Shown: positions 1 to 64,000 of the stretch, one piece after another
Numbering within the stretch: position 1 is the first letter of the stretch
Layout: every line of letters starts with the position of its first letter
Source of the DNA: Acetobacter sacchari
GTDB taxonomy: Bacteria > Pseudomonadota > Alphaproteobacteria > Acetobacterales > Acetobacteraceae
Length of the DNA stretch: 64,000 bases
Direction of reading: 5' to 3'
Assembly: GCF_017377715.1 (NCBI RefSeq)
Contig: NZ_JAFVMF010000003.1
Span: 186,001-250,000 of the forward strand
Notes under the pieces: model-generated
Database searches by the model: none
Told to the model about the DNA's origin: nothing
Seen by the model: only the letters and a program-made list of their open reading frames with translations
Made by a program: the position numbers and the translations under genes

Positions 1-2
1 TT

Positions 3-1070
3 GAGCGGGGTGAGTCGCCGTCGAAAGCCAAGGTGGAGAAGCGCACTGCGTCAGCCGAAGCGTTCACCTTCGGCGGTTGGGCGGAAGCGTATTTCAAGCA
101 CAAGGCCGATCCCAGGTCGGGGGCAGAAAGGCTGGCCGACAGCACGCTAGCGATGCGCCGCTCTGTCTATGATCGCGCCATCGCGGGAAACTTGTCGAAG
201 CTCAAGCTGGGGGAGGTAACCCCACAGCGTCTCAAGCGCCTCTGTGACGAGGTCAAAGAGAAACGCGGGCCGGCCGTCGCCGTGCATGTCCGCGAGGTCG
301 TGTTGCTGGTGTTCCGCCACGCCCAGGCATGTGGGCTGGATGTGAGCAATCCAGCCGAGTCGATACGCACCAGCGCTATCGCCACGTTCGAGCCGCGCGA
401 GCGCGCCTTATCGCCGTCAGAAGTTCGCGCCGTCCTGACGGCTTTGGATCACGTGGCGGCGGCGCCAACGCTGCGCTCAGCGGTGAAGTTTGTTCTGCTT
501 ACTGGAGTTCGCAAGTCGGAGTTCATTGACGCCACATGGAAGGAAATCGACTTCGCCGCCGCGCGCTGGACGATTCCGGCCGAGCGTATGAAGGCTGGCA
601 AGATGCATGTTGTCCCGCTGAGTGATCAGGCGCTCGACATTCTTACGGCGTTCCGGACCATGTTCGGCGTCAGCCGATACCTGCATCCTGGCCGGTACGA
701 CGGCGATACGCCCATAAGCAACGCCACGCTCAATCGCGTGATCGATGCGGCCGTGGAGCGTATCCGCAAGGATGACCCGGACTTTGAAAGCCTTGGCGTT
801 CACGACCTGCGCCGCACCTTTTCGACAGGCCTAAACCGAGCCAAGTTCGATGAACGCTGGATCGAGATGAGTATGGCTCACGCGCCGCGGAACCGGATCG
901 CAGCTGTCTATAACGTGAACCGCTACTTGGCAGAGCGCAAAATCATGCTTCAATGCTGGGCTGATATGCTCGATGCCTGGGTGAAGGGCGAGTCTGCCAA
1001 AGAGCTGATCGCCGACGCGAAGCAGCGCGCCGCCGAGATCCACGACGACGAGTTGGACGACGATCTCTGA
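3..1070 (+). CDS. Tyrosine recombinase/integrase, 5' end cut by window edge
   Basis: Site-specific recombinase that would cut and join the element at its attachment site. The frame is open to the left edge from base 3, so the true start lies outside; an internal GTG at 33 would give 345 residues. The visible part has a SAM-like core-binding region (about residues 10-110, counting from 33) and the catalytic domain. Arg is in TGVRKSE near residue 160, followed by HDLRRTFS near 250, then the AHAPRNRIAAVYN segment with a His and the Tyr nucleophile. The family is usually about 400 residues with an N-terminal arm-binding domain, which is missing here because of the edge. The P4-like architecture fits tRNA-targeting integrases (family knowledge). 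An AlpA-like gene lies convergent immediately downstream. Confidence 0.88.
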   Translation, partial: ERGESPSKAKVEKRTASAEAFTFGGWAEAYFKHKADPRSGAERLADSTLAMRRSVYDRAIAGNLSKLKLGEVTPQRLKRLCDEVKEKRGPAVAVHVREVVLLVFRHAQACGLDVSNPAESIRTSAIATFEPRERALSPSEVRAVLTALDHVAAAPTLRSAVKFVLLTGVRKSEFIDATWKEIDFAAARWTIPAERMKAGKMHVVPLSDQALDILTAFRTMFGVSRYLHPGRYDGDTPISNATLNRVIDAAVERIRKDDPDFESLGVHDLRRTFSTGLNRAKFDERWIEMSMAHAPRNRIAAVYNVNRYLAERKIMLQCWADMLDAWVKGESAKELIADAKQRAAEIHDDELDDDL

Positions 1071-1071
1071 A

Positions 1072-1308
1072 CTACGCGTGGCTTGCGCGCCTTCTCTCCG
1101 TCAACGCCTCTGGCGGCCGCCAGCCGGCGGGGTTAGCGATCCAACAATCGATATCGGATTCGTGCCAACCGGATCCGTTCATGCTGATCTTCAGCTGGGC
1201 TGGGAAGGTGCCCTCGGCGATCTTGCGGTAGATAGTGGAGCGGCTGAGTCCGGTGCGGGCGAGAACGGTCTTCAGACGAACGATACGGCTTGCGACGAGC
1301 ATGGTCAT
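1072..1308 (-). CDS. AlpA-like helix-turn-helix regulator (excisionase-type)
   Basis: A 78-residue DNA-binding protein. Residues 10-60 carry the AlpA pattern: VLARTGLSRSTIYRKIAEGTFP (first helices and recognition helix), then a wing ending in W and the ESDIDCWI motif. In P4-like elements AlpA activates integrase or excision functions; that role is inferred from the family. The gene is convergent with the integrase and ends 2 bp after its stop. The C-terminus is basic (ERRRASHA). Confidence 0.82.
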   Translation of the reverse strand: MTMLVASRIVRLKTVLARTGLSRSTIYRKIAEGTFPAQLKISMNGSGWHESDIDCWIANPAGWRPPEALTERRRASHA

Positions 1309-1666
1309 GCTGCCTCCTGCTGGATGCTTTTGACATTGCAGGGACCAGACAGGTCGATGATTCGTTGTTGTGCAACAGATATTTGATGGTCGTAGTAGTG
1401 GAGCGTGGAGGGGGTAAAAAATGCCGGGGTCGGTGCCGTAGCTTAACGTGAATTCTGGACCAAGACTGCGATCCGACTAGCTATCGACACCGAAGTCTTG
1501 CCGGCGGTCTCCGACCATAGCATCGACAGCGGGGCGGGTTTGAGTCGCTCGGCAATCGCGCGTCGCCGCGTGGACTGCAGCCGGACATGTTGCCCGCCTG
1601 ATACTGGCGCTGGTAGGCTTGGCCAAGTCCGGGCCCGCGGTCGGCGCAGCGGCCGGAAGGTGCGAT
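1309..1666. other. Intergenic stretch, no supported gene
   Basis: Between the AlpA-like gene and the tRNA-like sequence. Short open frames exist on both strands but none shows a recognisable domain or ribosome binding site. An A-rich tract near 1417 (gtaaaaaat) lies upstream of the AlpA-like gene and may belong to its promoter region. Nothing else is assigned. Confidence 0.4.
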
Positions 1667-1739
1667 GCATGCGTAGCTCAGCTGGATAGAGCGCCACCTT
1701 CGAAGTGGAGGCTATACGTTCAAATCGTGTCGCTCGGTC
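1667..1739 (+). tRNA. Degenerate tRNA-Arg(TCG)-like sequence
   Basis: A cloverleaf can be drawn. The D arm is GCTC...GAGC (1676-1692). The anticodon stem has a CTTCGAA loop giving anticodon TCG (Arg, codon CGA). The T arm is ATACG-TTCAAAT-CGTGT. The acceptor stem is eroded: GCATGCG on the 5' side against CGCTCGG on the 3' side pairs at only four of seven positions, and no clean CCA follows. It is therefore probably a pseudo-tRNA or an attachment-site remnant rather than a working tRNA. A related T-arm/acceptor piece lies at 2361-2390. Confidence 0.55.
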
Positions 1740-1742
1740 CCA

Positions 1743-2443
1743 TTTCCTCCAAGGAAAGCAGAGCGATAATAACGGTCCTTCGGGGTCGTTTTTGCTTAGA
1801 GGGCCAAAATTCCGCGCCGCTCTAAGCAGAATCCATTCAGTTGGATGAAAGTCGCGTGCGGACGCGACCTTCCTCGTTGGTCGCGTAGCCGTCGTTTAAA
1901 GCTCGAAGAGGAAGTTCAGTCGTGCCCGTGCGACAGCAACTACCTGCCGGCCACCAACGCCTACGCCAGGTATCGGTCTGCTGCAGGGCCCGCGACCCTC
2001 GATTTCGCGCTCTTCCTCGCCTGGCTGCGTAGACCCGACCGTTGCCATGCGAAGATTGGGGCTCGCCCCGTCATCGCCTTGGCGCACGCGTTCCCCGCGG
2101 CACAGATTCGCGGCATCGAGCCATCGCCCTTGCCTTATCGGGTGTCGCGCCTCCGCACGCGCAATCTCCCCAATGTTCAACTGTGCCGACGCGACTTTCA
2201 CCGCTGCGACCTGTCGGACGCCCAGGCTGTGATTTGCTACCTGATGACGAGGCCCATGCGGGTCTGCACTGCGCCCTGGGGCCACACTCGACGAGCCCAA
2301 GCGGGGCGGACGCGGTTTAACCCCGGCCACTTTTCGGCGGAGGAGCACCGAAGGGGGGGGGCACACGTTCGAATCGCGTCGCGCGCCAAGCACCCTCTGA
2401 CGACGCAGAGTCTATCGCGCGAAACATTTTTGGACAGCCGGTT
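1743..2443. other. Stretch without a supported gene
   Basis: About 700 bp between the tRNA-like sequence and the dehalogenase-like gene. Open frames of 165-280 codons occur on both strands but overlap each other, are rich in Arg, Pro and Ala, and match no family I recognise. They look like chance frames in GC-rich DNA. The only interpretable element is the T-arm-like repeat near 2361. Confidence 0.5.
2361..2390 (+). repeat. T-arm/3'-acceptor fragment similar to the tRNA-like sequence at 1711-1742
   Basis: The stretch contains ACACGTTCGAATCGCGT followed by cgcgcgcca. It aligns with ATACGTTCAAATCGTGT at 1714-1730 and with the bases after it. It resembles the 3' end of a tRNA including CCA. Integrases of this type often recombine at the 3' end of tRNA genes, so the pair may be an old attachment scar; that is inference. 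Confidence 0.45.
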
Positions 2444-3343
2444 TCATGCGGCCAGGAATGGGCCAAGGGCGTCCATCAAAGCTTGTGGCGCTTCTTCCTG
2501 CGGGCTGTGGCCGCAGTCGATCGCGTGGCCGCGCACGTCGATCGCCTTTTCTCGCCAGGTCGCAAGCACATCGTACAGCGCTCCGACCGTGCCGCGACCG
2601 CCCCACAATGCCATCAGCGGCACTTGTACTTTCTTCTCGCTATCGGCGGCATCATGTTCGAGGTCGATGGTCGCCGCGGCGCGATAATCCTCGCAGATCG
2701 CGTGACGTGTCCTTGGGTCGGCATAGCAGCGCTGATATTCCTCCAGCACGCGAGGGTCGGATGCGCCTTCGGTCTTGATCTGACCTGAGATGTGTTTGTT
2801 GAGGAAAAACGCAGGATCGGCGCCGATCATCTTCTCGGGCAAGGGGGAAGGCTGAATGAGAAAGAACCACCAGAAATAGCGCCGCGCGAATTCCATATCG
2901 GTTCGCGCGTACATCGTCGCGGTCGGAGCGATGTCCAGCAACGTGACTCTGGTGACGAGGTCAGGAAAGTCGAGCGCCATGCGATGGGCAACCCGGGCCC
3001 CCCGGTCGTGAGCCACTACCGCGAAGCGATCATGGCCGAAGGATCGCATGACCGCCACCTGATCCGCCGCCATCGCGCGCTTGGAATAATTGACGTGAGC
3101 CTCGCCGCCGTCGAGCTTCTCGCTGTCGCCATAGCCTCGCAGGTCCGCAGCGACGACAGTGAAGTGCTTGGCGAGCTCTGGTGCCACCTTGTGCCACGTC
3201 AGGTGCGTCTGGGGATGGCCGTGAAGCAGCAACAGGGGAGGTCCGTCGCCCGCGATCGCGGCCCGAATGCGCACGCCATCTGCATCGACATCGAACCAAG
3301 TGAAGCCCGGCATGATGTCGGGGCGGCCAGCCACCTCTTTCAT
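2444..3343 (-). CDS. Alpha/beta hydrolase, haloacetate (fluoroacetate) dehalogenase-like
   Basis: A 299-residue alpha/beta-hydrolase of the DehH1/fluoroacetate dehalogenase group, which hydrolyses the carbon-halogen bond of haloacetates. Visible landmarks are HGHP at 41-44 (oxyanion region), AADLRGYGDS at 65-74, the nucleophile Asp113 in AHDRGARVAHR (with the two Arg that bind carboxylate in the family), acid Asp137, Tyr220 and catalytic His279 in CGHSPQEEAP. Where fluoroacetate dehalogenases have His-Trp lining the halide pocket, this protein has Trp-Trp (158-159, in YFWWFF), so fluoride specificity is doubtful. Its start codon overlaps the leuD stop (ATGA), so it is the third gene of a leuC-leuD operon. 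The actual substrate is unknown. Confidence 0.82.
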   Translation of the reverse strand: MKEVAGRPDIMPGFTWFDVDADGVRIRAAIAGDGPPLLLLHGHPQTHLTWHKVAPELAKHFTVVAADLRGYGDSEKLDGGEAHVNYSKRAMAADQVAVMRSFGHDRFAVVAHDRGARVAHRMALDFPDLVTRVTLLDIAPTATMYARTDMEFARRYFWWFFLIQPSPLPEKMIGADPAFFLNKHISGQIKTEGASDPRVLEEYQRCYADPRTRHAICEDYRAAATIDLEHDAADSEKKVQVPLMALWGGRGTVGALYDVLATWREKAIDVRGHAIDCGHSPQEEAPQALMDALGPFLAA

Positions 3344-3957
3344 GCGTCGATCCTATCGCAAAGCCACGGGCTCGCCTTTAGATATTCCGCCTCGAAAGAC
3401 CGAATACTGTCCGCGTGGCGCAGCGTGCCACCGATGCGGTCAAGGCCGTCCAGCAGGGCGGTCCGGCGATCCGCATCAACCGAGAACGCGATCGATAGAT
3501 CGCCGGCGTTTATGACCTGTGCTTCCAGATCGACGAGGATTTCACACCCCGTGGGGCCGATGGCGTCAAACAGCGCAGCGATCTCGCTGGCCGAGAGCGT
3601 CACAAGCAGCAGACCGTTGTTGGCGGCGTTATCCGCGAAGATGCCGGCGAATGATGTGCCGATGATGGCGCGGATGCCGTATTGAAGCATTCCCCACACC
3701 GCATGCTCGCGTGACGAGCCGCAACCGAAGTTCGGTCCGACAACCAGAAAGCGGCTGTCTTGCGTCGCTGGCTTGTTGAGGATGAAGTCTTTGCGGGCAT
3801 TTCCACGCTCGTCGAAACGAAGATTGTGAAAAAGCCCCTGCGCCAGTCCGGACCGGTCGATCCCTTTCAGGAATTGTTTGGGCATGATGACGTCGGTATC
3901 GACATTGGCGTTCGGGATCGGGCACGCCACACCCTTTACGCTCACAAATTTCTCCAT
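3340..3957 (-). CDS. leuD: 3-isopropylmalate dehydratase-type small subunit (LeuD)
   Basis: A 205-residue small (swivel-domain) subunit of the isopropylmalate isomerase family. The start at 3957 gives the usual opening MEKFVSVKGVACPIPN and NVDTDVIMPKQFLK. The GPNFGCGSSREHAVW motif (about 74-88) and IGTSFAGIFADNAANNG (about 99-115) are family hallmarks. It follows leuC by 2 bp. In leucine biosynthesis the LeuCD pair interconverts 2- and 3-isopropylmalate in the cytoplasm. Here the partner gene is a dehalogenase-like hydrolase and the setting is mobile, so a related hydratase reaction (citramalate/citraconate or maleate/malate) is possible. The sequence alone cannot decide. Confidence 0.88.
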   Translation of the reverse strand: MEKFVSVKGVACPIPNANVDTDVIMPKQFLKGIDRSGLAQGLFHNLRFDERGNARKDFILNKPATQDSRFLVVGPNFGCGSSREHAVWGMLQYGIRAIIGTSFAGIFADNAANNGLLLVTLSASEIAALFDAIGPTGCEILVDLEAQVINAGDLSIAFSVDADRRTALLDGLDRIGGTLRHADSIRSFEAEYLKASPWLCDRIDA

Positions 3958-3959
3958 GG

Positions 3960-5396
3960 TCAGGCCTTCAGGAGTTTGAGGGTGCGGACGTCGGTGAGAC
4001 GTCCCGTAACCGCGGCGGCGGCGACCATGGCGGGGCTCATTAAATGAGTGCGGCCGCCCGTGCCCTGTCGACCCTCGAAATTGCGGTTGGTGCTGGACGC
4101 GCAACGTTCGCCGGGGGCGAGGACATCGTCGTTCATCGCGAGGCACATCGAGCAGCCGGACCGTCGCCATTCAAAGCCAGCCTCCACGAAGACGCGATCC
4201 AGTCCTTCTGCTTCCGCCTCGCGCCGCACGCTGCTGCTGCCTGGCGAGATCATCGCCCGCACGCCGGGCGCTACACGCCGCCCCCGCAATATCCGAGCGG
4301 CGTCCCGAAGGTCAGACAGACGTGCATTGGTGCAGGATCCGATGAACGCCCGGTCGATCCTGATGTCCGACAAGGGCGTGCCTGGTGCGAGGTCCATATA
4401 TTCGAGGGCGCGGACTACTCCCGCCCGCTTGTCTGCTGCGACAGCCTTAGGATCTGGCACCACATCGTCGATTGCGCCAGCTTGGTCAGGACTCGTGCCC
4501 CAGCTCACCATCGGTGCGACCTGCGCGGCCTGGATGACTATCTCCCGATCGAAAACGGCGCCCTTGTCGGTGCGCATGTCTGCCCAGGTTTTTTGTGCTT
4601 CCGCCAGCATGGCGCTGGACGGGCTGCGTGGTCGGCCTGCGATATAGGCGAAGACCTTCTCATCGGCCGCCATTAACGCGACGCGCGCACCGCACTCCAC
4701 CGCCATGTTGCAGATCGTCATGCGGCCTTCGACTTCAAGAGCGTCGATGGCCTCCCCCGCGAATTCGAGTGCGTGTCCGGCCGCCCCGTCGGCGCCGATC
4801 TTGCGGATCAGCGTCATGATAAGATCCTTTGCGGTGACGCCCACAGGCAGCGGGCCTTCGAAGCGCGCGCGCATACGCTTCAGGCACGTGTAAGGTAGCG
4901 TTTGCGTCGCGAGCAGATGCTCGACGTCGGACGTGCCGATGCCGAAACCTACGGCGCCAAAGGCACCGTAGGTCGTGGTGTGACTGTCACCGGCGGCGAT
5001 CACCATACCGGGCAATACCCAGCCGAGTTCCGGCAGCACGACGTGCTCAATGCCCTGCCGCGGATCCTGTACATCGAACATCTCGATGCCGAAGTCGCGA
5101 CCATTTCGCGCGAAATAGTCCATCTGACCTTGAGCGCCTTTGTCTTCGACCACATCGGTGCGGTTAGCGGCGGTCGAATTGACATGATCGACTACGCCCA
5201 GCGCGGCCTGCGGCCGCCATACCTTGCGACCGGCTTCCCTCAGGCCGCTAAAAGCCTGTGGGCTCGTATATTCGTTAAGAACCGTGCGATCGACATACAG
5301 GAGCAGTCGTTCTTCACGACCCTGCACGCCCGCGCCAAGCGACATTATGCGATGCCGGTCGATAATCTTATCATAGAGCGTGAGCGGACCCGCCAT
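3960..5396 (-). CDS. leuC: 3-isopropylmalate dehydratase-type large subunit (LeuC)
   Basis: A 478-residue aconitase-family subunit binding a [4Fe-4S] cluster. The cluster cysteines are visible in FIGSCTNARLSDL (about 355-367) and in the C-terminal GCSMC pair within SGCSMCLAMNDD. The substrate-binding AAGDSHTTTYGAFGAVGFGIGT segment (first His-Thr-Thr stretch near residue 140) is intact. Length is normal for bacterial LeuC (about 465-475). It leads an operon leuC-leuD-hydrolase and is divergent from a LysR-type gene at 5493, a classic arrangement for ligand-dependent activation. Probably an accessory copy besides a chromosomal leucine-pathway enzyme (inference). Confidence 0.9.
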   Translation of the reverse strand: MAGPLTLYDKIIDRHRIMSLGAGVQGREERLLLYVDRTVLNEYTSPQAFSGLREAGRKVWRPQAALGVVDHVNSTAANRTDVVEDKGAQGQMDYFARNGRDFGIEMFDVQDPRQGIEHVVLPELGWVLPGMVIAAGDSHTTTYGAFGAVGFGIGTSDVEHLLATQTLPYTCLKRMRARFEGPLPVGVTAKDLIMTLIRKIGADGAAGHALEFAGEAIDALEVEGRMTICNMAVECGARVALMAADEKVFAYIAGRPRSPSSAMLAEAQKTWADMRTDKGAVFDREIVIQAAQVAPMVSWGTSPDQAGAIDDVVPDPKAVAADKRAGVVRALEYMDLAPGTPLSDIRIDRAFIGSCTNARLSDLRDAARILRGRRVAPGVRAMISPGSSSVRREAEAEGLDRVFVEAGFEWRRSGCSMCLAMNDDVLAPGERCASSTNRNFEGRQGTGGRTHLMSPAMVAAAAVTGRLTDVRTLKLLKA

Positions 5397-5492
5397 TGCC
5401 CAGAATCATCCCGATGTGTGCTACGAGATTAGCGCGAGGCGACGGACGCGGGCCAATGTCGGATATCAATCAATTTATGCGGCGGACGAGTG

Positions 5493-6392
5493 ATGGAAAC
5501 GGCTTGGTTGGAGGATTTCGTCAAGCTAGCCGAGGAAGGCAATTTCTCGCGGGCCGCCCAGGCGCGTAACCTCAGCCAGCCCGCCTTCAGCCGCAGGATC
5601 AAGGCACTGGAGGAATGGGTCGATGCCACGTTGATCGATAGGGATACACATCGTATCGCCCTGACGCCCGCCGGCGCTGCTTTCCGAAGTGTCGCAGAAG
5701 AACTGCTGCGCCGGTTGGCGCTTGGCAGGGACGAAGCGCGGGCACTCGGCGCCGCGCAGACGAGCACGTTGCGCTTCGCATCGACCCATGCGTTGTCGGT
5801 GACTTTTTTTCCGGATTGGCTGCGCGGTTTCGAGGAAGAAAGCGAGCTAGGGCCCGTCAGTCTCATTGCCGACCACATGGCGGCTTGCGAGCGCATCATG
5901 CTCGAGGGCACTGCCGACATGCTGCTTTGTCACCACCACCCTTCAGCGCGGCACAGGCTCGATGAAGGCAATTTTCGGTCTGTCTCGCTGGGCGATGACC
6001 AACTGATCCCGGTCTGCGTGCCGGACAGCTGCGGTACGCCTCTTTTCCCGCTTCCGGGAAAGGACGGCGAGTTTCTTCCTTATCTTGAATTCGACGAGCA
6101 TTCCGGCATGGGGCGAATCCTTGCGGCGTCCCAAGTGATCGAACGTGGCGGTGCTCAGCTTCGCCCGGTGTTCCGCTCGCATCTAGCCAGCGTCCTTCTG
6201 AGGATGGCGCGAGATGGCAAGGGCATAGCCTGGGCGCCGATGAGCCTCTGTGCGGGCGACCTGGCATCCGGCCGCCTGATGAAAGCCGCTGAGGGCTGGG
6301 ACGTGCGGATCGAGATCCGCATCTTCCGCCCCCGACAGCGTCGTAGCACTGCCGTCGAGGCCCTCTGGAGACGTCTTCCAGCAGCAGAGTAA
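5493..6392 (+). CDS. LysR-type transcriptional regulator
   Basis: A 299-residue LysR protein. The N-terminal winged HTH is clear: FVKLAEEGNFSRAAQARNLSQPAFSRRIKALEEWVD (residues 8-43), with a periplasmic-binding-like effector domain after about residue 88 (STLRFASTHALSVTFFP). I chose the ATG at 5493 over the GTG one codon upstream. It is divergent from leuC across about 96 bp, so it most likely controls the leuC-leuD-hydrolase operon and its own expression. I could not identify a convincing LysR box by eye. The effector is unknown. Confidence 0.85.
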   Translation: METAWLEDFVKLAEEGNFSRAAQARNLSQPAFSRRIKALEEWVDATLIDRDTHRIALTPAGAAFRSVAEELLRRLALGRDEARALGAAQTSTLRFASTHALSVTFFPDWLRGFEEESELGPVSLIADHMAACERIMLEGTADMLLCHHHPSARHRLDEGNFRSVSLGDDQLIPVCVPDSCGTPLFPLPGKDGEFLPYLEFDEHSGMGRILAASQVIERGGAQLRPVFRSHLASVLLRMARDGKGIAWAPMSLCAGDLASGRLMKAAEGWDVRIEIRIFRPRQRRSTAVEALWRRLPAAE

Positions 6393-6429
6393 CGCGCTCA
6401 CATGCCGGCCGCATACTAATGGACCCGGA

Positions 6430-7011
6430 TCACCCGTCCGCGGTAGCCCATTTCCGGGCACTGACATCCGCTAGCGCCTCGAATATGGCCGGCGTGCGTT
6501 CCAGACGGGCGATCGTTCGCGCGCCTTCGAGGGCTGCGACCAGTGCGGCGGCGGTAGCGGATGCGCACGCGGGAGCAAGGCCGCCCCCCCTGAAATGCTC
6601 GGCAATGATCTCGGTCGATCCGACGAATCCGCGCGCGACCCGCTTGGTGAGTTCGGCATCAATCGCGGGCAACTCGTTCGCCAGATTTTGCATGAGGCAT
6701 CCATACTGGAAATCGGCGGCGACCATTTCGGCAGCGAATGCGCTGAAAAGGCGTCGAACAAAACTCACAGCATCTCCCGTCGTATCCGCGGAGATATTCC
6801 GCAAAACCGCAATTCTGCCTGCGATGTAATGATCGATCGCCTCTTCGGCGAGCTGGGCCTTGCCGCGTGGAAAGTGGAAGTAGAACGACCCTTTAGGCGC
6901 GCCGCTTTCTTCCAGGATCTGGGTCAATCCAGTCGCGGTATAGCCTTGGATGCGGAACAGCCGTTCGGCGGCGGCGATCGCACGAGCGCGCGCGTCAGTC
7001 TTACGTGTCAT
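6430..7011 (-). CDS. TetR/AcrR-family repressor
   Basis: A 193-residue TetR regulator starting at the ATG at 7011 (the open frame extends further upstream without family similarity). The HTH is AAERLFRIQGYTATGLTQILEESGAPKGSFYFHFP (residues 12-46); GSFYFHFPRGK is the recognition-helix hallmark. The C-terminal part resembles the YcdC/LmrA-YxaF type ligand domain (QYGCLMQNLANEL). It is divergent from the exported hydrolase at 7093 across an 81-bp gap that holds two palindromes, so repression of both genes is likely. Confidence 0.87.
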   Translation of the reverse strand: MTRKTDARARAIAAAERLFRIQGYTATGLTQILEESGAPKGSFYFHFPRGKAQLAEEAIDHYIAGRIAVLRNISADTTGDAVSFVRRLFSAFAAEMVAADFQYGCLMQNLANELPAIDAELTKRVARGFVGSTEIIAEHFRGGGLAPACASATAAALVAALEGARTIARLERTPAIFEALADVSARKWATADG

Positions 7012-7034
7012 CCCGGCAATATAACACGCCTCGC

Positions 7035-7077
7035 TTGACGCATCTATGGTGATCACCATACTATGGCGATTGCCATA
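7035..7077 (+). promoter_or_regulatory. Promoter with two tandem palindromic TetR operators
   Basis: A perfect 16-bp palindrome TATGGTGATCACCATA occupies 7045-7060. A second near-perfect copy, TATGGCGATTGCCATA, occupies 7062-7077 (14 of 16 positions symmetric). A -35-like TTGACG at 7035-7040 precedes the first operator, and a -10-like CATACT lies at 7057-7062. The operators therefore cover the spacer, -10 and transcription start. Their placement between the divergent TetR and hydrolase genes suggests both are controlled. Confidence 0.72.
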
Positions 7078-7092
7078 TTTCGGAACGTGGCG

Positions 7093-8397
7093 ATGCCTCT
7101 CTATCAATCCAAGCCATCGCCGTCCCGACGCACCGTCCTGGCCATGGGGGCGGCCAGCCTGGTTGCGGCGTCGCTTCGGCCCGCCCGCGCAAACCCTATG
7201 GGAGGAACTGATTTGACGACGCAGCCATATGGCGGGGGAACGCTTCCCAAAGAGATCCGCTCGCGCATGATCCGTGGGGTCAACGGCCTCGACGTCCATA
7301 TTCTCGAAGCCGGTCACGAAAGCCCTGGCCGGCCGCTCGCGCTGCTTCTGCACGGCTTTCCGGATCTGGCTTACGGCTGGCGACACGTGATGCCGATCCT
7401 GACCGATGCCGGGTACCATGTCGTGGCGCCCGACCAGCGGGGCTATGGCCGCACGACCGGATGGGTCGACGGCTATGACGCTCCGTTGGAGCCCTTCAGC
7501 TTGTTGAACATGACGCGTGATGTCCTCGGACTGGTTTCGGCCTTGGGGTATCGACGGACAGCGATGCTGGTCGGGCACGATTTCGGCTCGCCCGTCGCGG
7601 CCTATTGCGCGCTCGCCCGACCGGATGTCTTTCCCTCGGTGGTGCTGATGAGCGCTCCGTTTCCCGGTCCGCCGACATTTCCGTTCGATACTGCGGAGCA
7701 GGAAGAACCCTCAGTTCGACCGAACACCGACAATCAAAAGCTGGCGGCCGCGCTGGCGGCGCTCGATCCGCCGAGAAAGTATTATCAGCAATATCTGAGC
7801 GCGCGGCCGGCAAACGATGACCTATGGCACCCGCCTCAAGGTCTGCACGGGTTTCTTCGAGCGTTTTTCTACGTCAAAAGCGCCGACTGGCCGGGAAACA
7901 AGCCCTATCCGTTGAAGGGCCGAACCGCCGCAGACCTCGCGCAAATGCCAACCTATTACGTCATGGAGCTCCGTAAGACGATGCCCGAGACGGTGGCCCC
8001 ATTTGAACCGTCCGCCGCCGAGGTCCAGGCCTGCAAATGGCTCACCGAGCCGGAACTGGGCGTCTACACGGACGAGTATGACCGCACCGGGTTTCAGGGC
8101 GCCCTGCAGGCTTATCGCGTCGTCTCCGATCCTGGCCTGAATGCTGAGTTGCGGCTGTTTTCTGGCAAGACGATCGATGTCCCGTCGCTCTTCATCGGAG
8201 GCAGGAGCGACTGGGGCACCTATGCGGCGCCGGACGCGCTCGATCTAATGAGGACGAAGGCGACGACGAAGATAGGGGAAATTGAGCTGATCGATGGTGC
8301 GGGTCACTGGATTCAACAGGAGCAGCCAGCTCGGCTCGGCATGCTCCTGCTCGCCTTCGCCAAGGAGGTTGGCGGGGTGGATCGGGCCAGCCGTTAG
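7093..8397 (+). CDS. Exported epoxide-hydrolase-like alpha/beta hydrolase (Tat signal)
   Basis: A 434-residue alpha/beta hydrolase. I chose the ATG at 7093 because the alternative ATG at 7063 lies inside the second operator and around the predicted transcription start. The protein then opens MPLYQSKPSPSRRTVLAMGAA, a twin-arginine-type signal, with a likely cleavage after ...RPARA. The mature part has HGFP (oxyanion region), DQRGYGRT, nucleophile Asp in GHDFGSPVA (residue 163) and catalytic His in GAGHWIQQEQPA (about 405), typical of epoxide hydrolases and haloalkane dehalogenases. Substrate unknown. Expression is probably governed by the divergent TetR repressor. Confidence 0.8.
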   Translation: MPLYQSKPSPSRRTVLAMGAASLVAASLRPARANPMGGTDLTTQPYGGGTLPKEIRSRMIRGVNGLDVHILEAGHESPGRPLALLLHGFPDLAYGWRHVMPILTDAGYHVVAPDQRGYGRTTGWVDGYDAPLEPFSLLNMTRDVLGLVSALGYRRTAMLVGHDFGSPVAAYCALARPDVFPSVVLMSAPFPGPPTFPFDTAEQEEPSVRPNTDNQKLAAALAALDPPRKYYQQYLSARPANDDLWHPPQGLHGFLRAFFYVKSADWPGNKPYPLKGRTAADLAQMPTYYVMELRKTMPETVAPFEPSAAEVQACKWLTEPELGVYTDEYDRTGFQGALQAYRVVSDPGLNAELRLFSGKTIDVPSLFIGGRSDWGTYAAPDALDLMRTKATTKIGEIELIDGAGHWIQQEQPARLGMLLLAFAKEVGGVDRASR

Positions 8398-8420
8398 GCG
8401 TTCGCCACGAGGGTCTCGTG

Positions 8421-8560
8421 TACAAGAAGGTCCACAATGGAGATGGACCGACGCGACTGAACTCCGCGGCCTACTGGCGCCAAGCGAATGGCAATCCGAC
8501 GTTAGTGCCCTTCTGGCTGTCCTCCGTCAGCGCTACCCAGACCTCTCGAACAGTAGCTAG
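8421..8560 (+). pseudogene. C-terminal remnant of a LysR regulator, frameshifted
   Basis: One frame reads HNGDGPTRLNSAAYWRQANGNPTL and a second frame then reads SALLAVLRQRYPDLSNSS. Together they match the end of the LysR protein encoded at 22406-23434, which has HDLDGPMRF...AYWRQANSNPSL...LRERYPDLS. The rest of the gene is absent. It is a truncated and frameshifted relic, not a functional gene, directly upstream of the transporter at 8569. Confidence 0.7.
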
Positions 8561-8568
8561 GTGGCGAG

Positions 8569-9489
8569 ATGTCCATCGGTATCAGCTTGATCGTCCTGCT
8601 AGCCGCGCTCTTGCATGCGAGCTGGAATGCATTGTTGCGCGCCGGTTCTGACCGTCTCTGGTCAATGACGATAATGTGTGTGGCGATCGCGATCGTTTGC
8701 GCGGGGTTGGCTCCCTTCGTTCCAGCTCCGGCAAAAGCCAGCTGGGAATATGCGCTCCTCTCGGCGCTGCTCCATGTCGGCTACAATCTCTTTTTGGTGC
8801 GAACTTACCGGAGCGGAGATCTCGGGCAAACCTACCCGATCTCGCGCGGCTCCTCGCCAGTTCTCGTATCGATCGGAGCGATGCTGTTCGCGGGCGAATT
8901 CCCCGATCCAATCGGCGCTTTCGGCGTCATGCTCGTTTCCGGAGGGATCGGATCGCTCGCTTTACAGGGGCGAACAATCGGATGGGGCAGCCTTCCCTAC
9001 GCGTTTGGAACGGGATGCTTCATCGCTGCCTATAGTGTGACCGACGGCATCGGCGTCCGTCTGTCCGGCTCGCCGATCGGTTATACGGTCTGGATGTGCC
9101 TGCTGTGGGGCGTGATGGCGCCGCCCGTCTATGCGGTCTTGCGCGACTGGCCCAGCCTCATGCGCGATCGACGAGAGACGGCGATCGCCGCCGGTGGCGG
9201 GATCGTATCGCTCGTTGCCTATGGTATTGTGATCTTTGCCATGTCGTGGGGGCCAATGGCATCGGTATCGGCGCTCCGTGAAACCAGCGTCGTATTCGCC
9301 GCGCTGATCGGCCGTATCTTTCTGAGCGAGCGGCTAACGACCTGGCGCATTGTTGCCTGCTGTGTGGTGGCGCTCGGCGCGATTCTGATCAGCCATGACG
9401 GTACCGCCGGGTCCGCTGCCCCGGTTGCTCACAGGTCTGATTTGCACTGGATGGGGACCGGCATGCAATCTGACCCCGTGGCGAAATAG
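8569..9489 (+). CDS. EamA/DMT-superfamily membrane transporter
   Basis: A 306-residue polytopic inner-membrane protein with about ten hydrophobic segments and the internal duplication of the drug/metabolite transporter superfamily. Landmarks are LLAALLHASWNALLR at 10-24 and LHVGYNLFLVRTYRSGDLGQTYPISRGSSP near 68-97, which resembles the EamA half-repeat signature. SALRETSVVFAALIGRIFLSERLT in the second half is the matching repeat. It would export or import a small metabolite. The C-terminal tail after ILISHDG is polar and may be altered at the junction with downstream IS debris. No clear operon partner. Confidence 0.8.
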   Translation: MSIGISLIVLLAALLHASWNALLRAGSDRLWSMTIMCVAIAIVCAGLAPFVPAPAKASWEYALLSALLHVGYNLFLVRTYRSGDLGQTYPISRGSSPVLVSIGAMLFAGEFPDPIGAFGVMLVSGGIGSLALQGRTIGWGSLPYAFGTGCFIAAYSVTDGIGVRLSGSPIGYTVWMCLLWGVMAPPVYAVLRDWPSLMRDRRETAIAAGGGIVSLVAYGIVIFAMSWGPMASVSALRETSVVFAALIGRIFLSERLTTWRIVACCVVALGAILISHDGTAGSAAPVAHRSDLHWMGTGMQSDPVAK

Positions 9490-9497
9490 ATGCTCGC

Positions 9498-9779
9498 GAA
9501 CACGGCGGCTGCGCATCGCACCGTCCAGGCGCGCGCTCACGCGGACGTGCTCCGCTCGAGTGAGGAGGTGGTGGCCGACCACGCCCGCTTCTTCGGGCGC
9601 AACCGGACCATCTATAATCCCTGACGCTACCTTCCGGTATTGGCCATGAAGCCCGGCACTCCGGAACGGCGCGCCCTTCGTGGGCTGGCACCTGCCGACA
9701 GCACTGGCCAAGCTGAGGCGGCGCGTCTGGGATCAGGTAACGAGGCTGACCGGCGGTTCGTACGCGTGCTGTCCCTGGT
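9498..9779 (+). pseudogene. IS21-family istA, C-terminal remnant
   Basis: A reading frame AAAHRTVQARAHADVLRSSEEVVADHARFFGRNRTIYNP, then a stop, then RYLPVLAMKPG matches the IstA C-terminal pattern (capsid-like beta strands, FGR-RTIY-PWHYLPVL-KPGALRNGAPF). The LRNGAPFVGWHLPTALAKLRRR portion is in a second frame, and EADRRFVRVLSLV returns to the first. An internal stop and at least two frame changes show a decayed fragment. Confidence 0.72.
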
Positions 9780-9850
9780 TGTGCGGATTCCGATGATGGC
9801 GCCCGTTTATTCCGATCGGATGGCGCCCAGATTTCCGATCTGATGCCGCC
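9780..9850. repeat. IS21-type terminal repeats
   Basis: Three successive imperfect repeats, ATTCCGATGATGGCGCCC, ATTCCGATCGGATGGCGCCC and TTTCCGATCTGATGCCGCCC, begin with TG at 9780. Multiple terminal repeats of this kind are typical of IS21-like ends. They lie just outside the istB tail on the minus strand and so mark the right end of that element, abutting the istA remnant of another copy. Confidence 0.6.
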
Positions 9851-9901
9851 CAGGCGGGAGCATCGTCGGCGGGTTCATCAGGGGCTAAGCAGAGGTCGGC
9901 G

Positions 9902-10048
9902 TTAAGCCTTTGCGGAGCGGCGGGTGCGGCGGAGCGACTCTCCGGCGAGCTCGATGCGGTGGGCGTTGTGGACCACGCGGTCGAGGATGGCGTCGGCGTA
10001 GGTGGTCTGGCCGATCGCGGCGTGCCAGGCGGACACGGGGAGCGGGCT
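9902..10048 (-). pseudogene. IS21-family istB, C-terminal remnant
   Basis: The last 48 codons of an IstB helper ATPase are recognisable: [32 protein letters not shown] and AGESLRR, ending at a TAA at 9902. The ATPase core upstream is missing. Sequence beyond about 10048 is unrelated, and an IS630 element begins at 10209. No function is expected. Confidence 0.78.
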
Positions 10049-10208
10049 GGGGATTGGCGAGCAGCCTGTCGCTGCCAAGCCCCTCGCCGCCGGCATAGCG
10101 CGGTCGGGAGTGGCGCTTAGGGCGGGGCGATTCGACCGCCCCGCGACAACGTTGGATGGGGAAAGGTCTGCCAACCTGAACAGCGTTCAGGATAATCGCA
10201 AAATACTA

Positions 10209-11256
10209 GAGCGAAATCCTACCTGTCTGGATCGTACCCGGCGGCACTGAAGTAGTTGGCACACTCGTCTGGCGTGAAGGTTTTGGAGAGCGTGCCGATG
10301 GTGTTCCACAGGGCTTCGACGGTCCGGGCGGCCGCTTTGCGCAGATAGGCCTTGAGCTTGGCGAAGGCGTTCTCGATGGGGTTGAAGTCCGGGCTGTAGG
10401 GCGGCAGGAACTTTAATGTGCCACCGGCCTGCTCGATGAGATGGCGGGTGCGCTCGCCCTTGTGGCTGGAGAGGTTGTGCATGATGACGACATCGCCTGG
10501 CCTCAACTCCGAAATCAGAACGCGCTCGATGTAGGTCTCGAAGGCGACCCGATTGATCGGGCCGTTCATGACGAACGGGGCGATCATCCCGTGATGGGCC
10601 AACCCGGCGATGACGGTTGCCGTGCGCCAGTGCCCGAAGGGTACGCCCATGCGCAGCCGCTGTCCGCGCGTGAAGCGGCCATGGGTGCGGGCCATATTGG
10701 TCTTGGCCCAGGTCTCATCGATAAAGACCAGGCGCTCGGGGTCGAGATCGATCTGTCCGTCGAACCAGGCCTGTCGTCGGCTCAGGATATCGGGCCGATC
10801 CTGCTCGCTTGCGTGCGCGGTCTTTTTTGCGCGTCAGCCCGTGTCGGGCGAAGAAGCGCTGCAGCGTGCCATGACCGAAGCTGTGGCCGACATCGATTAG
10901 GGCAGCGCGAAGCTCTGCGGTCGTCATGTCCGGTGTCTGCGCCAGAAGGCGACAGATCAACTCGTGCTGGGTTTCGATCCTGCTGGAGCGGCGGTCGCCG
11001 CCCAGCGCTCCGGGCGCGACATCCCCTTGGCGCCGATCCAAGGCTCGCCAGCGACTGACGCTCGCGGCGCTGACGCCGAACCGGGCTGCCGCGGCACGGT
11101 GGCTGGCACCCTCGGCGACAGCCGCCAGAACACGAGTTCGGAGATCAACTGAAAGGGCTCGCGACATGACGGCCAGCCTCCCCGCCGGCCGGCATCATGA
11201 ATCACAGATCAGCCGACGTGTGTACCCTCGCGATTCAATCAGATCGGGGAGCGCTC
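10209..11256 (-). mobile_element. IS630-family insertion sequence, complete
   Basis: About 1.05 kb bounded by TA dinucleotides at 10207-10208 and 11257-11258, the target duplication expected for IS630/Tc1 elements. The ends share GAGCG as the outer part of the inverted repeat. It carries one transposase in two frames. It lies just beyond the truncated istB remnant, so it may have inserted in the IS21 debris. Confidence 0.8.
10219..11167 (-). CDS. IS630-family transposase, two frames joined by +1 shift
   Basis: The first frame (10715-11167) encodes the N-terminal HTH: LRTRVLAAVAEGASHRAAAARFGVSAASVSRWR and the linker up to HGLTRKK. The catalytic DDE domain continues in another frame that can be read KKTAHASEQDRPD...QAWFDGQIDLDPERLVFIDETWAKTNMARTHGRF, through DVVIMHNLSSHKG to PPYSPDFNPIENAFAKLK. 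The shift falls at six consecutive A residues (minus strand; 10823-10828) where skipping one base restores the frame. IS630 relatives often express transposase by frameshifting at A runs, so this may be programmed rather than a defect. The IDE and HN(L)SSHK acidic/His region and PDFNPIE motif are all present. Confidence 0.8.
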
Positions 11257-11362
11257 TAGACCCTGTGTTGCGTCCAGAACCCCGGCTGGCGCCGCGGTGA
11301 TCGCAGGGCGGCGCCGGAGACCGGGGGAACGGCTGGTCGGTCTCTGACGCCAGCCGCCTGTC

Positions 11363-12268
11363 TCAATCTGCCGACCTTTGGCCATAGGCCGTCGGCGACA
11401 GCCCCGTGATGCGACTGAATGCGGTGCTGAAGGCGCTCACCGACCCATAGCCCGCCAATTTCGCGACTTCGATCATCGGACGCCTGCCCGACATCAGGAC
11501 GGCTTTAGCCAACGTCATGCGCCAAGCCGACAGATAGCCGATAGGCGAGACGCCGACGATCTCGGCGAAACGGGCCGCGAACCCGGCACGCGACATACCC
11601 GCTTCTTCAGCCAGGCGCGCGACGGTCCAGTCTCGCGACGGCTCCTTGTGCAACGCTCGAAGGGCACGACTGATGCGCAGATCGGCCAGGCCCGCCAGCA
11701 GTCCGGGACGCATGCCTTCCAGCTGATCGGCGCGATGGCGCAGCGATTCCACGAGAACTACCTCCAGCAGGCGGTCCAGCACCAGCGACCGACCTGGCCG
11801 ATCCGACGTAGCCTCCTCGTCGAGGAGACCCAGCAGCCGTCCCAGCCGCTGAGCGACAATGTCGGCCGCGCGGATGTGCACGATCGGCGAGAGTAGGCCC
11901 GCAATCTGATCGGCATTGGGCTCGGCGAACATGAAATGGCCCGCGAGAAATCGGGCGGCAGGCGCGGCGGGATCAACCCCCTGGAGGGCTTTCGGGTCAG
12001 CGAACAGCGCTTTCAGTCCAAGCGGCTTTACCTCCGGACCCGATCGCATGACCCACTCCGGTGGGTAGGCCATGATCATGAAGTCACCGGGGTGGAGCGT
12101 GACCCGGACATCGCCGCGTTCGAGAGTACACCCCCCTTCGATCATCTGTCCGAACACCACCGCCGCCACGGCTGGAAAGCCGATGGCCCACGGTTCTCGC
12201 GCGGAAATCATGCGCCAGCTCAATTCGCGTGGGCGCAGCAGGCCGACAACTTGCGACAAGGGATCCAA
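11363..12268 (-). CDS. AraC-family regulator with cupin-type effector domain
   Basis: A 301-residue regulator. Residues about 10-190 form the AraC-binding cupin-like domain (GDVRVTLHPGDFMIMAYPPEW). The C-terminal pair of HTH motifs is in DWTVARLAEEAGMSRAGFAARFAEIVG and PMIEVAKLAGYGSVSAFSTAFSRITGLSPTAY. It is divergent from the epimerase-like gene at 12360 across about 90 bp and probably controls it. A paralogous arrangement (AraC gene divergent from an SDR gene) recurs at 41453-43207. The ligand is unknown. Confidence 0.85.
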   Translation of the reverse strand: MDPLSQVVGLLRPRELSWRMISAREPWAIGFPAVAAVVFGQMIEGGCTLERGDVRVTLHPGDFMIMAYPPEWVMRSGPEVKPLGLKALFADPKALQGVDPAAPAARFLAGHFMFAEPNADQIAGLLSPIVHIRAADIVAQRLGRLLGLLDEEATSDRPGRSLVLDRLLEVVLVESLRHRADQLEGMRPGLLAGLADLRISRALRALHKEPSRDWTVARLAEEAGMSRAGFAARFAEIVGVSPIGYLSAWRMTLAKAVLMSGRRPMIEVAKLAGYGSVSAFSTAFSRITGLSPTAYGQRSAD

Positions 12269-12359
12269 TTGGACGCTCGATAATCAGATTTGGAGTTTAA
12301 GTTATAGATCGTCTGGTTAGCGACCGCTACCTTACCACGGATATCATGGGGAGGTCGGA

Positions 12360-13322
12360 ATGCGCGTCTTCATCACCGGCGCAAGCGGTTTCATTGGCCA
12401 GGCGGTGGTCAGAGAGCTTATCGGCGCCGGCCATCAGGTCGTCGGGCTGACGCGTTCAAAGAACGCCGCTCGGACACTCGCCGGACTTGGCGCTGAAGCC
12501 CATCAAGGCTCCCTATACGAGCTCGACACCCTGCGCGCCGGTGCGGCCGCCGCCGACGGCGTCATCCACCTGGCCTTCGTCCATGCGCCAGGCGACATCC
12601 CACTCGGACGGCGACTGGGCATTTTCCTTGGCGGCGCGCCGTCCGGCATCGTCGGCCGGTTCGGCGCGGCCATGACAGGCACAGACCGTCACGCAATCGA
12701 TGCACTGGGCGCGGCGCTGCAAGGCTCGGGGCGGCCCCTGGTCACGGTGTTCGGCGCCATGGGAATGGCCGAGGGACAGATCGCCACGGAAGACGACGAA
12801 CCGGACCCGCGCGCGCCGGGCTGGCTACGCTCGCAGACGGAGGCGACCGTCGCGGCTTGGGCCGAGAAAGGTGTCCGCGCGACGGTGGTCCGTCTCGCGC
12901 CCTCGGTTCACGGCGACGGCGACCGTGGTCTCGTCCCGAGGCTCCTCACCGTGGCGCGCAAGCGCAGGGGCTCGGGCTATGTTGGTGACGGCGAGAATCG
13001 GTGGAGCGCCATCCATCGCCTCGATGCGGCGGTCCTGCTGCGCCGAGCGCTGGAAGAGGGCCAAGCCGGCGCACGCTATCACGGCGTCGCCGAGGAAGGC
13101 ATTGCGTTCCGGGAGATCGCCAAGGTAATCGCACGACGACTGAACCTGCCCGCGATCAGCATGACGCGCGAAGAGGCGGCGCGTCGGTTCAGCTGGCTCG
13201 CCCCCTTCGCTGCCTATGACAACCCGATCTCCAGTCGGCTGACCCAGCAACGGCTCGAATGGCGGCCGATTCAAACCGGGCTGCTCGCCGATCTCGACCG
13301 CGAGGCGTATTTCCACGAATAG
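12360..13322 (+). CDS. NAD(P)-dependent epimerase/dehydratase-like extended SDR
   Basis: A 320-residue Rossmann-fold protein with GASGFIGQAVVREL at residues 7-20 (GxxGxxG cofactor motif) and D52/V65-type strands ending in DGVIHLAFVHAP. The canonical YxxxK pair is not obvious; SQTEATVAAWAEKG occupies the place, as in atypical NmrA-like extended SDRs. It has a good ribosome-binding site, GGGGAGG, 7 bp before the ATG. It may act on small aldehydes or ketones or as a redox sensor; no substrate can be named. Divergent from the AraC gene. Confidence 0.8.
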   Translation: MRVFITGASGFIGQAVVRELIGAGHQVVGLTRSKNAARTLAGLGAEAHQGSLYELDTLRAGAAAADGVIHLAFVHAPGDIPLGRRLGIFLGGAPSGIVGRFGAAMTGTDRHAIDALGAALQGSGRPLVTVFGAMGMAEGQIATEDDEPDPRAPGWLRSQTEATVAAWAEKGVRATVVRLAPSVHGDGDRGLVPRLLTVARKRRGSGYVGDGENRWSAIHRLDAAVLLRRALEEGQAGARYHGVAEEGIAFREIAKVIARRLNLPAISMTREEAARRFSWLAPFAAYDNPISSRLTQQRLEWRPIQTGLLADLDREAYFHE

Positions 13323-13559
13323 GCGGACCGGCGTCGCGGCCTCGACAACCACAACGACCAGCCGGGCAAACTCCACCACACTAACCGTTGGGCGATCGTC
13401 GCGTCCCAGATCAACGTCTGCCGAACTCAACGGCGTCAAGCTATATACCTGACTGCGCGATGCGCTCGAGCCAACGGCTGCTACTCACTCGAACGAACGG
13501 CTATGCGACTTGATACCGTGGGCGGACCCCCGCCTCGACGGCCGACCAGTTCCGCCAGA

Positions 13560-13860
13560 GCCAGGCCTTGGCGGCCGGATCGGTCGGGCCAAGCTGCAGG
13601 ATCTCGAACGGTACCGGCCGCAGCGCATGCAGGTCGAACGGCGGATCCGCCCTCTCGGCTACGGACGGCTGCATGTGCTGTCAGGCGCGAGAGCTATGGG
13701 GTGAACCGCAAGCGCGTCCAGCGGCTCTGTCGCGAGGAGAAGCTGACGGTGCGCCGGCGCGGCGGCCGCAAGCAGGTAATGGGAACGCGCCGCCCGACCG
13801 AGGCGGCGCTGATACCTAATCGGCGCTGGAGCCTGAAACGCCGCAGCCACCCGATGGATG
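13560..13860 (+). pseudogene. IS3-family transposase OrfB fragment, frameshifted
   Basis: One frame contains RRIRPLGYGRLHVLSGARAMG and a second contains YGVNRKRVQRLCREEKLTVRRRGGRKQVMGTRRPTEA followed by PNRRWSL, the region just before the integrase-like DDE domain of IS3-family OrfB. The catalytic core is missing and the frames are broken. A dead IS remnant. Confidence 0.72.
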
Positions 13861-14192
13861 CAGGCGCTAACAGGACCTAGCAGGAGAGCCAGCTGGCTAT
13901 GGTGGAACGCTCGCCGGCGAAAGCGTTCTTTGAGGTGCGGCCTCGACGGCGGCGAGCTCTCGGGCGTCAGACGCACCTCAAGCGCGCCCGGCATCTCGGC
14001 TAGCCGGTCGCGGAGCAAACGCGAACCCAGGTAGCCGCCCACGTGAGCAGTCTTGCGCAAGATTGCGACAGTGTGCGCAGGGCGTCGAGCGACGGAGCCA
14101 CCTCCATTTGGCAATGGAGCCCACAAATCGACCGCCTCGCTCCGAGAGCTAACGAGGCGGCAGGTCATTCTGGCTCTGGCGAGAAATGGATA

Positions 14193-14948
14193 ATGGAAAA
14201 CGTGATCACCAGTGAAGTCGAAGGCAAGGTCGCTATTGTGACGGGCGCGGCGAGCGGCATTGGTCGAGCTGTCGTGGAGTTGCTGCACGAGCGGGGGGCC
14301 AAGGTCGTGGCGGAGGACGTGAATCCAACCGTTCTTGATCTTGCTCAGGATGGCTTGGCGCCGCTCGTCGCCGACATTACTCAGGACGGGTCCGCCGAAG
14401 CGGCAGTCTTGTTTGCCGCCGAGAGATTCGGCGGCCTAGACATCCTCGTCAACAACGCCGGGCGGATCGTCTACAAGGATATCGTCGATCTCAGCCGTGG
14501 GGAGTGGGATTGGCAGATGCAGACCAACGTGACGGGAGCCTTCCTCCACTCGCGTGAGGCGCAAAAGGCGATGAGGCCCAGACGGTCCGGCGCGATCATC
14601 AACATCGCCTCTTACGCTTCTTTCTTCTCCTTCCCAGGCATCTCCGCCTACGCTGCCTCGAAGGGCGCGTTGGCGCAGCTCACCCGGACGCAGGCCTTGG
14701 AGGCGATCCCGTATGGCATCCGCGTCAATGCAATTGGTGTGGGTGACACCGTGACCAACATTCTCAACCACTTCCGCGAGGACGGTCGCGAGTTTCTGGC
14801 CGAACATGGCGGCAGGGCGCCGATCGGCCGTGCGGCGCACCCGCGAGAGATCGCCGAAATCGTTGCCTTCCTGGCTTCCGACCGGGCGAGCTTCATTGTC
14901 GGAGCTGTTCTGATGGCCGACGGCGGAATGAGCGTCCCCGTGGGATGA
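14193..14948 (+). CDS. Classical short-chain dehydrogenase/reductase
   Basis: A 251-residue SDR starting at 14193 (the frame is open further upstream, but the SDR fold begins here). Motifs are GAASGIGRAVVELL near 16-29 (TGxxxGxG), NNAG near 87, Ser in NIASYASFFSFPGISAYAASKGAL (catalytic Tyr and Lys as YAASK), and RVNAIGVGDT. The tail ends DGGMSVPVG. The next gene starts within its stop (ATGA overlap), so it is co-transcribed with an AraC-type regulator. The oxidised or reduced substrate is unknown. Confidence 0.88.
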   Translation: MENVITSEVEGKVAIVTGAASGIGRAVVELLHERGAKVVAEDVNPTVLDLAQDGLAPLVADITQDGSAEAAVLFAAERFGGLDILVNNAGRIVYKDIVDLSRGEWDWQMQTNVTGAFLHSREAQKAMRPRRSGAIINIASYASFFSFPGISAYAASKGALAQLTRTQALEAIPYGIRVNAIGVGDTVTNILNHFREDGREFLAEHGGRAPIGRAAHPREIAEIVAFLASDRASFIVGAVLMADGGMSVPVG

Positions 14949-15853
14949 ACGCCAAACCATTTCCGTATCCGAAGGCAAATTGGCTGCTCGGGCACTTGCC
15001 GGGCGAGCTGGTCGCTCATGCGGAAACAGGAGCTGGTGGCCTAATCGCGCACCTCATTACACACCGTACGATCGAGACTCCAGTGCTTGTGCCTGCGGTC
15101 GCGGAGCCTCTGCTGGTCTGGATTGCCACCGGCGCGGCCCGCGTGGAGGAGCGCGCCGACGACGGTGGCTGGCGCAGGATCGAAGTCGGCCCGGGCGATC
15201 TCTTTGTGGTCGACTCGGACGAGCCTTACGAGTTGCGTTGGCAAGCACTTGGGGAGTCCTTTCAGGCGCTGCATGTCTATTTGAGCGTCGCGCTCGTTGA
15301 GGCGGCAGCGCTCGCCCTCTACGGCCAGCGCCAGCGACCGAGCCTGCGCGAGCCATCCGGCGCTCGGGACGCATGGGTCTCGGCGCTGCTGGAAGTCATG
15401 CACCGCGAGATGACGCGTGTCGGGGTCCCCACGACGCTTCTGCTCGAAGGGGTGGGCCAGGCGCTAGCCGTATGTGTGCTGCGGACCTTCACGGACAGCA
15501 ACGTCCGTATCGAGCGCCGGGGCGCCCTACCGTCGATCCAGCTGCGCGCCGTCGTTCAGCATATGCGCGACCACCTCGCCGAGCCTTTCTCGCTCATCGT
15601 GCTCTCGTCGATCGCCGGGCTGAGCCCTTTCCACTTCAGCCGAGTGTTCAAACGATCAGCGGCCTCCTCGCCACGTGATTATTTCATCGGCCTGCGTGTC
15701 AAAGAGGCCCGCCGCTTGCTCCGTGAGACCACTATGCCGGTGATCGAGGTCGGCTTAGCGGTCGGCTACGAGAGCCCCAGCCACTTCGCTCAGATGTTTC
15801 GGCGCGCTACCGGAATGACGCCAACTCAGTTCCGCGGGGCTTCCTCATCGTGA
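14945..15853 (+). CDS. AraC-family regulator, cupin_6 type
   Basis: A 302-residue regulator with an N-terminal cupin-like domain (IEVGPGDLFVVDSDEPYELRW near 81-101). Its C-terminal AraC HTH pair comprises PFSLIVLSSIAGLSPFHFSRVFKRS and PVIEVGLAVGYESPSHFAQMFRRATGMTPTQFR. The start overlaps the SDR stop by 4 bp, so it is translationally coupled to the SDR and probably autoregulates the pair. Such proteins usually sense aromatic or aldehyde ligands; which one is not visible. Confidence 0.86.
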   Translation: MNAKPFPYPKANWLLGHLPGELVAHAETGAGGLIAHLITHRTIETPVLVPAVAEPLLVWIATGAARVEERADDGGWRRIEVGPGDLFVVDSDEPYELRWQALGESFQALHVYLSVALVEAAALALYGQRQRPSLREPSGARDAWVSALLEVMHREMTRVGVPTTLLLEGVGQALAVCVLRTFTDSNVRIERRGALPSIQLRAVVQHMRDHLAEPFSLIVLSSIAGLSPFHFSRVFKRSAASSPRDYFIGLRVKEARRLLRETTMPVIEVGLAVGYESPSHFAQMFRRATGMTPTQFRGASSS

Positions 15854-16010
15854 AGGGCAGCACGAATAAGTCGCCGCCGAAGTGCGGCAATGCAATGGTC
15901 CGCTCAACCTCACTCTGATCGCTCCGTAGCGCCTCGTCGAAGGTCGGCTCCAGTGTTGATGACCTTTGCCTCGAGGCGCATGCACGGAACGGATGGTCCG
16001 CCTCGAAATT

Positions 16011-16150
16011 GACAAGCGGAGAACGAACATGTTCGGGCGGCTCAAGGACCAGCGCCGCGTCGTGACCCGCTACGATCGTTGCACCCACACCGTCTTCTCT
16101 GCCATCTGCATTGCAGCCACCATCACCTTCTGGGCTCGATACAGATTCCT
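16011..16150 (+). pseudogene. IS5-family transposase, C-terminal tail
   Basis: The reading frame includes MFGRLKDQRRVVTRYDRCTH and then FSAICIAATITFW. This matches the conserved end of a different IS5-group transposase (MFGRLKDWRRIHTRYDRCAHTF). Only about 45 codons remain and the frame runs straight into the left end of the complete IS5 element at 16152. The stretch 15854-16010 upstream holds nothing else I can name. Confidence 0.72.
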
Positions 16151-16151
16151 A

Positions 16152-17014
16152 AAGGGTGTTATGTACTTTGGTGGCGGTTTGATTCATATCGGAGGGCATG
16201 ACGACTGCGCGCAAGCCGTATCCCTCTGATGTCAGCGACGACGAATGGTTGCTGGTGATGCCGTATCTGACGTTGATGACGGAGACGGCGCCGCAGCGGG
16301 AGCATTCGCTGCGCGAGCTGTTCAATGCGCTGCGCTATGTGATCCGCTACGGCATTGCCTGGCGGGCCATGCCCAACGACTTCCCCCCTTGGGCGGCGGT
16401 CTACCAGCAGGCGCAGCGCTGGATGGCGGCGGGATGCTTCGAAGCCCTGGCCCAGGATCTGCGGGTGCTGCTGCGCATGGCGTCTGGTCGGCCACCGGAC
16501 CCCACCGCTGCAATCATCGACAGCCGCACCCTGCGCTCGTCGCCCGAGGGCGGCACCCGTGCCGGGTATGACGGCGCCAAGCGCAAACGAGGGTCCAAGG
16601 TGCATCTGGCAGTGGATACGCTGGGCCATCTGCTGGCGCTGCACGTGACCCCGGGCGACGTTGGCGACCGCACGGCGGTGAAGCGCCTTGCCGCCGACAT
16701 CCAGGATGCAACCGGGGATACCGCCACGCTGGCTTATGTCGACCAGGGCTACACCGGCGATGTGGCGGCCAACGCGGCCGCTGCCGAGGGCATCGCCCTG
16801 CATGTGGACCGCCTCCCCGAGGCCAAGCGCGGGTTCGTGCTGCTGCCCAGGCGCTGGGTCGTGGAGCGATCCTTCGCCTGGGCCACACGTTGCCGCAGGT
16901 TGGTCAAAGACTACGAACGCTATGCCGCTACACTCGCCAGCTTCCACGTCATCGCGTTCGTCGGATACATGCTCAAACACGTAGCTCAGATCATGCAAGG
17001 TGCATAACACCCTC
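16152..17014 (+). mobile_element. IS5-family insertion sequence, complete
   Basis: 863 bp with terminal inverted repeats reading AAGGGTGTTATGTACTTTG on the left and GAGGGTGTTATGCACCTTG from the right. It is flanked by TA at 16150-16151 and 17015-17016, consistent with the TA duplication of the IS427-like branch of IS5. It holds one transposase gene. Confidence 0.82.
16198..17007 (+). CDS. IS5-family transposase
   Basis: A 269-residue DDE transposase in a single frame. The N-terminal DUF4096-like domain (PYPSDVSDDEWLLVMPYL and ALRYVIRYGIAWRAMPNDFPPW) precedes the catalytic domain. The first Asp lies in AIIDSRTLR, then GYDGAKRKRGSKVHLAVDTLGHLL. The second Asp lies in YVDQGYTGD and the Glu in RRWVVERSFAWATRCRRL. 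All three catalytic positions are present, so it should be active. Confidence 0.9.
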   Translation: MTTARKPYPSDVSDDEWLLVMPYLTLMTETAPQREHSLRELFNALRYVIRYGIAWRAMPNDFPPWAAVYQQAQRWMAAGCFEALAQDLRVLLRMASGRPPDPTAAIIDSRTLRSSPEGGTRAGYDGAKRKRGSKVHLAVDTLGHLLALHVTPGDVGDRTAVKRLAADIQDATGDTATLAYVDQGYTGDVAANAAAAEGIALHVDRLPEAKRGFVLLPRRWVVERSFAWATRCRRLVKDYERYAATLASFHVIAFVGYMLKHVAQIMQGA

Positions 17015-17017
17015 TAG

Positions 17018-18096
17018 CTGTCAGGTTGTGAGACGTCATTGGGATGAGGTATCGTGGGCTATTGCTGCTTACGCCCTTTGGTTTGACGTCGAACGCCAGA
17101 GAGATCGTTGATGCACCAGATCCATCCGCAAGCCCGCACGACACCTGCCGTCCGGGCCGAAATCGCGCGCTCGACGGAAGGGACCGGGGTTTTGGCGCGA
17201 CGCTTCGGTATCAGTGACGAGACGGTGCGCAAGTGGCGCAGGCGCGGAGTAGAAGGGTGCACCGATCGGAGCAGCAAGCCCCGGTTACTGGCCTGGAAAG
17301 CGACCGCGGAAGAACGCGCGATCGTCTGCCATCTGCGTCGCGCCACCGGGTTCGGGCTCGATGACCTGACGTTCGTGCTGCGGCACTTCCTGCCCCACCT
17401 CAACCGCGACAGCGTCTGGCGCATCCTCAAGGACGCAGGGCTCAACCGACGGCCGGCGAAGGAGAAGGTCCGCCCGGCGCGGGGAGAGGGCACCTTCCGG
17501 GATTATGACCTGGGCTACGTCCATATCGACGTGAAGCATCTGCCGAAGCTGCAGACTGCCGATGGCGAGGCCCGTAAACGGTTCCTCTACGTCGCGATCG
17601 ATCGCTGCTCGCGCTTTGTGCATCTGGCCGTCTACGACGCCGAGAATGCAGCCAATGCCGTCGAGTTTCTCAAGACCGTCAAAGCCGCCTTTCCCTTCCG
17701 GGTTACGCATATCCTGACCGACCGAGGCTCGTGCTTCACTGCAGACGCCTTCGAGAAAGCCTGCCAGGATGTCGATCGTCGGCGAACCCGAGCGTATTCC
17801 CCTCAGACGAACGGCATGGTCGAGCGGTTCAACGGTCGCATCGCAACCGAGGTTCTGCCGATCAACGTCGCACACCACGCGGATCTCGAAGTCCTGCTGC
17901 ATGGGTTCAATCACGCCTATAACCAGCGCCGACAGCGGGTTCTGGGCGGCCTTCCGCCCACCGCGAAAGTCGCCGAGCGCCTCAAGCAGAGACCACGTCT
18001 GCGTAATCGAAGCTATAAAACCATGACAGAGGTCAGTATCATGAACGACCTCGACCGTATCATGGTCTACGCCAATGACGTCTCACAACCTGACAG
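17018..18096 (+). mobile_element. IS481-family insertion sequence, complete
   Basis: The ends form a perfect inverted repeat of at least 24 bp beginning TGTCAGGTTGTGAGAC on the left (17019) and the same from the right (18095). Flanks are CTAG at 17014-17017 and 18097-18100, matching the CTAG-centred target preference known for IS481. The left CTAG was formed by the right end of the IS5 element (C), its TA duplication and the following G, so IS481 arrived after IS5. Confidence 0.85.
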
Positions 18097-18100
18097 CTAG
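17108..18100 (+). CDS. IS481-family transposase
   Basis: A 330-residue DDE transposase. The N-terminal HTH is VLARRFGISDETVRKWRRRGVEGCTDRSSKP (residues 33-63). The rve-type core has Asp in DYDLGYVHIDVKHLP, Asp in THILTDRGSCFTADAFEKAC and Glu in YSPQTNGMVERFNGR. The stop codon TAG lies in the flanking CTAG, so the gene uses target-site sequence to terminate. Expected to be functional. Confidence 0.9.
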   Translation: MMHQIHPQARTTPAVRAEIARSTEGTGVLARRFGISDETVRKWRRRGVEGCTDRSSKPRLLAWKATAEERAIVCHLRRATGFGLDDLTFVLRHFLPHLNRDSVWRILKDAGLNRRPAKEKVRPARGEGTFRDYDLGYVHIDVKHLPKLQTADGEARKRFLYVAIDRCSRFVHLAVYDAENAANAVEFLKTVKAAFPFRVTHILTDRGSCFTADAFEKACQDVDRRRTRAYSPQTNGMVERFNGRIATEVLPINVAHHADLEVLLHGFNHAYNQRRQRVLGGLPPTAKVAERLKQRPRLRNRSYKTMTEVSIMNDLDRIMVYANDVSQPDS

Positions 18101-18771
18101 GTGGACGAGCGAAGGCCACTGAGAAAGAACTTAATACCCGCAAGAAAGTCTGCGCGGTCATCATGATCTGGTAACTGATCAGCAACATCGCACGTAAATG
18201 GATAATCTTTCCGATCGAGTTTAGACCATGTGATCGCCAGAGACTCTAGGAGAGTAGACCTGTAGAGACCGCGCGTACGCGTGAACTGGGCATTGGCAGC
18301 ATTCTGACGACTGACGCCCACGATGTAGTTGAGCAGGGCACATACCGCCTGCCACTCGTCTCCATCCCTGACGTGAAGAGCGCGAACTTGCTGGCCGATG
18401 CGTTCAAGAATGCGAACCACGGGCATTTGCCCCGGAGCGTGTGTGAGCGCCGCTCCAACCCACGGATGGGCGTCGATTGCATCGAACAAGCTCAGCGAGA
18501 GCGCGCAGATGGCGTCTTCCGGCGGCATCCCGAGCACTGGCGCGTCAACCGCATGGGCGACGATAGCGTCACAGGCAGCGGTTAGCAGTTCACTCTTGCT
18601 GTCGATGTGCCAGTAGATTGCTCCTGGGCCAGTGGCTAGGCGGTCGGACAGGGCGCGGAATGTGAGGCCCTCCTCGCCGTCGCTGTCGAGGATTTCGATA
18701 GACGCCTCGATGATACGCTCGCGAGAGAGCGATTCCTGCCGCCGTTTGGCGGTGCGCGTTGTCTTGCCCAT
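18097..18771 (-). CDS. TetR-family repressor
   Basis: A 224-residue TetR protein. The HTH is IIEASIEILDSDGEEGLTFRALSDRLATGPGAIYWHIDSKSELL (residues 20-63) and the C-terminal part fits the TetR_C_1 class seen in TetR-like drug-responsive repressors. It is divergent from the Gfo/Idh gene over 126 bp containing three operator copies. Its stop TAG is in the CTAG shared with the IS481 transposase stop. The sequence before the two IS insertions would also have supplied TAG, so the protein is not truncated. Confidence 0.87.
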   Translation of the reverse strand: MGKTTRTAKRRQESLSRERIIEASIEILDSDGEEGLTFRALSDRLATGPGAIYWHIDSKSELLTAACDAIVAHAVDAPVLGMPPEDAICALSLSLFDAIDAHPWVGAALTHAPGQMPVVRILERIGQQVRALHVRDGDEWQAVCALLNYIVGVSRQNAANAQFTRTRGLYRSTLLESLAITWSKLDRKDYPFTCDVADQLPDHDDRADFLAGIKFFLSGLRSST

Positions 18772-18789
18772 CCCCCCTTATGGCAGACA

Positions 18790-18849
18790 TGGAACGCCGT
18801 TCCAAGTTGACATAAATGGAATTCCGTTCCATCGTGGAATGGCGTTCCA
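18790..18849. promoter_or_regulatory. Three operator copies (TGGAAn5GTTCCA) with a -35 TTGACA
   Basis: Three 15-bp dyads lie between the TetR gene and the Gfo/Idh gene: TGGAACGCCGTTCCA at 18790-18804, TGGAATTCCGTTCCA at 18817-18831 and TGGAATGGCGTTCCA at 18835-18849. All share TGGAA...GTTCCA. A consensus -35 hexamer TTGACA sits at 18807-18812 between copies one and two; no equally good -10 is seen. Centre-to-centre spacings are 27 and 18 bp. They are the likely binding sites of the TetR at 18097-18771. Confidence 0.8.
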
Positions 18850-18897
18850 CAACTGTCGCCGCCGTTCGAATGCGCCGGTTCATGAAGGATCAAAGCA

Positions 18898-20001
18898 ATG
18901 ACTGCGAGCCGTTTCCGTATCGGCATTGTAGGCCTCGAGCCGGGCAGGAGTTGGGCCGCGCGCGCTCACGTGCCGGCTCTTAGAGCGTTATCTGACAGCT
19001 TCGAGATTGCGGGCGCCGCCAACACCAGCTTGGAAAGCGCCCAGCGTGCCGCTGCTGAGATCGGTCTGCCGAAAGCATATACGAATGTTGCCGAATTGGT
19101 GGCGGATGCCGAGGTGGACATCGTCGCCGTCACGGTGAAGGTGTCGCATCACCTCGAAATAGCCAAAGCGGCAATCGAGGCAGGCAAGCACGTCTACTGC
19201 GAATGGCCGCTCGGTAACGTCCTCGCCGAGGCGGAGGAGATTGCAGCGCTCGCCAAGGCAAAAGGCGTGCTGGGCGTTGTCGGCACGCAGGCCCGTGTCG
19301 CGCCCGAGATCCAGTATCTGAAGCAATTGATCGTTGATGGTTTCGTCGGGGAGGTGCTGTCGACGACGTTGGTAGCCCGCGGTGGCGGCTGGGGGGGTAT
19401 CGTGCCGGACAAGAAAAATGGCGCCTACCTTCTCGACAATGCCAGTGGCGCAACCATGCTCACAATTCCGGTCGGGCATACACTTGCCGGATTGACGGAA
19501 GTGCTGGGCCCAATCGCACAGCTGTCGTCGGTATTGGCGACCCGTCGCACGGCCGCGGTCGTCGCAGGAACCGGCGAGACGCTGCCCGTCACCACCGCTG
19601 ACCAGGTGCTGGTTAGCGGCGTCCTTGTCAGCGGCGCGCCCATTTCCGTCCACTACGTCGGCGGTATGCCGCGAGACGGCGCGGGCCTGTTGTGGGAGAT
19701 CAACGGCACGCAGGGAGATATCCGGGTGAAGGGTCCGTTTGGACACGCCCAGCTCGTGCCCCTCACGATTGAGGCGGCACGCGGTGACGAGAAAGCCTTT
19801 CAGCGGCTTGAGGTTCCCGCTTCATATCTCGGCGGCCTGCCGTCGGACCCCGCGCATGGAAACGTCGCGCGCAACTATGCGCGTATGGCACGTGATCTGC
19901 GCGACGGCACCCGTACAGCGCCGACGTTCGACGATGCTGTTGTGCTCCACCGCGTCATCGCAGCGATCGAGACAGCGGCGACACACTCGATAGAGCCGTG
20001 A
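18898..20001 (+). CDS. Gfo/Idh/MocA-family NAD(P)-dependent oxidoreductase
   Basis: A 367-residue oxidoreductase with an N-terminal Rossmann fold (RIGIVGLEPGRSWAARAHVPAL at 7-28; VDIVAVTVKVSHHLEIAKAAIEAGKHVYCEWPLG near 73-106, where EWP replaces the usual EKP). The C-terminal beta-sheet domain has GGGWGGIVPDKKNGAYLLDNASGATMLTIPVGH, similar to Gal80-like members. Such enzymes oxidise or reduce sugars and polyols. The Lys of the EKP motif is Trp here, so catalysis may be altered or regulatory. It is the first gene of a three-gene run and divergent from the TetR. Confidence 0.82.
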   Translation: MTASRFRIGIVGLEPGRSWAARAHVPALRALSDSFEIAGAANTSLESAQRAAAEIGLPKAYTNVAELVADAEVDIVAVTVKVSHHLEIAKAAIEAGKHVYCEWPLGNVLAEAEEIAALAKAKGVLGVVGTQARVAPEIQYLKQLIVDGFVGEVLSTTLVARGGGWGGIVPDKKNGAYLLDNASGATMLTIPVGHTLAGLTEVLGPIAQLSSVLATRRTAAVVAGTGETLPVTTADQVLVSGVLVSGAPISVHYVGGMPRDGAGLLWEINGTQGDIRVKGPFGHAQLVPLTIEAARGDEKAFQRLEVPASYLGGLPSDPAHGNVARNYARMARDLRDGTRTAPTFDDAVVLHRVIAAIETAATHSIEP

Positions 20002-20063
20002 TTACGAGCGAACCAAAGCGTCCCTTCGGCCTCGGCGAACGCCTCGGAAGAAAGGATAAATCC

Positions 20064-21266
20064 ATGACTGAAGCGACCCCGTGGTACGCGACATGGACGC
20101 AAGCCGTCACCGACTTTCGGGGCGAGGCGGACGAGCGAGGCTTCACCAATGTCACGGTTCGCCTGACCGTGCCGGCGAGCCTCGGCGGCAGCCGCGTTCG
20201 CGTGGAATTGAGCAATCGTTTTGGCGATGGGCCCGTTCGGATCGGACGGGGTGCGATCGGGATCGGCGACCGTTTCTCCAAAGTTGCGTTTGACGGTCTC
20301 TCCTCAACTGAGATCCCGCCCGGCGCGTCCCGGTGGACCGATCCCATCGGCTTGACCGTCCGCCACAGTGACGAGATCGTCGTCGATCTCTACCTTCCCG
20401 AGCCGACACCCTATACTACGGCGGCCGGATTCAGGTTTAGCCGATCTTCACCCGGGGACTTGGCGGGCGCGTGCCCGTTCCCGCTTGAAGGCGGGTCGCC
20501 GGAAACCATCGATGAATCCCGAGAATTTCCGGCCGCGAATACCGGGGCGGAGGACGAGCCTGATGGAACGGGCTGGTCGCTGCCTCCGGGAGGTCCATTT
20601 CTGCGGACGATCGAGGTCGCCGGGGTTGAGGCGAAGGCGGTGATTGTGGCCCTCGGGGGTTCGAGCACAGCCATGGGGTGGCCGCAGTACACGGCGGCCT
20701 TCCTTCCGGCCGACGCGAAAATCGCCGTCGTAAACCGGGGTATTGCGGGCAACCGCATTCGTCTGGATGCACCACCGTCGACGCCTTCGTGGGGGCGGTC
20801 GGGATTGTCTCGTTTCGATGAGGATGTGCTCGGAACCGCCGGCGCCACCCATCTGGTAATCGCCTATAACAGCAACGATTGGGGCCTTCCGGGTCGAATT
20901 ACGCCCATGGCTGAAATGCCTTCAATCGATCAATTGATCGCGGGATATCAGGAACTCATCGGCCGCGCCCAGGCAGCAGGACTGCAGGTCATCCTCGCAA
21001 CCGTGACGCCACTCGCACCCGAACTGCTGGCTGAACCCGAACGAGAAGACATGCGCATCGCATTGAACGCGTGGATTCGGGCGTCGGGCCACGTAGTCGT
21101 CGACTTTGATGCCGCGGTTCGCTCTGAATCAGATCCCTCTCGCCTCGCGGCCAAATACGCGGCCCCCGACGATACGCATCCCAGCGTGAACGGGTCGAAG
21201 CGCCTCGCACAGGCGATGGTTGAAGTTATTCAGCGATTGAAGCTCTGGCCCGTGGAGGGCGCATGA
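20064..21266 (+). CDS. SGNH/GDSL-type hydrolase with N-terminal beta domain
   Basis: A 400-residue predicted esterase. I chose the ATG at 20064, preceded by GGAAGAAAGGA, over a GTG overlapping the previous stop. Residues 1-190 form a beta-rich domain (TWTQAVTDF...VRLTVPASLGGSRVRVELSN), as in SGNH proteins of plant-polysaccharide clusters. The hydrolase part has VALGGSSTAMGWPQ (block I, GGSST in place of GDS), NRGIAGNRI (block II Gly), YNSNDWG (block III, Asn) and DDTHPSVNGSKRLA (DxxH catalytic pair). No signal peptide is visible, so it should be cytoplasmic. The next gene overlaps its stop by 4 bp. Confidence 0.8.
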   Translation: MTEATPWYATWTQAVTDFRGEADERGFTNVTVRLTVPASLGGSRVRVELSNRFGDGPVRIGRGAIGIGDRFSKVAFDGLSSTEIPPGASRWTDPIGLTVRHSDEIVVDLYLPEPTPYTTAAGFRFSRSSPGDLAGACPFPLEGGSPETIDESREFPAANTGAEDEPDGTGWSLPPGGPFLRTIEVAGVEAKAVIVALGGSSTAMGWPQYTAAFLPADAKIAVVNRGIAGNRIRLDAPPSTPSWGRSGLSRFDEDVLGTAGATHLVIAYNSNDWGLPGRITPMAEMPSIDQLIAGYQELIGRAQAAGLQVILATVTPLAPELLAEPEREDMRIALNAWIRASGHVVVDFDAAVRSESDPSRLAAKYAAPDDTHPSVNGSKRLAQAMVEVIQRLKLWPVEGA

Positions 21267-22399
21267 ATACTCCCATCACGATTATAGGCGCCGGACTCGG
21301 CGGCCTCATGCTCGCTCGCGTTCTCCACGTTCACGGTATCGCTTCGACGATCTACGAGGCGGAAGTCTCGCCCGACGTGAGGGCGCAGGGCGGCCAACTC
21401 GATATTCACGACTACAACGGTCAGGTCGCGCTCAAGGCCGCGGGCCTTTTCGATGAATTCACCGCGATCATCCACGCTGGTGGCGAGGCGACGCGTGTGC
21501 TCGATAAGTACGGGACCGTCTTGCTGGATGAACCCGATGACGGGACAGGTAACCGCCCCGAGGTTCAGCGGAGGGACTTGCGGCGGCTCCTGCTCAACTC
21601 GCTTCCAGCCGATACAATCCAATGGGGATACAGGCTCGCGTCGGTGTCCTCGCTCGGGAGCGGACGGCATCTGCTGACTTTCAGCGATGGCCGGACCGTA
21701 GAAAGCGACATGCTGGTGGGCGCCGATGGCGCCTGGTCGAAGATTCGGCCGCTTCTTTCTGAGGCGAGACCGGCCTACGTCGGAACTTCATTCATCGAAA
21801 CCTACCTGTTCGACGCCGACATCCGTCACACGGCCAGCGCCGAAGCAGTTGGCGCCGGCGCCTTGTTCGCACTTGCTCCGGAGAAGGGAATCCTCGCTCA
21901 CCGTGAGGCGAATGGTGTGCTGCACACCTATGTGGCGTTGAACAAACCAGAAGACTGGCTGAACTGTATCGATTTCTCGGATGCGAGCACCGCTTTGGCG
22001 CGGGTCGCGGAGGAATTCGAGGGATGGGCTCCTGAACTGACAGCGCTCATTACCGATGGTGAGACTGACCCCATACCGCGCAAGATTTATGCGCTTCCGA
22101 TCGATCACACCTGGGGCCGAGTCCCTGGCGTTACTCTCCTCGGCGATGCAGCACACCTGATGTCGCCCTTCGCGGGGGAAGGGGCAAACCTCGCGATGTT
22201 GGATGGCGCTGAACTCGGCAAAGCCATAGCTGCAAATGCTGGAGATATGAAAGCCGCGCTGCGCGCCTATGAGGCAGAGTTGTTTCGCAGAAGCGCATCC
22301 GCTGCCGCGGAGGCGGAGCGGAACCTGAAGCTGTGCTTCGACGAAAGCGCTCCTTACAGCTTGCTGAACCTTTTTTCCCAACCCTCAACGAATCAATAG
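21263..22399 (+). CDS. FAD-dependent monooxygenase, TetX-like class A
   Basis: A 378-residue flavoprotein hydroxylase. It has GAGLGGLMLARVL at 9-21 (GxGxxG dinucleotide motif), the TetX-like GGQLDIHDYNGQVALKAAGLFDEF (about 50-73), PEVQRRDLRRLLLNSLP (about 103-119), LVGADGAWSKIRP (DG motif) and LLGDAAHLMSPFAGEGANLAMLDG (GD motif from 294). Members hydroxylate small aromatic or polyketide substrates; TetX inactivates tetracyclines. Likeness to TetX is by motif only, and resistance is not implied. It overlaps the SGNH gene and is followed by a LysR gene 6 bp later. Confidence 0.82.
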   Translation: MNTPITIIGAGLGGLMLARVLHVHGIASTIYEAEVSPDVRAQGGQLDIHDYNGQVALKAAGLFDEFTAIIHAGGEATRVLDKYGTVLLDEPDDGTGNRPEVQRRDLRRLLLNSLPADTIQWGYRLASVSSLGSGRHLLTFSDGRTVESDMLVGADGAWSKIRPLLSEARPAYVGTSFIETYLFDADIRHTASAEAVGAGALFALAPEKGILAHREANGVLHTYVALNKPEDWLNCIDFSDASTALARVAEEFEGWAPELTALITDGETDPIPRKIYALPIDHTWGRVPGVTLLGDAAHLMSPFAGEGANLAMLDGAELGKAIAANAGDMKAALRAYEAELFRRSASAAAEAERNLKLCFDESAPYSLLNLFSQPSTNQ

Positions 22400-22405
22400 G
22401 CTCTG

Positions 22406-23434
22406 ATGTCTGATAGCGAGCCAGCGCGACGGCGGGCCGCACAGGCAGGGGGTGAGAGAAAGCCGCCCCCGCGGACTAAGGATGTTGATGCGGAAGTTCC
22501 GGCACGAGCCTCGACGGACCTCGTCGAGTTTCGAGATTTGAGATTGGCAGTCATTACGTCTCAGCATCGCAGCCTAAGACAGGCAGCAGAAGCCATCAAT
22601 ATTCGTCAGTCCACTCTTAGCCGTCGCTTGCGAGATCTCGAATATTGCCTCGGGTCAGTGCTCTTCGAGCGCACCAACGGTGGAACGCGACCAACCGTCG
22701 AAGGCCAAGAGTTTCTCGAAGCGGCGAAACGCATCATCGAAGAAGTGAATGCGATCACTGTCCGGTTGAAGACCCGATCGCGCGGTGAGAGTGGCCGGTT
22801 GACGATCGGGGTTCATACCTCCCTGGCCGCGGGCAATTTACGGGCGACGCTGATCGAATACAGACGGCGCTTCCCGGAAGTGGAAGCTCAACTGGTCGAC
22901 GGTTCAGGTGAACACCTAATTTCTGACCTCGCCGATGCAACGATTGATGTCGCATTCGTGGCTGAGAGCGAACCGAGCTGGCAAGACAGGTCATTGTCGG
23001 TCTGGAGCGAGCGCGTGGTCGTGGCGGTGCCCGACACTCACCCGTTCAATGACCAGGAGGTCGTGCATTGGCACGATCTGAAGCGGGAGCCACTGCTGTT
23101 ACCGTCACGTGGCCCAGGACCGGAGTTCAACAAGCTTCTACGCAGCAAGGGAGGCGCGTCCGACTCGTTGCGCCTCTTTCGACACGACGTAAGCCTCGAC
23201 CGCCTGCTAACGTTGGTCAGCCTCGGCTGGGGTCTTCTGCTGGCGCTCGAAGGGGCGATCGGATCCGCCCAAAGCCGCGTGAGCTTTCGCGAGGTGCATG
23301 ATTTGGACGGACCGATGCGCTTCACTTTCCGGGCCTATTGGCGGCAAGCAAACAGCAATCCGTCCCTGTCTACGTTCTTGGAGATGCTACGCGAACGCTA
23401 TCCTGATCTTTCCGCCGATCAGCCCCTGATCTGA
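22406..23434 (+). CDS. LysR-type transcriptional regulator
   Basis: A 342-residue regulator with an unusually long N-terminal extension (about 45 residues, RRAAQAGGERKPPPR) before the HTH at AVITSQHRSLRQAAEAINIRQSTLSRRLRDLE. The effector domain follows (RLTIGVHTSLAAGNLRATLIEYRRRFPEV). The C-terminus FRAYWRQANSNPSLSTFLEMLRERYPDLS is the same type as the remnant at 8421. It is the last gene of the Gfo-SGNH-monooxygenase run and converges with the transfer operon, its 3' end overlapping the DUF2274 gene by 16 bp. A later start that removes the extension is possible. Confidence 0.84.
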   Translation: MSDSEPARRRAAQAGGERKPPPRTKDVDAEVPARASTDLVEFRDLRLAVITSQHRSLRQAAEAINIRQSTLSRRLRDLEYCLGSVLFERTNGGTRPTVEGQEFLEAAKRIIEEVNAITVRLKTRSRGESGRLTIGVHTSLAAGNLRATLIEYRRRFPEVEAQLVDGSGEHLISDLADATIDVAFVAESEPSWQDRSLSVWSERVVVAVPDTHPFNDQEVVHWHDLKREPLLLPSRGPGPEFNKLLRSKGGASDSLRLFRHDVSLDRLLTLVSLGWGLLLALEGAIGSAQSRVSFREVHDLDGPMRFTFRAYWRQANSNPSLSTFLEMLRERYPDLSADQPLI

Positions 23435-23652
23435 CTCTGGTCGCGCCGAGCCTTGGTGAACGCTCGATCGGTCGCCATGAATCGCGTGATCATCGGGACA
23501 ATCAATCTCACCGGATCGGGCACAGCTTGACCTGTTGTCCTGCCAAGCGTCTCAGCATAGGCGACGAGATCGCGGTGGACTCCAGCGGGAAGTTCAACAC
23601 TGACTTTGACGGGCTTGTCCTCTGTGAGGGGTCCGAGTTTCAGCTTGGTCAT
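23419..23652 (-). CDS. DUF2274 family protein, end of the trb operon
   Basis: A 77-residue protein that habitually follows trbI in Trb-type transfer operons. It opens MTKLKLGPLTEDKPVKVSVELPAG, then HRDLVAYAETLGRTTGQ and LIVPMITRFMATDRAF. It looks ribbon-helix-helix-like (short strand followed by two helices), so a DNA-binding role is possible but unproven. Its start overlaps the trbI stop by 4 bp. Last gene of the operon, converging on the LysR gene. Confidence 0.8.
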   Translation of the reverse strand: MTKLKLGPLTEDKPVKVSVELPAGVHRDLVAYAETLGRTTGQAVPDPVRLIVPMITRFMATDRAFTKARRDQSQIRG

Positions 23653-24851
23653 GGCGCTCCTCCTTGTCCGTAGGGTGCCAACACCAGATCTCGCGTCACG
23701 ATGACCCGGACGGGGAAGCCGGGACGGATCGTGAGCGTCGGCTGGATGTTGAGTTGGCGCTGGACGATCTGCGAGCCGGTCTGGCTGATGCTGGTGGAGG
23801 CGCCGCTGCGAATCGCCTGCACCAAGTTGTTCTCATCCTGGCTCGTGCCCGCCTCGGCGCCGACGCTGAGCAGCGTCGAGAGCACGGCGGCCTTGAACAG
23901 CATGCCCCAATGGTTGTCGATCTCATCCTCCAGCCCGGCATAGCCCTGCGTGTCGGCTCCAGGCTGGCGCTCGAGCACGATGGAATTGCCGTCCGGCATG
24001 ATGATGCGCGTCCAGACCAGGAGGATGCGACTCTGGCCGAAGGCGACCGAGCTGTCGTACTGGCCGATCAGCTTCGCACCCTGCGGGATCAAGAGAAACT
24101 GCCCGGTCGGACTGTCGTAGACGGCCTCGGTCACCTGGGCGGTGATCTGGCCGGGAAGGTCGGATCGAATGCCGGTGATGAGCGCCGCCGGGATCACCGT
24201 TCCGGCCTGCACGACATAGGGTGAGGCCTTGGCTTCGAGCCGGTCGGAACTGACGGTGCGCTTGTCCGGCGTGGCGTTCAAGAAGGCGGACTTGCGATCC
24301 TGCATGTTTTGCGCCGAGCCAGCGTCAACAGGCGGCGTGGGCGTCGGACCGCTCTGTGTCGCAGTCGCGTGCGGAGAGACGAGGCTCACCGGCTGCGGCT
24401 GCTGGTTGGTTTGAGCAAAGAGGCGACTGACGCGCGCTGCCTCGGTCTCCTGCGCAAGCCGCTGGGCCGCGGGATCGGGCGTGGGTGCCGGAGCGGTTGT
24501 GTTCGATGCGGCGCCGGTATTCAGGATCGGCTTGCCGAGATCGCCGGGCAGCGGCGGCCCGAGCGGTGGGGCTTGGCGCGGCAGTCCGGTGTAGTCCTTC
24601 GGCAGTCCGGCCAGGCCCTCGGCCGAGGGCCGGTTCTGAGTGCTGAGCAGCTCCTGCCCCGGCTGTCGCTTGTTGTGGGTCTGGAGCGCGTAGCCGAGCG
24701 CGCCGGCCACGGCGAGCGCGGACATCCCGCCGAGCGTGATCAGCACCTTGCGCGAGAGACGGGTGACGCGTGGCCGTTCGCCCCTAAGGCGGAGGTCGGG
24801 CGGCACGACGGGCGTGGGCGCCGGCTGTTGTTCTTCCGGCTCGTCCGTCAT
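23649..24851 (-). CDS. trbI: TrbI (VirB10-like) conjugal transfer protein
   Basis: A 400-residue inner-to-outer membrane scaffold of the type IV secretion channel. There is a cytoplasmic N-terminus, one membrane segment (VLITLGGMSALAVAGALGYAL, about 34-54), a long Pro-rich periplasmic linker, and the VirB10 C-terminal domain from VVQAGTVIPAALITGIRSDLPGQITAQV through LLIPQGAKLIGQYDS to RPGFPVRVIVTRDLVL. Length is usual. Starts at a 4-bp overlap with trbG. Confidence 0.92.
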   Translation of the reverse strand: MTDEPEEQQPAPTPVVPPDLRLRGERPRVTRLSRKVLITLGGMSALAVAGALGYALQTHNKRQPGQELLSTQNRPSAEGLAGLPKDYTGLPRQAPPLGPPLPGDLGKPILNTGAASNTTAPAPTPDPAAQRLAQETEAARVSRLFAQTNQQPQPVSLVSPHATATQSGPTPTPPVDAGSAQNMQDRKSAFLNATPDKRTVSSDRLEAKASPYVVQAGTVIPAALITGIRSDLPGQITAQVTEAVYDSPTGQFLLIPQGAKLIGQYDSSVAFGQSRILLVWTRIIMPDGNSIVLERQPGADTQGYAGLEDEIDNHWGMLFKAAVLSTLLSVGAEAGTSQDENNLVQAIRSGASTSISQTGSQIVQRQLNIQPTLTIRPGFPVRVIVTRDLVLAPYGQGGAP

Positions 24852-25921
24852 GACCGCGGCCTTCCGTCGGTGCGGACGATGCGGACCCGCCGCTCGCTGT
24901 CTTTATCGCCGAGGCGCAACTCGGCCGCGGCGAACAGGCGATCGACGATGTAGTAGTTCTGCCTGACCCGGTAATTCACCAGCTCGGAGCCGCCGGCTGG
25001 ACCGATGACGAAGAGCGGCGGCATCTCGCCCTGGCGGATGCCCGACGGGAACTCGATGAAGACCTTCTGGCCATCGTCGAAGGCGCGCAGCGGCCGCCAG
25101 GCGGGACTATCGCCCTCGATCGCATAGCGGAAGTTGATCGCGGCGAGGTCGACGCCGGTGGCGATCGGCGCGGCCGTCTCGGCTGCGGCATTCTGCTGGC
25201 GCAGCGCGATGAGCTGATCTTCCGGGTACTGCCAGGAGACCGAGGCCATGTAGGTCTTCTCGGTCGAGCGCAGCTCCAGCAGGTAGGTCCGACGATCGGT
25301 GTTGATGACGAGGTTCGTCACCAGCTCGGGCCGGGTGGGCTTCACGAGGATATGGACCTTCTTGGTCGCACCCGCGCCGCTTTCGGTGTCGCCGATGATC
25401 CAGCGCACCGTATCGCCGGCCGCGACCGGACCTGTGCCAACGAGCTGCTCGCCCTCCTGCAGGGCGATGTCGGTGATCTCGCCGGGCGCCGTGTAGGCCT
25501 GGTAGAGCGCGCCCGCCGAATAGGGATAGACCTGCACGGCGTTGATGAAGCCATTGCGGACTGGCTGGATGCGAGCGGCCGCATTCGCCTGATTGACGCG
25601 CACGGCGGGATCGGGCGCTTCTGGGACGGGCTTACCCGTGTTGAGCGGCTTCAACTGGCCGGGCAGCGGCAAGGGCTTCGGCAGCTCGACGATCTTGACC
25701 GGCGCGGGCGGATCGACGGTGAGCTTCGCCGGTACGGCGCTGTCGTAGTTGATGTCCGGCGGGATGAACTTATGCGCGCAGCCGCCGAGCGCTGAGACGG
25801 AGAGCAGCAAAGCCGCAAGGCCGGCTTTACGGAAAGGCGCAATGCCTCCTTCCCGCTTCTGCTGAGAGACTGAAAGACGTGAAGCCGGACCGCCGGCTTC
25901 CATGGAAATCGGCGGGGTCAT
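24848..25921 (-). CDS. trbG: TrbG (VirB9-like) conjugal transfer lipoprotein
   Basis: A 357-residue outer-membrane-associated channel component. The start at 25921 overlaps the trbF stop by 4 bp. A lipoprotein signal is visible: ALLLSVSALGGC with lipobox Cys near residue 48. The VirB9 domain runs from ALYQAYTAPGEITDIALQEGEQL through TYMASVSWQYPEDQ to NYYIVDRLFAAAELRLG. The protein forms the core complex with TrbI. Confidence 0.92.
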   Translation of the reverse strand: MTPPISMEAGGPASRLSVSQQKREGGIAPFRKAGLAALLLSVSALGGCAHKFIPPDINYDSAVPAKLTVDPPAPVKIVELPKPLPLPGQLKPLNTGKPVPEAPDPAVRVNQANAAARIQPVRNGFINAVQVYPYSAGALYQAYTAPGEITDIALQEGEQLVGTGPVAAGDTVRWIIGDTESGAGATKKVHILVKPTRPELVTNLVINTDRRTYLLELRSTEKTYMASVSWQYPEDQLIALRQQNAAAETAAPIATGVDLAAINFRYAIEGDSPAWRPLRAFDDGQKVFIEFPSGIRQGEMPPLFVIGPAGGSELVNYRVRQNYYIVDRLFAAAELRLGDKDSERRVRIVRTDGRPRS

Positions 25922-26607
25922 TGTCCCAGCTCCTTCGACCAGTTGATGGCGGTGACGTAGATGCCGAGCGGGTTCTTGCGGAGCACGTCGGCGGAGGTTG
26001 GCGTTTGGATCGCGACGGTGAGGATCGCGGTCCAGCGCGAGTTGTCGGCGAGCGCGCCGTCCTGGTAGCGGTGCTCGACCCACTCGACGCGGAAGCTCGA
26101 CGGCGAGGCGCGGATGACGCTCGAGACGTCGATGGCGATCTGCTGATGGCCGAGCTTGCCGAACGGGTCGTTCGCGCGGGCATAGTCGTTGAGCGCCTGG
26201 GATCCTGAGGTGCTGGTGAAGTCGTAGGCCTGGAGCCAGTTCTGCCGCACGATGATGGGATCGGCCGGCAGCGAGCGGACCATCTCGACGAAGTGGGCGA
26301 GATACCAGGCGATCTGGGGATCGCTAGGGGTATAGTCGGGCGTGGCGGCCGTGACCGCTTGCGCTTGGCCCAGCTTGTCGACCTGGACCACCCAGGGGAC
26401 GATGCTGCCATGGGTCGATTGCCAGACGAGGCCGCCAGCGAGGCCCATCGAGAGCGCCAGCGAGCCGAAGGCCATCAGGCGCCAGTTTTTCGCCTGCACG
26501 CGGGCCGAGCCGATGCGATCGTCCCACGCCTGCGCAGCGCGCTGATAGGGCGTTTCGGGTTCCGGCGTGCGGCCGTAACGGACGGTGGATCGGCGGAAGA
26601 GCGCCAT
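25918..26607 (-). CDS. trbF: TrbF (VirB8-like) conjugal transfer protein
   Basis: A 229-residue inner-membrane protein with a single membrane segment near 44-64 (LMAFGSLALSMGLAGGLVWQS) and a periplasmic NTF2-like VirB8 domain (WYLAHFVEMVRSLPADP, SFRVEWVEHRYQDG, NPLGIYVTAINWSKEL). Normal length. It couples the inner-membrane complex to the periplasmic channel. trbL ends 3 bp upstream. Confidence 0.92.
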   Translation of the reverse strand: MALFRRSTVRYGRTPEPETPYQRAAQAWDDRIGSARVQAKNWRLMAFGSLALSMGLAGGLVWQSTHGSIVPWVVQVDKLGQAQAVTAATPDYTPSDPQIAWYLAHFVEMVRSLPADPIIVRQNWLQAYDFTSTSGSQALNDYARANDPFGKLGHQQIAIDVSSVIRASPSSFRVEWVEHRYQDGALADNSRWTAILTVAIQTPTSADVLRKNPLGIYVTAINWSKELGQ

Positions 26608-26610
26608 TGT

Positions 26611-27972
26611 CTATTCTCCCGAGAGATCGACGGAATGGCCGCCGCCATGGCTATCGCCGGACTTGAGGACCTGGGCGGCGGTCTGGGCGCCGCGCGCCAT
26701 CGACTGGTTCTGCTTCATGCGGCGGGCCCAGGCGGGCGGGCCTGACGGGTTCGAGCCGGCATCGGTCGCGCCGCTGCCGCTTGCCTTCTGCTCGCCGCCA
26801 ACCGTGCCTTGGGTGGATGAGCCGCCGGTGACCGCGAAACTGGAGCGGGCGCCGGCGGCGAAGCTTTCACGCATCGAGCCGGCGGCACGGCCCGCCGCGC
26901 GCCGAATGGGCGCTGTCGCAGACGATGCGGCGGCCCGGCCGACACCGCCGAGGCCGGCGGCCACGCCCGAAGCGCCGGACCGGCCTGCCGAGGCCAGGCT
27001 GTAGGCCGAGGATGCGCCGCCGGCCATCGCAGCGCCGCCACGGGCGGCGGCAGCCGTGCCCGACGCAGCCGCCATCGCTCCTCTTCCGGCCAGGCCGAGC
27101 GCGCCAGCGCCGGCCATGGCAGTGCCGGCGACGGCAAGGCCGGTGCCGACGGCAGCGCCTGCACCGAGTTGCGGCGCGCCGGATACGAGACCCGTGGCGA
27201 TGCCGGGCCCAAAGATGCCGAGGCCCAGCATGGCCAGCGCCGCGAGCACGACGGACAGCGCCTGCTCGATGGTCGGCTGGCCGCCGGCATAGGTCTGGGT
27301 GAACTGCGAGAAGAGGCCGGTGCCGATTCCGACGATGACAGCGAGCACCATCACCTTCACGCCGGAAGCGACGATGTTGCCGAGCACCTTCTCGGCAAGG
27401 AAGGCGGTCTTGTTGAAGAGGGCGAAGGGGATCAGGATGAAGCCGGCGAGCGTCGTCAGCTTGAACTCGATCAGCGTGACGAAGAGCTGCACCGCCAGGA
27501 TGAAGAAGGCGATCAGCACCAGCAGCCACGACACCATCAGGACCGCGATCTGGACGAAGTTCGCGAAGAAGCTGGTGAAGCCAATCATCTGGCTCGCGGC
27601 GTCGAGCAGCGGCTGGCCAGCGTCGAGACCGACCTGGGCGAGATGGCCGGGCTGCAGAAATGTGGCGGTCGAGATCGTCGAGCCGCCGGCCTTCAGGCCG
27701 AGGCCCGCGAAGCTGTTGAAGACAATGGCGGAGAGGTTGTTGAAGTTGGTGATGATGAAGGCGAAGAAGCCGATGTAGAGTGTCTTCTTCACCAGGCGCT
27801 GGAGAATGTCCTCGTCGGCGCCCCATGCCCAGAACAGGCCCGCCAATGTGATGTCGATGACGATCAACGTCGATGACAGATAGGCGACCTCGCCCTTGAT
27901 CAGGCCGAAGCCGGAATCGATGTAGGTCGTGAACGTGTTGAGGAAGGTGTCGATGACGCCGACGTTGTTCAT
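26611..27972 (-). CDS. trbL: TrbL (VirB6-like) polytopic transfer protein
   Basis: A 453-residue polytopic inner-membrane channel protein starting at MNNVGVIDTFLNTF. Around six or seven membrane segments fill residues 25-270 (for example SWLLVLIAFFILAVQLFVTLI and VKVMVLAVIVGIGTGLF). A low-complexity Ala/Gly/Ser-rich hydrophilic tail makes up the C-terminal third. It overlaps the TrbK-alt-like gene by 4 bp. Confidence 0.92.
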   Translation of the reverse strand: MNNVGVIDTFLNTFTTYIDSGFGLIKGEVAYLSSTLIVIDITLAGLFWAWGADEDILQRLVKKTLYIGFFAFIITNFNNLSAIVFNSFAGLGLKAGGSTISTATFLQPGHLAQVGLDAGQPLLDAASQMIGFTSFFANFVQIAVLMVSWLLVLIAFFILAVQLFVTLIEFKLTTLAGFILIPFALFNKTAFLAEKVLGNIVASGVKVMVLAVIVGIGTGLFSQFTQTYAGGQPTIEQALSVVLAALAMLGLGIFGPGIATGLVSGAPQLGAGAAVGTGLAVAGTAMAGAGALGLAGRGAMAAASGTAAAARGGAAMAGGASSAYSLASAGRSGASGVAAGLGGVGRAAASSATAPIRRAAGRAAGSMRESFAAGARSSFAVTGGSSTQGTVGGEQKASGSGATDAGSNPSGPPAWARRMKQNQSMARGAQTAAQVLKSGDSHGGGHSVDLSGE

Positions 27973-28295
27973 CGCGCCTCTCCTGAAGAGGGGGTGGCCG
28001 GCGCGACGGCGCCCGGGGGCGATGGCGGTAGCGGCCGCGCCGGCCTGCCGAAGAAGCGCCGGCGGTTCTCCTCCCAGACCGCCTCGCAACGCGCATCCAC
28101 GGCATCCGTGGGACCGAGCGCGCTGCATCGGCGCAGCTCGGCCGTAAGGTCATCGGTGGCTGGAGCCGGGACGGTCGGAAGGGGCTCGACAACGGGCGTC
28201 GAGGGACGCCGGTTGATCGCGAAAAGGGTCGCGGCGAAGCACGCGATCAGAGCGACGATCGCGGCGGCGCGGAAGATGTCCGACCGGCCCAGCAT
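27969..28295 (-). CDS. TrbK-alt-type putative entry-exclusion protein
   Basis: A 108-residue small membrane-anchored protein between trbJ and trbL. It has one N-terminal hydrophobic segment (AAAIVALIACFAATLFAI), then a Pro-rich linker and LTAELRRCSALGPTDAVDARCEAVWEENRRRFFG. The two Cys and the RC...L-P-A..D..C..VW..NRRRFF pattern match the TrbK-alt family, thought to block redundant mating; the function is inferred from position and family. Confidence 0.82.
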   Translation of the reverse strand: MLGRSDIFRAAAIVALIACFAATLFAINRRPSTPVVEPLPTVPAPATDDLTAELRRCSALGPTDAVDARCEAVWEENRRRFFGRPARPLPPSPPGAVAPATPSSGEAR

Positions 28296-28304
28296 CAGCG
28301 CGCC

Positions 28305-29042
28305 TCAGTTGCCGCTGAACATGGTGACGTTGCCAGGCTGGTAGCCGCTGCGCGTCGAGAATGTCTTGTAGTTCTGCTGGCCTTGCGCCTCGGTTGCGGC
28401 GACGCGCGCCTGCTCCAGCGCGTCGGCACGACCTTTCGCCGACAACACGGCGACGACGTCGGAGAGCTGCTGGGATTGCAGGGCCAGAAGCTGGTTCCCG
28501 GCCTGCGCCGCTTGCAGCGCACCCGTCGCGCTCTGGCTGGCTGTGACCAGGGAGGTCATGGCGCTGGAATTGGTCGGGATATTGCCGACCACGCCCGCCT
28601 GAACCTTCAGGCTGTCCTCGAAGGCCGCGACCGAATTTTGCCAGCGCTGCTGAGCATTGGCGACCATCGTCGTGGTCGAGCCCGTGCCCGCTGCGCTGCC
28701 ATAGCTGGTCGAATAAGCCTGCTCGATCCGCTGGACGTTGAAGGCGATGTTTTGCGCTTGACCGAGCAGCGACTGGGTCTGTGCGATCGACGACTGAAGC
28801 TGGGTCAGCGTCGACATCGGCAGGTTGGCGAGATTGCGCGCCTGGTTGACCAGGCTCGTCGCCTGATTGGTCAACATCTGAATCTGGTTGTTGATCTGCT
28901 GCAGCTCACGCGCCGCCGTCAGCACGTTCTGGCTGAAGTTGGTCGGATCGTAGACGATCCATTGCGCCGAGGCCGGCGGCACGGCGACGGCCAGGGACAG
29001 GACGACGGCGCTTGCCGCCGCCAGATGGCGCAGCTTGATCAT
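28305..29042 (-). CDS. trbJ: TrbJ (VirB5-like) conjugal transfer protein
   Basis: A 245-residue secreted minor-pilus protein. The start at 29042 overlaps the trbE stop (ATGA). A Sec signal peptide LRHLAAASAVVLSLAVAVPPASA is cut before QWIVYDPTNFSQN. The rest is long amphipathic helices rich in Gln and Asn (QQINNQIQMLTNQATSLVNQ), typical of TrbJ. TrbJ tips the pilus or aids pilus assembly. Confidence 0.92.
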   Translation of the reverse strand: MIKLRHLAAASAVVLSLAVAVPPASAQWIVYDPTNFSQNVLTAARELQQINNQIQMLTNQATSLVNQARNLANLPMSTLTQLQSSIAQTQSLLGQAQNIAFNVQRIEQAYSTSYGSAAGTGSTTTMVANAQQRWQNSVAAFEDSLKVQAGVVGNIPTNSSAMTSLVTASQSATGALQAAQAGNQLLALQSQQLSDVVAVLSAKGRADALEQARVAATEAQGQQNYKTFSTRSGYQPGNVTMFSGN

Positions 29043-31477
29043 GATGACGTCTCCAGGTTGGTCAGCTTGGGGATGAGATCGGCGGCCCACAGAAGCTCGC
29101 GACCGGCGAGCCAAGTGGGCGTGAAGGTGTCGCGGCCGGCCTCGGCGATGACGCGCTCGATCGCGGCGTGGTCCTGCTTGGAGGATGCGGCGCAGAAGGC
29201 GAGCGCGACGGGTCCAAGCCCGAGTTCGAACAGGCGATTGCCGCGGCGGGATTGGCAGTAGTAGTCGCGCTTCGGCGTCGCCCGCGCGAGGATCTCGATC
29301 TGGCGGTCGTTGAGACCGAAGCGCCGATAGATCGCCGTGATCTGCGGCTCGATCGCGCGCTCGTTCGGCAGGAAGATGCGCGTCGGGCAGCTCTCGACGA
29401 TGGCGGGCGCGATGTTGCTGCCGTCGATGTCGGAGAGCGACTGGGTGGCGAAGACGACGGAGGCGTTCTTCTTGCGCAGCGTCTTCAGCCATTCCCGAAG
29501 CTGCTGCGCGAAGGCCGGATCGTCGAGGACCAGCCAGCCCTCATCGATGATCAGAAGCGTCGGCCGGCCGTCTAGGCGGCCCTCGATGCGGTGGAACAGA
29601 TAGGTGAGCACGGCGGGCGCCGCGCCGGCGCCGATCAGCCCCTCGGTCTCGAACGCCTGAACTGACGCCGAGCCAAGCTGCTCGCTCTCGGCGTCGAGCA
29701 ACCGGCCGAAGGGACCTCCAACGCAATAGGGCTGGAGCGCCTGCTTCAACGCCGTCGATTGCAGCAGCACCGCGAGGCCTGTGATCGTGCGCTCGCCCAC
29801 CGGCGAGGACGCGAGCGACGTCAGCGCCGACCAGACATGCTCCTTGGCGGTCGGGTCGATCGTGACGCCTTCCTTGGCGAGGATCGCCGTCACCCATTCC
29901 GCCGCCCAGGCGCGCTCGGCCTGGTCGTCGATCCGCGCCAGCGGCTGGAGCGACACGGAATGCTCCGACCCGGCCGACAGGCTGCCGCCGAGGTCGTGCC
30001 AATCGCCGCCCATGGCGAGCGCGGCGGTGCGGATCGAGCCCCCGAAGTCGAAGGCGAAGATCTGATTGTTGCGATAGCGGCGAAACTGCATCGCCATCAG
30101 CGCCAGCAGCACCGACTTGCCGGCGCCGGTCGGCCCGACGATCAGCGTGTGGCCGACGTCGCCAACATGGAGGCTCAGCCGGAACGGCGTAGACCCCTCA
30201 GTCTTGCCGAACAGCAGCGGAGGTGCCTGGAAATGCTCATCGCGGGCCGGGCCGGGCCACACCGCCGACAGCGGGATCATGTGCGCCAAATTCAGCGTCG
30301 AGACCGGCGGCTGGCGGACGTTCGCATAGGCATGGCCCGGGATGGACCCAAGCCAGGCCTCCAGCGCATTCACCCCTTCCGGCATGCAGGTGAAGTCGCG
30401 GCCCTGGATCACCTTCTCGATCAGGCGAAGCTTCTCGGCCGCGAGACCGGGGTCCTCGTCCCAGACGGTGACGGTCGCGGTGACATAGGCCTGGCCGACA
30501 TCGTCGGAGCCCAGCTCCTGCAGGGCCAGGTCTGCATCGGCCGCCTTGTTGGCGGCGTCGCTATCGACCAGCGTCGAGGCCTCGTTGGTCATCACCTCCT
30601 TGACGATGGCGGCGATGGACTTGCGCTTGGCGAACCACTGCCTGCGGATCTTGGTCAGCAGCTTCACCGCCTCGGTCTTGTCGAGGAGGATCGCGCGAGT
30701 GGACCAGCGGTACGGGAAGGCGAGCCGGTTCAGCTCGTCCAGGATGCCGGGGTGGGTTGCGGTCGGGAATCCGACCACGGTGAGCGTCCGCAGATGATGC
30801 GAGCCGAGCCGCGGCTCGAGGCCGCCGGCGAGTGGCTCGTCGGCCAGAAGCGAATCCAGGTGCATCGGCGTCTCGGGGACGCGGACGCGCTGCTGGCGGG
30901 TCGAGATGGTCGAGTGCAGATAGGTGAGTGTGTCGCCGTCATCGAGCCAAGCGACCTCGGGCATGAAGCCCTCGACCAATTGCAGGACGCGATTAGTCCG
31001 ATCGACGAAGCCGCGTAGCAACTCCCAGGGATCGACGCCGCTCTGCGAACGGCCCTCGTAAAGAAAACCCTCAATCCGGGACGCGTCCTCGGCGGGGGGC
31101 AGCCAGACGAAGGTCAGGTAGTAGCGGCTCTCGAAATGAGCTCCGGCTTCCTCGAAAGCGTCCTGGCGTTCGAGATCGACTAAGGCCGAGGCCGGATCGG
31201 GAAAGGTCGAGTGCGGGTAGGTCTGAGCGGCGATCCGCTGCGCCTCGACAAAGATCGCCCAGCCCGAGCCGAGCCGGCGCAGCGCGTTGTTCAACCGCGC
31301 CGTGACGCCGACAAGTTCGGCCGGGGTCGCACTGTCCAGGTCCGGCCCACGGAAACGGGCCGTGCGCTGAAACGACCCGTCCTTGTTGAGAACGACGCCC
31401 TCTTTGACGAGCGCGGCCCAGGGTAGGAAGTCGGCGAGGCCGGCAGGGCGATCGCGGTATTCGGCAAGGTTCAGCAT
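29039..31477 (-). CDS. trbE: TrbE (VirB4-like) transfer ATPase
   Basis: An 812-residue ATPase that powers pilus assembly and substrate transfer. The start at 31477 (MLNLAEYRDRPAGLADF) matches TrbE N-termini; the frame extends further upstream without similarity. The Walker A is VGPTGAGKS with Lys454. The Walker B region is RPTLLIIDEGWLVLDDPAF, followed by SVVFATQSLSDI. The CagE/TrbE/VirB N-terminal domain occupies residues 170-400. Length is typical. Confidence 0.94.
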   Translation of the reverse strand: MLNLAEYRDRPAGLADFLPWAALVKEGVVLNKDGSFQRTARFRGPDLDSATPAELVGVTARLNNALRRLGSGWAIFVEAQRIAAQTYPHSTFPDPASALVDLERQDAFEEAGAHFESRYYLTFVWLPPAEDASRIEGFLYEGRSQSGVDPWELLRGFVDRTNRVLQLVEGFMPEVAWLDDGDTLTYLHSTISTRQQRVRVPETPMHLDSLLADEPLAGGLEPRLGSHHLRTLTVVGFPTATHPGILDELNRLAFPYRWSTRAILLDKTEAVKLLTKIRRQWFAKRKSIAAIVKEVMTNEASTLVDSDAANKAADADLALQELGSDDVGQAYVTATVTVWDEDPGLAAEKLRLIEKVIQGRDFTCMPEGVNALEAWLGSIPGHAYANVRQPPVSTLNLAHMIPLSAVWPGPARDEHFQAPPLLFGKTEGSTPFRLSLHVGDVGHTLIVGPTGAGKSVLLALMAMQFRRYRNNQIFAFDFGGSIRTAALAMGGDWHDLGGSLSAGSEHSVSLQPLARIDDQAERAWAAEWVTAILAKEGVTIDPTAKEHVWSALTSLASSPVGERTITGLAVLLQSTALKQALQPYCVGGPFGRLLDAESEQLGSASVQAFETEGLIGAGAAPAVLTYLFHRIEGRLDGRPTLLIIDEGWLVLDDPAFAQQLREWLKTLRKKNASVVFATQSLSDIDGSNIAPAIVESCPTRIFLPNERAIEPQITAIYRRFGLNDRQIEILARATPKRDYYCQSRRGNRLFELGLGPVALAFCAASSKQDHAAIERVIAEAGRDTFTPTWLAGRELLWAADLIPKLTNLETSS

Positions 31478-31484
31478 AGCAGCC

Positions 31485-31760
31485 TCAGACGCCGAGATGA
31501 GCCGGGTAACGAAGGTGGCGGCGCACCACGTCGACGAACTGCGGATCGCGTTTCGCCGCCCAGACGGCGGCGGCGTGCCCGACGGCCCAGAGGAGCGCGC
31601 CGGGTATCCAGAGCCGGAGGCCGAGCGCGATCGCCGCCGCCAAGGTGCCGTTGGCGATCGCGACGGTCCGTTGCGCACCGCCCATCAGGATCGGGTCGGT
31701 GAGCGCGCGATGGACCGGCGCGAAGAAGCCGGGCACGTCCGGGTCGACGATCGCGGCCAT
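31485..31760 (-). CDS. trbD: TrbD (VirB3-like) conjugal transfer protein
   Basis: A 91-residue inner-membrane protein with the VirB3 pattern: GFFAPVHRALTDPILMGGAQRTVAI followed by two hydrophobic stretches (GTLAAAIALGLRLWIPGALLWAVGHAAAVWAAK). The start codon overlaps the trbC stop by one base (TGATG). trbE follows after 7 bp. Confidence 0.9.
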   Translation of the reverse strand: MAAIVDPDVPGFFAPVHRALTDPILMGGAQRTVAIANGTLAAAIALGLRLWIPGALLWAVGHAAAVWAAKRDPQFVDVVRRHLRYPAHLGV

Positions 31761-32101
31761 CAGACCAGCGCCCCACCGCTGAAGGAGAAGAACGAGAGGA
31801 AGAAGCTCGACGCTGCGAAGGCGATCGAGAGACCGAAGACGATCTGGATCAGCCGGCGGAAGCCGCCAGAGGTGTCGCCGAAGGCGAGGGTCAGGCCGGT
31901 CACCGTGATGATGATCACCGAGATGATCTTCGCGACCGGGCCTTGCACGGACTCCAGGATGGAGTTGAGCGGCGTCTCCCAAGGCATGGAGGAGCCGGAG
32001 GCATAGGCCGCCGGTGCGAATGCCAGCGAGAGCGCCGCGAAGGTGATCACGTCGAGGGCGCGCCGGTGCAACCGGCGGGTAGTGGCGAGAACGCGGATCA
32101 T
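31760..32101 (-). CDS. trbC: TrbC (VirB2-like) pilin
   Basis: A 113-residue pilin precursor. After a basic N-terminus ([14 protein letters not shown]) there is a signal segment VITFAALSLAFAPAAYASG. The mature part holds two membrane helices (VAKIISVIIITVTGLTLAFG and IVFGLSIAFAASSFFLSFF), as in VirB2 pilins. The start overlaps the trbB stop by 4 bp. Confidence 0.9.
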   Translation of the reverse strand: MIRVLATTRRLHRRALDVITFAALSLAFAPAAYASGSSMPWETPLNSILESVQGPVAKIISVIIITVTGLTLAFGDTSGGFRRLIQIVFGLSIAFAASSFFLSFFSFSGGALV

Positions 32102-33102
32102 GATTGGTCTCCGAGATCGCCGCCCGCCTCGGCGGGTTGGACGCGGTAATCGCCGGTAGCGGGATCGAGACCGGCGATGAGGGCGAGTTCGGAGAGGCGG
32201 CGTTCGCCGCCGCGGCCGCGCAGCACCGCGATGAGATCGATGGTCTCGGCGATGAGCGCAGTGGGGACGGTGACGACGGCTTCCTGGATAAGCTGTTCCA
32301 GACGCCGGATCGCGCCGAGCGCAGTGCCGGCGTGGATCGTCCCGATCCCGCCCGGATGGCCCGTGCCCCACGCCTTCAGGAGGTCGAGCGCTTCAGCGCC
32401 ACGGACTTCGCCGATCGGGATGCGATCGGGCCGAAGGCGCAGCGACGACCTGACGAGGTCGGACAGCGAGGCGACGCCATCCTTGGTTCGCATCGCGACC
32501 AAGTTGGGCGCCCGGCATTGCAGCTCGCGCGTGTCCTCGATCAGCACCACGCGGTCGCTCGTGCCGGCGATCTCGGCCAGCAGCGCGTTGGTGAGCGTCG
32601 TCTTGCCGGTGCCGGTGCCGCCGGCGACGAGGATGTTCTTGCGCGTCGCGACGGCGGCCCGCAGGGCGGCCGCCTGGCCAGCGGTCGTAGTGCCGGCGGC
32701 GACGTAATCGTCGAGGGTGAAAACTGCGACGGCGGGCTTGCGGATCGCGAAGGCCGGCGCTGTGACGACGGGCGGCAACAGCCCCTCGAACCGCTCTCCC
32801 GTCTCGGGCAGCTCGGCCGAGACGCGCGGCCTGTCCGCGTGGACCTCGGCGCCGACATGGTGCGCGACCAGGCGCACGATCCGCTCGCCATCGGCGGGCG
32901 ACAGCGTGCGACCGCTATCTTCGAGGCCACCCGACAGCCGGTCGATCCAGAGCCGGCCGTCGGGATTGAGCATCACCTCGACGATCGACGGGTCTTCGAG
33001 GAAGGCGGCGATCGCCGGGCCGAGCGCGGTGCGCAGCATGCGCGCGCCGCGTGAGAAGGCCTCGGAATGGAGCGGAGCTGCCGCCACGATCGTCCCCGTC
33101 AT
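32098..33102 (-). CDS. trbB: TrbB (VirB11-like) transfer ATPase
   Basis: A 334-residue hexameric secretion ATPase. It has [17 protein letters not shown] as Walker A (Lys167), the Asp box [12 protein letters not shown], the catalytic [18 protein letters not shown] segment, and a [17 protein letters not shown]is box. The N-terminal domain includes [20 protein letters not shown]. First gene of the trb block; in related elements the copG and traG genes precede it directly, but here a 3-kb opposite-strand gene intervenes. Confidence 0.94.
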
Positions 33103-33126
33103 TGGCCAATCGCGACGCGCGATTGG
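33101..33126. repeat. Inverted repeat next to the trbB start
   Basis: ATTGGCCAAT (33101-33110, itself a palindrome) overlaps the arm CCAATCGCG at 33106-33114, which is mirrored by CGCGATTGG at 33118-33126 with a 3-base loop. It is in the trbB leader, so it may be an operator, a translation-control hairpin or a scar at the edge of the inserted segment. Confidence 0.55.
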
Positions 33127-33482
33127 CGACGGGGATGATTAGAAAAGGCAGGAAATAGGGCAGTTCAACAAGTATTCAGGCGGCGTAGGAGGCCAGCGTA
33201 GCGCAGGGAAAAAAGACTTGCTGGGTGCGAAGTGATTCTCCATCGATGCCGGCATTGGTTCTAAGTTGCTCAAGCCGTCAGCTTTCAATGTATCAGTGCC
33301 CCTGGGAGGGTCCGGTTGTTGGAGCCGGTCCGACCTTCGCCGCGGCTCGGTTTCCACAATCCGTAGCCAGAGATCGACTGCTAGGATTGCTGCATGCAGG
33401 GGCGCTGCGACCGATCGCGGGATTGAGGCTCCCGCCGGATGTCAACCTGTGCTATTCGACGTGCGGGAGGTGTCCAGAATAA
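33127..33482. other. Intergenic stretch between trbB and the PHP-ATPase gene
   Basis: About 355 bp with no supported gene. The part next to trbB is less GC-rich than its surroundings and probably carries divergent promoters. A purine-rich GGGAGGTG lies 16 bp before the ATPase ATG as a weak ribosome-binding site. It likely marks the left junction of the inserted gene. Confidence 0.45.
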
Positions 33483-36400
33483 ATGAAAGAATACAAGGAC
33501 GTTGGGCCGCGCGGTTCCGAGTGGCGCAAATGGGATCTTCAGGTCCACACCCCCGCGTCGCACCTCAACAACCAGTTCGGCAGCGACTGGGACGTCTACG
33601 TCCAGAACCTTTTCCGGATGGCGCTCACTAAGGGCATCGCCGTCATTGGCCTCACCGACTATTTCACCATAGACGGTTACAAGAAGGTCAAGGAGGACTA
33701 CCTCGCCAACCCTGCCAAGCTGAAGGCACTGTTCAGCGCGGAGGAGATCGAACAGATCGCGGGGATGCGCGTCCTCCCCAATATCGAGTTCCGCCTGAGA
33801 ACGCTCGTCGGGCCGAATCGCATCAATTGCCACGTCATCCTGTCGGACGAGGTGGCGATCCGCGACATCGAGGAGAATTTCCTACACGACCTGACCTTCA
33901 CCAATCAGGCCAAGCCGCAGGCGACCGCCGAGACGCACAAGCTGAAGGTCGAAAATCTGCGGCAGTTCGGCGAGCGGCTCATCAAGGAGCATCCACCGTT
34001 TGGTGAACAGGGGGACGCGCTGTTCGTCGGCATGACCAACGCCGTGGTGGACGACAACCATATCCTTCAGGCGCTTCAGGACAGCAGGTTCAAGGATAAA
34101 TTCCTGTTTTGCGTCGTGGCGGACGAAGATCTACCCAAGCTCAAGTGGGACTCACAGGACCATCATACTCGCAAGCTGCTGATCCAGCGTTCCGATGCGC
34201 TGTTCGCGGGCAACCCCGCCACGCGCAACTGGGCGCTGGCCCGCGAGCCGCAATACACCGACGGCGAAGAGCATTTCCTCAGGGAGTTCAAGACGCTCAA
34301 GCCCTGCGTCCACGGCTCTGATTGCCACGGCTATCCCGAAATCGGGCACCCCTGCGCGAAGAGGGGCAAAAAGGGCCACGATTGCGCAGCGGTGCCGGCG
34401 GAGTGCGAGCTTCGCTATTGCTGGATCAAGGCCGACACCACGTTCGAAGGCTTGCGCCAGATCCTCCACGAGCCCGCGGACCGCGTCTACATCGGTGCCT
34501 CGCCGCCGGTGTACTATGACGAGGCGCGCGTCATCTCCCGCGTTACTTTGAGCGACGGCAAGGGATGGTTCTCCGACGTGTCCATTCCACTCAATGCGGG
34601 GATGGTTTCGATCATCGGCCAGAAGGGATCGGGGAAATCGGCGCTTGCCGACTTGATCGCGTTCGCTGCTGGAAGCTGGGATCCTGCCGAAAAGGACTGC
34701 TTCCTCAAACGTTCCAGCGGCCACCTCGACGGCATGAAAGTCACTCTTCATTGGGCTGACGGTCATACATCGGAAGGCATAGTCGGTCGGGATCGCCGTC
34801 CCACGAATGAGGTCCACTACCTCTCACAGAACTATGTCGAGCGCATCTGCGCTAAGGACGGCATCACCAAGGAGCTGGTCCGCGAAATCGAGAAGGTCGT
34901 CTTCCACTACCTCGACCCGACCGACACGCTGAACGCGTCCGACTTCGAGGAACTGCGGCTCATCAAGACCGAGGGTGTCCGCGAAGAGGGCAACCGTCTG
35001 CGGGACGAGATGTATGCGGTCATTCGCGACGAATGCGCGTTGCGGGACCTGATTGCCAAGACCCCAGAGAAGCAGGCACGCGTCAAAACCTTAACCGAGG
35101 AGCGGGAGGGTCTACTGAAGCAATTGCCCGCGCCTGCCTCGGAGGCCGAAGCCAAGGTTCAGGAGGAATTGCAGCAGAAGCGGCAGGAGCTGACTAAGGC
35201 CCAGCAAGGCGTAGCTGCGCACAAGCAGAACCTTCAGCGTATCGCAGACATCCGGACCCGCACCGGCGCGTTCGGAGTGCAGATGGAGCGGTTCTTCGAA
35301 CAGTTACAGCCGACGCTCCGTGAGGTCGGTGTGCCCGAAGGCGAATGGAAGAAGTTCCGGCCAGATTTCCCCGCCGAGATCGAGCCGCCGCTAGCCGCGC
35401 GAGAGAAGGCCGTCAACGAAGCCATCGCTGTGGTCGAGGGCGGCGAACCTCCAGCTGCTGGCACGATCCGCAAGCTTCTGGCAGAGATAGACGAGCTGAT
35501 GAAACGGGAGACCGCGGACAAGGCGCGCCAGGAGCGAACGAAGCAGATTCAGAACCGCGTCGCCGTTATCAACACCGAGGTCGAACGGCTCAATGCCGAG
35601 ATCAAGAACGTCGAAGAAAACGGCTCGGCTCAGATCGCGACTTTCGGGACCAAGCGTCTCGACGCCTATGTGGCGTACTTCGCAAACCTTAAGCTGGAAC
35701 AGCAAGCGCTTCAGGGGCTTTACGATCCGATCAGGGAGCGTCTGACCAAACAGGCCCTTCTAAAGGGCAGGGAACTTGAGTTCGCCATCCGCTGGGCGGC
35801 TGACGTTTCCACATGGATCGAGCGCGGCGCGGCTCTGTTCGACCAACGGCGCGCCGTGCCTTACGGCAGCGTCGAGCAATTAGGCAAGGCGGCGAACCGC
35901 ATCCTTCTCCCGGCATGGGCGAGCGGCGATCCGGAGCGGATCCGGACTGCCTTTGAAATCTTCATGGGTGAATTCAGGAAGAAGGAGCTGCCGTGGAAGA
36001 GCTACGTCCGGAACGGCGTCACGCTTCAGGATGTGCTGAACTGGCTTTATGAGGTCAGCCATATTCGCCTCGAATACGGCCTCAAGTTTAACGGCGCCGA
36101 ACTAGAAAGCCTGTCCCCCGGCACCAAGGGCATCGTGCTCCTGATCCTCTATCTCGGCATGGATATCGAGGACAGCAGGCCGCTGGTTGTCGACCAGCCC
36201 GACGAGAACCTCGACAACGAGTCAATCTATAACCTTCTGACTCCATACTTTCGGCTGGCAAAGGTGAGGCGACAGATCATCGTCATCACACACAACCCGA
36301 ATCTCGTCGTGAACTCTGATTCTGAGCAGGTGATCGTCGCCACCGGCGAGAAGCAGGAGAACGGCCTTCCCATCATCAGCTACAATTCCGGTTCTCTTGA

Positions 36401-36512
36401 AGAGAACCACCCCCCCGAGACCGGCATGCGTCAACAGGTCTGCAATATACTGGAAGGCGGCGACGTCGCCTTCCTCAAGCGCGAAAGGCGTTACGCGATC
36501 AGAGAGAAGTAG
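33483..36512 (+). CDS. PHP-domain SMC/RecF-like ATPase (TrlF-like), putative defence gene
   Basis: A 1009-residue two-module protein. The N-terminal PHP-type phosphoesterase module has WDLQVHTPAS (Asp18, His22), IGLTDYF (56-61), PNIEFRL (Glu102), NCHVIL (His117) and HGSDCHG (Asp280, His282), followed by CWIKADTTFEGLRQIL (family hallmark). Walker A IIGQKGSGKSALAD starts at 377 (Lys385). A long charged coiled coil spans roughly 480-780. The signature LSPGTKGIVLLILYL is next, then Walker B PLVVDQPDENLDNE (Asp904) and VITHNPNLV (His937). This is the layout of NCBI's TrlF family AAA-like ATPases; a nuclease gated by ATP-driven DNA or RNP sensing is plausible. It is the only gene on the + strand inside the transfer region and separates trbB from the copG-like gene, so it looks like inserted cargo. 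Biochemical function is unproven. Confidence 0.8.
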   Translation: MKEYKDVGPRGSEWRKWDLQVHTPASHLNNQFGSDWDVYVQNLFRMALTKGIAVIGLTDYFTIDGYKKVKEDYLANPAKLKALFSAEEIEQIAGMRVLPNIEFRLRTLVGPNRINCHVILSDEVAIRDIEENFLHDLTFTNQAKPQATAETHKLKVENLRQFGERLIKEHPPFGEQGDALFVGMTNAVVDDNHILQALQDSRFKDKFLFCVVADEDLPKLKWDSQDHHTRKLLIQRSDALFAGNPATRNWALAREPQYTDGEEHFLREFKTLKPCVHGSDCHGYPEIGHPCAKRGKKGHDCAAVPAECELRYCWIKADTTFEGLRQILHEPADRVYIGASPPVYYDEARVISRVTLSDGKGWFSDVSIPLNAGMVSIIGQKGSGKSALADLIAFAAGSWDPAEKDCFLKRSSGHLDGMKVTLHWADGHTSEGIVGRDRRPTNEVHYLSQNYVERICAKDGITKELVREIEKVVFHYLDPTDTLNASDFEELRLIKTEGVREEGNRLRDEMYAVIRDECALRDLIAKTPEKQARVKTLTEEREGLLKQLPAPASEAEAKVQEELQQKRQELTKAQQGVAAHKQNLQRIADIRTRTGAFGVQMERFFEQLQPTLREVGVPEGEWKKFRPDFPAEIEPPLAAREKAVNEAIAVVEGGEPPAAGTIRKLLAEIDELMKRETADKARQERTKQIQNRVAVINTEVERLNAEIKNVEENGSAQIATFGTKRLDAYVAYFANLKLEQQALQGLYDPIRERLTKQALLKGRELEFAIRWAADVSTWIERGAALFDQRRAVPYGSVEQLGKAANRILLPAWASGDPERIRTAFEIFMGEFRKKELPWKSYVRNGVTLQDVLNWLYEVSHIRLEYGLKFNGAELESLSPGTKGIVLLILYLGMDIEDSRPLVVDQPDENLDNESIYNLLTPYFRLAKVRRQIIVITHNPNLVVNSDSEQVIVATGEKQENGLPIISYNSGSLEENHPPETGMRQQVCNILEGGDVAFLKRERRYAIREK

Positions 36513-36611
36513 CGCTATGCGGTCGCGCGCAGCACCTCTATGGCCCACACGGCATCGCATGATCTCGGTGGCGTCCGCAACGAATCTATCGTCCGACCCT
36601 GATCGCCGATC

Positions 36612-37046
36612 TTAGTCGCACACAGTCCGCTCGACCGTGTCTTCTGCGATCTCCTGCCTTAGCTTCGGACCTTCGTTCAGACGCCGGCCAAGCGTGGCGA
36701 CAAAATTGTCATAGCGCGCCCCGGCCTGCGCACGAGCGGCCTTGGCCGCCGGCTCCGGCAGCGGCGGCGTCGTGTTGAGCCAGAAGCGGATGAACAGCGC
36801 CAGCGTCTCGACACCGATACCGACATCGCGTTCAAGCCGCGCCAGGCGCCGATCCTGCTGGTCGAGCCGCTTCGCGATAGCGGCCTCCCTCCGCTCGTCC
36901 GCATCCGGCGACAGGAATGACGCGATCGCGGCTTCGGCGATCAGCGACATCGAATGGTCCCGGCGCGCGGCATAGGCCGACAAGGCCTGCATGACATCCG
37001 GGTCGAGGTAGACGGAAAGCTGGGCCTTCTTCTTTGCCGTGACCAT
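36612..37046 (-). CDS. CopG/ribbon-helix-helix protein of the transfer operon
   Basis: A 144-residue protein with an N-terminal ribbon-helix-helix (KAQLSVYLDPDVMQALSAYAARRDHSMSLIAEAAIASFL, about 7-45). A helical C-terminal region contains RREAAIAKRLDQQDRRLARLERDVGIGVETLALFIRFWL. This gene regularly sits between traG and trbB in Trb-type elements and may regulate them or assist coupling. It follows traG by 7 bp. Confidence 0.85.
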   Translation of the reverse strand: MVTAKKKAQLSVYLDPDVMQALSAYAARRDHSMSLIAEAAIASFLSPDADERREAAIAKRLDQQDRRLARLERDVGIGVETLALFIRFWLNTTPPLPEPAAKAARAQAGARYDNFVATLGRRLNEGPKLRQEIAEDTVERTVCD

Positions 37047-37053
37047 CAGCGCC

Positions 37054-39036
37054 TCACATCCCCAGATCGTCGCCGGGATCGAGCGAGGCTTGCTGGGCGA
37101 GGCCCTGCATGAGGTCGTTCATGCGGCCGATGCGAGGCGCGTCCTCCTCCATCTCGTCGACCTGATCGAGCGCGAACTCATTCTCGATCGGAGCTTGCTT
37201 CTCGACGGAGCCTTGGCTGAGTTCCGGCTGCTTGCGCCGGTCAGTGTTCTTCGGATCCTCGTCGTCGGTGTCCTCGCCATCGACTTCAGCCGGCGCCGGT
37301 GGTCGGGGCGGCAGCGGGCGCGAACTCCAATCATCTGGCCGCCCCTCCTTCGGTCGCGTGAGCACGGGCGGCGCCATGATGCGCTCCTGAAACCGTTCAT
37401 CCTCGTAGTAGCGCGCCTTCTTCGCGCGGATCGGGTGGACGCCCGACACCATGACGATCTCGTCAGTGGGCGGGAGCTGCATCACCTCGCCTGGCGTCAG
37501 CAGCGGGCGCGCGGTCTCCGAGCGGGAGACCATGAGGTGGCCGAGCCAGGGCGACAGTCGGCTGCCGGCATAGTTCTTCATCGCCTTCATCTCGGTCGCG
37601 GTGCCGAGCGCGTCGCTGACCCGCTTTGCCGTCCGCTCGTCGTTGGTCGCGAAGCTGACTCGCACATGACAGTTGTCGAGGATCGAGTTGTTGGGGCCGT
37701 AGGCCTTCTCGATCTGGTTCAGCGACTGCGCGATCAGGAAACTCTTGATGCCGTAGCCGGCCATGAAGGCGAGCGCGGATTCGAAGAAGTCGAGGCGGCC
37801 GAGCGCCGGGAACTCGTCGAGCATCAAGAGGAGACGGCGTCGCCCGGCCTTGGCCTGCAGGTCCTCCGTCAGCCGCCGGCCGACCTGGTTGAGGATCAGG
37901 CGGATGAGCGGTTTGGTCCGGTTGATGTCGGACGGCGGCACGACGAGGTAGAGCGTCGTCGGCCGATCACTGGCCACGATGTCGCCGATCCGCCAGTCGC
38001 AACGACGCGTCACCTCGGCCACAACTGGATCGCGATAGAGGCCGAGGAACGACATGGCCGTGCTCAGCACGCCGGACCGTTCGTTGCCGGATTTGTTCAG
38101 CAGCTCGCGCGCGGCAGAAGCGACGACGGGATGGATGCCAGCCTCGCCGAGGTGCGGCGTTCGCATCATCGCCGAGAGCGTCGACTCGATCGGCCGCTTG
38201 GGATCGGAGAGGAAGGACGCAACACCGGCGAGCGTTTTGTCCTCCTCGGCGTAGAGGACGTGCAGGATGGCGCCGACCAGCAACGCGTGACTGGTCTTTT
38301 CCCAGTGATTCCGTTTCTCAAGGCTGCCTTCCGGGTCGACCAGGATGTCGGCGATGTTCTGGACGTCGCGGACCTCCCACTCGCCGCGGCGGACCTCGAG
38401 CAGTGGATTATAGGCTGACGACTTCGCATTGGTCGGGTCGAACAGCAGCACGCGGCCGTGCTGCGCCCGGAAGCCCGCAGTGAGCTGCCAGTTCTCTCCT
38501 TTGATGTCATGAACGATGGCCGAACCCGGCCAGGTCAGGAGCGAGGGGATGACCAGGCCGACGCCCTTGCCTGATCGGGTCGGCGCGAAGCATAGCACAT
38601 GCTCCGGCCCATCATGGCGGAGGTAGCTGCGGTCATGGCGGCCCAGCACCAAGCCATCGGGGCCGAGCAGGCCAGCTTCGGCGATCTCCTTCGGTTGCGC
38701 CCAACGTGCGGAGCCGTAGGTCTCGACGTTCTTCGCCTCGCGCGCGCGCCAGACTGACATGCCGATGGCGGCGGTCGCGGCGATGAGCCCGCCGGATGAT
38801 GCGATGTAGGCGCCCTCGATGAAGATCGACGGCGCATAGGCGTCGTAGGCGTACCACCACCAGAAGAAGGCCGGAGGGAGGTAGAACGGGAAGTGTAGGA
38901 TCTCGAACCAGGGCCGCCCCAGCTCGGGCTGAAAGCCGAGCCGCCAGGCCGTCCATTCGGTAGCGGTCCAGATCGCCAGCAAGACGATGGCGAAGACGGT
39001 GATGATTTGACCCCAGAGAATCTTGGTCGCAGGCAT
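37054..39036 (-). CDS. traG: TraG (VirD4-like) coupling protein
   Basis: A 660-residue inner-membrane coupling ATPase that feeds the relaxosome to the channel. I chose the ATG at 39036, preceded by GAAGGGA 7 bp upstream, giving MPATKILWGQIITVF; an ATG at 39087 would add 17 residues. Membrane segments lie at about 8-28, 48-66 and 75-93. Motifs are CFAPTRSGKGVGLVIPSLL (Lys157), AIVHDIKGENW, LLLMLDEFPALGRLDFFE (Walker B) and SFLIAQSLNQIEKAYG. The acidic C-terminal tail (EVDGEDTDDEDPKN) is likely the relaxase-docking part. Confidence 0.93.
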   Translation of the reverse strand: MPATKILWGQIITVFAIVLLAIWTATEWTAWRLGFQPELGRPWFEILHFPFYLPPAFFWWWYAYDAYAPSIFIEGAYIASSGGLIAATAAIGMSVWRAREAKNVETYGSARWAQPKEIAEAGLLGPDGLVLGRHDRSYLRHDGPEHVLCFAPTRSGKGVGLVIPSLLTWPGSAIVHDIKGENWQLTAGFRAQHGRVLLFDPTNAKSSAYNPLLEVRRGEWEVRDVQNIADILVDPEGSLEKRNHWEKTSHALLVGAILHVLYAEEDKTLAGVASFLSDPKRPIESTLSAMMRTPHLGEAGIHPVVASAARELLNKSGNERSGVLSTAMSFLGLYRDPVVAEVTRRCDWRIGDIVASDRPTTLYLVVPPSDINRTKPLIRLILNQVGRRLTEDLQAKAGRRRLLLMLDEFPALGRLDFFESALAFMAGYGIKSFLIAQSLNQIEKAYGPNNSILDNCHVRVSFATNDERTAKRVSDALGTATEMKAMKNYAGSRLSPWLGHLMVSRSETARPLLTPGEVMQLPPTDEIVMVSGVHPIRAKKARYYEDERFQERIMAPPVLTRPKEGRPDDWSSRPLPPRPPAPAEVDGEDTDDEDPKNTDRRKQPELSQGSVEKQAPIENEFALDQVDEMEEDAPRIGRMNDLMQGLAQQASLDPGDDLGM

Positions 39037-39173
39037 CGTAATTCCCTTCGGCTCCATGAATTCGTCGAGCCGGTTTGGGAATTGCAAGTCCGATACTTGT
39101 GAAGGGGAAGCCCAGCGCGATACGGCGCAAAAAGACTTAAAGGCGCGTAGGTAGTTGGCCGGAGGTCAGGATA

Positions 39174-40088
39174 CTATGACGAGATTGGCGTCCGGTCTTG
39201 GGCGGCTTGGGCCGTCCGTTGGATTCCCTCAGCCACCAATCCGTATAACTGTGGTGGCAGTTCGTGTCCCATGCCCTCTACCATCATAAGTTCGGAACGT
39301 GGCACCGAGGCGGCGGTATCTTCGCCGCAGGCCGGAGGGATGAGAGGATCATCCTTGCCATGGATGACGAGCGTCGGCGCCAAGATCGTCGCCAGGCGCG
39401 AACGCCGATCGCCGGCGACCGCCATAGCAGCGATCTGTCGTCCCGCGCCTGTCGGATCGTAGTCGCGCTGTAATTCCTCCCGCACGAGCGTTCTGTGTTG
39501 GCCCTCGTCAAAAGCGCGGCCGGTTCCGGCAATCAGACGCGCGAAGGCCGAGCTATGCACGAGAAAACCTTCCTCGTCCGCAAAGGGGTCGGGCCCGGGG
39601 CCCATCATCGCCGCCATCACCGCGGGTGCGGCCTGCGGGAGGGACGGATTGCCAGTGCTCGACATGATCGAGGTCAGGGACAAGACCCGATCAGGATATT
39701 CGCTCGCCATGACCTGCGCGATCATCCCGCCCATCGATCGCCCAACAACGTGAGCGCGAGTGATCGACAAAACATCCAGCAATCCTACGGCGTCCGCGGC
39801 CATGTCATAGAGGGTGTAGGGCACATCGGGGCGCTTGCCAGCCGCCAGCGCCGCGCCCAGCATGCTGAAATCCGGAGGCGCGGATTGGGTGAAATGAGTC
39901 GAGCGCCCAGAGTCCCGGTTGTCGAAGCGGATGACGCGATAGCCGCGGTCGACGAGCGCCGCGCAAAATGACGCCGTCCATCGGATCATCTGGGTGCCGA
40001 GTCCGCTGATCAACAGGATAGCTGGGCGACTCTCGTCGCCGAAACTGTCGTAGGCCAACTCGATGCCGTTGGCGCTCACGATGGTCAT
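39174..40088 (-). CDS. Alpha/beta hydrolase, RdmC/EstT-like esterase
   Basis: A 304-residue esterase-type hydrolase; start taken at 40088 (ATGACCATCGTG). Motifs are LLISGLGTQMIRW (oxyanion region), VIRFDNRDSGRST, nucleophile Ser in VVGRSMGGMIAQVMA (GxSxG), Asp in THVIHGKDDPLIP-like LVIHGKDDPLIPP, and His in VEGMGHELPPQLY. The DNRDSGRS...YTLYDMAADAVGLLD signature resembles aclacinomycin methylesterase and macrolide esterase relatives, so ester hydrolysis of a polyketide is possible but unproven. The following gene overlaps its start by 4 bp. Confidence 0.82.
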   Translation of the reverse strand: MTIVSANGIELAYDSFGDESRPAILLISGLGTQMIRWTASFCAALVDRGYRVIRFDNRDSGRSTHFTQSAPPDFSMLGAALAAGKRPDVPYTLYDMAADAVGLLDVLSITRAHVVGRSMGGMIAQVMASEYPDRVLSLTSIMSSTGNPSLPQAAPAVMAAMMGPGPDPFADEEGFLVHSSAFARLIAGTGRAFDEGQHRTLVREELQRDYDPTGAGRQIAAMAVAGDRRSRLATILAPTLVIHGKDDPLIPPACGEDTAASVPRSELMMVEGMGHELPPQLYGLVAEGIQRTAQAAQDRTPISS

Positions 40089-40546
40089 GGTTCGCTCCTT
40101 CGAGATTGCGCCGGCAAAGGCAGCTCGGTCAGGGGAAGAAGACGCGAGTCCTCGATCGCGGCCGCGCGATGGCCGAGCCCCGCTCGGTATGCCTCGTTCG
40201 TGGCGAAGCTCAGAAATGAAGCGACGCTGCTTTGGCGGACGAGCATCGCCAAATCCCACCGTTCATCATCCGGACCGATCAGGAAGGGTCCGCCGGCCCC
40301 CAGGAAGACGACATCGCCGCCGCTCTCGCGAAGAAAGGGAAGCGTGTACCGAATGTAGCTGTCGAAAGCGTCCGCGCCGCTGATGGGAGCCGCCGGCGCC
40401 AGGTCGGGATGATCGGTGTAATCCGCTGTCGCCCGAAAGCGCAGCAGGTTGAGCATGAGCACCGGGCCGCCGATGTCGCGCTGGATAAAGCGCAGGCCCG
40501 ATTCTTGTGTCGGCTCGAGATGCGGGCCGCTGGCGTGCGCGGTCAT
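40085..40546 (-). CDS. DUF1330-like (dimeric alpha-beta barrel) protein
   Basis: A 153-residue protein with GGPVLMLNLLRFRATADY near 27-44 and a matching second half (RWDLAMLVRQSSVASFLSFATNEAYRAGLGHRAAAIEDSRLLPL), the ferredoxin-like pattern of DUF1330. Function in the family is unknown; members accompany oxidoreductase or hydrolase genes. It is translationally coupled to the esterase (4-bp overlap) and 12 bp from the DUF2239 gene. Confidence 0.75.
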   Translation of the reverse strand: MTAHASGPHLEPTQESGLRFIQRDIGGPVLMLNLLRFRATADYTDHPDLAPAAPISGADAFDSYIRYTLPFLRESGGDVVFLGAGGPFLIGPDDERWDLAMLVRQSSVASFLSFATNEAYRAGLGHRAAAIEDSRLLPLTELPLPAQSRRSEP

Positions 40547-40558
40547 AGTGTCCTCCGT

Positions 40559-41200
40559 TCAATCGCGGGAAGCGGCCCGGCCCCCGAAGGCCAGGTCCAG
40601 AATGTGAGCGCGAATTGCGTCCGGCCACGCCGCGATTGACTGTTCCAGCTTCGATCGGTCGTCGGCGAAGAGCGCGCGCGTCGCCTCCTCGTAGCCCGGC
40701 CGATTGCCTGCCATCGCCAGCATGAAGTGATAAGCCGCCTCTTGGACGGCGCGACGGCTCGCACCGGGACCAGCCGTTCGCCTCGCGTCCTCGACGAGCC
40801 GCCGTAAGGTCGCCGAGGCGCCTCCCGGTTGCGTGACCAACCAGTCCCAATGCCTCGGCAGCAGCGTCACCTCGCGCGAAACCACGCCCAACTTGGGCCG
40901 GCCCCGCGCTCTCGATTCCGGATCCGCAGGCGAAGATCCGGCTGGTTCCGTCGGCGCTGATCGATACCGGCCCACATAGGTTTCTAGCGGTCGCGAGAGC
41001 CGATCGATGATGTCCGCCTTCGTGCCACGAAGATCCAGGTCGATGACTTGGCCCGTCTTGTCGTCGAAGACGAGGACCAGTGTCGAAGCACCCGAGTCGC
41101 TGGCCGCTTTGACTGCCAACGCCACTTCGAGCAGCGGCCCCCTCAGGAGCAGGTGCTCGCCCTCGAACGCGGTACAGGGTTTTGAAGCTTCGCCGGACAT
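40559..41200 (-). CDS. DUF2239 family protein
   Basis: A 213-residue protein matching DUF2239. The N-terminal part is TLVLVFDDKTGQVIDLDLRGTKADIIDRL. A linker leads to the hallmark GRPKLGVVSREVTLLPRHWDWLVTQPGGASATLRRLVEDAR, then ASRRAVQEAAYHFMLAMAGNRPGYEEATRALFA. The middle part (GRPKLGVVSREVTLLPRHWDWL) resembles a ribbon-helix-helix DNA-binding strand-helix unit. It heads a three-gene minus-strand run with the DUF1330 and esterase genes; a regulator of that run is a reasonable guess. Confidence 0.82.
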   Translation of the reverse strand: MSGEASKPCTAFEGEHLLLRGPLLEVALAVKAASDSGASTLVLVFDDKTGQVIDLDLRGTKADIIDRLSRPLETYVGRYRSAPTEPAGSSPADPESRARGRPKLGVVSREVTLLPRHWDWLVTQPGGASATLRRLVEDARRTAGPGASRRAVQEAAYHFMLAMAGNRPGYEEATRALFADDRSKLEQSIAAWPDAIRAHILDLAFGGRAASRD

Positions 41201-41219
41201 TGGCCATCCAAGGCGAGGA

Positions 41220-41264
41220 TTATTACCCGGAATAAAATGGCACGGTCAATTATACCCTGGTAAA
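41220..41264 (-). promoter_or_regulatory. Candidate promoter of the DUF2239-DUF1330-esterase run
   Basis: On the minus strand TTGACC (41244-41249) is followed after 16 bp by GGTAAT (41222-41227), with the gene start 21 bp further. The area is clearly AT-rich against its surroundings. A small palindrome TACCCTGGTA lies just upstream (near 41253-41262) and a related ACCCGGAATA sequence lies over the -10. These may be operator sites. Confidence 0.45.
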
Positions 41265-41452
41265 TATATTTGATCGCCAACGCATGGCCAGGGCACTCGA
41301 CCGAACCAGCGATGAGCGGCGGCATCGCGCTGGCAGGCACACCGATCGGCGCCCCAATCGTCGGATAGGCGGCCGGCCTCTACGGGCCGCGCTGTTGCTC
41401 GGCATCGGCGCCGCCTCGGCTTCGCCGCCGCCGTCGCGGCGCTAGTCGCCGT

Positions 41453-42358
41453 CTAGGCTGGGAGCATCGCCCGGGCATATCTGATCGGCGGCATCCCGAC
41501 ATGGCGGGTGAAGGCGGTGCTGAACGTGCTCGCCGAGGCGTAGCCGACTTGCGCGGCGACATGCTCGATCGCCAGCTCCCGCGTGCGGAGCAGCCGCTTG
41601 GCAAGCGCCATGCGCCAAGTCAGCAGATATTCGATCGGCGGTAATCCGACGATGCGGTTGAAGCGCGCGAAGAAGGCTGACCGCGACATTGCCGCCTCGG
41701 CGGCGAGATCGGCCACGGTCCAGCCATGGGCTGGCCGCGCATGCATCGCCCGCAAGGCGAACACCAGGCGGTCGTCCGACAGCCCCCGCGCCAGGCTCGG
41801 CGCCGATAGGATGTCAGCGCCACATCGCAGCGCCTCGATCAGCAGCACCTCGAGCAGGCGCTCCAGCACCAGCTCCCGCGCCGGGCGGGCGTGGCGCGTC
41901 TCGTCGCCCACCAACTGAAGCAGCAGCGCGAGCCGCGGCTCGTCGCGGGCGACGATCATAGCCGGCAGCAGCGAAACGAGCAGGGCGGCGTCGGGCGAGG
42001 CGAAGCTGCAGACCCCGACCTGCATCCTGAGATTGACGGGCTCGCCGGGCCGCCCGACCCGGAAGCGTCCCTCGCCGATCTCCGTCGGCGTCATCGCGAT
42101 CCCGTGCGGCGGCGCCTCGATGCTCTCGACGACATGATCCTTGGTCACGGGCGACAGCACGAAATCACCCTTCCGAACGATGATCGGCGGCCGGCCGGAC
42201 GACACGACCCGACACTCGCCTTCCAGCACCGCGAAGAACACCGGCTTGCCCTCGATGTCGCGGCGGAGGCGCCACCGGCCGGCATATTCGACGAGCTTGG
42301 AATAGCTGGCCGAGGGCTGGAGCAGGGTGACGATCTCGGCAAGCGGGTCGACGGTCAT
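41453..42358 (-). CDS. AraC-family regulator with cupin_6 effector domain
   Basis: A 301-residue regulator. The N-terminal cupin-like domain contains ECRVVSSGRPPIIVRKGDFVLSPVTKDHV. The C-terminal HTH pair is HGWTVADLAAEAAMSRSAFFARFNRIVGLPPIEYL and ELAIEHVAAQVGYASASTFSTAFTRHVGMPPIRYAR. It is divergent from the SDR gene at 42458 across 99 bp and probably controls it. Same design as the pair at 11363-13322. Confidence 0.87.
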   Translation of the reverse strand: MTVDPLAEIVTLLQPSASYSKLVEYAGRWRLRRDIEGKPVFFAVLEGECRVVSSGRPPIIVRKGDFVLSPVTKDHVVESIEAPPHGIAMTPTEIGEGRFRVGRPGEPVNLRMQVGVCSFASPDAALLVSLLPAMIVARDEPRLALLLQLVGDETRHARPARELVLERLLEVLLIEALRCGADILSAPSLARGLSDDRLVFALRAMHARPAHGWTVADLAAEAAMSRSAFFARFNRIVGLPPIEYLLTWRMALAKRLLRTRELAIEHVAAQVGYASASTFSTAFTRHVGMPPIRYARAMLPA

Positions 42359-42457
42359 GACAGGACGATCGCAAATGGATTGCGGACTTCAGACGATAGG
42401 CCGTCTTACCGACCTGCGCCATATCCCGATGGTCGCCAACAAGTGTGGAGTGCTTCC

Positions 42458-43207
42458 ATGCCCACCGTCCTTATCACCGGTTGTTCCACGGGCTTCGGCC
42501 TCGAAACCGCGAAACTGTTTCTCGAGAAGGGCTGGAGGGTCGTCGCCACGATGCGCCAGCCCAAGACCGACATTCTGCCCGCGTCCGCCAATCTCGTCGT
42601 CCTGCCGCTGGACGTCACCGATCCGGGCAGCATCGCCCGCGCGCTCGGGCAGGCCGGCGAGATCGACGTGCTGGTCAACAATGCCGGGTTCGGCGCCGGC
42701 GTACCGATCGAATTGATCGAACCGGCAACGGCGCGGCAGCTGTTCGAGACCAACACGCTCGGCACGCTGGCGATGCTGCAGGCGGTCCTGCCCGGCTTTC
42801 GCGAGCGCCGCGCCGGCGTGGTCATCAACGTCACGTCGACGGTGACGCTCAAGCCGCTGCCGCTGGTCAGCGTCTATCGCGCGAGCAAGGCGGCGGTGAA
42901 CGCGCTCACCGAGAGCCTCGCGGTCGAGATGGAGCCGTTCGGCGTGCGTGTGCATATTGTGCTCCCCGGCCGCTCGCCGGAAACGAACTTCGGCAACAAC
43001 GCCATGCCGCATCTGCGCGGGCTCGATAACCCCGACTACAAGCCGCTGATCGAAGGCATGATCGCCCGTTTCCGCGACGACACCGGTCCGGTGACGCATG
43101 CCGCCGATGTGGCTGTGGCGGTCTGGCGGGCGGCCACTGACCCGCACGCGCCGCTCAGGATCCCGGCCGGCGAGGATGCGGTGCAGTGGATGGCCGAGGC
43201 GGAATAA
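42458..43207 (+). CDS. Short-chain dehydrogenase/reductase
   Basis: A 249-residue classical SDR beginning at 42458; the open frame extends 189 codons upstream only as antisense of the AraC gene. Motifs are ITGCSTGFGLETAKLFLE (TGxxxGxG near 6-14), NNAGFGAGVPI (near 76), NVTSTVTLKPLPLVSVYRASKAAVNALTE (Ser, Tyr, Lys triad) and VHIVLPGRS. Cofactor preference is not resolved. Substrate unknown; the divergent AraC gene suggests induction by a small ligand. Confidence 0.87.
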   Translation: MPTVLITGCSTGFGLETAKLFLEKGWRVVATMRQPKTDILPASANLVVLPLDVTDPGSIARALGQAGEIDVLVNNAGFGAGVPIELIEPATARQLFETNTLGTLAMLQAVLPGFRERRAGVVINVTSTVTLKPLPLVSVYRASKAAVNALTESLAVEMEPFGVRVHIVLPGRSPETNFGNNAMPHLRGLDNPDYKPLIEGMIARFRDDTGPVTHAADVAVAVWRAATDPHAPLRIPAGEDAVQWMAEAE

Positions 43208-43587
43208 ACCTGGCTCGGTAGAACGACTGCTCTCGATGAAGAGTAGTCATCGCCATGAGTCTCGCCGTTAGCTGGGACGCGAAACAGACCGACGTCGGGA
43301 AGCGATCATGGGACCAGGTGGCAAAGCAAAGCCGCCTGGGTCTCCACGCTGCCCCCCCGGATAACCGTTGCGGGCCCCGGGAAGCTCCTTTACAGTTTAC
43401 ACGTCGGAAAAGGCAGGCTTGGTCTGGTCAGCCCAAGTCCTTTCGGTAACGAAAGCTCTGGTCTTTGGCCTCGTGCCGAGATCCCCACGACGAACATCGG
43501 ACGCTCTGAGGGCGCCCGGCCGTTCGTCCGTGCGGTCTCCAACGCGAGGAACGCTCCGGTCGAACACCATCGACACAGGAGCGTGAC
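43208..43587. other. Stretch without a supported gene upstream of the monooxygenase
   Basis: About 380 bp. Short frames occur but none shows a known domain. A purine-rich AGGAGC lies 5 bp before the monooxygenase ATG and serves as its ribosome-binding site. A segment around 43385-43400 (tttacagtttacacg) is AT-rich and may hold a promoter or operator. Nothing else could be assigned. Confidence 0.4.
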
Positions 43588-45156
43588 ATGCCGATCTCCC
43601 ATACCCACACCCACGACGTTATCATCGCCGGCGCCGGCCCGGTCGGGCTGTTGCTCGCCTGTGAGCTGAGGCTCGCGGGTGTTTCCGTACTTGTCCTCGA
43701 ACAGGCCGACGATCCGCATTCGCCACTGAAAGTCCTGCCCTTCGGCATGCGCGGTCTGTCGACGCCGACGCTCGAGGCCCTCGACCGGCGTGACCTGCTC
43801 GACGATATCAAAGCTGCGAGCCAGACGAACGCCGCGTCTGGCGCGACCAAGGCATCCGCCCATTGGATACAGCAGCGGCAGTCACGCCGGGCCGCGGGCC
43901 ATTTCGCCGGGATCCAGTTCTTCCACGAGGACGTCGATGCCTCGCAGTGGCCTTACCGGCTGCCGAGCTCGACCGGATTAAATCTCGCGGTGGACATGCA
44001 GTCCCTCGAAAACCTTCTGACCGTCCGAGCGATCGCGACGGGGACGGAGATCAGGCGCGGCGTTGCGGTCGAGGGTTTCGAGCAGACCGACGAAGGCGTG
44101 ATCGTCCGCGCCACCGGCCAGAATTTCCATACGGGTTGGCTGATCGGTTGCGATGGCGGCCGCAGCACGGTGCGCAGGGCCGCCGGCTTTGAGTTCGTCG
44201 GTACCGATCCTGAATTCACCGGCTACTCGGTCGAGGTGGAACTGGCCGACCCGGACGCACTCTGCACCGGACGCACCTACACGCCGACGGGCATGTACAC
44301 CTACGCGAAGCCCGGCACGATCGCGATGGTCGACTTCGACGGCGGTGCCTTCCACCGGACCCAGCCGATCACGCTCGATCACGTGCAGGCGGTGCTACGC
44401 CGCGTTTCCGGCACGGGCGTCACCGTGACCGCGCTCCGGCTCGCGACCACCTGGACCGACCGCGCCCGTCAGGCGGCAGCCTATCGTAACGGCCGGGTGC
44501 TGCTTGCTGGCGACGCCGCCCATACACATTCTCCGCTCGGCGGCCAGGGGCTCAATCTCGGCCTCGGCGACGCGATGAACCTGGGCTGGAAGCTGGCGGC
44601 CACGATCCGCGGCGATGCGCCGGCCGACCTCCTCGACAGCTATTTTACGGAACGACATCCCGAGGGCGCACGCATCCTCGACTGGTCGCGCGCGCAGGTC
44701 GCGCTCATGCGTCCTACCCCGGGCACGCGCGCTCTGGCGGAGATCATCCGCGATCTCATCGGGACGCGCGACGGCGCGACCTACTTCGCCAAAAAGCTAT
44801 GGGGCGTATCGCTGCGCTATGACCTCGGCGGTCGACATCCGCTCGTGGGCCGGAGCGTTCCCGACTTCGCGCTGACGGACGGGCTCAGGCTCGGCCGCCT
44901 TCTGCGGGACGGAAAGGGGCTGCTGCTGGATTTCGACGCCGGCGCGCCGCTACGGGCGCTCGCGGAACGCTGGCAGGGGAGGATCAACACCGTTTCGACC
45001 GATGCCGAGAACCGGCTTGGATTGAGCGTGGTGCTCGTCCGCCCCGACGGCTTCGTCGCCTGGGCGATCGACGGCACCGAAGATGATGAAGGCTTTCGCC
45101 AGGCAGCAACGCGCTGGTTTGGTGAACCTGAGCCCTCGGTTGGAAAGACTCGCTAG
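43588..45156 (+). CDS. FAD-dependent aromatic monooxygenase (PheA/TfdB, Rox-like group)
   Basis: A 522-residue class A flavin monooxygenase. It has the dinucleotide motif VIIAGAGPVGLLLACELRLAGVSVLVLE (GxGxxG at 15-20), DG motif LIGCDGGRSTVRRAAG (near 188-203), GD motif LLAGDAAHTHSPLGGQGLNLGLGDAMNLGWKLAA (GD at 308-309), and a C-terminal thioredoxin-like domain (GLLLDFDAGAPLRALAERW...VLVRPDGFVAWAI). This architecture is shared by phenol hydroxylases, polyketide hydroxylases and rifampicin monooxygenases. The substrate cannot be named. Its stop overlaps the relaxase stop in a shared CTAG (45153-45156). Confidence 0.86.
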   Translation: MPISHTHTHDVIIAGAGPVGLLLACELRLAGVSVLVLEQADDPHSPLKVLPFGMRGLSTPTLEALDRRDLLDDIKAASQTNAASGATKASAHWIQQRQSRRAAGHFAGIQFFHEDVDASQWPYRLPSSTGLNLAVDMQSLENLLTVRAIATGTEIRRGVAVEGFEQTDEGVIVRATGQNFHTGWLIGCDGGRSTVRRAAGFEFVGTDPEFTGYSVEVELADPDALCTGRTYTPTGMYTYAKPGTIAMVDFDGGAFHRTQPITLDHVQAVLRRVSGTGVTVTALRLATTWTDRARQAAAYRNGRVLLAGDAAHTHSPLGGQGLNLGLGDAMNLGWKLAATIRGDAPADLLDSYFTERHPEGARILDWSRAQVALMRPTPGTRALAEIIRDLIGTRDGATYFAKKLWGVSLRYDLGGRHPLVGRSVPDFALTDGLRLGRLLRDGKGLLLDFDAGAPLRALAERWQGRINTVSTDAENRLGLSVVLVRPDGFVAWAIDGTEDDEGFRQAATRWFGEPEPSVGKTR

Positions 45157-46907
45157 AGGCCAAGCCCTCTGTTGCGGCCGAAGCCCCAGTCGACGCCGCC
45201 GTCATCGCGCGCGACGCCGGAGACGTGTCGGCCGAGCTGCTTTTCCAGGGACGGGGTCCAGGGCACGAGTTGAAAGCCGAGACCGTCGTCGATCATGGCG
45301 AAGCGTCCAGAGGCGAGGGCGAAGCGCTGACGGTACGACCCGGCTACGTACTCGCCAGAGGCGGCCTGGTTGAACGTCTGGCCCGTCTCGGCGGCGAGCC
45401 GCTCGCCCAGGGCGTCAACCTCCCGGCGCCGCAGCGTGCCGAGCAGGCCATGGGAGAAGGTGATGCCGCGCGCTTGGCGCTCGGCGAGGCCCTGCTCGAT
45501 GAGCTGTTCAGCTCGCTGGTCCATCGCGACGCGGACCTCGGCGCCGAAACCCGACTGACCCAGCGCCACGGGATCACGCGACACCGCCTGTCGATCGAGC
45601 CAGGTCGCGCCGCTGGCCGTCACCTGATCCTCGACGGCGAGGTCCGACCGCACGGCCAGCGCCACGCGGCGGCGGCCCTGTGCATCGTCGAACTTGCGCA
45701 GCTCGACGACGGAGCCCGGCGCGCTATCGCCGGTCACGTCGAGGTCGGGGAATTTGATGTGGTGAGTGCGGCCGTCCACCCCGTCGACGACGGCATAGGC
45801 GGTCCCTTTCAGCTCATCGTCGAGACCGCGATCCACGAGCCGGCCGATGACGGGCACATCGAGGCTCTCGCTGGCCAGCACGTAGCTCGCGGCTGCGCGT
45901 TCGATCCCGCGCTCTCGCAAGCCACGATGGATGCGCTTGATGATGTCGCCACGCTCGCCGAGTTCGCGCAGCGTCGTCTCGGCGGCTTCGTCCATCGTCC
46001 ATTGGCCGGGCCCGAGCTGATGCGCGAGGCCGAGACTCTCCAGATGCCGGAGGCGTCCGACCTTCAGCGACTGGAACAGGTCGGGCTCCTGGCCAGGAGA
46101 GGGCGCGACGTCGATGACACCCTGCCGGCCGGCGTCGCGCAAAAGCTGCCGGTCGAGTTGGGTCCAGCGCTCGGCGTCCACCTGGCGCTCGAGCGCGCGG
46201 CGGATATCGAGATCGCTGCGCAGACCCAGCTCCTGGGTGACCAGGTCTTGGGCGCGGGCGCGCATCCCCTCCTTGATGTAATCACGGGAAATGACGAGGT
46301 CCTGGCCGTCATCCGCGACACCCCGCACGATGATGTGGACGTGCGGGTGCTGCGTGTTCCAGTGATCGACGGCGACCCAATCGAGCTTGGTGCCGAGATC
46401 CTTCTCCATCTGGCCGACCAGCTCGCGGGCGTAGCCTTTGAGGTCGGACATCTCCGGCGCATCCTCGGGCGAGACGATGAAGCGGAAGTGGTGGCGGTCG
46501 CCCTCACTCCGCTCGGCGAAGGCCTTGGGATCGGCGTCTTCGGTCTCCGGACCGAACAGCCGGGCCTTCTCCCCGTCCCGGGTGACCCCCTCGCGCCGGA
46601 GGTAGCCGAGATGGGCGCCAAGCGGCGCCGAACGCGCGGAGTGACGGACGACGCGGGCCTTGACCGTCACCAGGCGCGAGCGGCCCGTGAGCAGGTGGTT
46701 CGCCCGGATGGCGGCGACTCGGCCGCGGCCGAAGGTCGAGCGGCTACCACTCCGTAGCAGACCCTGCCGCGAGACGCCGCCGCCGGCGCGCTGAGCGGCG
46801 GCGAGCGCCTGGGCGATGAAGGGCTTTGCCCGCTGGCTGCGCGACGAGCGGATGCGGCCTGGCCGGGGCTGAAAGTCGTTCTCCTCAGCCATGGCCGGCG
46901 CCGGCAA
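45153..46907 (-). CDS. Relaxase/mobilization nuclease (VirD2-like with DUF3363)
   Basis: A 584-residue DNA-nicking protein; a start at 46892 is also possible. The N-terminus is basic and low-complexity. The relaxase core includes HLGYLRREGVTRDGEKARLF, DRHHFRFIVSPEDA and the metal-binding His cluster HPHVHII (His187-His191 region). The C-terminal two-thirds match DUF3363 (LRHLESLGLAHQLGPGQWTMDE, RGDIIKRIHRGLRERG). It would nick an oriT nearby, and the region just upstream contains a suitable inverted repeat. It converges on the FAD monooxygenase. Confidence 0.92.
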   Translation of the reverse strand: MPAPAMAEENDFQPRPGRIRSSRSQRAKPFIAQALAAAQRAGGGVSRQGLLRSGSRSTFGRGRVAAIRANHLLTGRSRLVTVKARVVRHSARSAPLGAHLGYLRREGVTRDGEKARLFGPETEDADPKAFAERSEGDRHHFRFIVSPEDAPEMSDLKGYARELVGQMEKDLGTKLDWVAVDHWNTQHPHVHIIVRGVADDGQDLVISRDYIKEGMRARAQDLVTQELGLRSDLDIRRALERQVDAERWTQLDRQLLRDAGRQGVIDVAPSPGQEPDLFQSLKVGRLRHLESLGLAHQLGPGQWTMDEAAETTLRELGERGDIIKRIHRGLRERGIERAAASYVLASESLDVPVIGRLVDRGLDDELKGTAYAVVDGVDGRTHHIKFPDLDVTGDSAPGSVVELRKFDDAQGRRRVALAVRSDLAVEDQVTASGATWLDRQAVSRDPVALGQSGFGAEVRVAMDQRAEQLIEQGLAERQARGITFSHGLLGTLRRREVDALGERLAAETGQTFNQAASGEYVAGSYRQRFALASGRFAMIDDGLGFQLVPWTPSLEKQLGRHVSGVARDDGGVDWGFGRNRGLGL

Positions 46908-47246
46908 TGTGCGGAAAACTCAGGATCGGCAAAGCGTTGAGGCCGCAGCGCACATTGCGCGCGCAGGCCACACATTGCCGGATCAGCCAAAAACACCAAC
47001 GAAAACAACCGACCGACAGAGCCGCACCTTGCGGCCTTTTATCTGGCCCTCTGTCGGTCGTTTCCTGCGCTTCTCCTCTGTCTGCCCTTCCTTCTTCCCG
47101 GAAATGCGCTGCGCCACGCCAGCCTGCGAATACGGACTCGAGAGCATCGATGCAGCCCACGGAGACGCTGGAAACTGTTGCGCCGCGCGGGAAAGTGCAT
47201 GCTGACCGAGGCGCTGATGCCGACTGGCGGAGCGGAGACAGCGCGA
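46908..47246. other. Possible oriT region upstream of the relaxase
   Basis: Non-coding stretch between the relaxase and the transglycosylase. A perfect 12-bp inverted repeat, CGACCGACAGAG at 47010-47021 and CTCTGTCGGTCG at 47049-47060, encloses a small CCGC-n5-GCGG hairpin. Three copies of a CACATTG-type heptamer lie nearby, at about 46908 (inverted), 46951 and 46969. An inverted repeat next to the relaxase start is where an oriT is commonly found; the nick site itself cannot be identified by eye. A bidirectional terminator is the alternative. Confidence 0.45.
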
Positions 47247-47963
47247 TCATTGCTGCGGCCCCGATGCGGAAACGGCCACGAACAGCCCGCCTGATTGCGG
47301 TGCGATGGCCGACAAGTCGCGCACAGCTACGGCCGTCGGCGTGTCATTCGGCTGCTGCTTGGAGGTCGCGCCATGGGCCGGTTCAGCGCTTGCCGACCGC
47401 GTGATGAAGAGCGGCGCTTGGGTCCAGGACGACGGATCGGAGGCCACCATCAGGACAGGCCCATCGGTCACGCCGTCCCCGACAAAAGGGACGAGCGCCG
47501 CGACATAAGCGACCGTTTCGGCCGGCAACGGACGCTGCCGGTCGCGGTAATCCTCGTACCGTCCAGGCCCCGCATTGTAGGCCGCGAGGAAGCCCGGCGA
47601 TCCGTAGCGGTCGTGCATCTCGCGCAGGAAGGCCGCGCCCGCCAGGATGTTGTCGCGCGGATCGAACGCGTCGCGCCCGAGGCCATAGCGAGCGCGAAGC
47701 GCAGCCCAGGTCTCGGGCATGAGCTGCATCAGGCCCATCGCGCCCTTGGGCGAGACGGCATGCCGATCGCCGCGGCTTTCGATGCGCATGATCGCCCTTA
47801 TCCACGCCGTTGGAATGGCGAAGCGTTGGGCCGCCTCCGCAATGAGCGACGCATAGGGATCGCTCGGTGCGTGCAGATCGAGAGGCGCCGTTTGGGCGTG
47901 GGCGGCTACGACGGGAACGCCGAACGCCGTCAGCCCAGCGAGCAGGAGGAGCGCGCGCCGCAT
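47247..47963 (-). CDS. Lytic transglycosylase (SLT, VirB1-like)
   Basis: A 238-residue secreted muramidase that locally opens peptidoglycan for the channel. The signal peptide MRRALLLLAGLTAFGVPVVAAHA is followed by the SLT fold: IMRIESRGDRHAVSPKGAMGLMQLMPETWA with catalytic Glu near 62, NILAGAAFLREMHDRYG and FLAAYNAGPGRYEDY. A long Thr/Ser/Pro-containing tail follows. Between DUF736 and the relaxase, a usual place in this backbone. Confidence 0.9.
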   Translation of the reverse strand: MRRALLLLAGLTAFGVPVVAAHAQTAPLDLHAPSDPYASLIAEAAQRFAIPTAWIRAIMRIESRGDRHAVSPKGAMGLMQLMPETWAALRARYGLGRDAFDPRDNILAGAAFLREMHDRYGSPGFLAAYNAGPGRYEDYRDRQRPLPAETVAYVAALVPFVGDGVTDGPVLMVASDPSSWTQAPLFITRSASAEPAHGATSKQQPNDTPTAVAVRDLSAIAPQSGGLFVAVSASGPQQ

Positions 47964-47967
47964 GCGA

Positions 47968-48303
47968 TCAGTCCCGCTCGCCGCGCTTGGGCGGGCGGTT
48001 CCAGTTCAGCACCCAGGCGGACTTGTCGTCGCCCGACTGGAACAGGTTGGCGCGGATCGGATGGGCCAGCGTCGGATCGCCGATGACGAGGGAGACGTAT
48101 TCGCCCGCCTTCTCGCCTGTGCGCTTCCACCCCGCGCCGATCTCCGGGCCATCGGCGTCGCCCATGTGGACGCGATAGTCGGGCGCGTTCTCGGCATCGG
48201 AGGATTCAGCCGGAACGAGGGAAAGGTCTCGGTAGAAGAACAGCGTTTGAATGCGTCCCGTGAAGCCGGACTTATCGCGGATGAATTGACCGATCTGTGC
48301 CAT
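47968..48303 (-). CDS. DUF736 family protein
   Basis: A 111-residue small protein starting at MAQIGQFIRDKSGFTGRIQTL, then DYRVHMGDADGPEIGAGWKRTGEKAGEYVSLVIGDPTLAHPIRANLF, with the conserved WVLNWNRPP end. DUF736 proteins are carried by many alphaproteobacterial conjugative elements, role unknown. A second DUF736 gene lies at 53868-54194. It follows the traF-type gene by 34 bp. Confidence 0.87.
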   Translation of the reverse strand: MAQIGQFIRDKSGFTGRIQTLFFYRDLSLVPAESSDAENAPDYRVHMGDADGPEIGAGWKRTGEKAGEYVSLVIGDPTLAHPIRANLFQSGDDKSAWVLNWNRPPKRGERD

Positions 48304-48337
48304 GGAAACCTCCGTGGTTGGCGGGTTGGGAAGCGGG

Positions 48338-48883
48338 TCAATCGGTCGCTGCGCGCCACACGAAGCGGCCGTCACCGGCCTCGTCGGTCCACAGCGGGAC
48401 CGCGCGGGCGACGATCGCGGTGGTGGGAAGCGGGCCGAAATAGCGCCCGTCCAGGCTGTCCTGGACGGTCGGGTTCATGAGGAAGACCTCGCCGGCGGTG
48501 AGCGTATGGCAGCCGCTCCAGCGCGGCAGCGGACGGCCGAGATGATCGCGGTCACGGGCCACGCCGGCTTCGACGTGATCGACGGTGACGGCGGTCCCCT
48601 CCCGGCACACGGTCTGCCCTGCGACCGCCATGACATGCTTCAGCAGCGGCACGCCCTTGGGCAGGAAGCCGCCGTCGGCGAGGTAGCTCGCGACGGGTTC
48701 CGGAGGCCGCACCGCGACCAGCTCGAGCGCGCGGAGCTTGCCGGTGGGCCGCAAGGCGTAAAGCCCGGTCGGCGTGCTCGCCGTAGCGTTCCAGATCAGG
48801 CGCGGCGCCGGATGAAAGAACGCCAAGCCGATGAAGACGAGCATGGCGAAGTACGACGTCATGCCGTAGCCGAAGCGGGTCAT
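48338..48883 (-). CDS. traF: TraF-type S26 conjugal peptidase
   Basis: A 181-residue membrane-anchored serine protease that processes pilin. The start at 48883 overlaps the preceding DUF2840 stop by 4 bp. One N-terminal membrane segment (YFAMLVFIGLAFF) precedes catalytic Ser in NATASTPTGLYAL (about 33-45) and catalytic Lys in LLKHVMAVAGQTVCR (about 81-95). DSLDGRYFGPL is the C-terminal signature. Family members cyclise or trim TrbC pilin. Confidence 0.87.
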   Translation of the reverse strand: MTRFGYGMTSYFAMLVFIGLAFFHPAPRLIWNATASTPTGLYALRPTGKLRALELVAVRPPEPVASYLADGGFLPKGVPLLKHVMAVAGQTVCREGTAVTVDHVEAGVARDRDHLGRPLPRWSGCHTLTAGEVFLMNPTVQDSLDGRYFGPLPTTAIVARAVPLWTDEAGDGRFVWRAATD

Positions 48884-49398
48884 AGCGTGATGCTCCTGCG
48901 CTTGAGCCACGCGGTATGCTGATCGCGCGCGTAGGGGCGCGGCTCATGGCCAGCGGCCAGACGGTTGTGGAGGTGGCGCCAGTATTCCGGCGCGGCGTCT
49001 GCCGGATCGATGTCGAGGGCTTCGACCGCATCGATCGCCAGCAGCACGCGCTCGACCTTCGGCCAGCTATCGACGCGCAGCAGGATCTCGCCGCCGGGGC
49101 TCACGAAGGGTAGCGTCTGGTATGGCGCGCCGGGCTCGACCGCGCGCACGATATCCATGCGTGAGACGATCGTGCCGTAGTCGTTGGACGCCCAGCGCAC
49201 GAAGGCGAAGATGCTGCCGAATCTGAAGCTGGAAATGCTGCGGCGGCGATCGAGGATCTTCTCCTCGGCGCGGCGGCCGAAGCGCAGCCAGCGCTCGATC
49301 TTCTTCTCGATCCAGGTCAGCTCGACATGCGTGAGCGCGATGGCGGTGCGACTGGATGGCGGCGCGGCTTGCTGCGGCGACAGCATGTTGTCGCTCAT
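48880..49398 (-). CDS. DUF2840 family protein
   Basis: A 172-residue protein of the DUF2840 family found next to traF and parA in these elements. Visible features are LTHVELTWIEKKIERWLRFGRRAEEKILDRRRSISSFRFGSIFAFVRWASNDYGT and a central LLRVDSWPKVERVLLAIDAVEALDIDPADAAPEYWRHLHNRLAAG. Function unknown. It overlaps the RHH gene by 4 bp upstream and traF downstream, so it is tightly coupled in the operon. Confidence 0.85.
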   Translation of the reverse strand: MSDNMLSPQQAAPPSSRTAIALTHVELTWIEKKIERWLRFGRRAEEKILDRRRSISSFRFGSIFAFVRWASNDYGTIVSRMDIVRAVEPGAPYQTLPFVSPGGEILLRVDSWPKVERVLLAIDAVEALDIDPADAAPEYWRHLHNRLAAGHEPRPYARDQHTAWLKRRSITL

Positions 49399-49649
49399 GA
49401 CGGTTCTCCGGGATCGTCGGGGAATTCGCGCGCGAAGAGGTCGCGCAGCATCTCGGCGACGGTGATCCCGCGCCGGAAGGCCGCGACCTTGATGCGGCCC
49501 CGCAGCGCAGGCGTGACGTCGATCGTCAGCCGCGCGGTGAACGCCACTGCGTCGTCAGCGCGGCGAGCCGTGACGTCGGGCGCCTTGATCCAGCTCTCAG
49601 CGTCTCCTGGCCGTGCGGCGAAGCCGCGCCTAGTCGACCGCTCGCTCAT
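49395..49649 (-). CDS. Ribbon-helix-helix protein, ParA partner
   Basis: An 84-residue small basic protein. The second half (FTARLTIDVTPALRGRIKVAAFRRGITVAEMLRDLFAREF) is a ribbon-helix-helix DNA-binding fold. It overlaps the parA stop by 4 bp, so it is probably the centromere-binding partner or repressor of ParA, in the manner of ParG-type proteins (inference). N-terminal 35 residues are likely flexible. Confidence 0.8.
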   Translation of the reverse strand: MSERSTRRGFAARPGDAESWIKAPDVTARRADDAVAFTARLTIDVTPALRGRIKVAAFRRGITVAEMLRDLFAREFPDDPGEPS

Positions 49650-50284
49650 GGTGCGACCTTCGCGACCTCGACGGCGAGCGCGGCGATCTCGCGAGCCGCG
49701 ATGCTCTGCTCGTCCAGCTCGAAGACCAGGCGGCCGGACCGTGCGGCGTCGGCGAATGCGACGCGCTGGCCGACCGTGCTAGCCAGCACCGGCGGATCAT
49801 GATCGGCCAGGGTCTCGGCGGTCTCGCGTGCGATCACCGTGCGGGCGCCGCAGCGGTTCAAGACGAAGCGCGCGGCGAGCCCGGCGCGGTAGATGCGCGC
49901 CTCCCGCAGCAAGGCCAGCATCTCGGCTGATGCCCAACCATCGAGTGGTGATGGCTGCACGGGGATCAGCACCAAGTCGGCGGCGAGCAATGCCGAGCGC
50001 ATGAGGCCGGCGACCCGTGGCGGCCCGTCGATGACGACGTGGTCGGCGGTGCGGGCGATCTCCGGCGCTTCGCGATGGAGCGTGTCGCGCGCCAGGCCGA
50101 CGACGCCGAACAACCGCGAGACGTTTTCCCGCGCCCGCTGCTGCGACCAATCGAGAGCCGAGCCCTGCGGGTCCGCATCGATCAGCGTGACGCGCTTGCC
50201 GTACAACGCCAGCTCGCCGGCGAGGTGCAGCGCGAGCGTCGTCTTGCCGACGCCGCCTTTCTGATTGAGCAGAGCGATGATCAT
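49646..50284 (-). CDS. parA: ParA partition ATPase
   Basis: A 212-residue deviant-Walker ATPase. The P-loop is LNQKGGVGKTTLALHLAG (signature Lys9 and Lys14), followed by LIDADPQGSALDWS, DHVVIDGPPRVAGLMRSAL and LIPVQPSPLDGWAS. The compact length fits the short, plasmid-type ParA class. It overlaps repA by 4 bp and the RHH gene by 4 bp. It positions replicated copies of the element before cell division. Confidence 0.92.
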   Translation of the reverse strand: MIIALLNQKGGVGKTTLALHLAGELALYGKRVTLIDADPQGSALDWSQQRARENVSRLFGVVGLARDTLHREAPEIARTADHVVIDGPPRVAGLMRSALLAADLVLIPVQPSPLDGWASAEMLALLREARIYRAGLAARFVLNRCGARTVIARETAETLADHDPPVLASTVGQRVAFADAARSGRLVFELDEQSIAAREIAALAVEVAKVAP

Positions 50285-51396
50285 CGCTTCCCTCCCGGCG
50301 TGCGGCCGAAGGGCAGAGACGGCTGTCGTGCTGGCTGTTGTGAGGTCGGCGCGGCGGGGGTGGTGCGCTTATCCGCAGATCGCGCCGGCCAACTACAAGA
50401 GTTAGATTCTGAGTTAGACTCTAAGTTAAGGCCTGGAATCGCTGTTTCAGGCCAAAGGGTTAGTTGCGGTTCGTGCGTGCGAAGTCCCGATAGGGCTGCG
50501 TGCGAAATCCCGATACCGTTTGCGTGCGAAGTCCCGACCCCGTCCACAGCGCCATCCACAGGGACTGTGGATAAGTGAGCCGGCAGAATGCGCAGCAGCT
50601 CGCGCCGGCCCTGCCACTCGATGCGCAGGTGATAGCCGGGCAGCGGTTGGCGCGCGGCGATGCGCCGGATCTGGAGCGCGAAATCCGAGACGCGCACCAG
50701 GCTTCCGGACTTCTCGTGCAGATGGGCGATCTCGAACAGCCAACCCTTCGGCTGACGGCCGGCGTGCTTGCGGGCGACGCGGTAGAGCCAGCGCTCGATG
50801 CCGCCGGTCAGGCGGAAATAGGCCGGATCAATCGCGAGAACGAGCGAGCGATCGATGACGCCGCGGTAAAACCAGTCGGGGAGGACGAACTCCATGCCCT
50901 CGACGCGGCCGTCGCACGTCGTGCATTCCTCCCACTCGTTGATCCAGGAAAATTGGTGTCGCCGCCAATTCTCGCCATTGCGTATCGTCGTGCGGATGAC
51001 GGTCGATTGCAGGCGGGCGAGTGCGCCCTTCAGGAGCTTGTAATCGCGCGCACCGGTCTGCCGGCCGATGGACGTGAGGAGCTGGTACGGCGTGAAGCGC
51101 AGGAAGCGCGAGGTCTTGAAGCCGAGGTTCTCGGCCTCGACGATCTGGCTCGCCGCCCAGATCAGCACGTCGGCATCCCAGATGGTCGCCATGCCGTGTT
51201 CGAGCACGGCATAGACTTCCACCCGCACGTCGCCGGCCTCGTAGAGGATCGGCGCGGTGCGCCTGGTCTTAGCGAGCGAGAAGAACGGTCGCTCCATCAG
51301 GTCGCGCTGGTCGCGCGGGCTGGCATCGCCCGTGGCGACCACGAACGGGTCGAGCTTGCTCCGTTCGCTAGCGGTAATGAGACGGCGCGAGGACAT
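50281..51396 (-). CDS. repA: RepA-type replication initiator
   Basis: A 371-residue replication initiator A family protein. The start at 51396 (MSSRRLITASERSKLDPF) is chosen because the upstream frame lacks similarity. The core includes RDLMERPFFSLAKTRRTAPILYEAGDVRVEVYAV, FTPYQLLTSIGRQTGARDYKLLKGALARLQSTVIRTT, LPDWFYRGVIDRSLVLAIDPAYFRLTGGIERWLYRVARKHAGRQ and FEIAHLHEKSGS, which match plasmid/ICE RepA winged-helix initiators. The C-terminal 90 residues are Pro/Ser-rich and variable. It shows the element can replicate, at least transiently. Confidence 0.9.
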   Translation of the reverse strand: MSSRRLITASERSKLDPFVVATGDASPRDQRDLMERPFFSLAKTRRTAPILYEAGDVRVEVYAVLEHGMATIWDADVLIWAASQIVEAENLGFKTSRFLRFTPYQLLTSIGRQTGARDYKLLKGALARLQSTVIRTTIRNGENWRRHQFSWINEWEECTTCDGRVEGMEFVLPDWFYRGVIDRSLVLAIDPAYFRLTGGIERWLYRVARKHAGRQPKGWLFEIAHLHEKSGSLVRVSDFALQIRRIAARQPLPGYHLRIEWQGRRELLRILPAHLSTVPVDGAVDGVGTSHANGIGISHAALSGLRTHEPQLTLWPETAIPGLNLESNSESNSCSWPARSADKRTTPAAPTSQQPARQPSLPFGRTPGGKR

Positions 51397-51407
51397 CAGA
51401 AATCGCC

Positions 51408-51659
51408 TCAGCGCTGCGCGTGGCCGGCGGCGCGGGCCTCGACGTAACGGGGATCCGAGGTCGAGTTGCAGGCGGCCTGATCGGCCCAGGCCTCCAGATC
51501 GCCAATGGCGTAGACGACCCGGCCGCCGAGTTTGCGGAACGTCGGGCCGCTGCCGTGGCAGCGATATTTCTCCAGGGTGCGCGGCGAGATGCCGAGGAGG
51601 CGCGCCGCCTCGTGGGTTCGGACGTAGCGCGTGGAAAGCTGCGCGGACCTGTCGAGCAT
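51408..51659 (-). CDS. Helix-turn-helix (MerR/excisionase-like) regulator
   Basis: An 83-residue small DNA-binding protein. RYVRTHEAARLLGISPRTLEKYRCHGSGPTFRKLGGRVVYAIGDLEAWAD carries the HTH_17 pattern (AARLLGISPRTLEKYR recognition and wing ending in YAIGDLEAW). It lies 11 bp before repA and could act as a copy-control or excisionase-like factor for the maintenance operon. Confidence 0.85.
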   Translation of the reverse strand: MLDRSAQLSTRYVRTHEAARLLGISPRTLEKYRCHGSGPTFRKLGGRVVYAIGDLEAWADQAACNSTSDPRYVEARAAGHAQR

Positions 51660-51849
51660 GGGGAGCCTCCGTCTTGCCTCGAAGCGCCGCGGCCAAGTCG
51701 CGGCATGTCGGGGTCACGGTGGCGGAGAGTTCAGGCGTTGGGGGTGGACGAAGATTTTCGCGGAGGTGTGTCCCCCCACGTCTGGGGCTGGGCCTGAGGC
51801 CGCGAGCGGGCGTAGTGGCAGCGGTTAGGTGGAAAGGGTTGAGGGCGCG

Positions 51850-52395
51850 TCAGAGACCGCGCAGGAGCTTCAGATAGCCGCGTTCGACCAAGGCGATTGA
51901 ATCGTGGATCAGCCGGTTCGCCGCACGCCGGGCGTGAGAGTCTTTCCACTCGACGGAAGGAAGACGGGCCTGGGCGGAATGCAGGATGAGGTCAGCGACA
52001 TCGCGAGGGCCGCCGCCTGTGTCATGAACGTCGAAGGCATGGAGCAGCTCAACGAGTCGGCGCTTTCGTTGTGCTGTCAGGCGCAGCGCCTGAGGTAGCA
52101 GGCCGACTGTCTGGCCTCCTAAGCGCCGTAGGAAGCGCGATGCGACCGCGAGCCGAAGATCGGACGACGCCGGGTCCGCAGGCACAAGGATCATGGGTCG
52201 CTGAGCAGCGTCCTCGTTGCGCAACCGGATGTGCAGCTCGCCGGAGCTATCGACAATGATGACTTCGCGGCCCTCATCGTCGGCGCAGTCAGCGACGATC
52301 AAGCCAAGTTGCGACGGGTCGAGGGCTTTCGGCTCGAAACCGCTGGGCGCGGCATCGAGGATTAAGGTGCCGGGCGACAGCTCCGGCAGCCACAT
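51850..52395 (-). CDS. DUF2285 (RovC-like DNA-binding) protein
   Basis: A 181-residue protein. The N-terminal half (MWLPELSPGTLILDAAPSGF through ELHIRLRNEDAAQRPMILVP) precedes the DUF2285 region LTAQRKRRLVELLHAFDVHDTGG...VADLILH...WKDSHARRAANRLIHDSIALVERGYLKLLRG. This domain is shared with the transcription factor RovC. In many relatives it is fused to a DUF6499 N-terminal part; here the DUF6499-like gene is separate and in another frame 31 bp upstream. Confidence 0.77.
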   Translation of the reverse strand: MWLPELSPGTLILDAAPSGFEPKALDPSQLGLIVADCADDEGREVIIVDSSGELHIRLRNEDAAQRPMILVPADPASSDLRLAVASRFLRRLGGQTVGLLPQALRLTAQRKRRLVELLHAFDVHDTGGGPRDVADLILHSAQARLPSVEWKDSHARRAANRLIHDSIALVERGYLKLLRGL

Positions 52396-52426
52396 GACGG
52401 GTTCGAGCCCAACTGGAGACGAGGGA

Positions 52427-52636
52427 TCATGAGCGAAAGCGCAACCCCCATCGCCGAGCGAGACTGACGTGGGCAGTCTCAGCGTCGACGGAAGCGCGTG
52501 CGATCAGGCGCTGGGTCCGGACGAAGTCGCGGCGGTAATCAGGGTTGCGGCGCAAAAATTCGGCGGCAAAACCGGGACGTTCAAGGCGGTTCAGGCGATC
52601 AATCGTCTCCGGCGAGCGCCAGTACTCCGTGGGCAT
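52427..52636 (-). CDS. DUF6499-type small regulator domain protein
   Basis: A 69-residue protein with YWRSPETIDRLNRLERPGFAAEFLRRNPDYRRDFVRTQR, the pattern of the N-terminal domain that is often fused to DUF2285, and RRWGLRF near the end. It stops 31 bp before the DUF2285 start. A +1 shift close to its end would place the two in one frame (reading AHDPSSPVGLEPVMWLPEL). It could be a natural split or a frameshift. Confidence 0.7.
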   Translation of the reverse strand: MPTEYWRSPETIDRLNRLERPGFAAEFLRRNPDYRRDFVRTQRLIARASVDAETAHVSLARRWGLRFRS

Positions 52637-52762
52637 GGCGTTTTCCTCTCGTTTTGTCCTCTCTCAAGGAGGGTCGCCACGATCCGGAAAATTCGCCCGC
52701 CAAAGTAGTCCTTAAGGTTGCATCGCGCGTGCCTGCGAGCCGTGGGAGTTCGAGACGAGAAC

Positions 52763-53026
52763 TCACTGCATCCGGGGTTCAAGCAAGTGCCGATAGCCCG
52801 TCTCGGTCATCCAGCGGGCTCGCGCCAGGTGGCTGTCATGGACCGTTTTGGCACGAGTGGGCTCCTGCGCCGGGTTGAGGCCGAAGATGACCTGCACGAC
52901 TTCGCGCCAGTCGGCACCCTCTTCGTCGGCCATCAGCAATCGGAGATAGATCGCTAGATGTTGCTCGTCATAGGCGTTTAAGCGGTCGGTATGCGGCGGC
53001 CGGTCCTGGAAGGGCACCTGAGTCAT
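52763..53026 (-). CDS. DUF2285-like small regulatory protein
   Basis: An 87-residue protein. YDEQHLAIYLRLLMADEEGADWREVVQVIFGLNPAQEPTRAKTVHDSHLARARWMTETGYRHLL follows the pattern of short DUF2285-family proteins, which are usual near repA/parA in such elements. It heads the maintenance gene run on this strand, preceded by GGGGG 10 bp upstream of its ATG. Function is inferred to be transcriptional. Confidence 0.75.
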   Translation of the reverse strand: MTQVPFQDRPPHTDRLNAYDEQHLAIYLRLLMADEEGADWREVVQVIFGLNPAQEPTRAKTVHDSHLARARWMTETGYRHLLEPRMQ

Positions 53027-53203
53027 TGCGATCTACCCCCTAGAGATCAAAGCAATGTGTTAGCCATTCATTTACCGCGAATTTTTGCAAGATTTGCTCC
53101 GCGAATACTTACGTCGCGATGCCTGGGGCGCATCACGTTGCTCGCGGAAGTGGCAAACTGACGCCTTCGCATGGTCGATGAATAACAACGGCATGTACGA
53201 ATC

Positions 53204-53232
53204 GGAACGATCATTCCTGGAACGATAGTTCC
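53204..53232. promoter_or_regulatory. Twin operator sites of the XRE gene at 53254
   Basis: GGAACGATAGTTCC at 53219-53232 is a near-palindrome with perfect 5-bp arms. GGAACGATCATTCC at 53204-53217 is a second copy 15 bp away. They lie 22 bp before the XRE start codon, so autoregulation is likely. Confidence 0.6.
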
Positions 53233-53253
53233 GATATCGGCTCCATCATCGCC

Positions 53254-53499
53254 ATGGATCTTAAGGAAGTCATGGCGATCAATCTGCGTCGGTTGCGTCA
53301 TGCGAAAGGAATGACGCAAGAGGAAGTGGCCGAAAGGGCCGGGTTGAGCGCCCGGTACGTCGGAGGGATCGAACGCGCTGACGTCTCGGCGAGCGTGACG
53401 GTGCTGGGTCGGATCGCGGAGGCGCTTGAGTTGGAAGCGACCGAGCTGGTGCGCGCCGTCCCTGTGAAGGCTCGGAAGAGGACCCCAATCGAGCCTTAA
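53254..53499 (+). CDS. XRE-family HTH regulator
   Basis: An 81-residue single-domain Cro/CI-type protein. The HTH is INLRRLRHAKGMTQEEVAERAGLSARYVGGIERADVSASVTVLGRIAEALELEATEL. It is convergent with a related XRE gene (53519-53731), with which it shares the NLRRLRHAK...Q-EE-A-RAG pattern. A close pair of divergent paralogues with their own operators suggests a lytic/lysogeny-like switch for transfer or maintenance genes. Confidence 0.87.
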   Translation: MDLKEVMAINLRRLRHAKGMTQEEVAERAGLSARYVGGIERADVSASVTVLGRIAEALELEATELVRAVPVKARKRTPIEP

Positions 53500-53518
53500 A
53501 TTCCGTGACGAGCGTGGT

Positions 53519-53731
53519 TCACGTCTCGCGCCGGAAGAATTCGACGGGGTCCGCCTCAAGGATCTCGGCAAGCTTCTCGAGCATGTCGACGGTCGCGGAG
53601 TGCTGTTCGCGCTCCAGCATGCCAACATAGTTGCGATTGATGCCCGCACGGTCGGCAAGCTCCTCCTGCGACATGCTTTTGGCATGTCGCAGTCTTCGCA
53701 GATTCGTGGCGACGATCTCCCGCAAGCTCAT
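53519..53731 (-). CDS. XRE-family HTH regulator
   Basis: A 70-residue Cro/CI-type repressor; the ATG at 53731 aligns with the start of its paralogue. A GTG at 53752 would add seven residues but lies in the operator region. The HTH is VATNLRRLRHAKSMSQEELADRAGINRNYVGMLEREQHSATVDMLEKLAEILEADPVEFF. It is convergent with the XRE gene at 53254, and its promoter side carries an operator-like palindrome. Confidence 0.86.
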   Translation of the reverse strand: MSLREIVATNLRRLRHAKSMSQEELADRAGINRNYVGMLEREQHSATVDMLEKLAEILEADPVEFFRRET

Positions 53732-53750
53732 GCGGTGAGATCGCCGTGCC

Positions 53751-53781
53751 ACCTAATATACTGCCACCTAGTAAACTAGGT
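53751..53781. promoter_or_regulatory. Operator-like repeats upstream of the minus-strand XRE gene
   Basis: ACCTAGTAAACTAGGT at 53766-53781 has perfect 7-bp arms around AA. A related ACCTAATATACT begins at 53751, so CACCTA is repeated 15 bp apart. The minus-strand TATATT in the second half may serve as a -10. Likely target of this regulator or its paralogue. Confidence 0.6.
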
Positions 53782-53867
53782 ATTCCGCCTGTTCAAGGAT
53801 CGCCGCCGCCTTCGCGGGCTAGGCAATGCCCCGCCCGGACCGGCCGGACGGGGCATTGGAGGCGGGA

Positions 53868-54194
53868 TCAGTCGCCCCGGCGGCCGTTGGGGCGGGACCA
53901 GATCAGGCTGTAGCCCTCGCCCTCTTCGTCGTCGAAGAGGTTGGCGAAGATCGGGGCGGTGAAGCTCGGATCGTCGAGCTTGAGGCCCAGATAGTCGCGG
54001 CCCTCGTTGGAGCGCTTGGACCAGGCGGCGCCGATTTCCACTCGGCCGACGTAGACGCGGTGGCTGGGGCTGTTGTCGCCGGTGCGGGCCGCTTCGGGGA
54101 CGATCCGGACGTTCTTGGCTTGAACCGAGAGGGTGACGATTTCGCCGGTGAACTCGTTCGTGCCGGTCTTCTTGAAGGTGCCGATGGTGGTCAT
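53868..54194 (-). CDS. DUF736 family protein (second copy)
   Basis: A 108-residue protein beginning MTTIGTFKKTGTNEFTGEIVTLSVQAKNVRIVPE, then HRVYVGRVEIGAAWSKRSNEGRDYLGLKLDDPSFTAPIFANLF and an end SLIWSRPNGRR. It is clearly paralogous to the protein at 47968 but not identical. Carries a ribosome-binding site GGAGA close to the start. Role unknown. Confidence 0.87.
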   Translation of the reverse strand: MTTIGTFKKTGTNEFTGEIVTLSVQAKNVRIVPEAARTGDNSPSHRVYVGRVEIGAAWSKRSNEGRDYLGLKLDDPSFTAPIFANLFDDEEGEGYSLIWSRPNGRRGD

Positions 54195-54769
54195 GGTAGT
54201 TCTCCTTGATCTCTGTTTCGAGCCCGCACCATTGCGGCCTCGATGGCGATCGGTTGGCCGGAGGCGATCGGCGGCGCACCCCGAAGGGGCTCGACAGCAA
54301 AGGAGGGGCTTTCTTGTTGCGCGAGGAATGACGGCGCAGCCGGCAGGGGAAGAAAGTTCTGACGGCGCTGTTGCGCCATAGGCGATCGAGGCTTCAGCCG
54401 TCCTTCGGCTAGATCAGCCCATTGAAGAGGCCGTTTGGTGCTCTCGATCTACAGAGGTGATTCAAGGAGAACCTGGCGAATGTCGCGCTGGAAATAGGCT
54501 GGCGCGCACGACTCCGGCAGATCGAGGTGATCTCCTCAGGCGACCCAGCGCTTCCAGACCAGTGCACCGCGATAATAGATTGAGGTCGGTCAACGCTTTG
54601 TATGTCGGTGGAAATCGAGAACTGCGACGCTCGGTCCAATTTCCCTATGAGGATGCGACCGGGCGATCGGCTCTGATGATCTCGGCTCCCGCCAGTCTCA
54701 GCCACCACCGACGACGAAAGAGGCGCTGCGCAAGCCTGTCTACAGCCGCCTCTTGCCGCTGGGTCGATG
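54195..54769. other. Stretch without a supported gene
   Basis: About 575 bp. A 153-codon minus-strand frame exists (54409-54870) but is Ser/Pro/Arg-rich without motifs. A short hairpin AGCCGTCCTTCGGCT lies near 54397. No RNA gene or repeat is recognised. Confidence 0.45.
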
Positions 54770-55208
54770 TCAGGTCCGCGCCATGCCTTGTCCGGCCGGT
54801 CCGGGTGCGGCCATTCCTGTGAACCGGAAGAACGCGGTGATCCCGACGGCGATCGCGCCGATGACTGCAAAGATCGTCTGCCAGATCGCCGACGGCATGG
54901 CCATGTGCGCGATCCCGTAGGTGGCGCTGTATCCCGCGACCACGGCGGGTGCGACGAAAAGCAGGATGATCAGGAGCCGCAGCCAGGTCCAGGGCACGAA
55001 GCCCAGCGCGAACTGGCCGATACCGAACGTCGCCCCGCCGGCGACCATGCCGACCAGGATGCCGCCGAGCACGCCGGCGCCGGTGGAACGCCCAGATACC
55101 GAGCGTCAGGCCCATGAAGAACGGCAAGGCGAATACAGCAAGGGTGAAGAGCAGCCAGCAGGTAAAGCAAATGCCGGCGATGACGAGCAGTGGTCCAAAG
55201 ATGATCAT
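54770..55208 (-). pseudogene. Small membrane protein gene, frameshifted
   Basis: Two frames read as one protein. The first runs from 55208 (MIIFGPLLVIAGICFTCWLLFTLAVFALPFFMGLTLGIWAFH). The second takes over at about 55085 (TGAGVLGGILVGMVAGGATFGIGQFALGFVPWTWLRLLIILLFVAPAVVAGYSATYGIAHMAMPSAIWQTIFAVIGAIAVG) and ends at 54770. Restoring two bases in CACCGG would rejoin them. The four hydrophobic segments match a small conserved membrane protein of such backbones. The shift may be a real mutation or a sequencing error; if real, the last two-thirds could be expressed from an internal start at 55072. Confidence 0.65.
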
Positions 55209-55355
55209 GGCGGCGGTCTCCGTGAGATAAAGGTCTAACGGTCGCGCCTTCCACCACCACCACGGCGCGTCTCAAGTATAGCCGGAAATGGACAGGAACG
55301 GGAGCGGAATCCCCGTGGGAATTCCGCCGAACGGCTGCCCTGCAAATCGGCTCCC

Positions 55356-55523
55356 TCATCGCTGGAAGGGATCGAATTCGTGAATGATGGCTGCCGGATC
55401 GCCGTCATATTCACTGGCGGGCATGGCGCCGTATCCATCCATGCCGGTGCGGAAGATGACGATGCAGACCATCAAGGTGGTGGCGAGGTTCCAGCCGTTG
55501 GCGAATGCGAGGGACTGAGACAT
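55356..55523 (-). CDS. Small hypothetical protein
   Basis: A 55-residue frame starting MSQSLAFANGWNLATTLMVCIVIFRTGMDGYGAMPASEYDGDPAAIIHEFDPFQR, preceded by AGGAGCCAG 8 bp upstream of the ATG. It has a single moderately hydrophobic stretch at 12-25 and an acidic C-terminus. I do not recognise a family. It lies between the frameshifted membrane gene and the YqeY-like gene; support is the ribosome-binding site and position only. Confidence 0.45.
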   Translation of the reverse strand: MSQSLAFANGWNLATTLMVCIVIFRTGMDGYGAMPASEYDGDPAAIIHEFDPFQR

Positions 55524-55782
55524 TGATCTGGCTCCTGTGCTGAGGCGGGGGCCATCCCCGCGCGACAGGCGCCCGATGTGTTCGGCCGAGGGCTGCAATC
55601 ACCGCGCAGGCGAAGACGCAGCGGCGGCACGCTTCGCGTAAGCCGACCCTTTACGGGTTGATGGCGTCAGGCCCTCGGCCGGACCAAGGATCAGCGCTGA
55701 AGGACGTGGGGTGGTGCTCGTCGCAGGGCCGGGAAGGTCGGATGTCTGGCCGGAGCAGGCCAGATCCGGCTAGAATTCCGTA

Positions 55783-56154
55783 ATGAACGATCTGCAAGAA
55801 CTAACGGCGCGGTTACGGGTCGACCTTAAAGCGGCCATGCGTGGCCGGTGTTTGGCGGAGGTCAAGGTGCTGCGTGGCCTGATCGCCGCGATCGACGATG
55901 CGCAAGCCGTGCCGGTGGGCAGTTTGCACGAGACTTATGTCGTCCGAGCCTTCGGCGATCCTTCGGTCGAGGTGCCACGGCGGGACCTGGGCGCCGAAGA
56001 CCTGCGTCGATTGCTGGAAAGCGAGAGCACTGCTTACTTGGCGGCTGCCGAGGAATATCGCGCGGCGGGCCACCATGACCGGGCGGTGGAATTGACTGCG
56101 GCCGCAGAGATTGTGGGCGGCTACCTCGATGGATTGGTTGCCGCCGGCGAGTGA
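55783..56154 (+). CDS. YqeY-like (GatB/YqeY domain) protein
   Basis: A 123-residue protein. ELTARLRVDLKAAMRGRCLAEVKVLRGLIAAIDDAQAV at 6-43 follows the YqeY opening, then VPRRDLGAEDLRRLLESESTAYLAAAEEYRAAGHHDRAVELTAAAEIVGGYL. The GatB/YqeY domain is found in tRNA amidotransferase B and in free-standing YqeY proteins of unknown role. It is one of only two plus-strand genes in the right-hand maintenance block (the other is the XRE gene at 53254), with no visible partner. Confidence 0.72.
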   Translation: MNDLQELTARLRVDLKAAMRGRCLAEVKVLRGLIAAIDDAQAVPVGSLHETYVVRAFGDPSVEVPRRDLGAEDLRRLLESESTAYLAAAEEYRAAGHHDRAVELTAAAEIVGGYLDGLVAAGE

Positions 56155-56294
56155 GAAGCCAGCTTTTGCGGCAGCGAACTCCAGATGGTTGGGAGATTCG
56201 ATCTCGCCGGATGCACCGATCGTCGTCGCATGCTTGTCAGGCGGCCGATCTGATCTTTGGGAAATGTACTGGCCTGAAAGATTGAGGGCGGCGC

Positions 56295-57224
56295 TTACGC
56301 GCCGCCGAACTTCCAGACCGGGATGCCGAGCTTCTTGGCTTTGTCGGCGAGGTTATCTTGGATGCCGGTGCCGGGGAAGTGCATCACGCCGATCGGCAGG
56401 GTCTCCAACAGCACGTCGTTGCGCTTGAACGGCGCGGCCTTGGCGTGCTTCGTCCAGTCGGGTTTGAAGGCGATCTGCGGCACTTTGCGGTTGTCGGCCC
56501 ATTTAGCGGCGATCAGCTCGGCGCCCTTTGGCGAGCCGCCATGCAGCAACACCATGTCGGGGTGCTTGGCGTGGACCTGGTCGAGCTTGGCCCAGATCAG
56601 CCGATGATCGTTGAAGTCGAGCCCGCCGGTGAGCGCCACCTTCGGGCCCGGTGGCAGGAGCACCTGGTTGTCGGCGCGCTTCTTCGCGGCGAGAAAATCG
56701 CGGCTGTCGATCATCGCCGAGGTCAGGTTGCGATGGTTGACCTTCGATCCGTTGCGCGGCCGCCAGGCTGAGTGGGTGTACTGCTCGAATTGGTCGGCGG
56801 CCTGGTCGCGCATCAACTCGAAGGCGTTGCGCCGCTCGATCAGCGTCTGCCCTTGCGCCGTCAGTCGCTCCAGCTCGACGGATTTAACCTCGCTGCCGTC
56901 CTGTTCTCGCTGGGAGCGCTGCTGACCCAGCTCGTTGTCGTCAAGTTCGCGTTCGATCCGGTCGATGGCGCGATGGAAGACGTTCACCGTCGACCAGAGC
57001 AGGTCCTCGAGGTCGGGTTCGAGGCGTGTGTCGGCGAGCGCCACCACCAGGGCGTCGCAGACGTCGGAGATACTGCCCACGAGGGTATTCGCTTCGGGAA
57101 GCGGCCGGGGGTCGGGCTCGTCGTGGAAGGGTCGGTAGCCATAGAGCTGGAGTTCGTGGAGAACCTGGTCGGTCGGGGATGAGTTGTGGTGCGGCTCGAA
57201 ATCGTCGTCGCGGTCGGTGGTCAT
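56295..57224 (-). CDS. DUF2493 (SLOG-like) domain protein
   Basis: A 309-residue protein. The N-terminal 190 residues are helical and acidic (DLEDLLWSTVNVFHRAIDRIERELDD). The C-terminal DUF2493 domain begins KVALTGGLDFNDHRLIWAKLDQVHAKHPDMVLLHGGSPKGAELIAAKWADNRKVPQIAFKPDW and ends FPGTGIQDNLADKAKKLGIPVWKFGG. DUF2493 belongs to the SLOG nucleotide-binding group; no ligand or role is established in conjugative elements. Separated from the primase-like gene by a stretch with nested hairpins. Confidence 0.85.
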   Translation of the reverse strand: MTTDRDDDFEPHHNSSPTDQVLHELQLYGYRPFHDEPDPRPLPEANTLVGSISDVCDALVVALADTRLEPDLEDLLWSTVNVFHRAIDRIERELDDNELGQQRSQREQDGSEVKSVELERLTAQGQTLIERRNAFELMRDQAADQFEQYTHSAWRPRNGSKVNHRNLTSAMIDSRDFLAAKKRADNQVLLPPGPKVALTGGLDFNDHRLIWAKLDQVHAKHPDMVLLHGGSPKGAELIAAKWADNRKVPQIAFKPDWTKHAKAAPFKRNDVLLETLPIGVMHFPGTGIQDNLADKAKKLGIPVWKFGGA

Positions 57225-57550
57225 CGCAGGCTTCCTTCGTCGGATCGACCGCGCCCATCGCGGCCTTCATGGCGACGAAGGCGGCGGGCGGACCGGACCT
57301 GCACCCGCAGCGCAGCGGAGGGCCGGAGCTTCGGCGGAGGACCGAAGGGGCCGACTATTTTGTCTCGCGATGGAAAGGCGGCCTCGGCCGCCGACGGAAA
57401 ATAGTCGGCATACGAGGTTGCCGGTCCGAGGCGTTTGCCGCCCGATCGCCCTCTCAGAAGGCCGTGGGGGCGGTCCTCTCCGGCTCACGAGGAAGCATGA
57501 CCGCCGGCCTCGCCGTAACGACGCCGACGCGCCTCCTCATCCCGTTCCGG
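57225..57550. other. Non-coding stretch with nested hairpins
   Basis: About 325 bp between the primase-like and DUF2493 genes, holding no gene I can support. Its main content is the nested inverted repeat at 57350-57409. Position next to a primase gene suggests a replication or transcription-control structure. Confidence 0.5.
57350..57409. repeat. Nested perfect inverted repeats
   Basis: Outer arms GCCGACTATTTT at 57350-57361 and AAAATAGTCGGC at 57398-57409 are perfect 12-bp complements. An inner hairpin, GGCGGCC-TC-GGCCGCC at 57377-57392, sits within. On either strand the outer stem ends in a run of T or A. It could work as a terminator or as a single-strand initiation site for the primase. 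Confidence 0.7.
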
Positions 57551-58603
57551 CTATGCCGCCAGCTCCATGAAGCGGGCAACGTCCTGTGCGGCAATCTGCA
57601 CCCGGCTTGCCGCCCGAAGTGCATCGATACCGAGCAGCCGCAGATCCTCGTTGAAGTCGCCGAGCCGTGGCGAGACCACGATCGCCTCGACCCCGGCCTC
57701 CTGCGCCCGGTTGATCAACGTCGCCATCGCGCCGTCGCCGGCGGGATCATCGTCGCGGGCGATGTAGAGCCGCCGCAGCGTGTCTGGGAACAGGATGGCT
57801 GAGAGATGCGCGGCCGAGAGCGCCGCGACCATCGGCATGGTCGGCAAGACGCATCGGAGCGACAGCATCGTCTCGATGCCTTCGCCAGCCGCCATGACTC
57901 CGCCTGCCACGCCAAATCGTACCGCGTGACCTAAAAGGTCGCCCATCGCCCGCCGCGGCGTGTCGATCGGCGCCTTGCCGAGCGTCGCCTCGGTGAAGCC
58001 GTCCGGATCGAGCCAGGTGCGGTGCGCCCCGGTCAGATGCCCTCCGAGGTCGGTCACGCTGGCGATCATCGCCGGCCAGGTCTCGGTCGGGCTGTCCTCG
58101 TCGGGCCGGTAGTAGCAGCGGGGATGGAAGCGCAGGCTTCCGGTTCCGTGCAAAGCCGTAATGCCGCGATTACGGAGATACGTTTCTACGAGCGTCTGGG
58201 AAATCGACTGCGACATGGCGAACAGCCGCCGTGACGCTTCCGGCGATCCGGTCGGGGCACTGGGTTCGCGTGATCGGGGACGATCGGGCTCCGGCTCAGG
58301 ATGCGGGAGGCTGAGGAACAAACGCGCCTCGTCAACGACATCCTTGAAGTCGACCAGGCCACAGCTCTCCCGGATTACGTCAAGCAAATCGCCATGTTCG
58401 CCGGTGGCGGCGTCCGTCCATTTCCCGGCGGGACCTTTCGCCGTGTCCTTGAGCCGCACGAACATCGAACGACCAGCGACGTTGCGGACGTCGCCGACAA
58501 GCCAATAGCCGCCTTCACGACGGCCGGCAGAGAGGTAATGGCGGCACACGGCCTCGGCCTGCCGGCCCAGCCGCTGTGCGAGATCATGCGCGCTGTTGCT
58601 CAT
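57551..58603 (-). CDS. Toprim-domain (primase-like) protein
   Basis: A 350-residue protein; start at 58603 (MSNSAHDLAQRLGRQAEAVCRHYLSAGRREGGYW). The N-terminal zinc-finger/DUF7146-like part has WTDAATGEHGDLLDVI. The Toprim core is AAGEGIETMLSL (Glu of motif I, about 235), LYIARDDDPAGDGAM (Asp-Asp motif, about 285) and VVSPRLGDFNED. It would prime or assist element replication. It lies 94 bp after the ParB-like gene in the same direction. Confidence 0.83.
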   Translation of the reverse strand: MSNSAHDLAQRLGRQAEAVCRHYLSAGRREGGYWLVGDVRNVAGRSMFVRLKDTAKGPAGKWTDAATGEHGDLLDVIRESCGLVDFKDVVDEARLFLSLPHPEPEPDRPRSREPSAPTGSPEASRRLFAMSQSISQTLVETYLRNRGITALHGTGSLRFHPRCYYRPDEDSPTETWPAMIASVTDLGGHLTGAHRTWLDPDGFTEATLGKAPIDTPRRAMGDLLGHAVRFGVAGGVMAAGEGIETMLSLRCVLPTMPMVAALSAAHLSAILFPDTLRRLYIARDDDPAGDGAMATLINRAQEAGVEAIVVSPRLGDFNEDLRLLGIDALRAASRVQIAAQDVARFMELAA

Positions 58604-58697
58604 GACGGTCCTCGAAAAGAAAAGGCCCGCCACCCGGGTCCCCACGAAGCTTGCTTCGCGGGGTGGCCCGACCGGCGGGCCTTAGTGCAGTCGGCAG

Positions 58698-60788
58698 CTA
58701 CTCAGCGGCGACCATGTCCGCGCCGGCGTCGTCATTCTGCGGGACTGGCTCGTTGTCGTCCTCCGGCAGTTTTTCGCTGGACTGCGCTGCGGTTTCCTCA
58801 TCGGCAGAGTCCGGCGCTGGTTCGGCCACAACGGCGCGGCCCGGCGTGCGGAGCAGCTCGGGCAGCCAGGCGGTGTCGGCCAAGAGCGTCTCCGCCTCGG
58901 CCGCCATGTCGCCCTTCTTCAGATGCTCGATCCGATCGGCGGCGCGCTGACCCTTCGCCTGAGAAACCGCCTGAAGGATGCGGGCCTTCGTCACCCTGCC
59001 GAGGAAATTGTCCACGGTTGGCTTCCACCCGCCCGCCGCCATGTCGAGGTCGACCGTCTGGGCCAGCCGGTCGGCATGGGCGGCAGCACGGGGCCGCCGG
59101 TTCCAGGGCTCGTACACCGCGTTGACCGAGAGGCTGACGAGGTGGGCGAACAGGGCCGCACGGCTGTCGCCGTCCCATTCCTGCAGCGCGTCCCAGAGAT
59201 CGGCAGACTCCTTGGGAAGTGCCTTCGACCAGCTTTCGTGCCGCACGCGGATCGCTTCGGCCGATGCGCTGTCGTTGAGCCCCGGCGCCTGCGTGCCGAA
59301 GCTGACGCTCTTCAAATCGAGCTCGAGGCAGCTATCCGAGCCGTAGTGGTAGAAGGTCTTCAGCGTCAAAACGTGGAGGGCCGCGACGAAGGCGACGTCC
59401 GGCCGCTCGCCGAGGGCGTTGCGGAGGCCGAGCGTCCGATGCGAGGTCAGTTCGGTCATCAGGCGGTCGGAGATGGACGAGAGACCCTCGTCCTCCTCCG
59501 GCTCGGCATCCGGCTCCGCCGTCACGACGGCCCCGTCACCCTCGTAGCTGGCGGCGATAGCGCGTTCATCGTCGCCGTCCGCGTCCGGCTCGGACGCAGG
59601 CTCGGCCGGCAACTCGTCTTCCGGCCGGACATAGCCCCGCTCGACGCGAAGCTGGCCATCAGCGCCGATGCTGACGAAGGCACCGGCGCGGGCGATCTCG
59701 GCCGGGTCGAACACCACGGGCCGGGTCTCGAAGCCCTCCAGCGCCGTTTCCAGCTCCGACAGGCGCTCGTCCACCTCGTCCGGCAGTTCGTCTGTGTCCT
59801 GGTATTCCTCGGACAGCCGATCGAACTCAGCCTGGAGCGCGTCCCTGGTCGCTTCTTCCTCGTCCGTCAGCGCGACCGTCTCGCCGCGAAGCTGGCGGAG
59901 GCCAAAGGCATGGCCATACGCGAAGTCGGGCGCGACCTCGATCCACTTCCAGCCTTCGGCGGCCACTGCTTCCGATTCCGCCTTCAGCTTGTCGGCCACC
60001 ATCTGGTCGACGAGCGGGACATCCTGCAGCCAGCCGCCATCGTCGCCCTGGAACAGGTCGCGCAGCACTGTGCCGCCGGCCGCCACGTAGGCGTCCACGC
60101 CGATGAATTGCACCCGCTTGTCGGAGGCACGGACCGCGCCTTCGGTGAGCATGCGCCGGATGGTGTAGGGCTGCTTGTCGTAGGAGGCCTTCAGCCGCTC
60201 GAAGACCTGCCCCTGGCGCTCATGGTCGCCGGAGACGGTGAAGGCCATGAGCTGGTCGAGCGTCATGCCGTCCTCTGCATAGACGTCGAGCAGCGACGGC
60301 GACACCGACGCGAGCTTCAAGCGCTGCTTCACCACGTTGACCGAGACGAAGAACGCGGCAGCGATTTCCTCTTCGGACTGCCCCTTCTCGCGCAGCGCGA
60401 GGAAGGCGCGGAACTGGTCGAGCGGATGCAGCGGCGCGCGCTGGACGTTCTCGGCGAGCGAGTCTTCCTCGGCGATGCCGCTCTCACGGACGATGCACGG
60501 CACCGGCGCGGTCTTGGCGAGACGCTTCTGCTTTACGAGCAGCTCCAGCGCCCGGTAGCGGCGGCCGCCGGCTGGGATTTCGAACATGCCGGTCTCGACG
60601 CCGTCCTGATCGACGACCGCCCGCACGCTCAGGCCCTGCAGCAGGCCGCGGCGGGCGATGTCGTCGGCCAGCTCCTCGACCGAGATGCCGGCCTTCACGC
60701 GCCGAACGTTAGACTGGGAGAGCAAGAGCTTGTTGAAGGGGATGTCGCGCGAGGGCGAGAGGGTGATCTTCTGAACAGGGGTAGCCAT
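58698..60788 (-). CDS. Large ParB/RepB/Spo0J-family protein
   Basis: A 696-residue protein; start taken at 60788 (MATPVQKITLSPSRDIPF). The ParB N-terminal nuclease-like domain has LSQSNVRRVKAGISVEELADDIARRGLLQGLSVR, FEIPAGGRRYRALELLVKQKRL and ESGIAEEDSLAENVQRAPLHPLDQFRAFLALREKGQSEEEIAAAFFVSVNVVKQRLKLASV (the GGRRYRAL and ENVQRAPLHPLDQ hallmarks). A long acidic linker rich in Asp/Glu/Pro (about 380-490) follows, then a helical C-terminal domain. It is far longer than chromosomal ParB (about 300); such giant ParB-like proteins are common in these elements. Role in partition or copy control is inferred. Confidence 0.86.
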   Translation of the reverse strand: MATPVQKITLSPSRDIPFNKLLLSQSNVRRVKAGISVEELADDIARRGLLQGLSVRAVVDQDGVETGMFEIPAGGRRYRALELLVKQKRLAKTAPVPCIVRESGIAEEDSLAENVQRAPLHPLDQFRAFLALREKGQSEEEIAAAFFVSVNVVKQRLKLASVSPSLLDVYAEDGMTLDQLMAFTVSGDHERQGQVFERLKASYDKQPYTIRRMLTEGAVRASDKRVQFIGVDAYVAAGGTVLRDLFQGDDGGWLQDVPLVDQMVADKLKAESEAVAAEGWKWIEVAPDFAYGHAFGLRQLRGETVALTDEEEATRDALQAEFDRLSEEYQDTDELPDEVDERLSELETALEGFETRPVVFDPAEIARAGAFVSIGADGQLRVERGYVRPEDELPAEPASEPDADGDDERAIAASYEGDGAVVTAEPDAEPEEDEGLSSISDRLMTELTSHRTLGLRNALGERPDVAFVAALHVLTLKTFYHYGSDSCLELDLKSVSFGTQAPGLNDSASAEAIRVRHESWSKALPKESADLWDALQEWDGDSRAALFAHLVSLSVNAVYEPWNRRPRAAAHADRLAQTVDLDMAAGGWKPTVDNFLGRVTKARILQAVSQAKGQRAADRIEHLKKGDMAAEAETLLADTAWLPELLRTPGRAVVAEPAPDSADEETAAQSSEKLPEDDNEPVPQNDDAGADMVAAE

Positions 60789-60963
60789 CGGGATGTACTC
60801 CGCGACGAGCGCCGAAAGCCTCTCTCTCGGCATCAACTCGTCACGAAGCGCAGCGCCGCCCTCTTCCTCTGAAGGGCAGCGCCGTCGATGAACTCCGTCG
60901 GCAGGGCCACAGCCCAAGACCGCCGGCGACGTAGTGAGCCCGTTGCCGATGATGGCTTGATGT

Positions 60964-62082
60964 CTAAAAATTCGAGCGCGGCTCAATACCAAGGAAGCGG
61001 ATCATGTTGTCGGGTGCGACGAAGTTGACGCCCGTCCCCTTGCTGCCATCGCCGGCTGCCACGAGCCGGCTGAAAATCGCTGTCTTGTCCGGGTGCATGG
61101 GCGTGCCGCCCCACACTGCGTCCTGGACGTATCGCGCGATGAACCCGGCGAGCACGTCGGCGACCTGGATGCCGATGGAGTCGTGCGAGCGTAGGAATTG
61201 CAGCTTAGCCGCTTGCGAGAATTCAAAATCGGCTGTTTTCAAAGACAGCCTCACGCCGAACTGCGCGAGATCTTCTGCCAGCTTCTTATTGTGGAGAAGA
61301 ATGTCGCCGAACTGTAACTGCTCGTCATGAAACAGCGTCACTTCAGAAACCTGCTTCCGCGCAAACCGATTGATCCGCGCGTAGACGTTAGTGAACGAAG
61401 TTAGATTGGGTAGGACCCACAATAGTTTTCCGGCCGGATTCTTATCGGGGATCGGTAGGGCTCGTTCGACCGCCTTGACCTTCGGCAGCTTGCGGAAATC
61501 TTTCAAGCTGTCGCGAGCAAAACGAATGATCCCTTCTGCTACCTCCGTTGGCGGCACCCTGCTTCCCTGTGCCCAGAAGATTATGCGCTTGTAGAGATCG
61601 CGTATTGCCGTGTGGTCTCTGCTTTGACAGCATTCGGCGAAAGCGTGGACCAGTTCGGGAGGCGCGTACAAGGCCATGTAGTTGGCCATGACGCCTTTCA
61701 TCCAAAAAGCGTTTGGCTGAGTGTCACATTCCCCCACATAGGGGACGATCATTCGCTCAATAATGTTCACGACAACGAAAAAGTGCTTATCGACGATCTC
61801 GATAAATATGGGGCAATCGTGTGCTTCGAGGAGATCCAGCAGGTCGAGAACGAAACGCGGCTTATCATAGGCCTGTTTTGACTTAATCTCCGGCGCCTGG
61901 ATGCGATGTTTGGTTTTGTTTGCCTCCCATCTGTCGCCGAACTCTTGGTCGAGCGTGCAGCCAAACGCGGCTAGGGCGAACATGCGTTGTTCGGTGAAAT
62001 AGGAATCGATTTTGACCGTGCTCAGGTCACCTGTATTCCCACTCTCGTCGATGTAATATTGCTCGGCCGTCTGGTCTGCCAC
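60964..62082 (-). CDS. DUF3800 domain protein (RNase H-like fold)
   Basis: A 372-residue protein with the DUF3800 opening EQYYIDESGNTGD (YxDESGnxg motif, about residues 8-20; Asp12 and Glu13). It ends with HDSIGIQVADVLAGFIARYVQD (about 300-320), the family motif SxxxxxxQxADxxAG. DUF3800 is predicted to adopt an RNase H-like nuclease fold and occurs in phage-defence contexts. The gene appears less GC-rich than its neighbours (inspection only) and sits between the ParB-like and DUF932 genes, so it looks inserted. Activity unproven. Confidence 0.82.
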   Translation of the reverse strand: MADQTAEQYYIDESGNTGDLSTVKIDSYFTEQRMFALAAFGCTLDQEFGDRWEANKTKHRIQAPEIKSKQAYDKPRFVLDLLDLLEAHDCPIFIEIVDKHFFVVVNIIERMIVPYVGECDTQPNAFWMKGVMANYMALYAPPELVHAFAECCQSRDHTAIRDLYKRIIFWAQGSRVPPTEVAEGIIRFARDSLKDFRKLPKVKAVERALPIPDKNPAGKLLWVLPNLTSFTNVYARINRFARKQVSEVTLFHDEQLQFGDILLHNKKLAEDLAQFGVRLSLKTADFEFSQAAKLQFLRSHDSIGIQVADVLAGFIARYVQDAVWGGTPMHPDKTAIFSRLVAAGDGSKGTGVNFVAPDNMIRFLGIEPRSNF

Positions 62083-62188
62083 TGCCTATCCCATCAGCTT
62101 TAAGACGGCTTCGTTCCACACTATCCTTATGAATACGCGGGCGAGATCTGAGCCACAAGGGCAGCCCACGCTGCGATGCGTCGGATAT

Positions 62189-62226
62189 GAAAGCCGGAAA
62201 TGCGTAAAGCCACATCTCCGGCTTTC
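62189..62226 (-). terminator. Hairpin after the DUF932 gene
   Basis: Arms GAAAGCCGGA at 62189-62198 and TCCGGCTTTC at 62217-62226 are perfect 10-bp complements with an 18-base loop. The hairpin lies 7 bp past the DUF932 stop, and the minus strand reads TTTC then ATAT after it. A terminator is the simplest reading though the T tract is weak and the loop long. Confidence 0.45.
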
Positions 62227-62232
62227 CGGGAG

Positions 62233-63429
62233 TCAGGCCGCCCGGTGGAGCAGCTTCTTGGCCCGCGCCTCGAGATCGAGTCGCGCGTCCTGCTGGGTCT
62301 TATCCCGCGCGACCGCGGTGATGCCCTGCACAAAGTCGAACACGCTTTCGGGCTTCCGGCCTTCTTCGGCCAGCACCGTCTCGATGATCTTCGCCGTCTC
62401 GGCCTTGGAGAAGCCGCGCTTGCGCAAGAAGTCGCTGCGATCGTCGTCGGTCCGGGCCACGATCTTTTCCCTCGCCGCTCTGATGCCGTTGACGAAGGGG
62501 AACGGCGAGGAATTGGCGAAGCGGGTCAGCGCCGGCGCCGCCTCATGCGCGAAGCGGGAAGCGGCGTATTTCGAGTGGCGGATGGTGATCTCCTCGAAAT
62601 CCTCGACGCCCCAGAGATTCCGGTTCTGGCAAACGGCACGGAGATAGAAGCTCGCCATGCCGAGGGTCTTCGCGCCCACCTCGGAATTCCAGCAATAGAA
62701 GCCGCGGAAGTAGAGGTCGGGCGAGCCATCCGGCAGCCGGCCGGCCTCGATGGGGTTGAGGTCGTCGACCAGGAAGAGGAAGACGTCGCGATCGGACGCG
62801 TATAGCGTGGTCGTGTCCTGGGTGATGTCGACGCGCGGGTTGTAGATGCCCGTCGACCAGTCGAGCACGCCGGGCACCTTCCAGCGGGTATCGCCCGTGC
62901 CGTTGCCGGCGATCCGCTGCACGGCGGCGACCAGCTCGTGGTCGAAGATGCGGCCATAGTCAGGACCGGTGACGGCGCGCAGCTCGACGCGGCCATCTTC
63001 GACCTCCAACGTCTTCACCTGCTCGGCGCGATGGGAGGTCAGCCCGTATTGCAGGTTGATGCCAGCCAGCGGCGCGGGAAGCTGGCGCAGATAGGCCGCC
63101 GGCGCGCCGACCAGGCCGGCGAGCTGGCCGAAGCTCCAATGCGTCGGCGCGATCGGCGTGTCGGACCCGGGCAGCATCAGCGCCAGGCGTTCGGCATCGT
63201 CGCGGCTCGCCTCGACCCGGATCGCCGCGCTCTCGACGGTTCGGGTACGGCTCCGCTCGGTCCGGCCACGGACGGCGGCATAGAGGTCCGACAGGGACAG
63301 GTAACGCTCGTCCGCTGGCCGCGAGAACCATTCCGACGATACGCGGCCGATCCGCTGGCCGCGGCTCACATCCACCTTGTAGCCGTCAGCGCGATCGCGA
63401 GCGGCGTCCAGAATCTCCACATGGGTCAT
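62233..63429 (-). CDS. DUF932 family protein
   Basis: A 398-residue protein. Matches to DUF932 are RLALMLPGSDTPIAPTHWSFGQLAGLVGAPAAYLRQLPAPLAGINLQYGL, RAVTGPDYGRIFDHELVAAVQRI, DRDVFLFLVDDLNPIEAGRLPDGSPDLYFRGFYCWNSEVGAKTLGMASFYLRAVCQNRNLWG and the C-terminal ITAVARDKTQQDARLDLEARAKKLL. DUF932 proteins are hallmark accessory genes of plasmids and ICEs; their function is unknown. Start at 63429 is preceded by GGAG. Confidence 0.88.
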   Translation of the reverse strand: MTHVEILDAARDRADGYKVDVSRGQRIGRVSSEWFSRPADERYLSLSDLYAAVRGRTERSRTRTVESAAIRVEASRDDAERLALMLPGSDTPIAPTHWSFGQLAGLVGAPAAYLRQLPAPLAGINLQYGLTSHRAEQVKTLEVEDGRVELRAVTGPDYGRIFDHELVAAVQRIAGNGTGDTRWKVPGVLDWSTGIYNPRVDITQDTTTLYASDRDVFLFLVDDLNPIEAGRLPDGSPDLYFRGFYCWNSEVGAKTLGMASFYLRAVCQNRNLWGVEDFEEITIRHSKYAASRFAHEAAPALTRFANSSPFPFVNGIRAAREKIVARTDDDRSDFLRKRGFSKAETAKIIETVLAEEGRKPESVFDFVQGITAVARDKTQQDARLDLEARAKKLLHRAA

Positions 63430-63521
63430 GGCTAGTCTCCATGACGGGCGCTGGAGGCCTCTCCTCCAATCTTCAACCCGTCACGGCGAAGCCGGTCCGT
63501 CCTCTCACTCTAAAAGGGGCG

Positions 63522-63591
63522 CTGCGGGGATTTCCCCGCAGAAGGGGGTGCGTCGGCGACCGCGGCGCCGACCAGGGGGAAGGCTTTCCCC
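63522..63591. repeat. Three consecutive hairpins upstream of the DUF932 gene
   Basis: Hairpins in series are CTGCGGGGA-tt-TCCCCGCAG (63522-63541), GTCGGCG...CGCCGAC (63552-63572) and GGGGAA-n4-TTCCCC (63576-63591). All have perfect stems of 6-9 bp. They lie between the 67-residue gene at 63663 and the DUF932 gene and may be terminators or a structured leader. Confidence 0.6.
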
Positions 63592-63662
63592 TCCAGTGAT
63601 CCGTTGATCCGTCGTCCCGTATCGGCGGGTTTCCGGCTTTCAGGTGAGCGCTCAGCCTCGAT

Positions 63663-63866
63663 TCACCGAGTGGTCAGGGGCTCCGGGCGATCCATCGCCT
63701 CCAGGCGCTCGGGCATGTCGAGCAGCTTGAGCGCGGCGGCGGTCAAGGCTTCAGCGATCGTCGGATAGGTTTCGGCCGAGCTGATCGAAACGCCGTCGCC
63801 CGGGAAGATTACCGTCGCTTGGAAGCCATTGCCTTTGGGCGTGGTGGAGAGGGTGATCATCGGCAT
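63663..63866 (-). CDS. Small conserved hypothetical protein
   Basis: A 67-residue protein starting MPMITLSTTPKGNGFQATVIFPGDGVSISSAETYPTIAEALTAAALKLLDMPERLEAMD; an upstream start at 63899 adds 11 residues. It has a beta-strand-rich N-terminus and a C-terminal helix, the shape of small nucleic-acid-binding or antitoxin-like proteins, but I recognise no family. It has AGGTGGAGG 7 bp before the 63866 ATG. Confidence 0.6.
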   Translation of the reverse strand: MPMITLSTTPKGNGFQATVIFPGDGVSISSAETYPTIAEALTAAALKLLDMPERLEAMDRPEPLTTR

Positions 63867-64000
63867 GTCCGGGCCTCCACCTGTCTCGTTTCTAGCCACC
63901 AGACTCGACGAAGGAGGCCCGCAACCTTAGCGCAATCTTCTGACCTGAGACAGCGTCGTCAAAGCTGTCCGAGCCCTCGGGCGCGGTGGGTCCCCATGAC

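What the first reader, a model, noticed from the sequence alone, without database searches (positions are those of the whole stretch)
33127..36611. PHP-plus-ATPase gene inserted in the transfer operon between trbB and copG
Seen: a 1009-residue gene on the opposite strand splits the otherwise tightly overlapping minus-strand trb/copG/traG run. It has PHP metal-site residues (Asp18, His22, Glu102, His117, Asp280/His282), an SMC-like Walker A (Lys385), a coiled coil and Walker B (Asp904). Known: PHP domains are phosphoesterases or nucleases, and SMC-like ATPases act on DNA; TrlF-family proteins combine them. Inference: this junction is a cargo hotspot and the protein is a single-gene defence or anti-competitor factor protecting host or element. 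The exact target is undescribed.
Basis: partly seen in the sequence, partly recalled or inferred. Interest (0 to 1): 0.75.

Follow-up and report, generated by a model that had tools for sequence, protein, structure and literature searches.

The report
Zinc-knuckle defence ATPase in conjugation operon
A mobile DNA element carries one large gene at a spot in its conjugation genes where related elements hold different cargo or none; its protein is predicted to join a nuclease-like metal domain to a DNA-repair-type ATPase and likely defends against phages or rival DNA.

Summary
A 1009-aa gene (33483-36512, +) sits in a 3.4-kb insert between copG and trbB of a minus-strand transfer run. It is a TrlF-family protein (NCBIfam NF045780, 590 bits, cut-off 350). 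Residues 1-343 are predicted to fold as a PHP domain (nearest: EndoQ, PsfC, RNase AM), although Pfam sees no PHP. The rest resembles SMC/RecN/Rad50 ATPase heads.

The junction is a cargo slot: of 80 trbB loci 33 are empty (144-312 bp), 31 occupied (0.67-8.1 kb), 16 unscorable. The adjoining traG-copG and trbB-trbE intervals are uninterrupted in 61 of 61 and 77 of 77 measurable loci. Cargo is mixed: IetAS defence in two loci, otherwise mostly transporters and other genes.

New: the gene belongs to a TrlF clade with a C-H-C-C zinc-knuckle-like insert just after the PHP motif GSDxH, usually with Gln for the first PHP metal His. A 63%-identical clade member lies in a prophage-like contig. A copy differing at 4 of 3030 bases fills the same slot in another genus.

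Defence is likely but untested; I found no measured function for TrlF.

The parts
33483..36512 (+). TrlF-family gene, 1009 aa
   Evidence: NCBIfam NF045780 590 bits, cut-off 350
33513..34511 (+). predicted PHP domain, residues 11-343
   Evidence: model pLDDT 93.6; fold matches to PHP enzymes
34353..34406 (+). C-H-C-C zinc-knuckle-like insert, residues 291-308 (Cys291, His299, Cys301, Cys308)
   Evidence: in 22 of 92 aligned relatives, one clade; absent in the other 70; zinc binding predicted only
34617..34640 (+). Walker A, residues 379-386 (Lys385)
   Evidence: Gly379, Gly382, Gly384 and Lys385 in 92 of 92
34944..35753 (+). coiled-coil arm region, residues 488-757
   Evidence: long helices in the model
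36111..36215 (+). ABC signature and Walker B region, residues 877-911 (Asp904, Glu908)
   Evidence: invariant residues
33230..36611 (.). insert (cargo) absent from the alike locus L005
   Evidence: alignment to empty locus L005; homology resumes at 33229
33104..33229 (-). conserved trbB leader kept beside the insert
   Evidence: not shown to be a promoter
32098..33102 (-). trbB
   Evidence: relatives annotated trbB
36612..37046 (-). copG-like gene
   Evidence: relatives annotated CopG family; no NCBIfam match of its own
37054..39087 (-). traG coupling protein
   Evidence: Pfam T4SS-DNA_transf

Best explanation
This is a TrlF-family gene carried as exchangeable cargo in the copG-trbB slot of a conjugative element, and its protein likely works as a one-gene defence in which a predicted SMC/Rad50-like ATPase would gate a predicted PHP-type nuclease against invading DNA. 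Shown by sequence and comparison: the family, the slot with empty and occupied relatives, the invariant ATP-site residues, the shared PHP residues and the clade-specific C-H-C-C insert. Predicted: the PHP and SMC-head folds, and zinc binding by the insert. Inferred: that the PHP domain cuts nucleic acid (3' ends of phage DNA, by analogy with Ppl), that the ATPase head senses the trigger (exposed DNA ends or a fall in nucleotides), and that cell and element both benefit. The insert lies upstream of a conserved trbB leader, so the trb genes probably keep their own expression and the slot tolerates cargo.
Against: No experiment on TrlF defence was found. TrlF is not Ppl (88 against 1000 bits). 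The PHP site is non-canonical (Gln20, Tyr60), so activity is uncertain; metal geometry was not measured. Slot cargo is mostly not defence. Eight of 12 plasmid contexts have no clear defence system nearby (two of these have a toxin-antitoxin pair). No PADLOC family matches over the whole length. In the Photorhabdus locus the selected mutations fell in trlG, not trlF (passages of PMC7554251).
Confidence: 0.55

Rival explanations
1. It is an element-versus-element weapon: the SMC-like ATPase recognises incoming plasmids or rival conjugative elements (as Wadjet and DdmABC do) and the PHP domain degrades them; phages are incidental.
For: Its relatives are common on conjugative plasmids (214 plasmid records with a match over at least 80% of the length). 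The foldseek list for the whole model includes JetABC (Wadjet) chains. SMC-like anti-plasmid systems exist (passages of PMC12904381).
Against: A clade member in a prophage-like contig fits anti-phage as well. The similarity to JetABC is shared by all SMC-type heads.
Confidence: 0.17
2. It is a stress or growth-control factor, as the temperature-restriction locus suggests: the PHP domain acts on a host RNA or nucleotide and slows growth, without immunity.
For: The family is named from the Photorhabdus temperature-restriction locus, whose loss allows growth at 36 C (passages of PMC7554251). RNase AM is among the nearest folds.
Against: In that locus the phenotype mapped to trlG and no trlF mutations were seen. 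No trlG neighbour lies in the window's insert, which holds one large ORF. Growth arrest can itself be a defence.
Confidence: 0.12
3. It helps the element's own transfer or DNA processing rather than defence.
For: It sits inside the transfer region, and its head resembles RecN and Rad50.
Against: None of 80 related named loci has it there, it is on the opposite strand, and its relatives lie on other plasmids and a prophage-like contig.
Confidence: 0.08
4. The PHP half is catalytically dead and serves only as a sensor of nucleotides or metal, with some other activity doing the work.
For: First PHP His replaced by Gln, TDH by TDY.
Against: Glu102, His117, Asp280, His282 are invariant in 92 of 92 and His22 in 91; conservation this strict suggests catalysis or metal binding.
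Confidence: 0.08

Closest known systems
TrlF family (NCBIfam NF045780), named from the Photorhabdus temperature-restriction locus (PMC7554251)
   Same: Whole-length match over the cut-off; PHP-like N-terminal half and SMC-like ATPase.
   Different: No trlR or trlG beside it; C-H-C-C insert and Gln20 not seen in 70 of 92 aligned relatives; carried in a trb slot.
Ppl, one-gene anti-phage PHP exonuclease with NTPase
   Same: Same overall plan (PHP plus ATPase) as described in a review (passages); C-terminal ATPase similarity.
   Different: Only 88 bits against a cut-off of 1000; PADLOC Ppl best stretch is residues 870-1003.
EndoQ, PHP endonuclease that cuts at damaged bases
   Different: No SMC-type ATPase in EndoQ (recalled); 17-18% identity in the structural alignment.
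Lamassu/DdmABC and Wadjet (SMC-like sensor plus nuclease)
   Same: SMC-like ATPase coupled to a nuclease-type domain (passages); weak LmuB match.
   Different: One gene, PHP effector, no LmuA or LmuC partner in the insert.
Tn4371-like and ICEMlSym-like elements with Ti/RP4-type trb genes
   Same: traG followed by the trb cluster; variable accessory genes (passages of PMC2789088; PMC8627217).
   Different: The variable region in the passages I read lies between the relaxase gene and traR/traG, not between copG and trbB.

Membership tests
TrlF family | Whole-protein score over NCBIfam NF045780 cut-off (350 bits) | tested here: met
   590 bits, residues 10-1004 on profile 1-943 of 944
TrlF family | PHP-like N-terminal fold | tested here: met
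TrlF family | C-terminal SMC/ABC-type ATPase with Walker A, signature, Walker B | tested here: met
Temperature-restriction locus (trlR-trlF-trlG) | trlG and trlR next to trlF | tested here: not met
   Flanking genes are trbB and copG; the insert holds one large ORF; no trlG model was searched
Canonical PHP superfamily site | HxH and TDH metal motifs | tested here: not met
   Gln20-Val-His22 and Thr58-Asp-Tyr60
Canonical PHP superfamily site | Glu, His and GSDxH metal residues | tested here: met
   Glu102, His117, Asp280, His282 in 92 of 92
Ppl anti-phage protein | Score over NCBIfam NF042955 cut-off (1000 bits) | tested here: not met
   88.3 bits
Lamassu | LmuA and LmuC partners beside LmuB | tested here: not met
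   No further large ORF in the insert; LmuB match partial, E 3.1e-9
EndoQ | Sequence-level membership and lesion-specific endonuclease activity | not tested
   Only the fold was compared
Anti-phage defence system (function) | Protects cells from phage or foreign DNA | not testable with these tools
   Needs plaque and transformation assays

The most novel reading that the evidence does not exclude
TrlF-CHCC is a distinct class of one-gene immune nuclease: a zinc knuckle grafted beside a rebuilt PHP site reads a mark on foreign nucleic acid (a DNA end or an altered base, as EndoQ reads lesions), an SMC-like ATPase licenses the cut, and both conjugative elements and prophages trade it through dedicated cargo slots such as copG-trbB.
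Probability: 0.2. Interest if true: 0.75.

Novelty: new variant of a known kind. Interest (0 to 1): 0.5.

Why it matters
TrlF-like proteins are common on plasmids (214 plasmid records hold a match over at least 80% of the length), yet I found no measured function. The clade's zinc-knuckle insert next to the active site gives concrete residues to test. The copG-trbB slot, with its uninterrupted neighbours and retained trbB leader, offers a simple place to look for further cargo, some of it defence, in alphaproteobacterial conjugative elements.

Tried and rejected
PHP by sequence: Pfam (where 2 of 41 members matched PHP_C at best E 0.065 and PF02811 was not among the 25 of 56 families shown), PDB sequence searches and profile comparison with E. 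coli RNase AM and with a 300-residue piece of the genome's own PHP-polymerase-like ORF gave no significant PHP match. The weak alignment lines up three early motifs, but its probability is 0.44%, so I use only the fold result.

Repeats at the insert ends: only short, chance-like pairs. Promoter and terminator scans were at shuffle level, so I do not call the trbB leader a promoter. The leader motif was written after looking at eight empty sites, so some of its 33 hits are by construction.

TrlF in other trb slots: apart from G709's copy, none of the 16 genome-search loci that I tested (about 1.5 kb flanks) nor the four plasmid loci L091-L094 has a TraG, CopG, TrbB or TrbE match. The loci were not tested. 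The ten viral-contig loci have none either. TrlF in sequenced phages: seven records, none covering 80% of the query. A viral-contig scan with the single protein found nothing; the alignment scan found ten, of which L136 (63%) has the insert; the other nine are 29-39% identical and were not checked for it.

Solved TrlF or Ppl structure: none came up by sequence or in the Foldseek rows shown for the whole model; this does not exclude one.

Literature: ten searches. Only PMC7554251 treats this TrlF among what was listed; one search listed 20 of 38 papers, one search listed 3 of 327 and covered 2026 onward only. No paper was read whole; of PMC7554251, PMC2789088, PMC8627217, PMC12904381 and PMC9122126 I saw passages found by terms.

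Occupied loci are not all independent: L042 and L048 have the same ORF coordinates, L037 and L055 are much alike, and L010, L014, L016, L069 and L084 each hold one 442-444-aa ORF, of which only L010's was scanned. Forty ORFs from 21 of 31 occupied loci were scanned for Pfam; PADLOC was run on 17 of the slot's proteins and 3 of L117; NCBIfam on 9 slot proteins, none matching. In one search the insert scored in 41 of 235 proteins and 5 were unscorable; reading two of those five by eye (P0011, P0042) shows the insert too, and another pattern gave 42 of 240.

Full report
WHAT IS THERE. The gene is 33483-36512 on the + strand, 1009 aa. It lies inside a segment (about 33230-36611) that is absent from the otherwise alike locus L005, whose TraG, CopG, TrbB and TrbE are 91-93% identical to the window's. 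Homology to L005 resumes at 33229 and runs on towards trbB, while the sequence just after the copG stop has no match. The surroundings are a conjugative element: coupling protein, relaxase, ParA-like ATPase, trb proteins and, at the window's left edge, an integrase.

ACTIVE SITES. In an alignment of 92 relatives picked from the 240 returned by two searches, Glu102, His117, Asp280 and His282 are identical in all 92 and His22 in 91 (one gap); so are the ATP-site residues Lys385, Gln449, Pro879, Gly880, Asp904, Glu908 and His937 in all 92. Two canonical PHP positions differ: the TDH motif reads TDY in 92 of 92, and the first His of HxH is Gln20 here. By the order of structural elements, the place of the His in RNase AM's LAHPG motif is probably taken by an acidic residue at 215 (Glu or Asp in 92 of 92); this mapping is inferred, and the geometry was not measured.

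A NEW CLADE. Twenty-two of the 92 carry an insert with Cys291, His299, Cys301 and Cys308 directly after GSDxH; the other 70 lack it. The 22 form one clade with support 1.0. In the clade position 20 is Gln in 21 of 22 and position 227 is His in 22 of 22. Of the 47 positions that the script lists as specific to the clade, 43 lie in residues 20-310, so the change is concentrated in the PHP half. Over all 240 fetched proteins the insert was scored in 41 of 235 (5 unscorable). With the insert the first His is Gln in 33, His in 4 and unscored in 4; without it, His in 185, Gln in 0 and unscored in 9. Residues 291-310 are modelled mostly as coil at block pLDDT 94, as a metal knuckle would be. Zinc binding is predicted, not shown.

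THE SLOT. One scan kept the best 80 of 574 trbB relatives. A CopG match lies upstream in 64: the copG-trbB gap is 144-312 bp in 33 and 667-8148 bp in 31; 16 could not be scored because no copG match was in the DNA held. The neighbouring intervals serve as control: traG-copG is -12 to +14 bp in 61 of 61 measurable loci, and trbB-trbE is 374-523 bp in 77 of 77. None of the 80 has a TrlF match over 100 bits. A motif about 50 bp upstream of trbB is present in 33 of 33 empty, 25 of 31 occupied and 8 of 16 unscorable loci and in the window, against 17 of 1600 random stretches. Insertions thus usually leave the trbB leader in place. In L006 and L007, TrbB and TrbE are 91-93% identical to the window but CopG only 49-50% and TraG 77-78%, so the junction also looks like a recombination point.

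THE CARGO. Forty ORFs from 21 of the 31 occupied loci were scanned, with PADLOC on selected ones. IetAS defence pairs are in L061 and L075. Toxin-type genes: HipA in L009 and L055, RES in L034, AbiU2-like HEPN in L070. A helicase in L055 partly resembles HamB. Non-defence cargo: MFS carriers in five loci (L009, L010, L017, L022, L041), NhaA in L013, Nramp in L071, regulators, polysaccharide export and others; several ORFs have no match. In a Methylocystis plasmid, LmuA, LmuB and LmuC of Lamassu lie directly upstream of trbB, with no copG annotated in the stretch read. So defence is present in the slot but is a minority of it.

SPREAD. One genome of the same family but another genus (G709) carries the same insert in the same slot: 4 of 3030 bases differ in the gene and 2 residues change, while window 31983-32582 (inside and beyond trbB) differs by 68 in 600. 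The larger block 22481-43272 is 96.7% identical. No match was found in 48 other genomes of the window's genus. At E<=1e-30 relatives are in 4 of 385 genomes of the class sample, 13 of 395 of the order sample and 8 of 398 of the phylum sample, the window's own genome included in each. In viral contigs, one 63%-identical clade member with the insert (L136) lies beside a protein up to 46% identical to phage tail/late-control gene D products and near a tape-measure-like gene. Of 12 TrlF plasmid contexts read (from the top 23 hits, not at random), four have annotated defence genes nearby (restriction-modification and NACHT; restriction and caspase; CBASS; ABC-three-component and CHAT), two have a toxin-antitoxin pair and six have neither clearly.

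MECHANISM. The best reading is a single-gene defence: the ATPase head would sense a trigger and license a PHP nuclease. The closest described protein is Ppl, reported in a review as a one-gene ssDNA 3'-5' exonuclease held off by bound nucleotides and activated by nucleotide loss and 3' ends (passages of PMC12904381). TrlF is not Ppl (88 against 1000 bits); it can only be said to look as if it works like it. The one TrlF paper found (passages of PMC7554251) describes the temperature-restriction locus, where selected mutations fell in trlG and none in trlF, leaving TrlF's role open.

VERDICT. The kind is known (TrlF, PHP plus SMC-like ATPase). The zinc-knuckle clade and the sharply bounded copG-trbB slot are the new parts; I found neither described in the searches listed under Tried and rejected.

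Noticed in passing
window 22481-43272 and G709 C1:12858-33670: The conjugative element is shared at 96.7% over this block with a genome of another genus of the same family, while window 9546-18097 is missing there, so cargo differs around a recently exchanged backbone.
   Followed up: partly
L136:3444-6446 and 6871-7896: A TrlF-CHCC relative (63%) lies next to a phage tail/late-control D gene in a 38-kb viral contig, suggesting a cargo site of a prophage.
   Followed up: partly
L115:2155-4967: In an Indioceanicola plasmid, CBASS-type genes (nucleotidyltransferase, cGAMP-activated phospholipase) lie just upstream of traG, a second cargo position in the same transfer region.
   Followed up: no
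L117:3927-7674: LmuA, LmuB and LmuC of Lamassu lie directly upstream of trbB in a Methylocystis parvus plasmid.
   Followed up: yes
L006 and L007, copG-trbB junction: Mosaic elements: TrbB and TrbE 91-93% identical to the window but CopG 49-50% and TraG 77-78%.
   Followed up: partly
window 60964-62082: A DUF3800 protein gene of clearly lower GC (0.55) than its neighbours, possibly another cargo gene.
   Followed up: no
L026:7846-9762 and L028:8410-9531: Slot cargo ORFs without any match in Pfam, PADLOC or NCBIfam.
   Followed up: no
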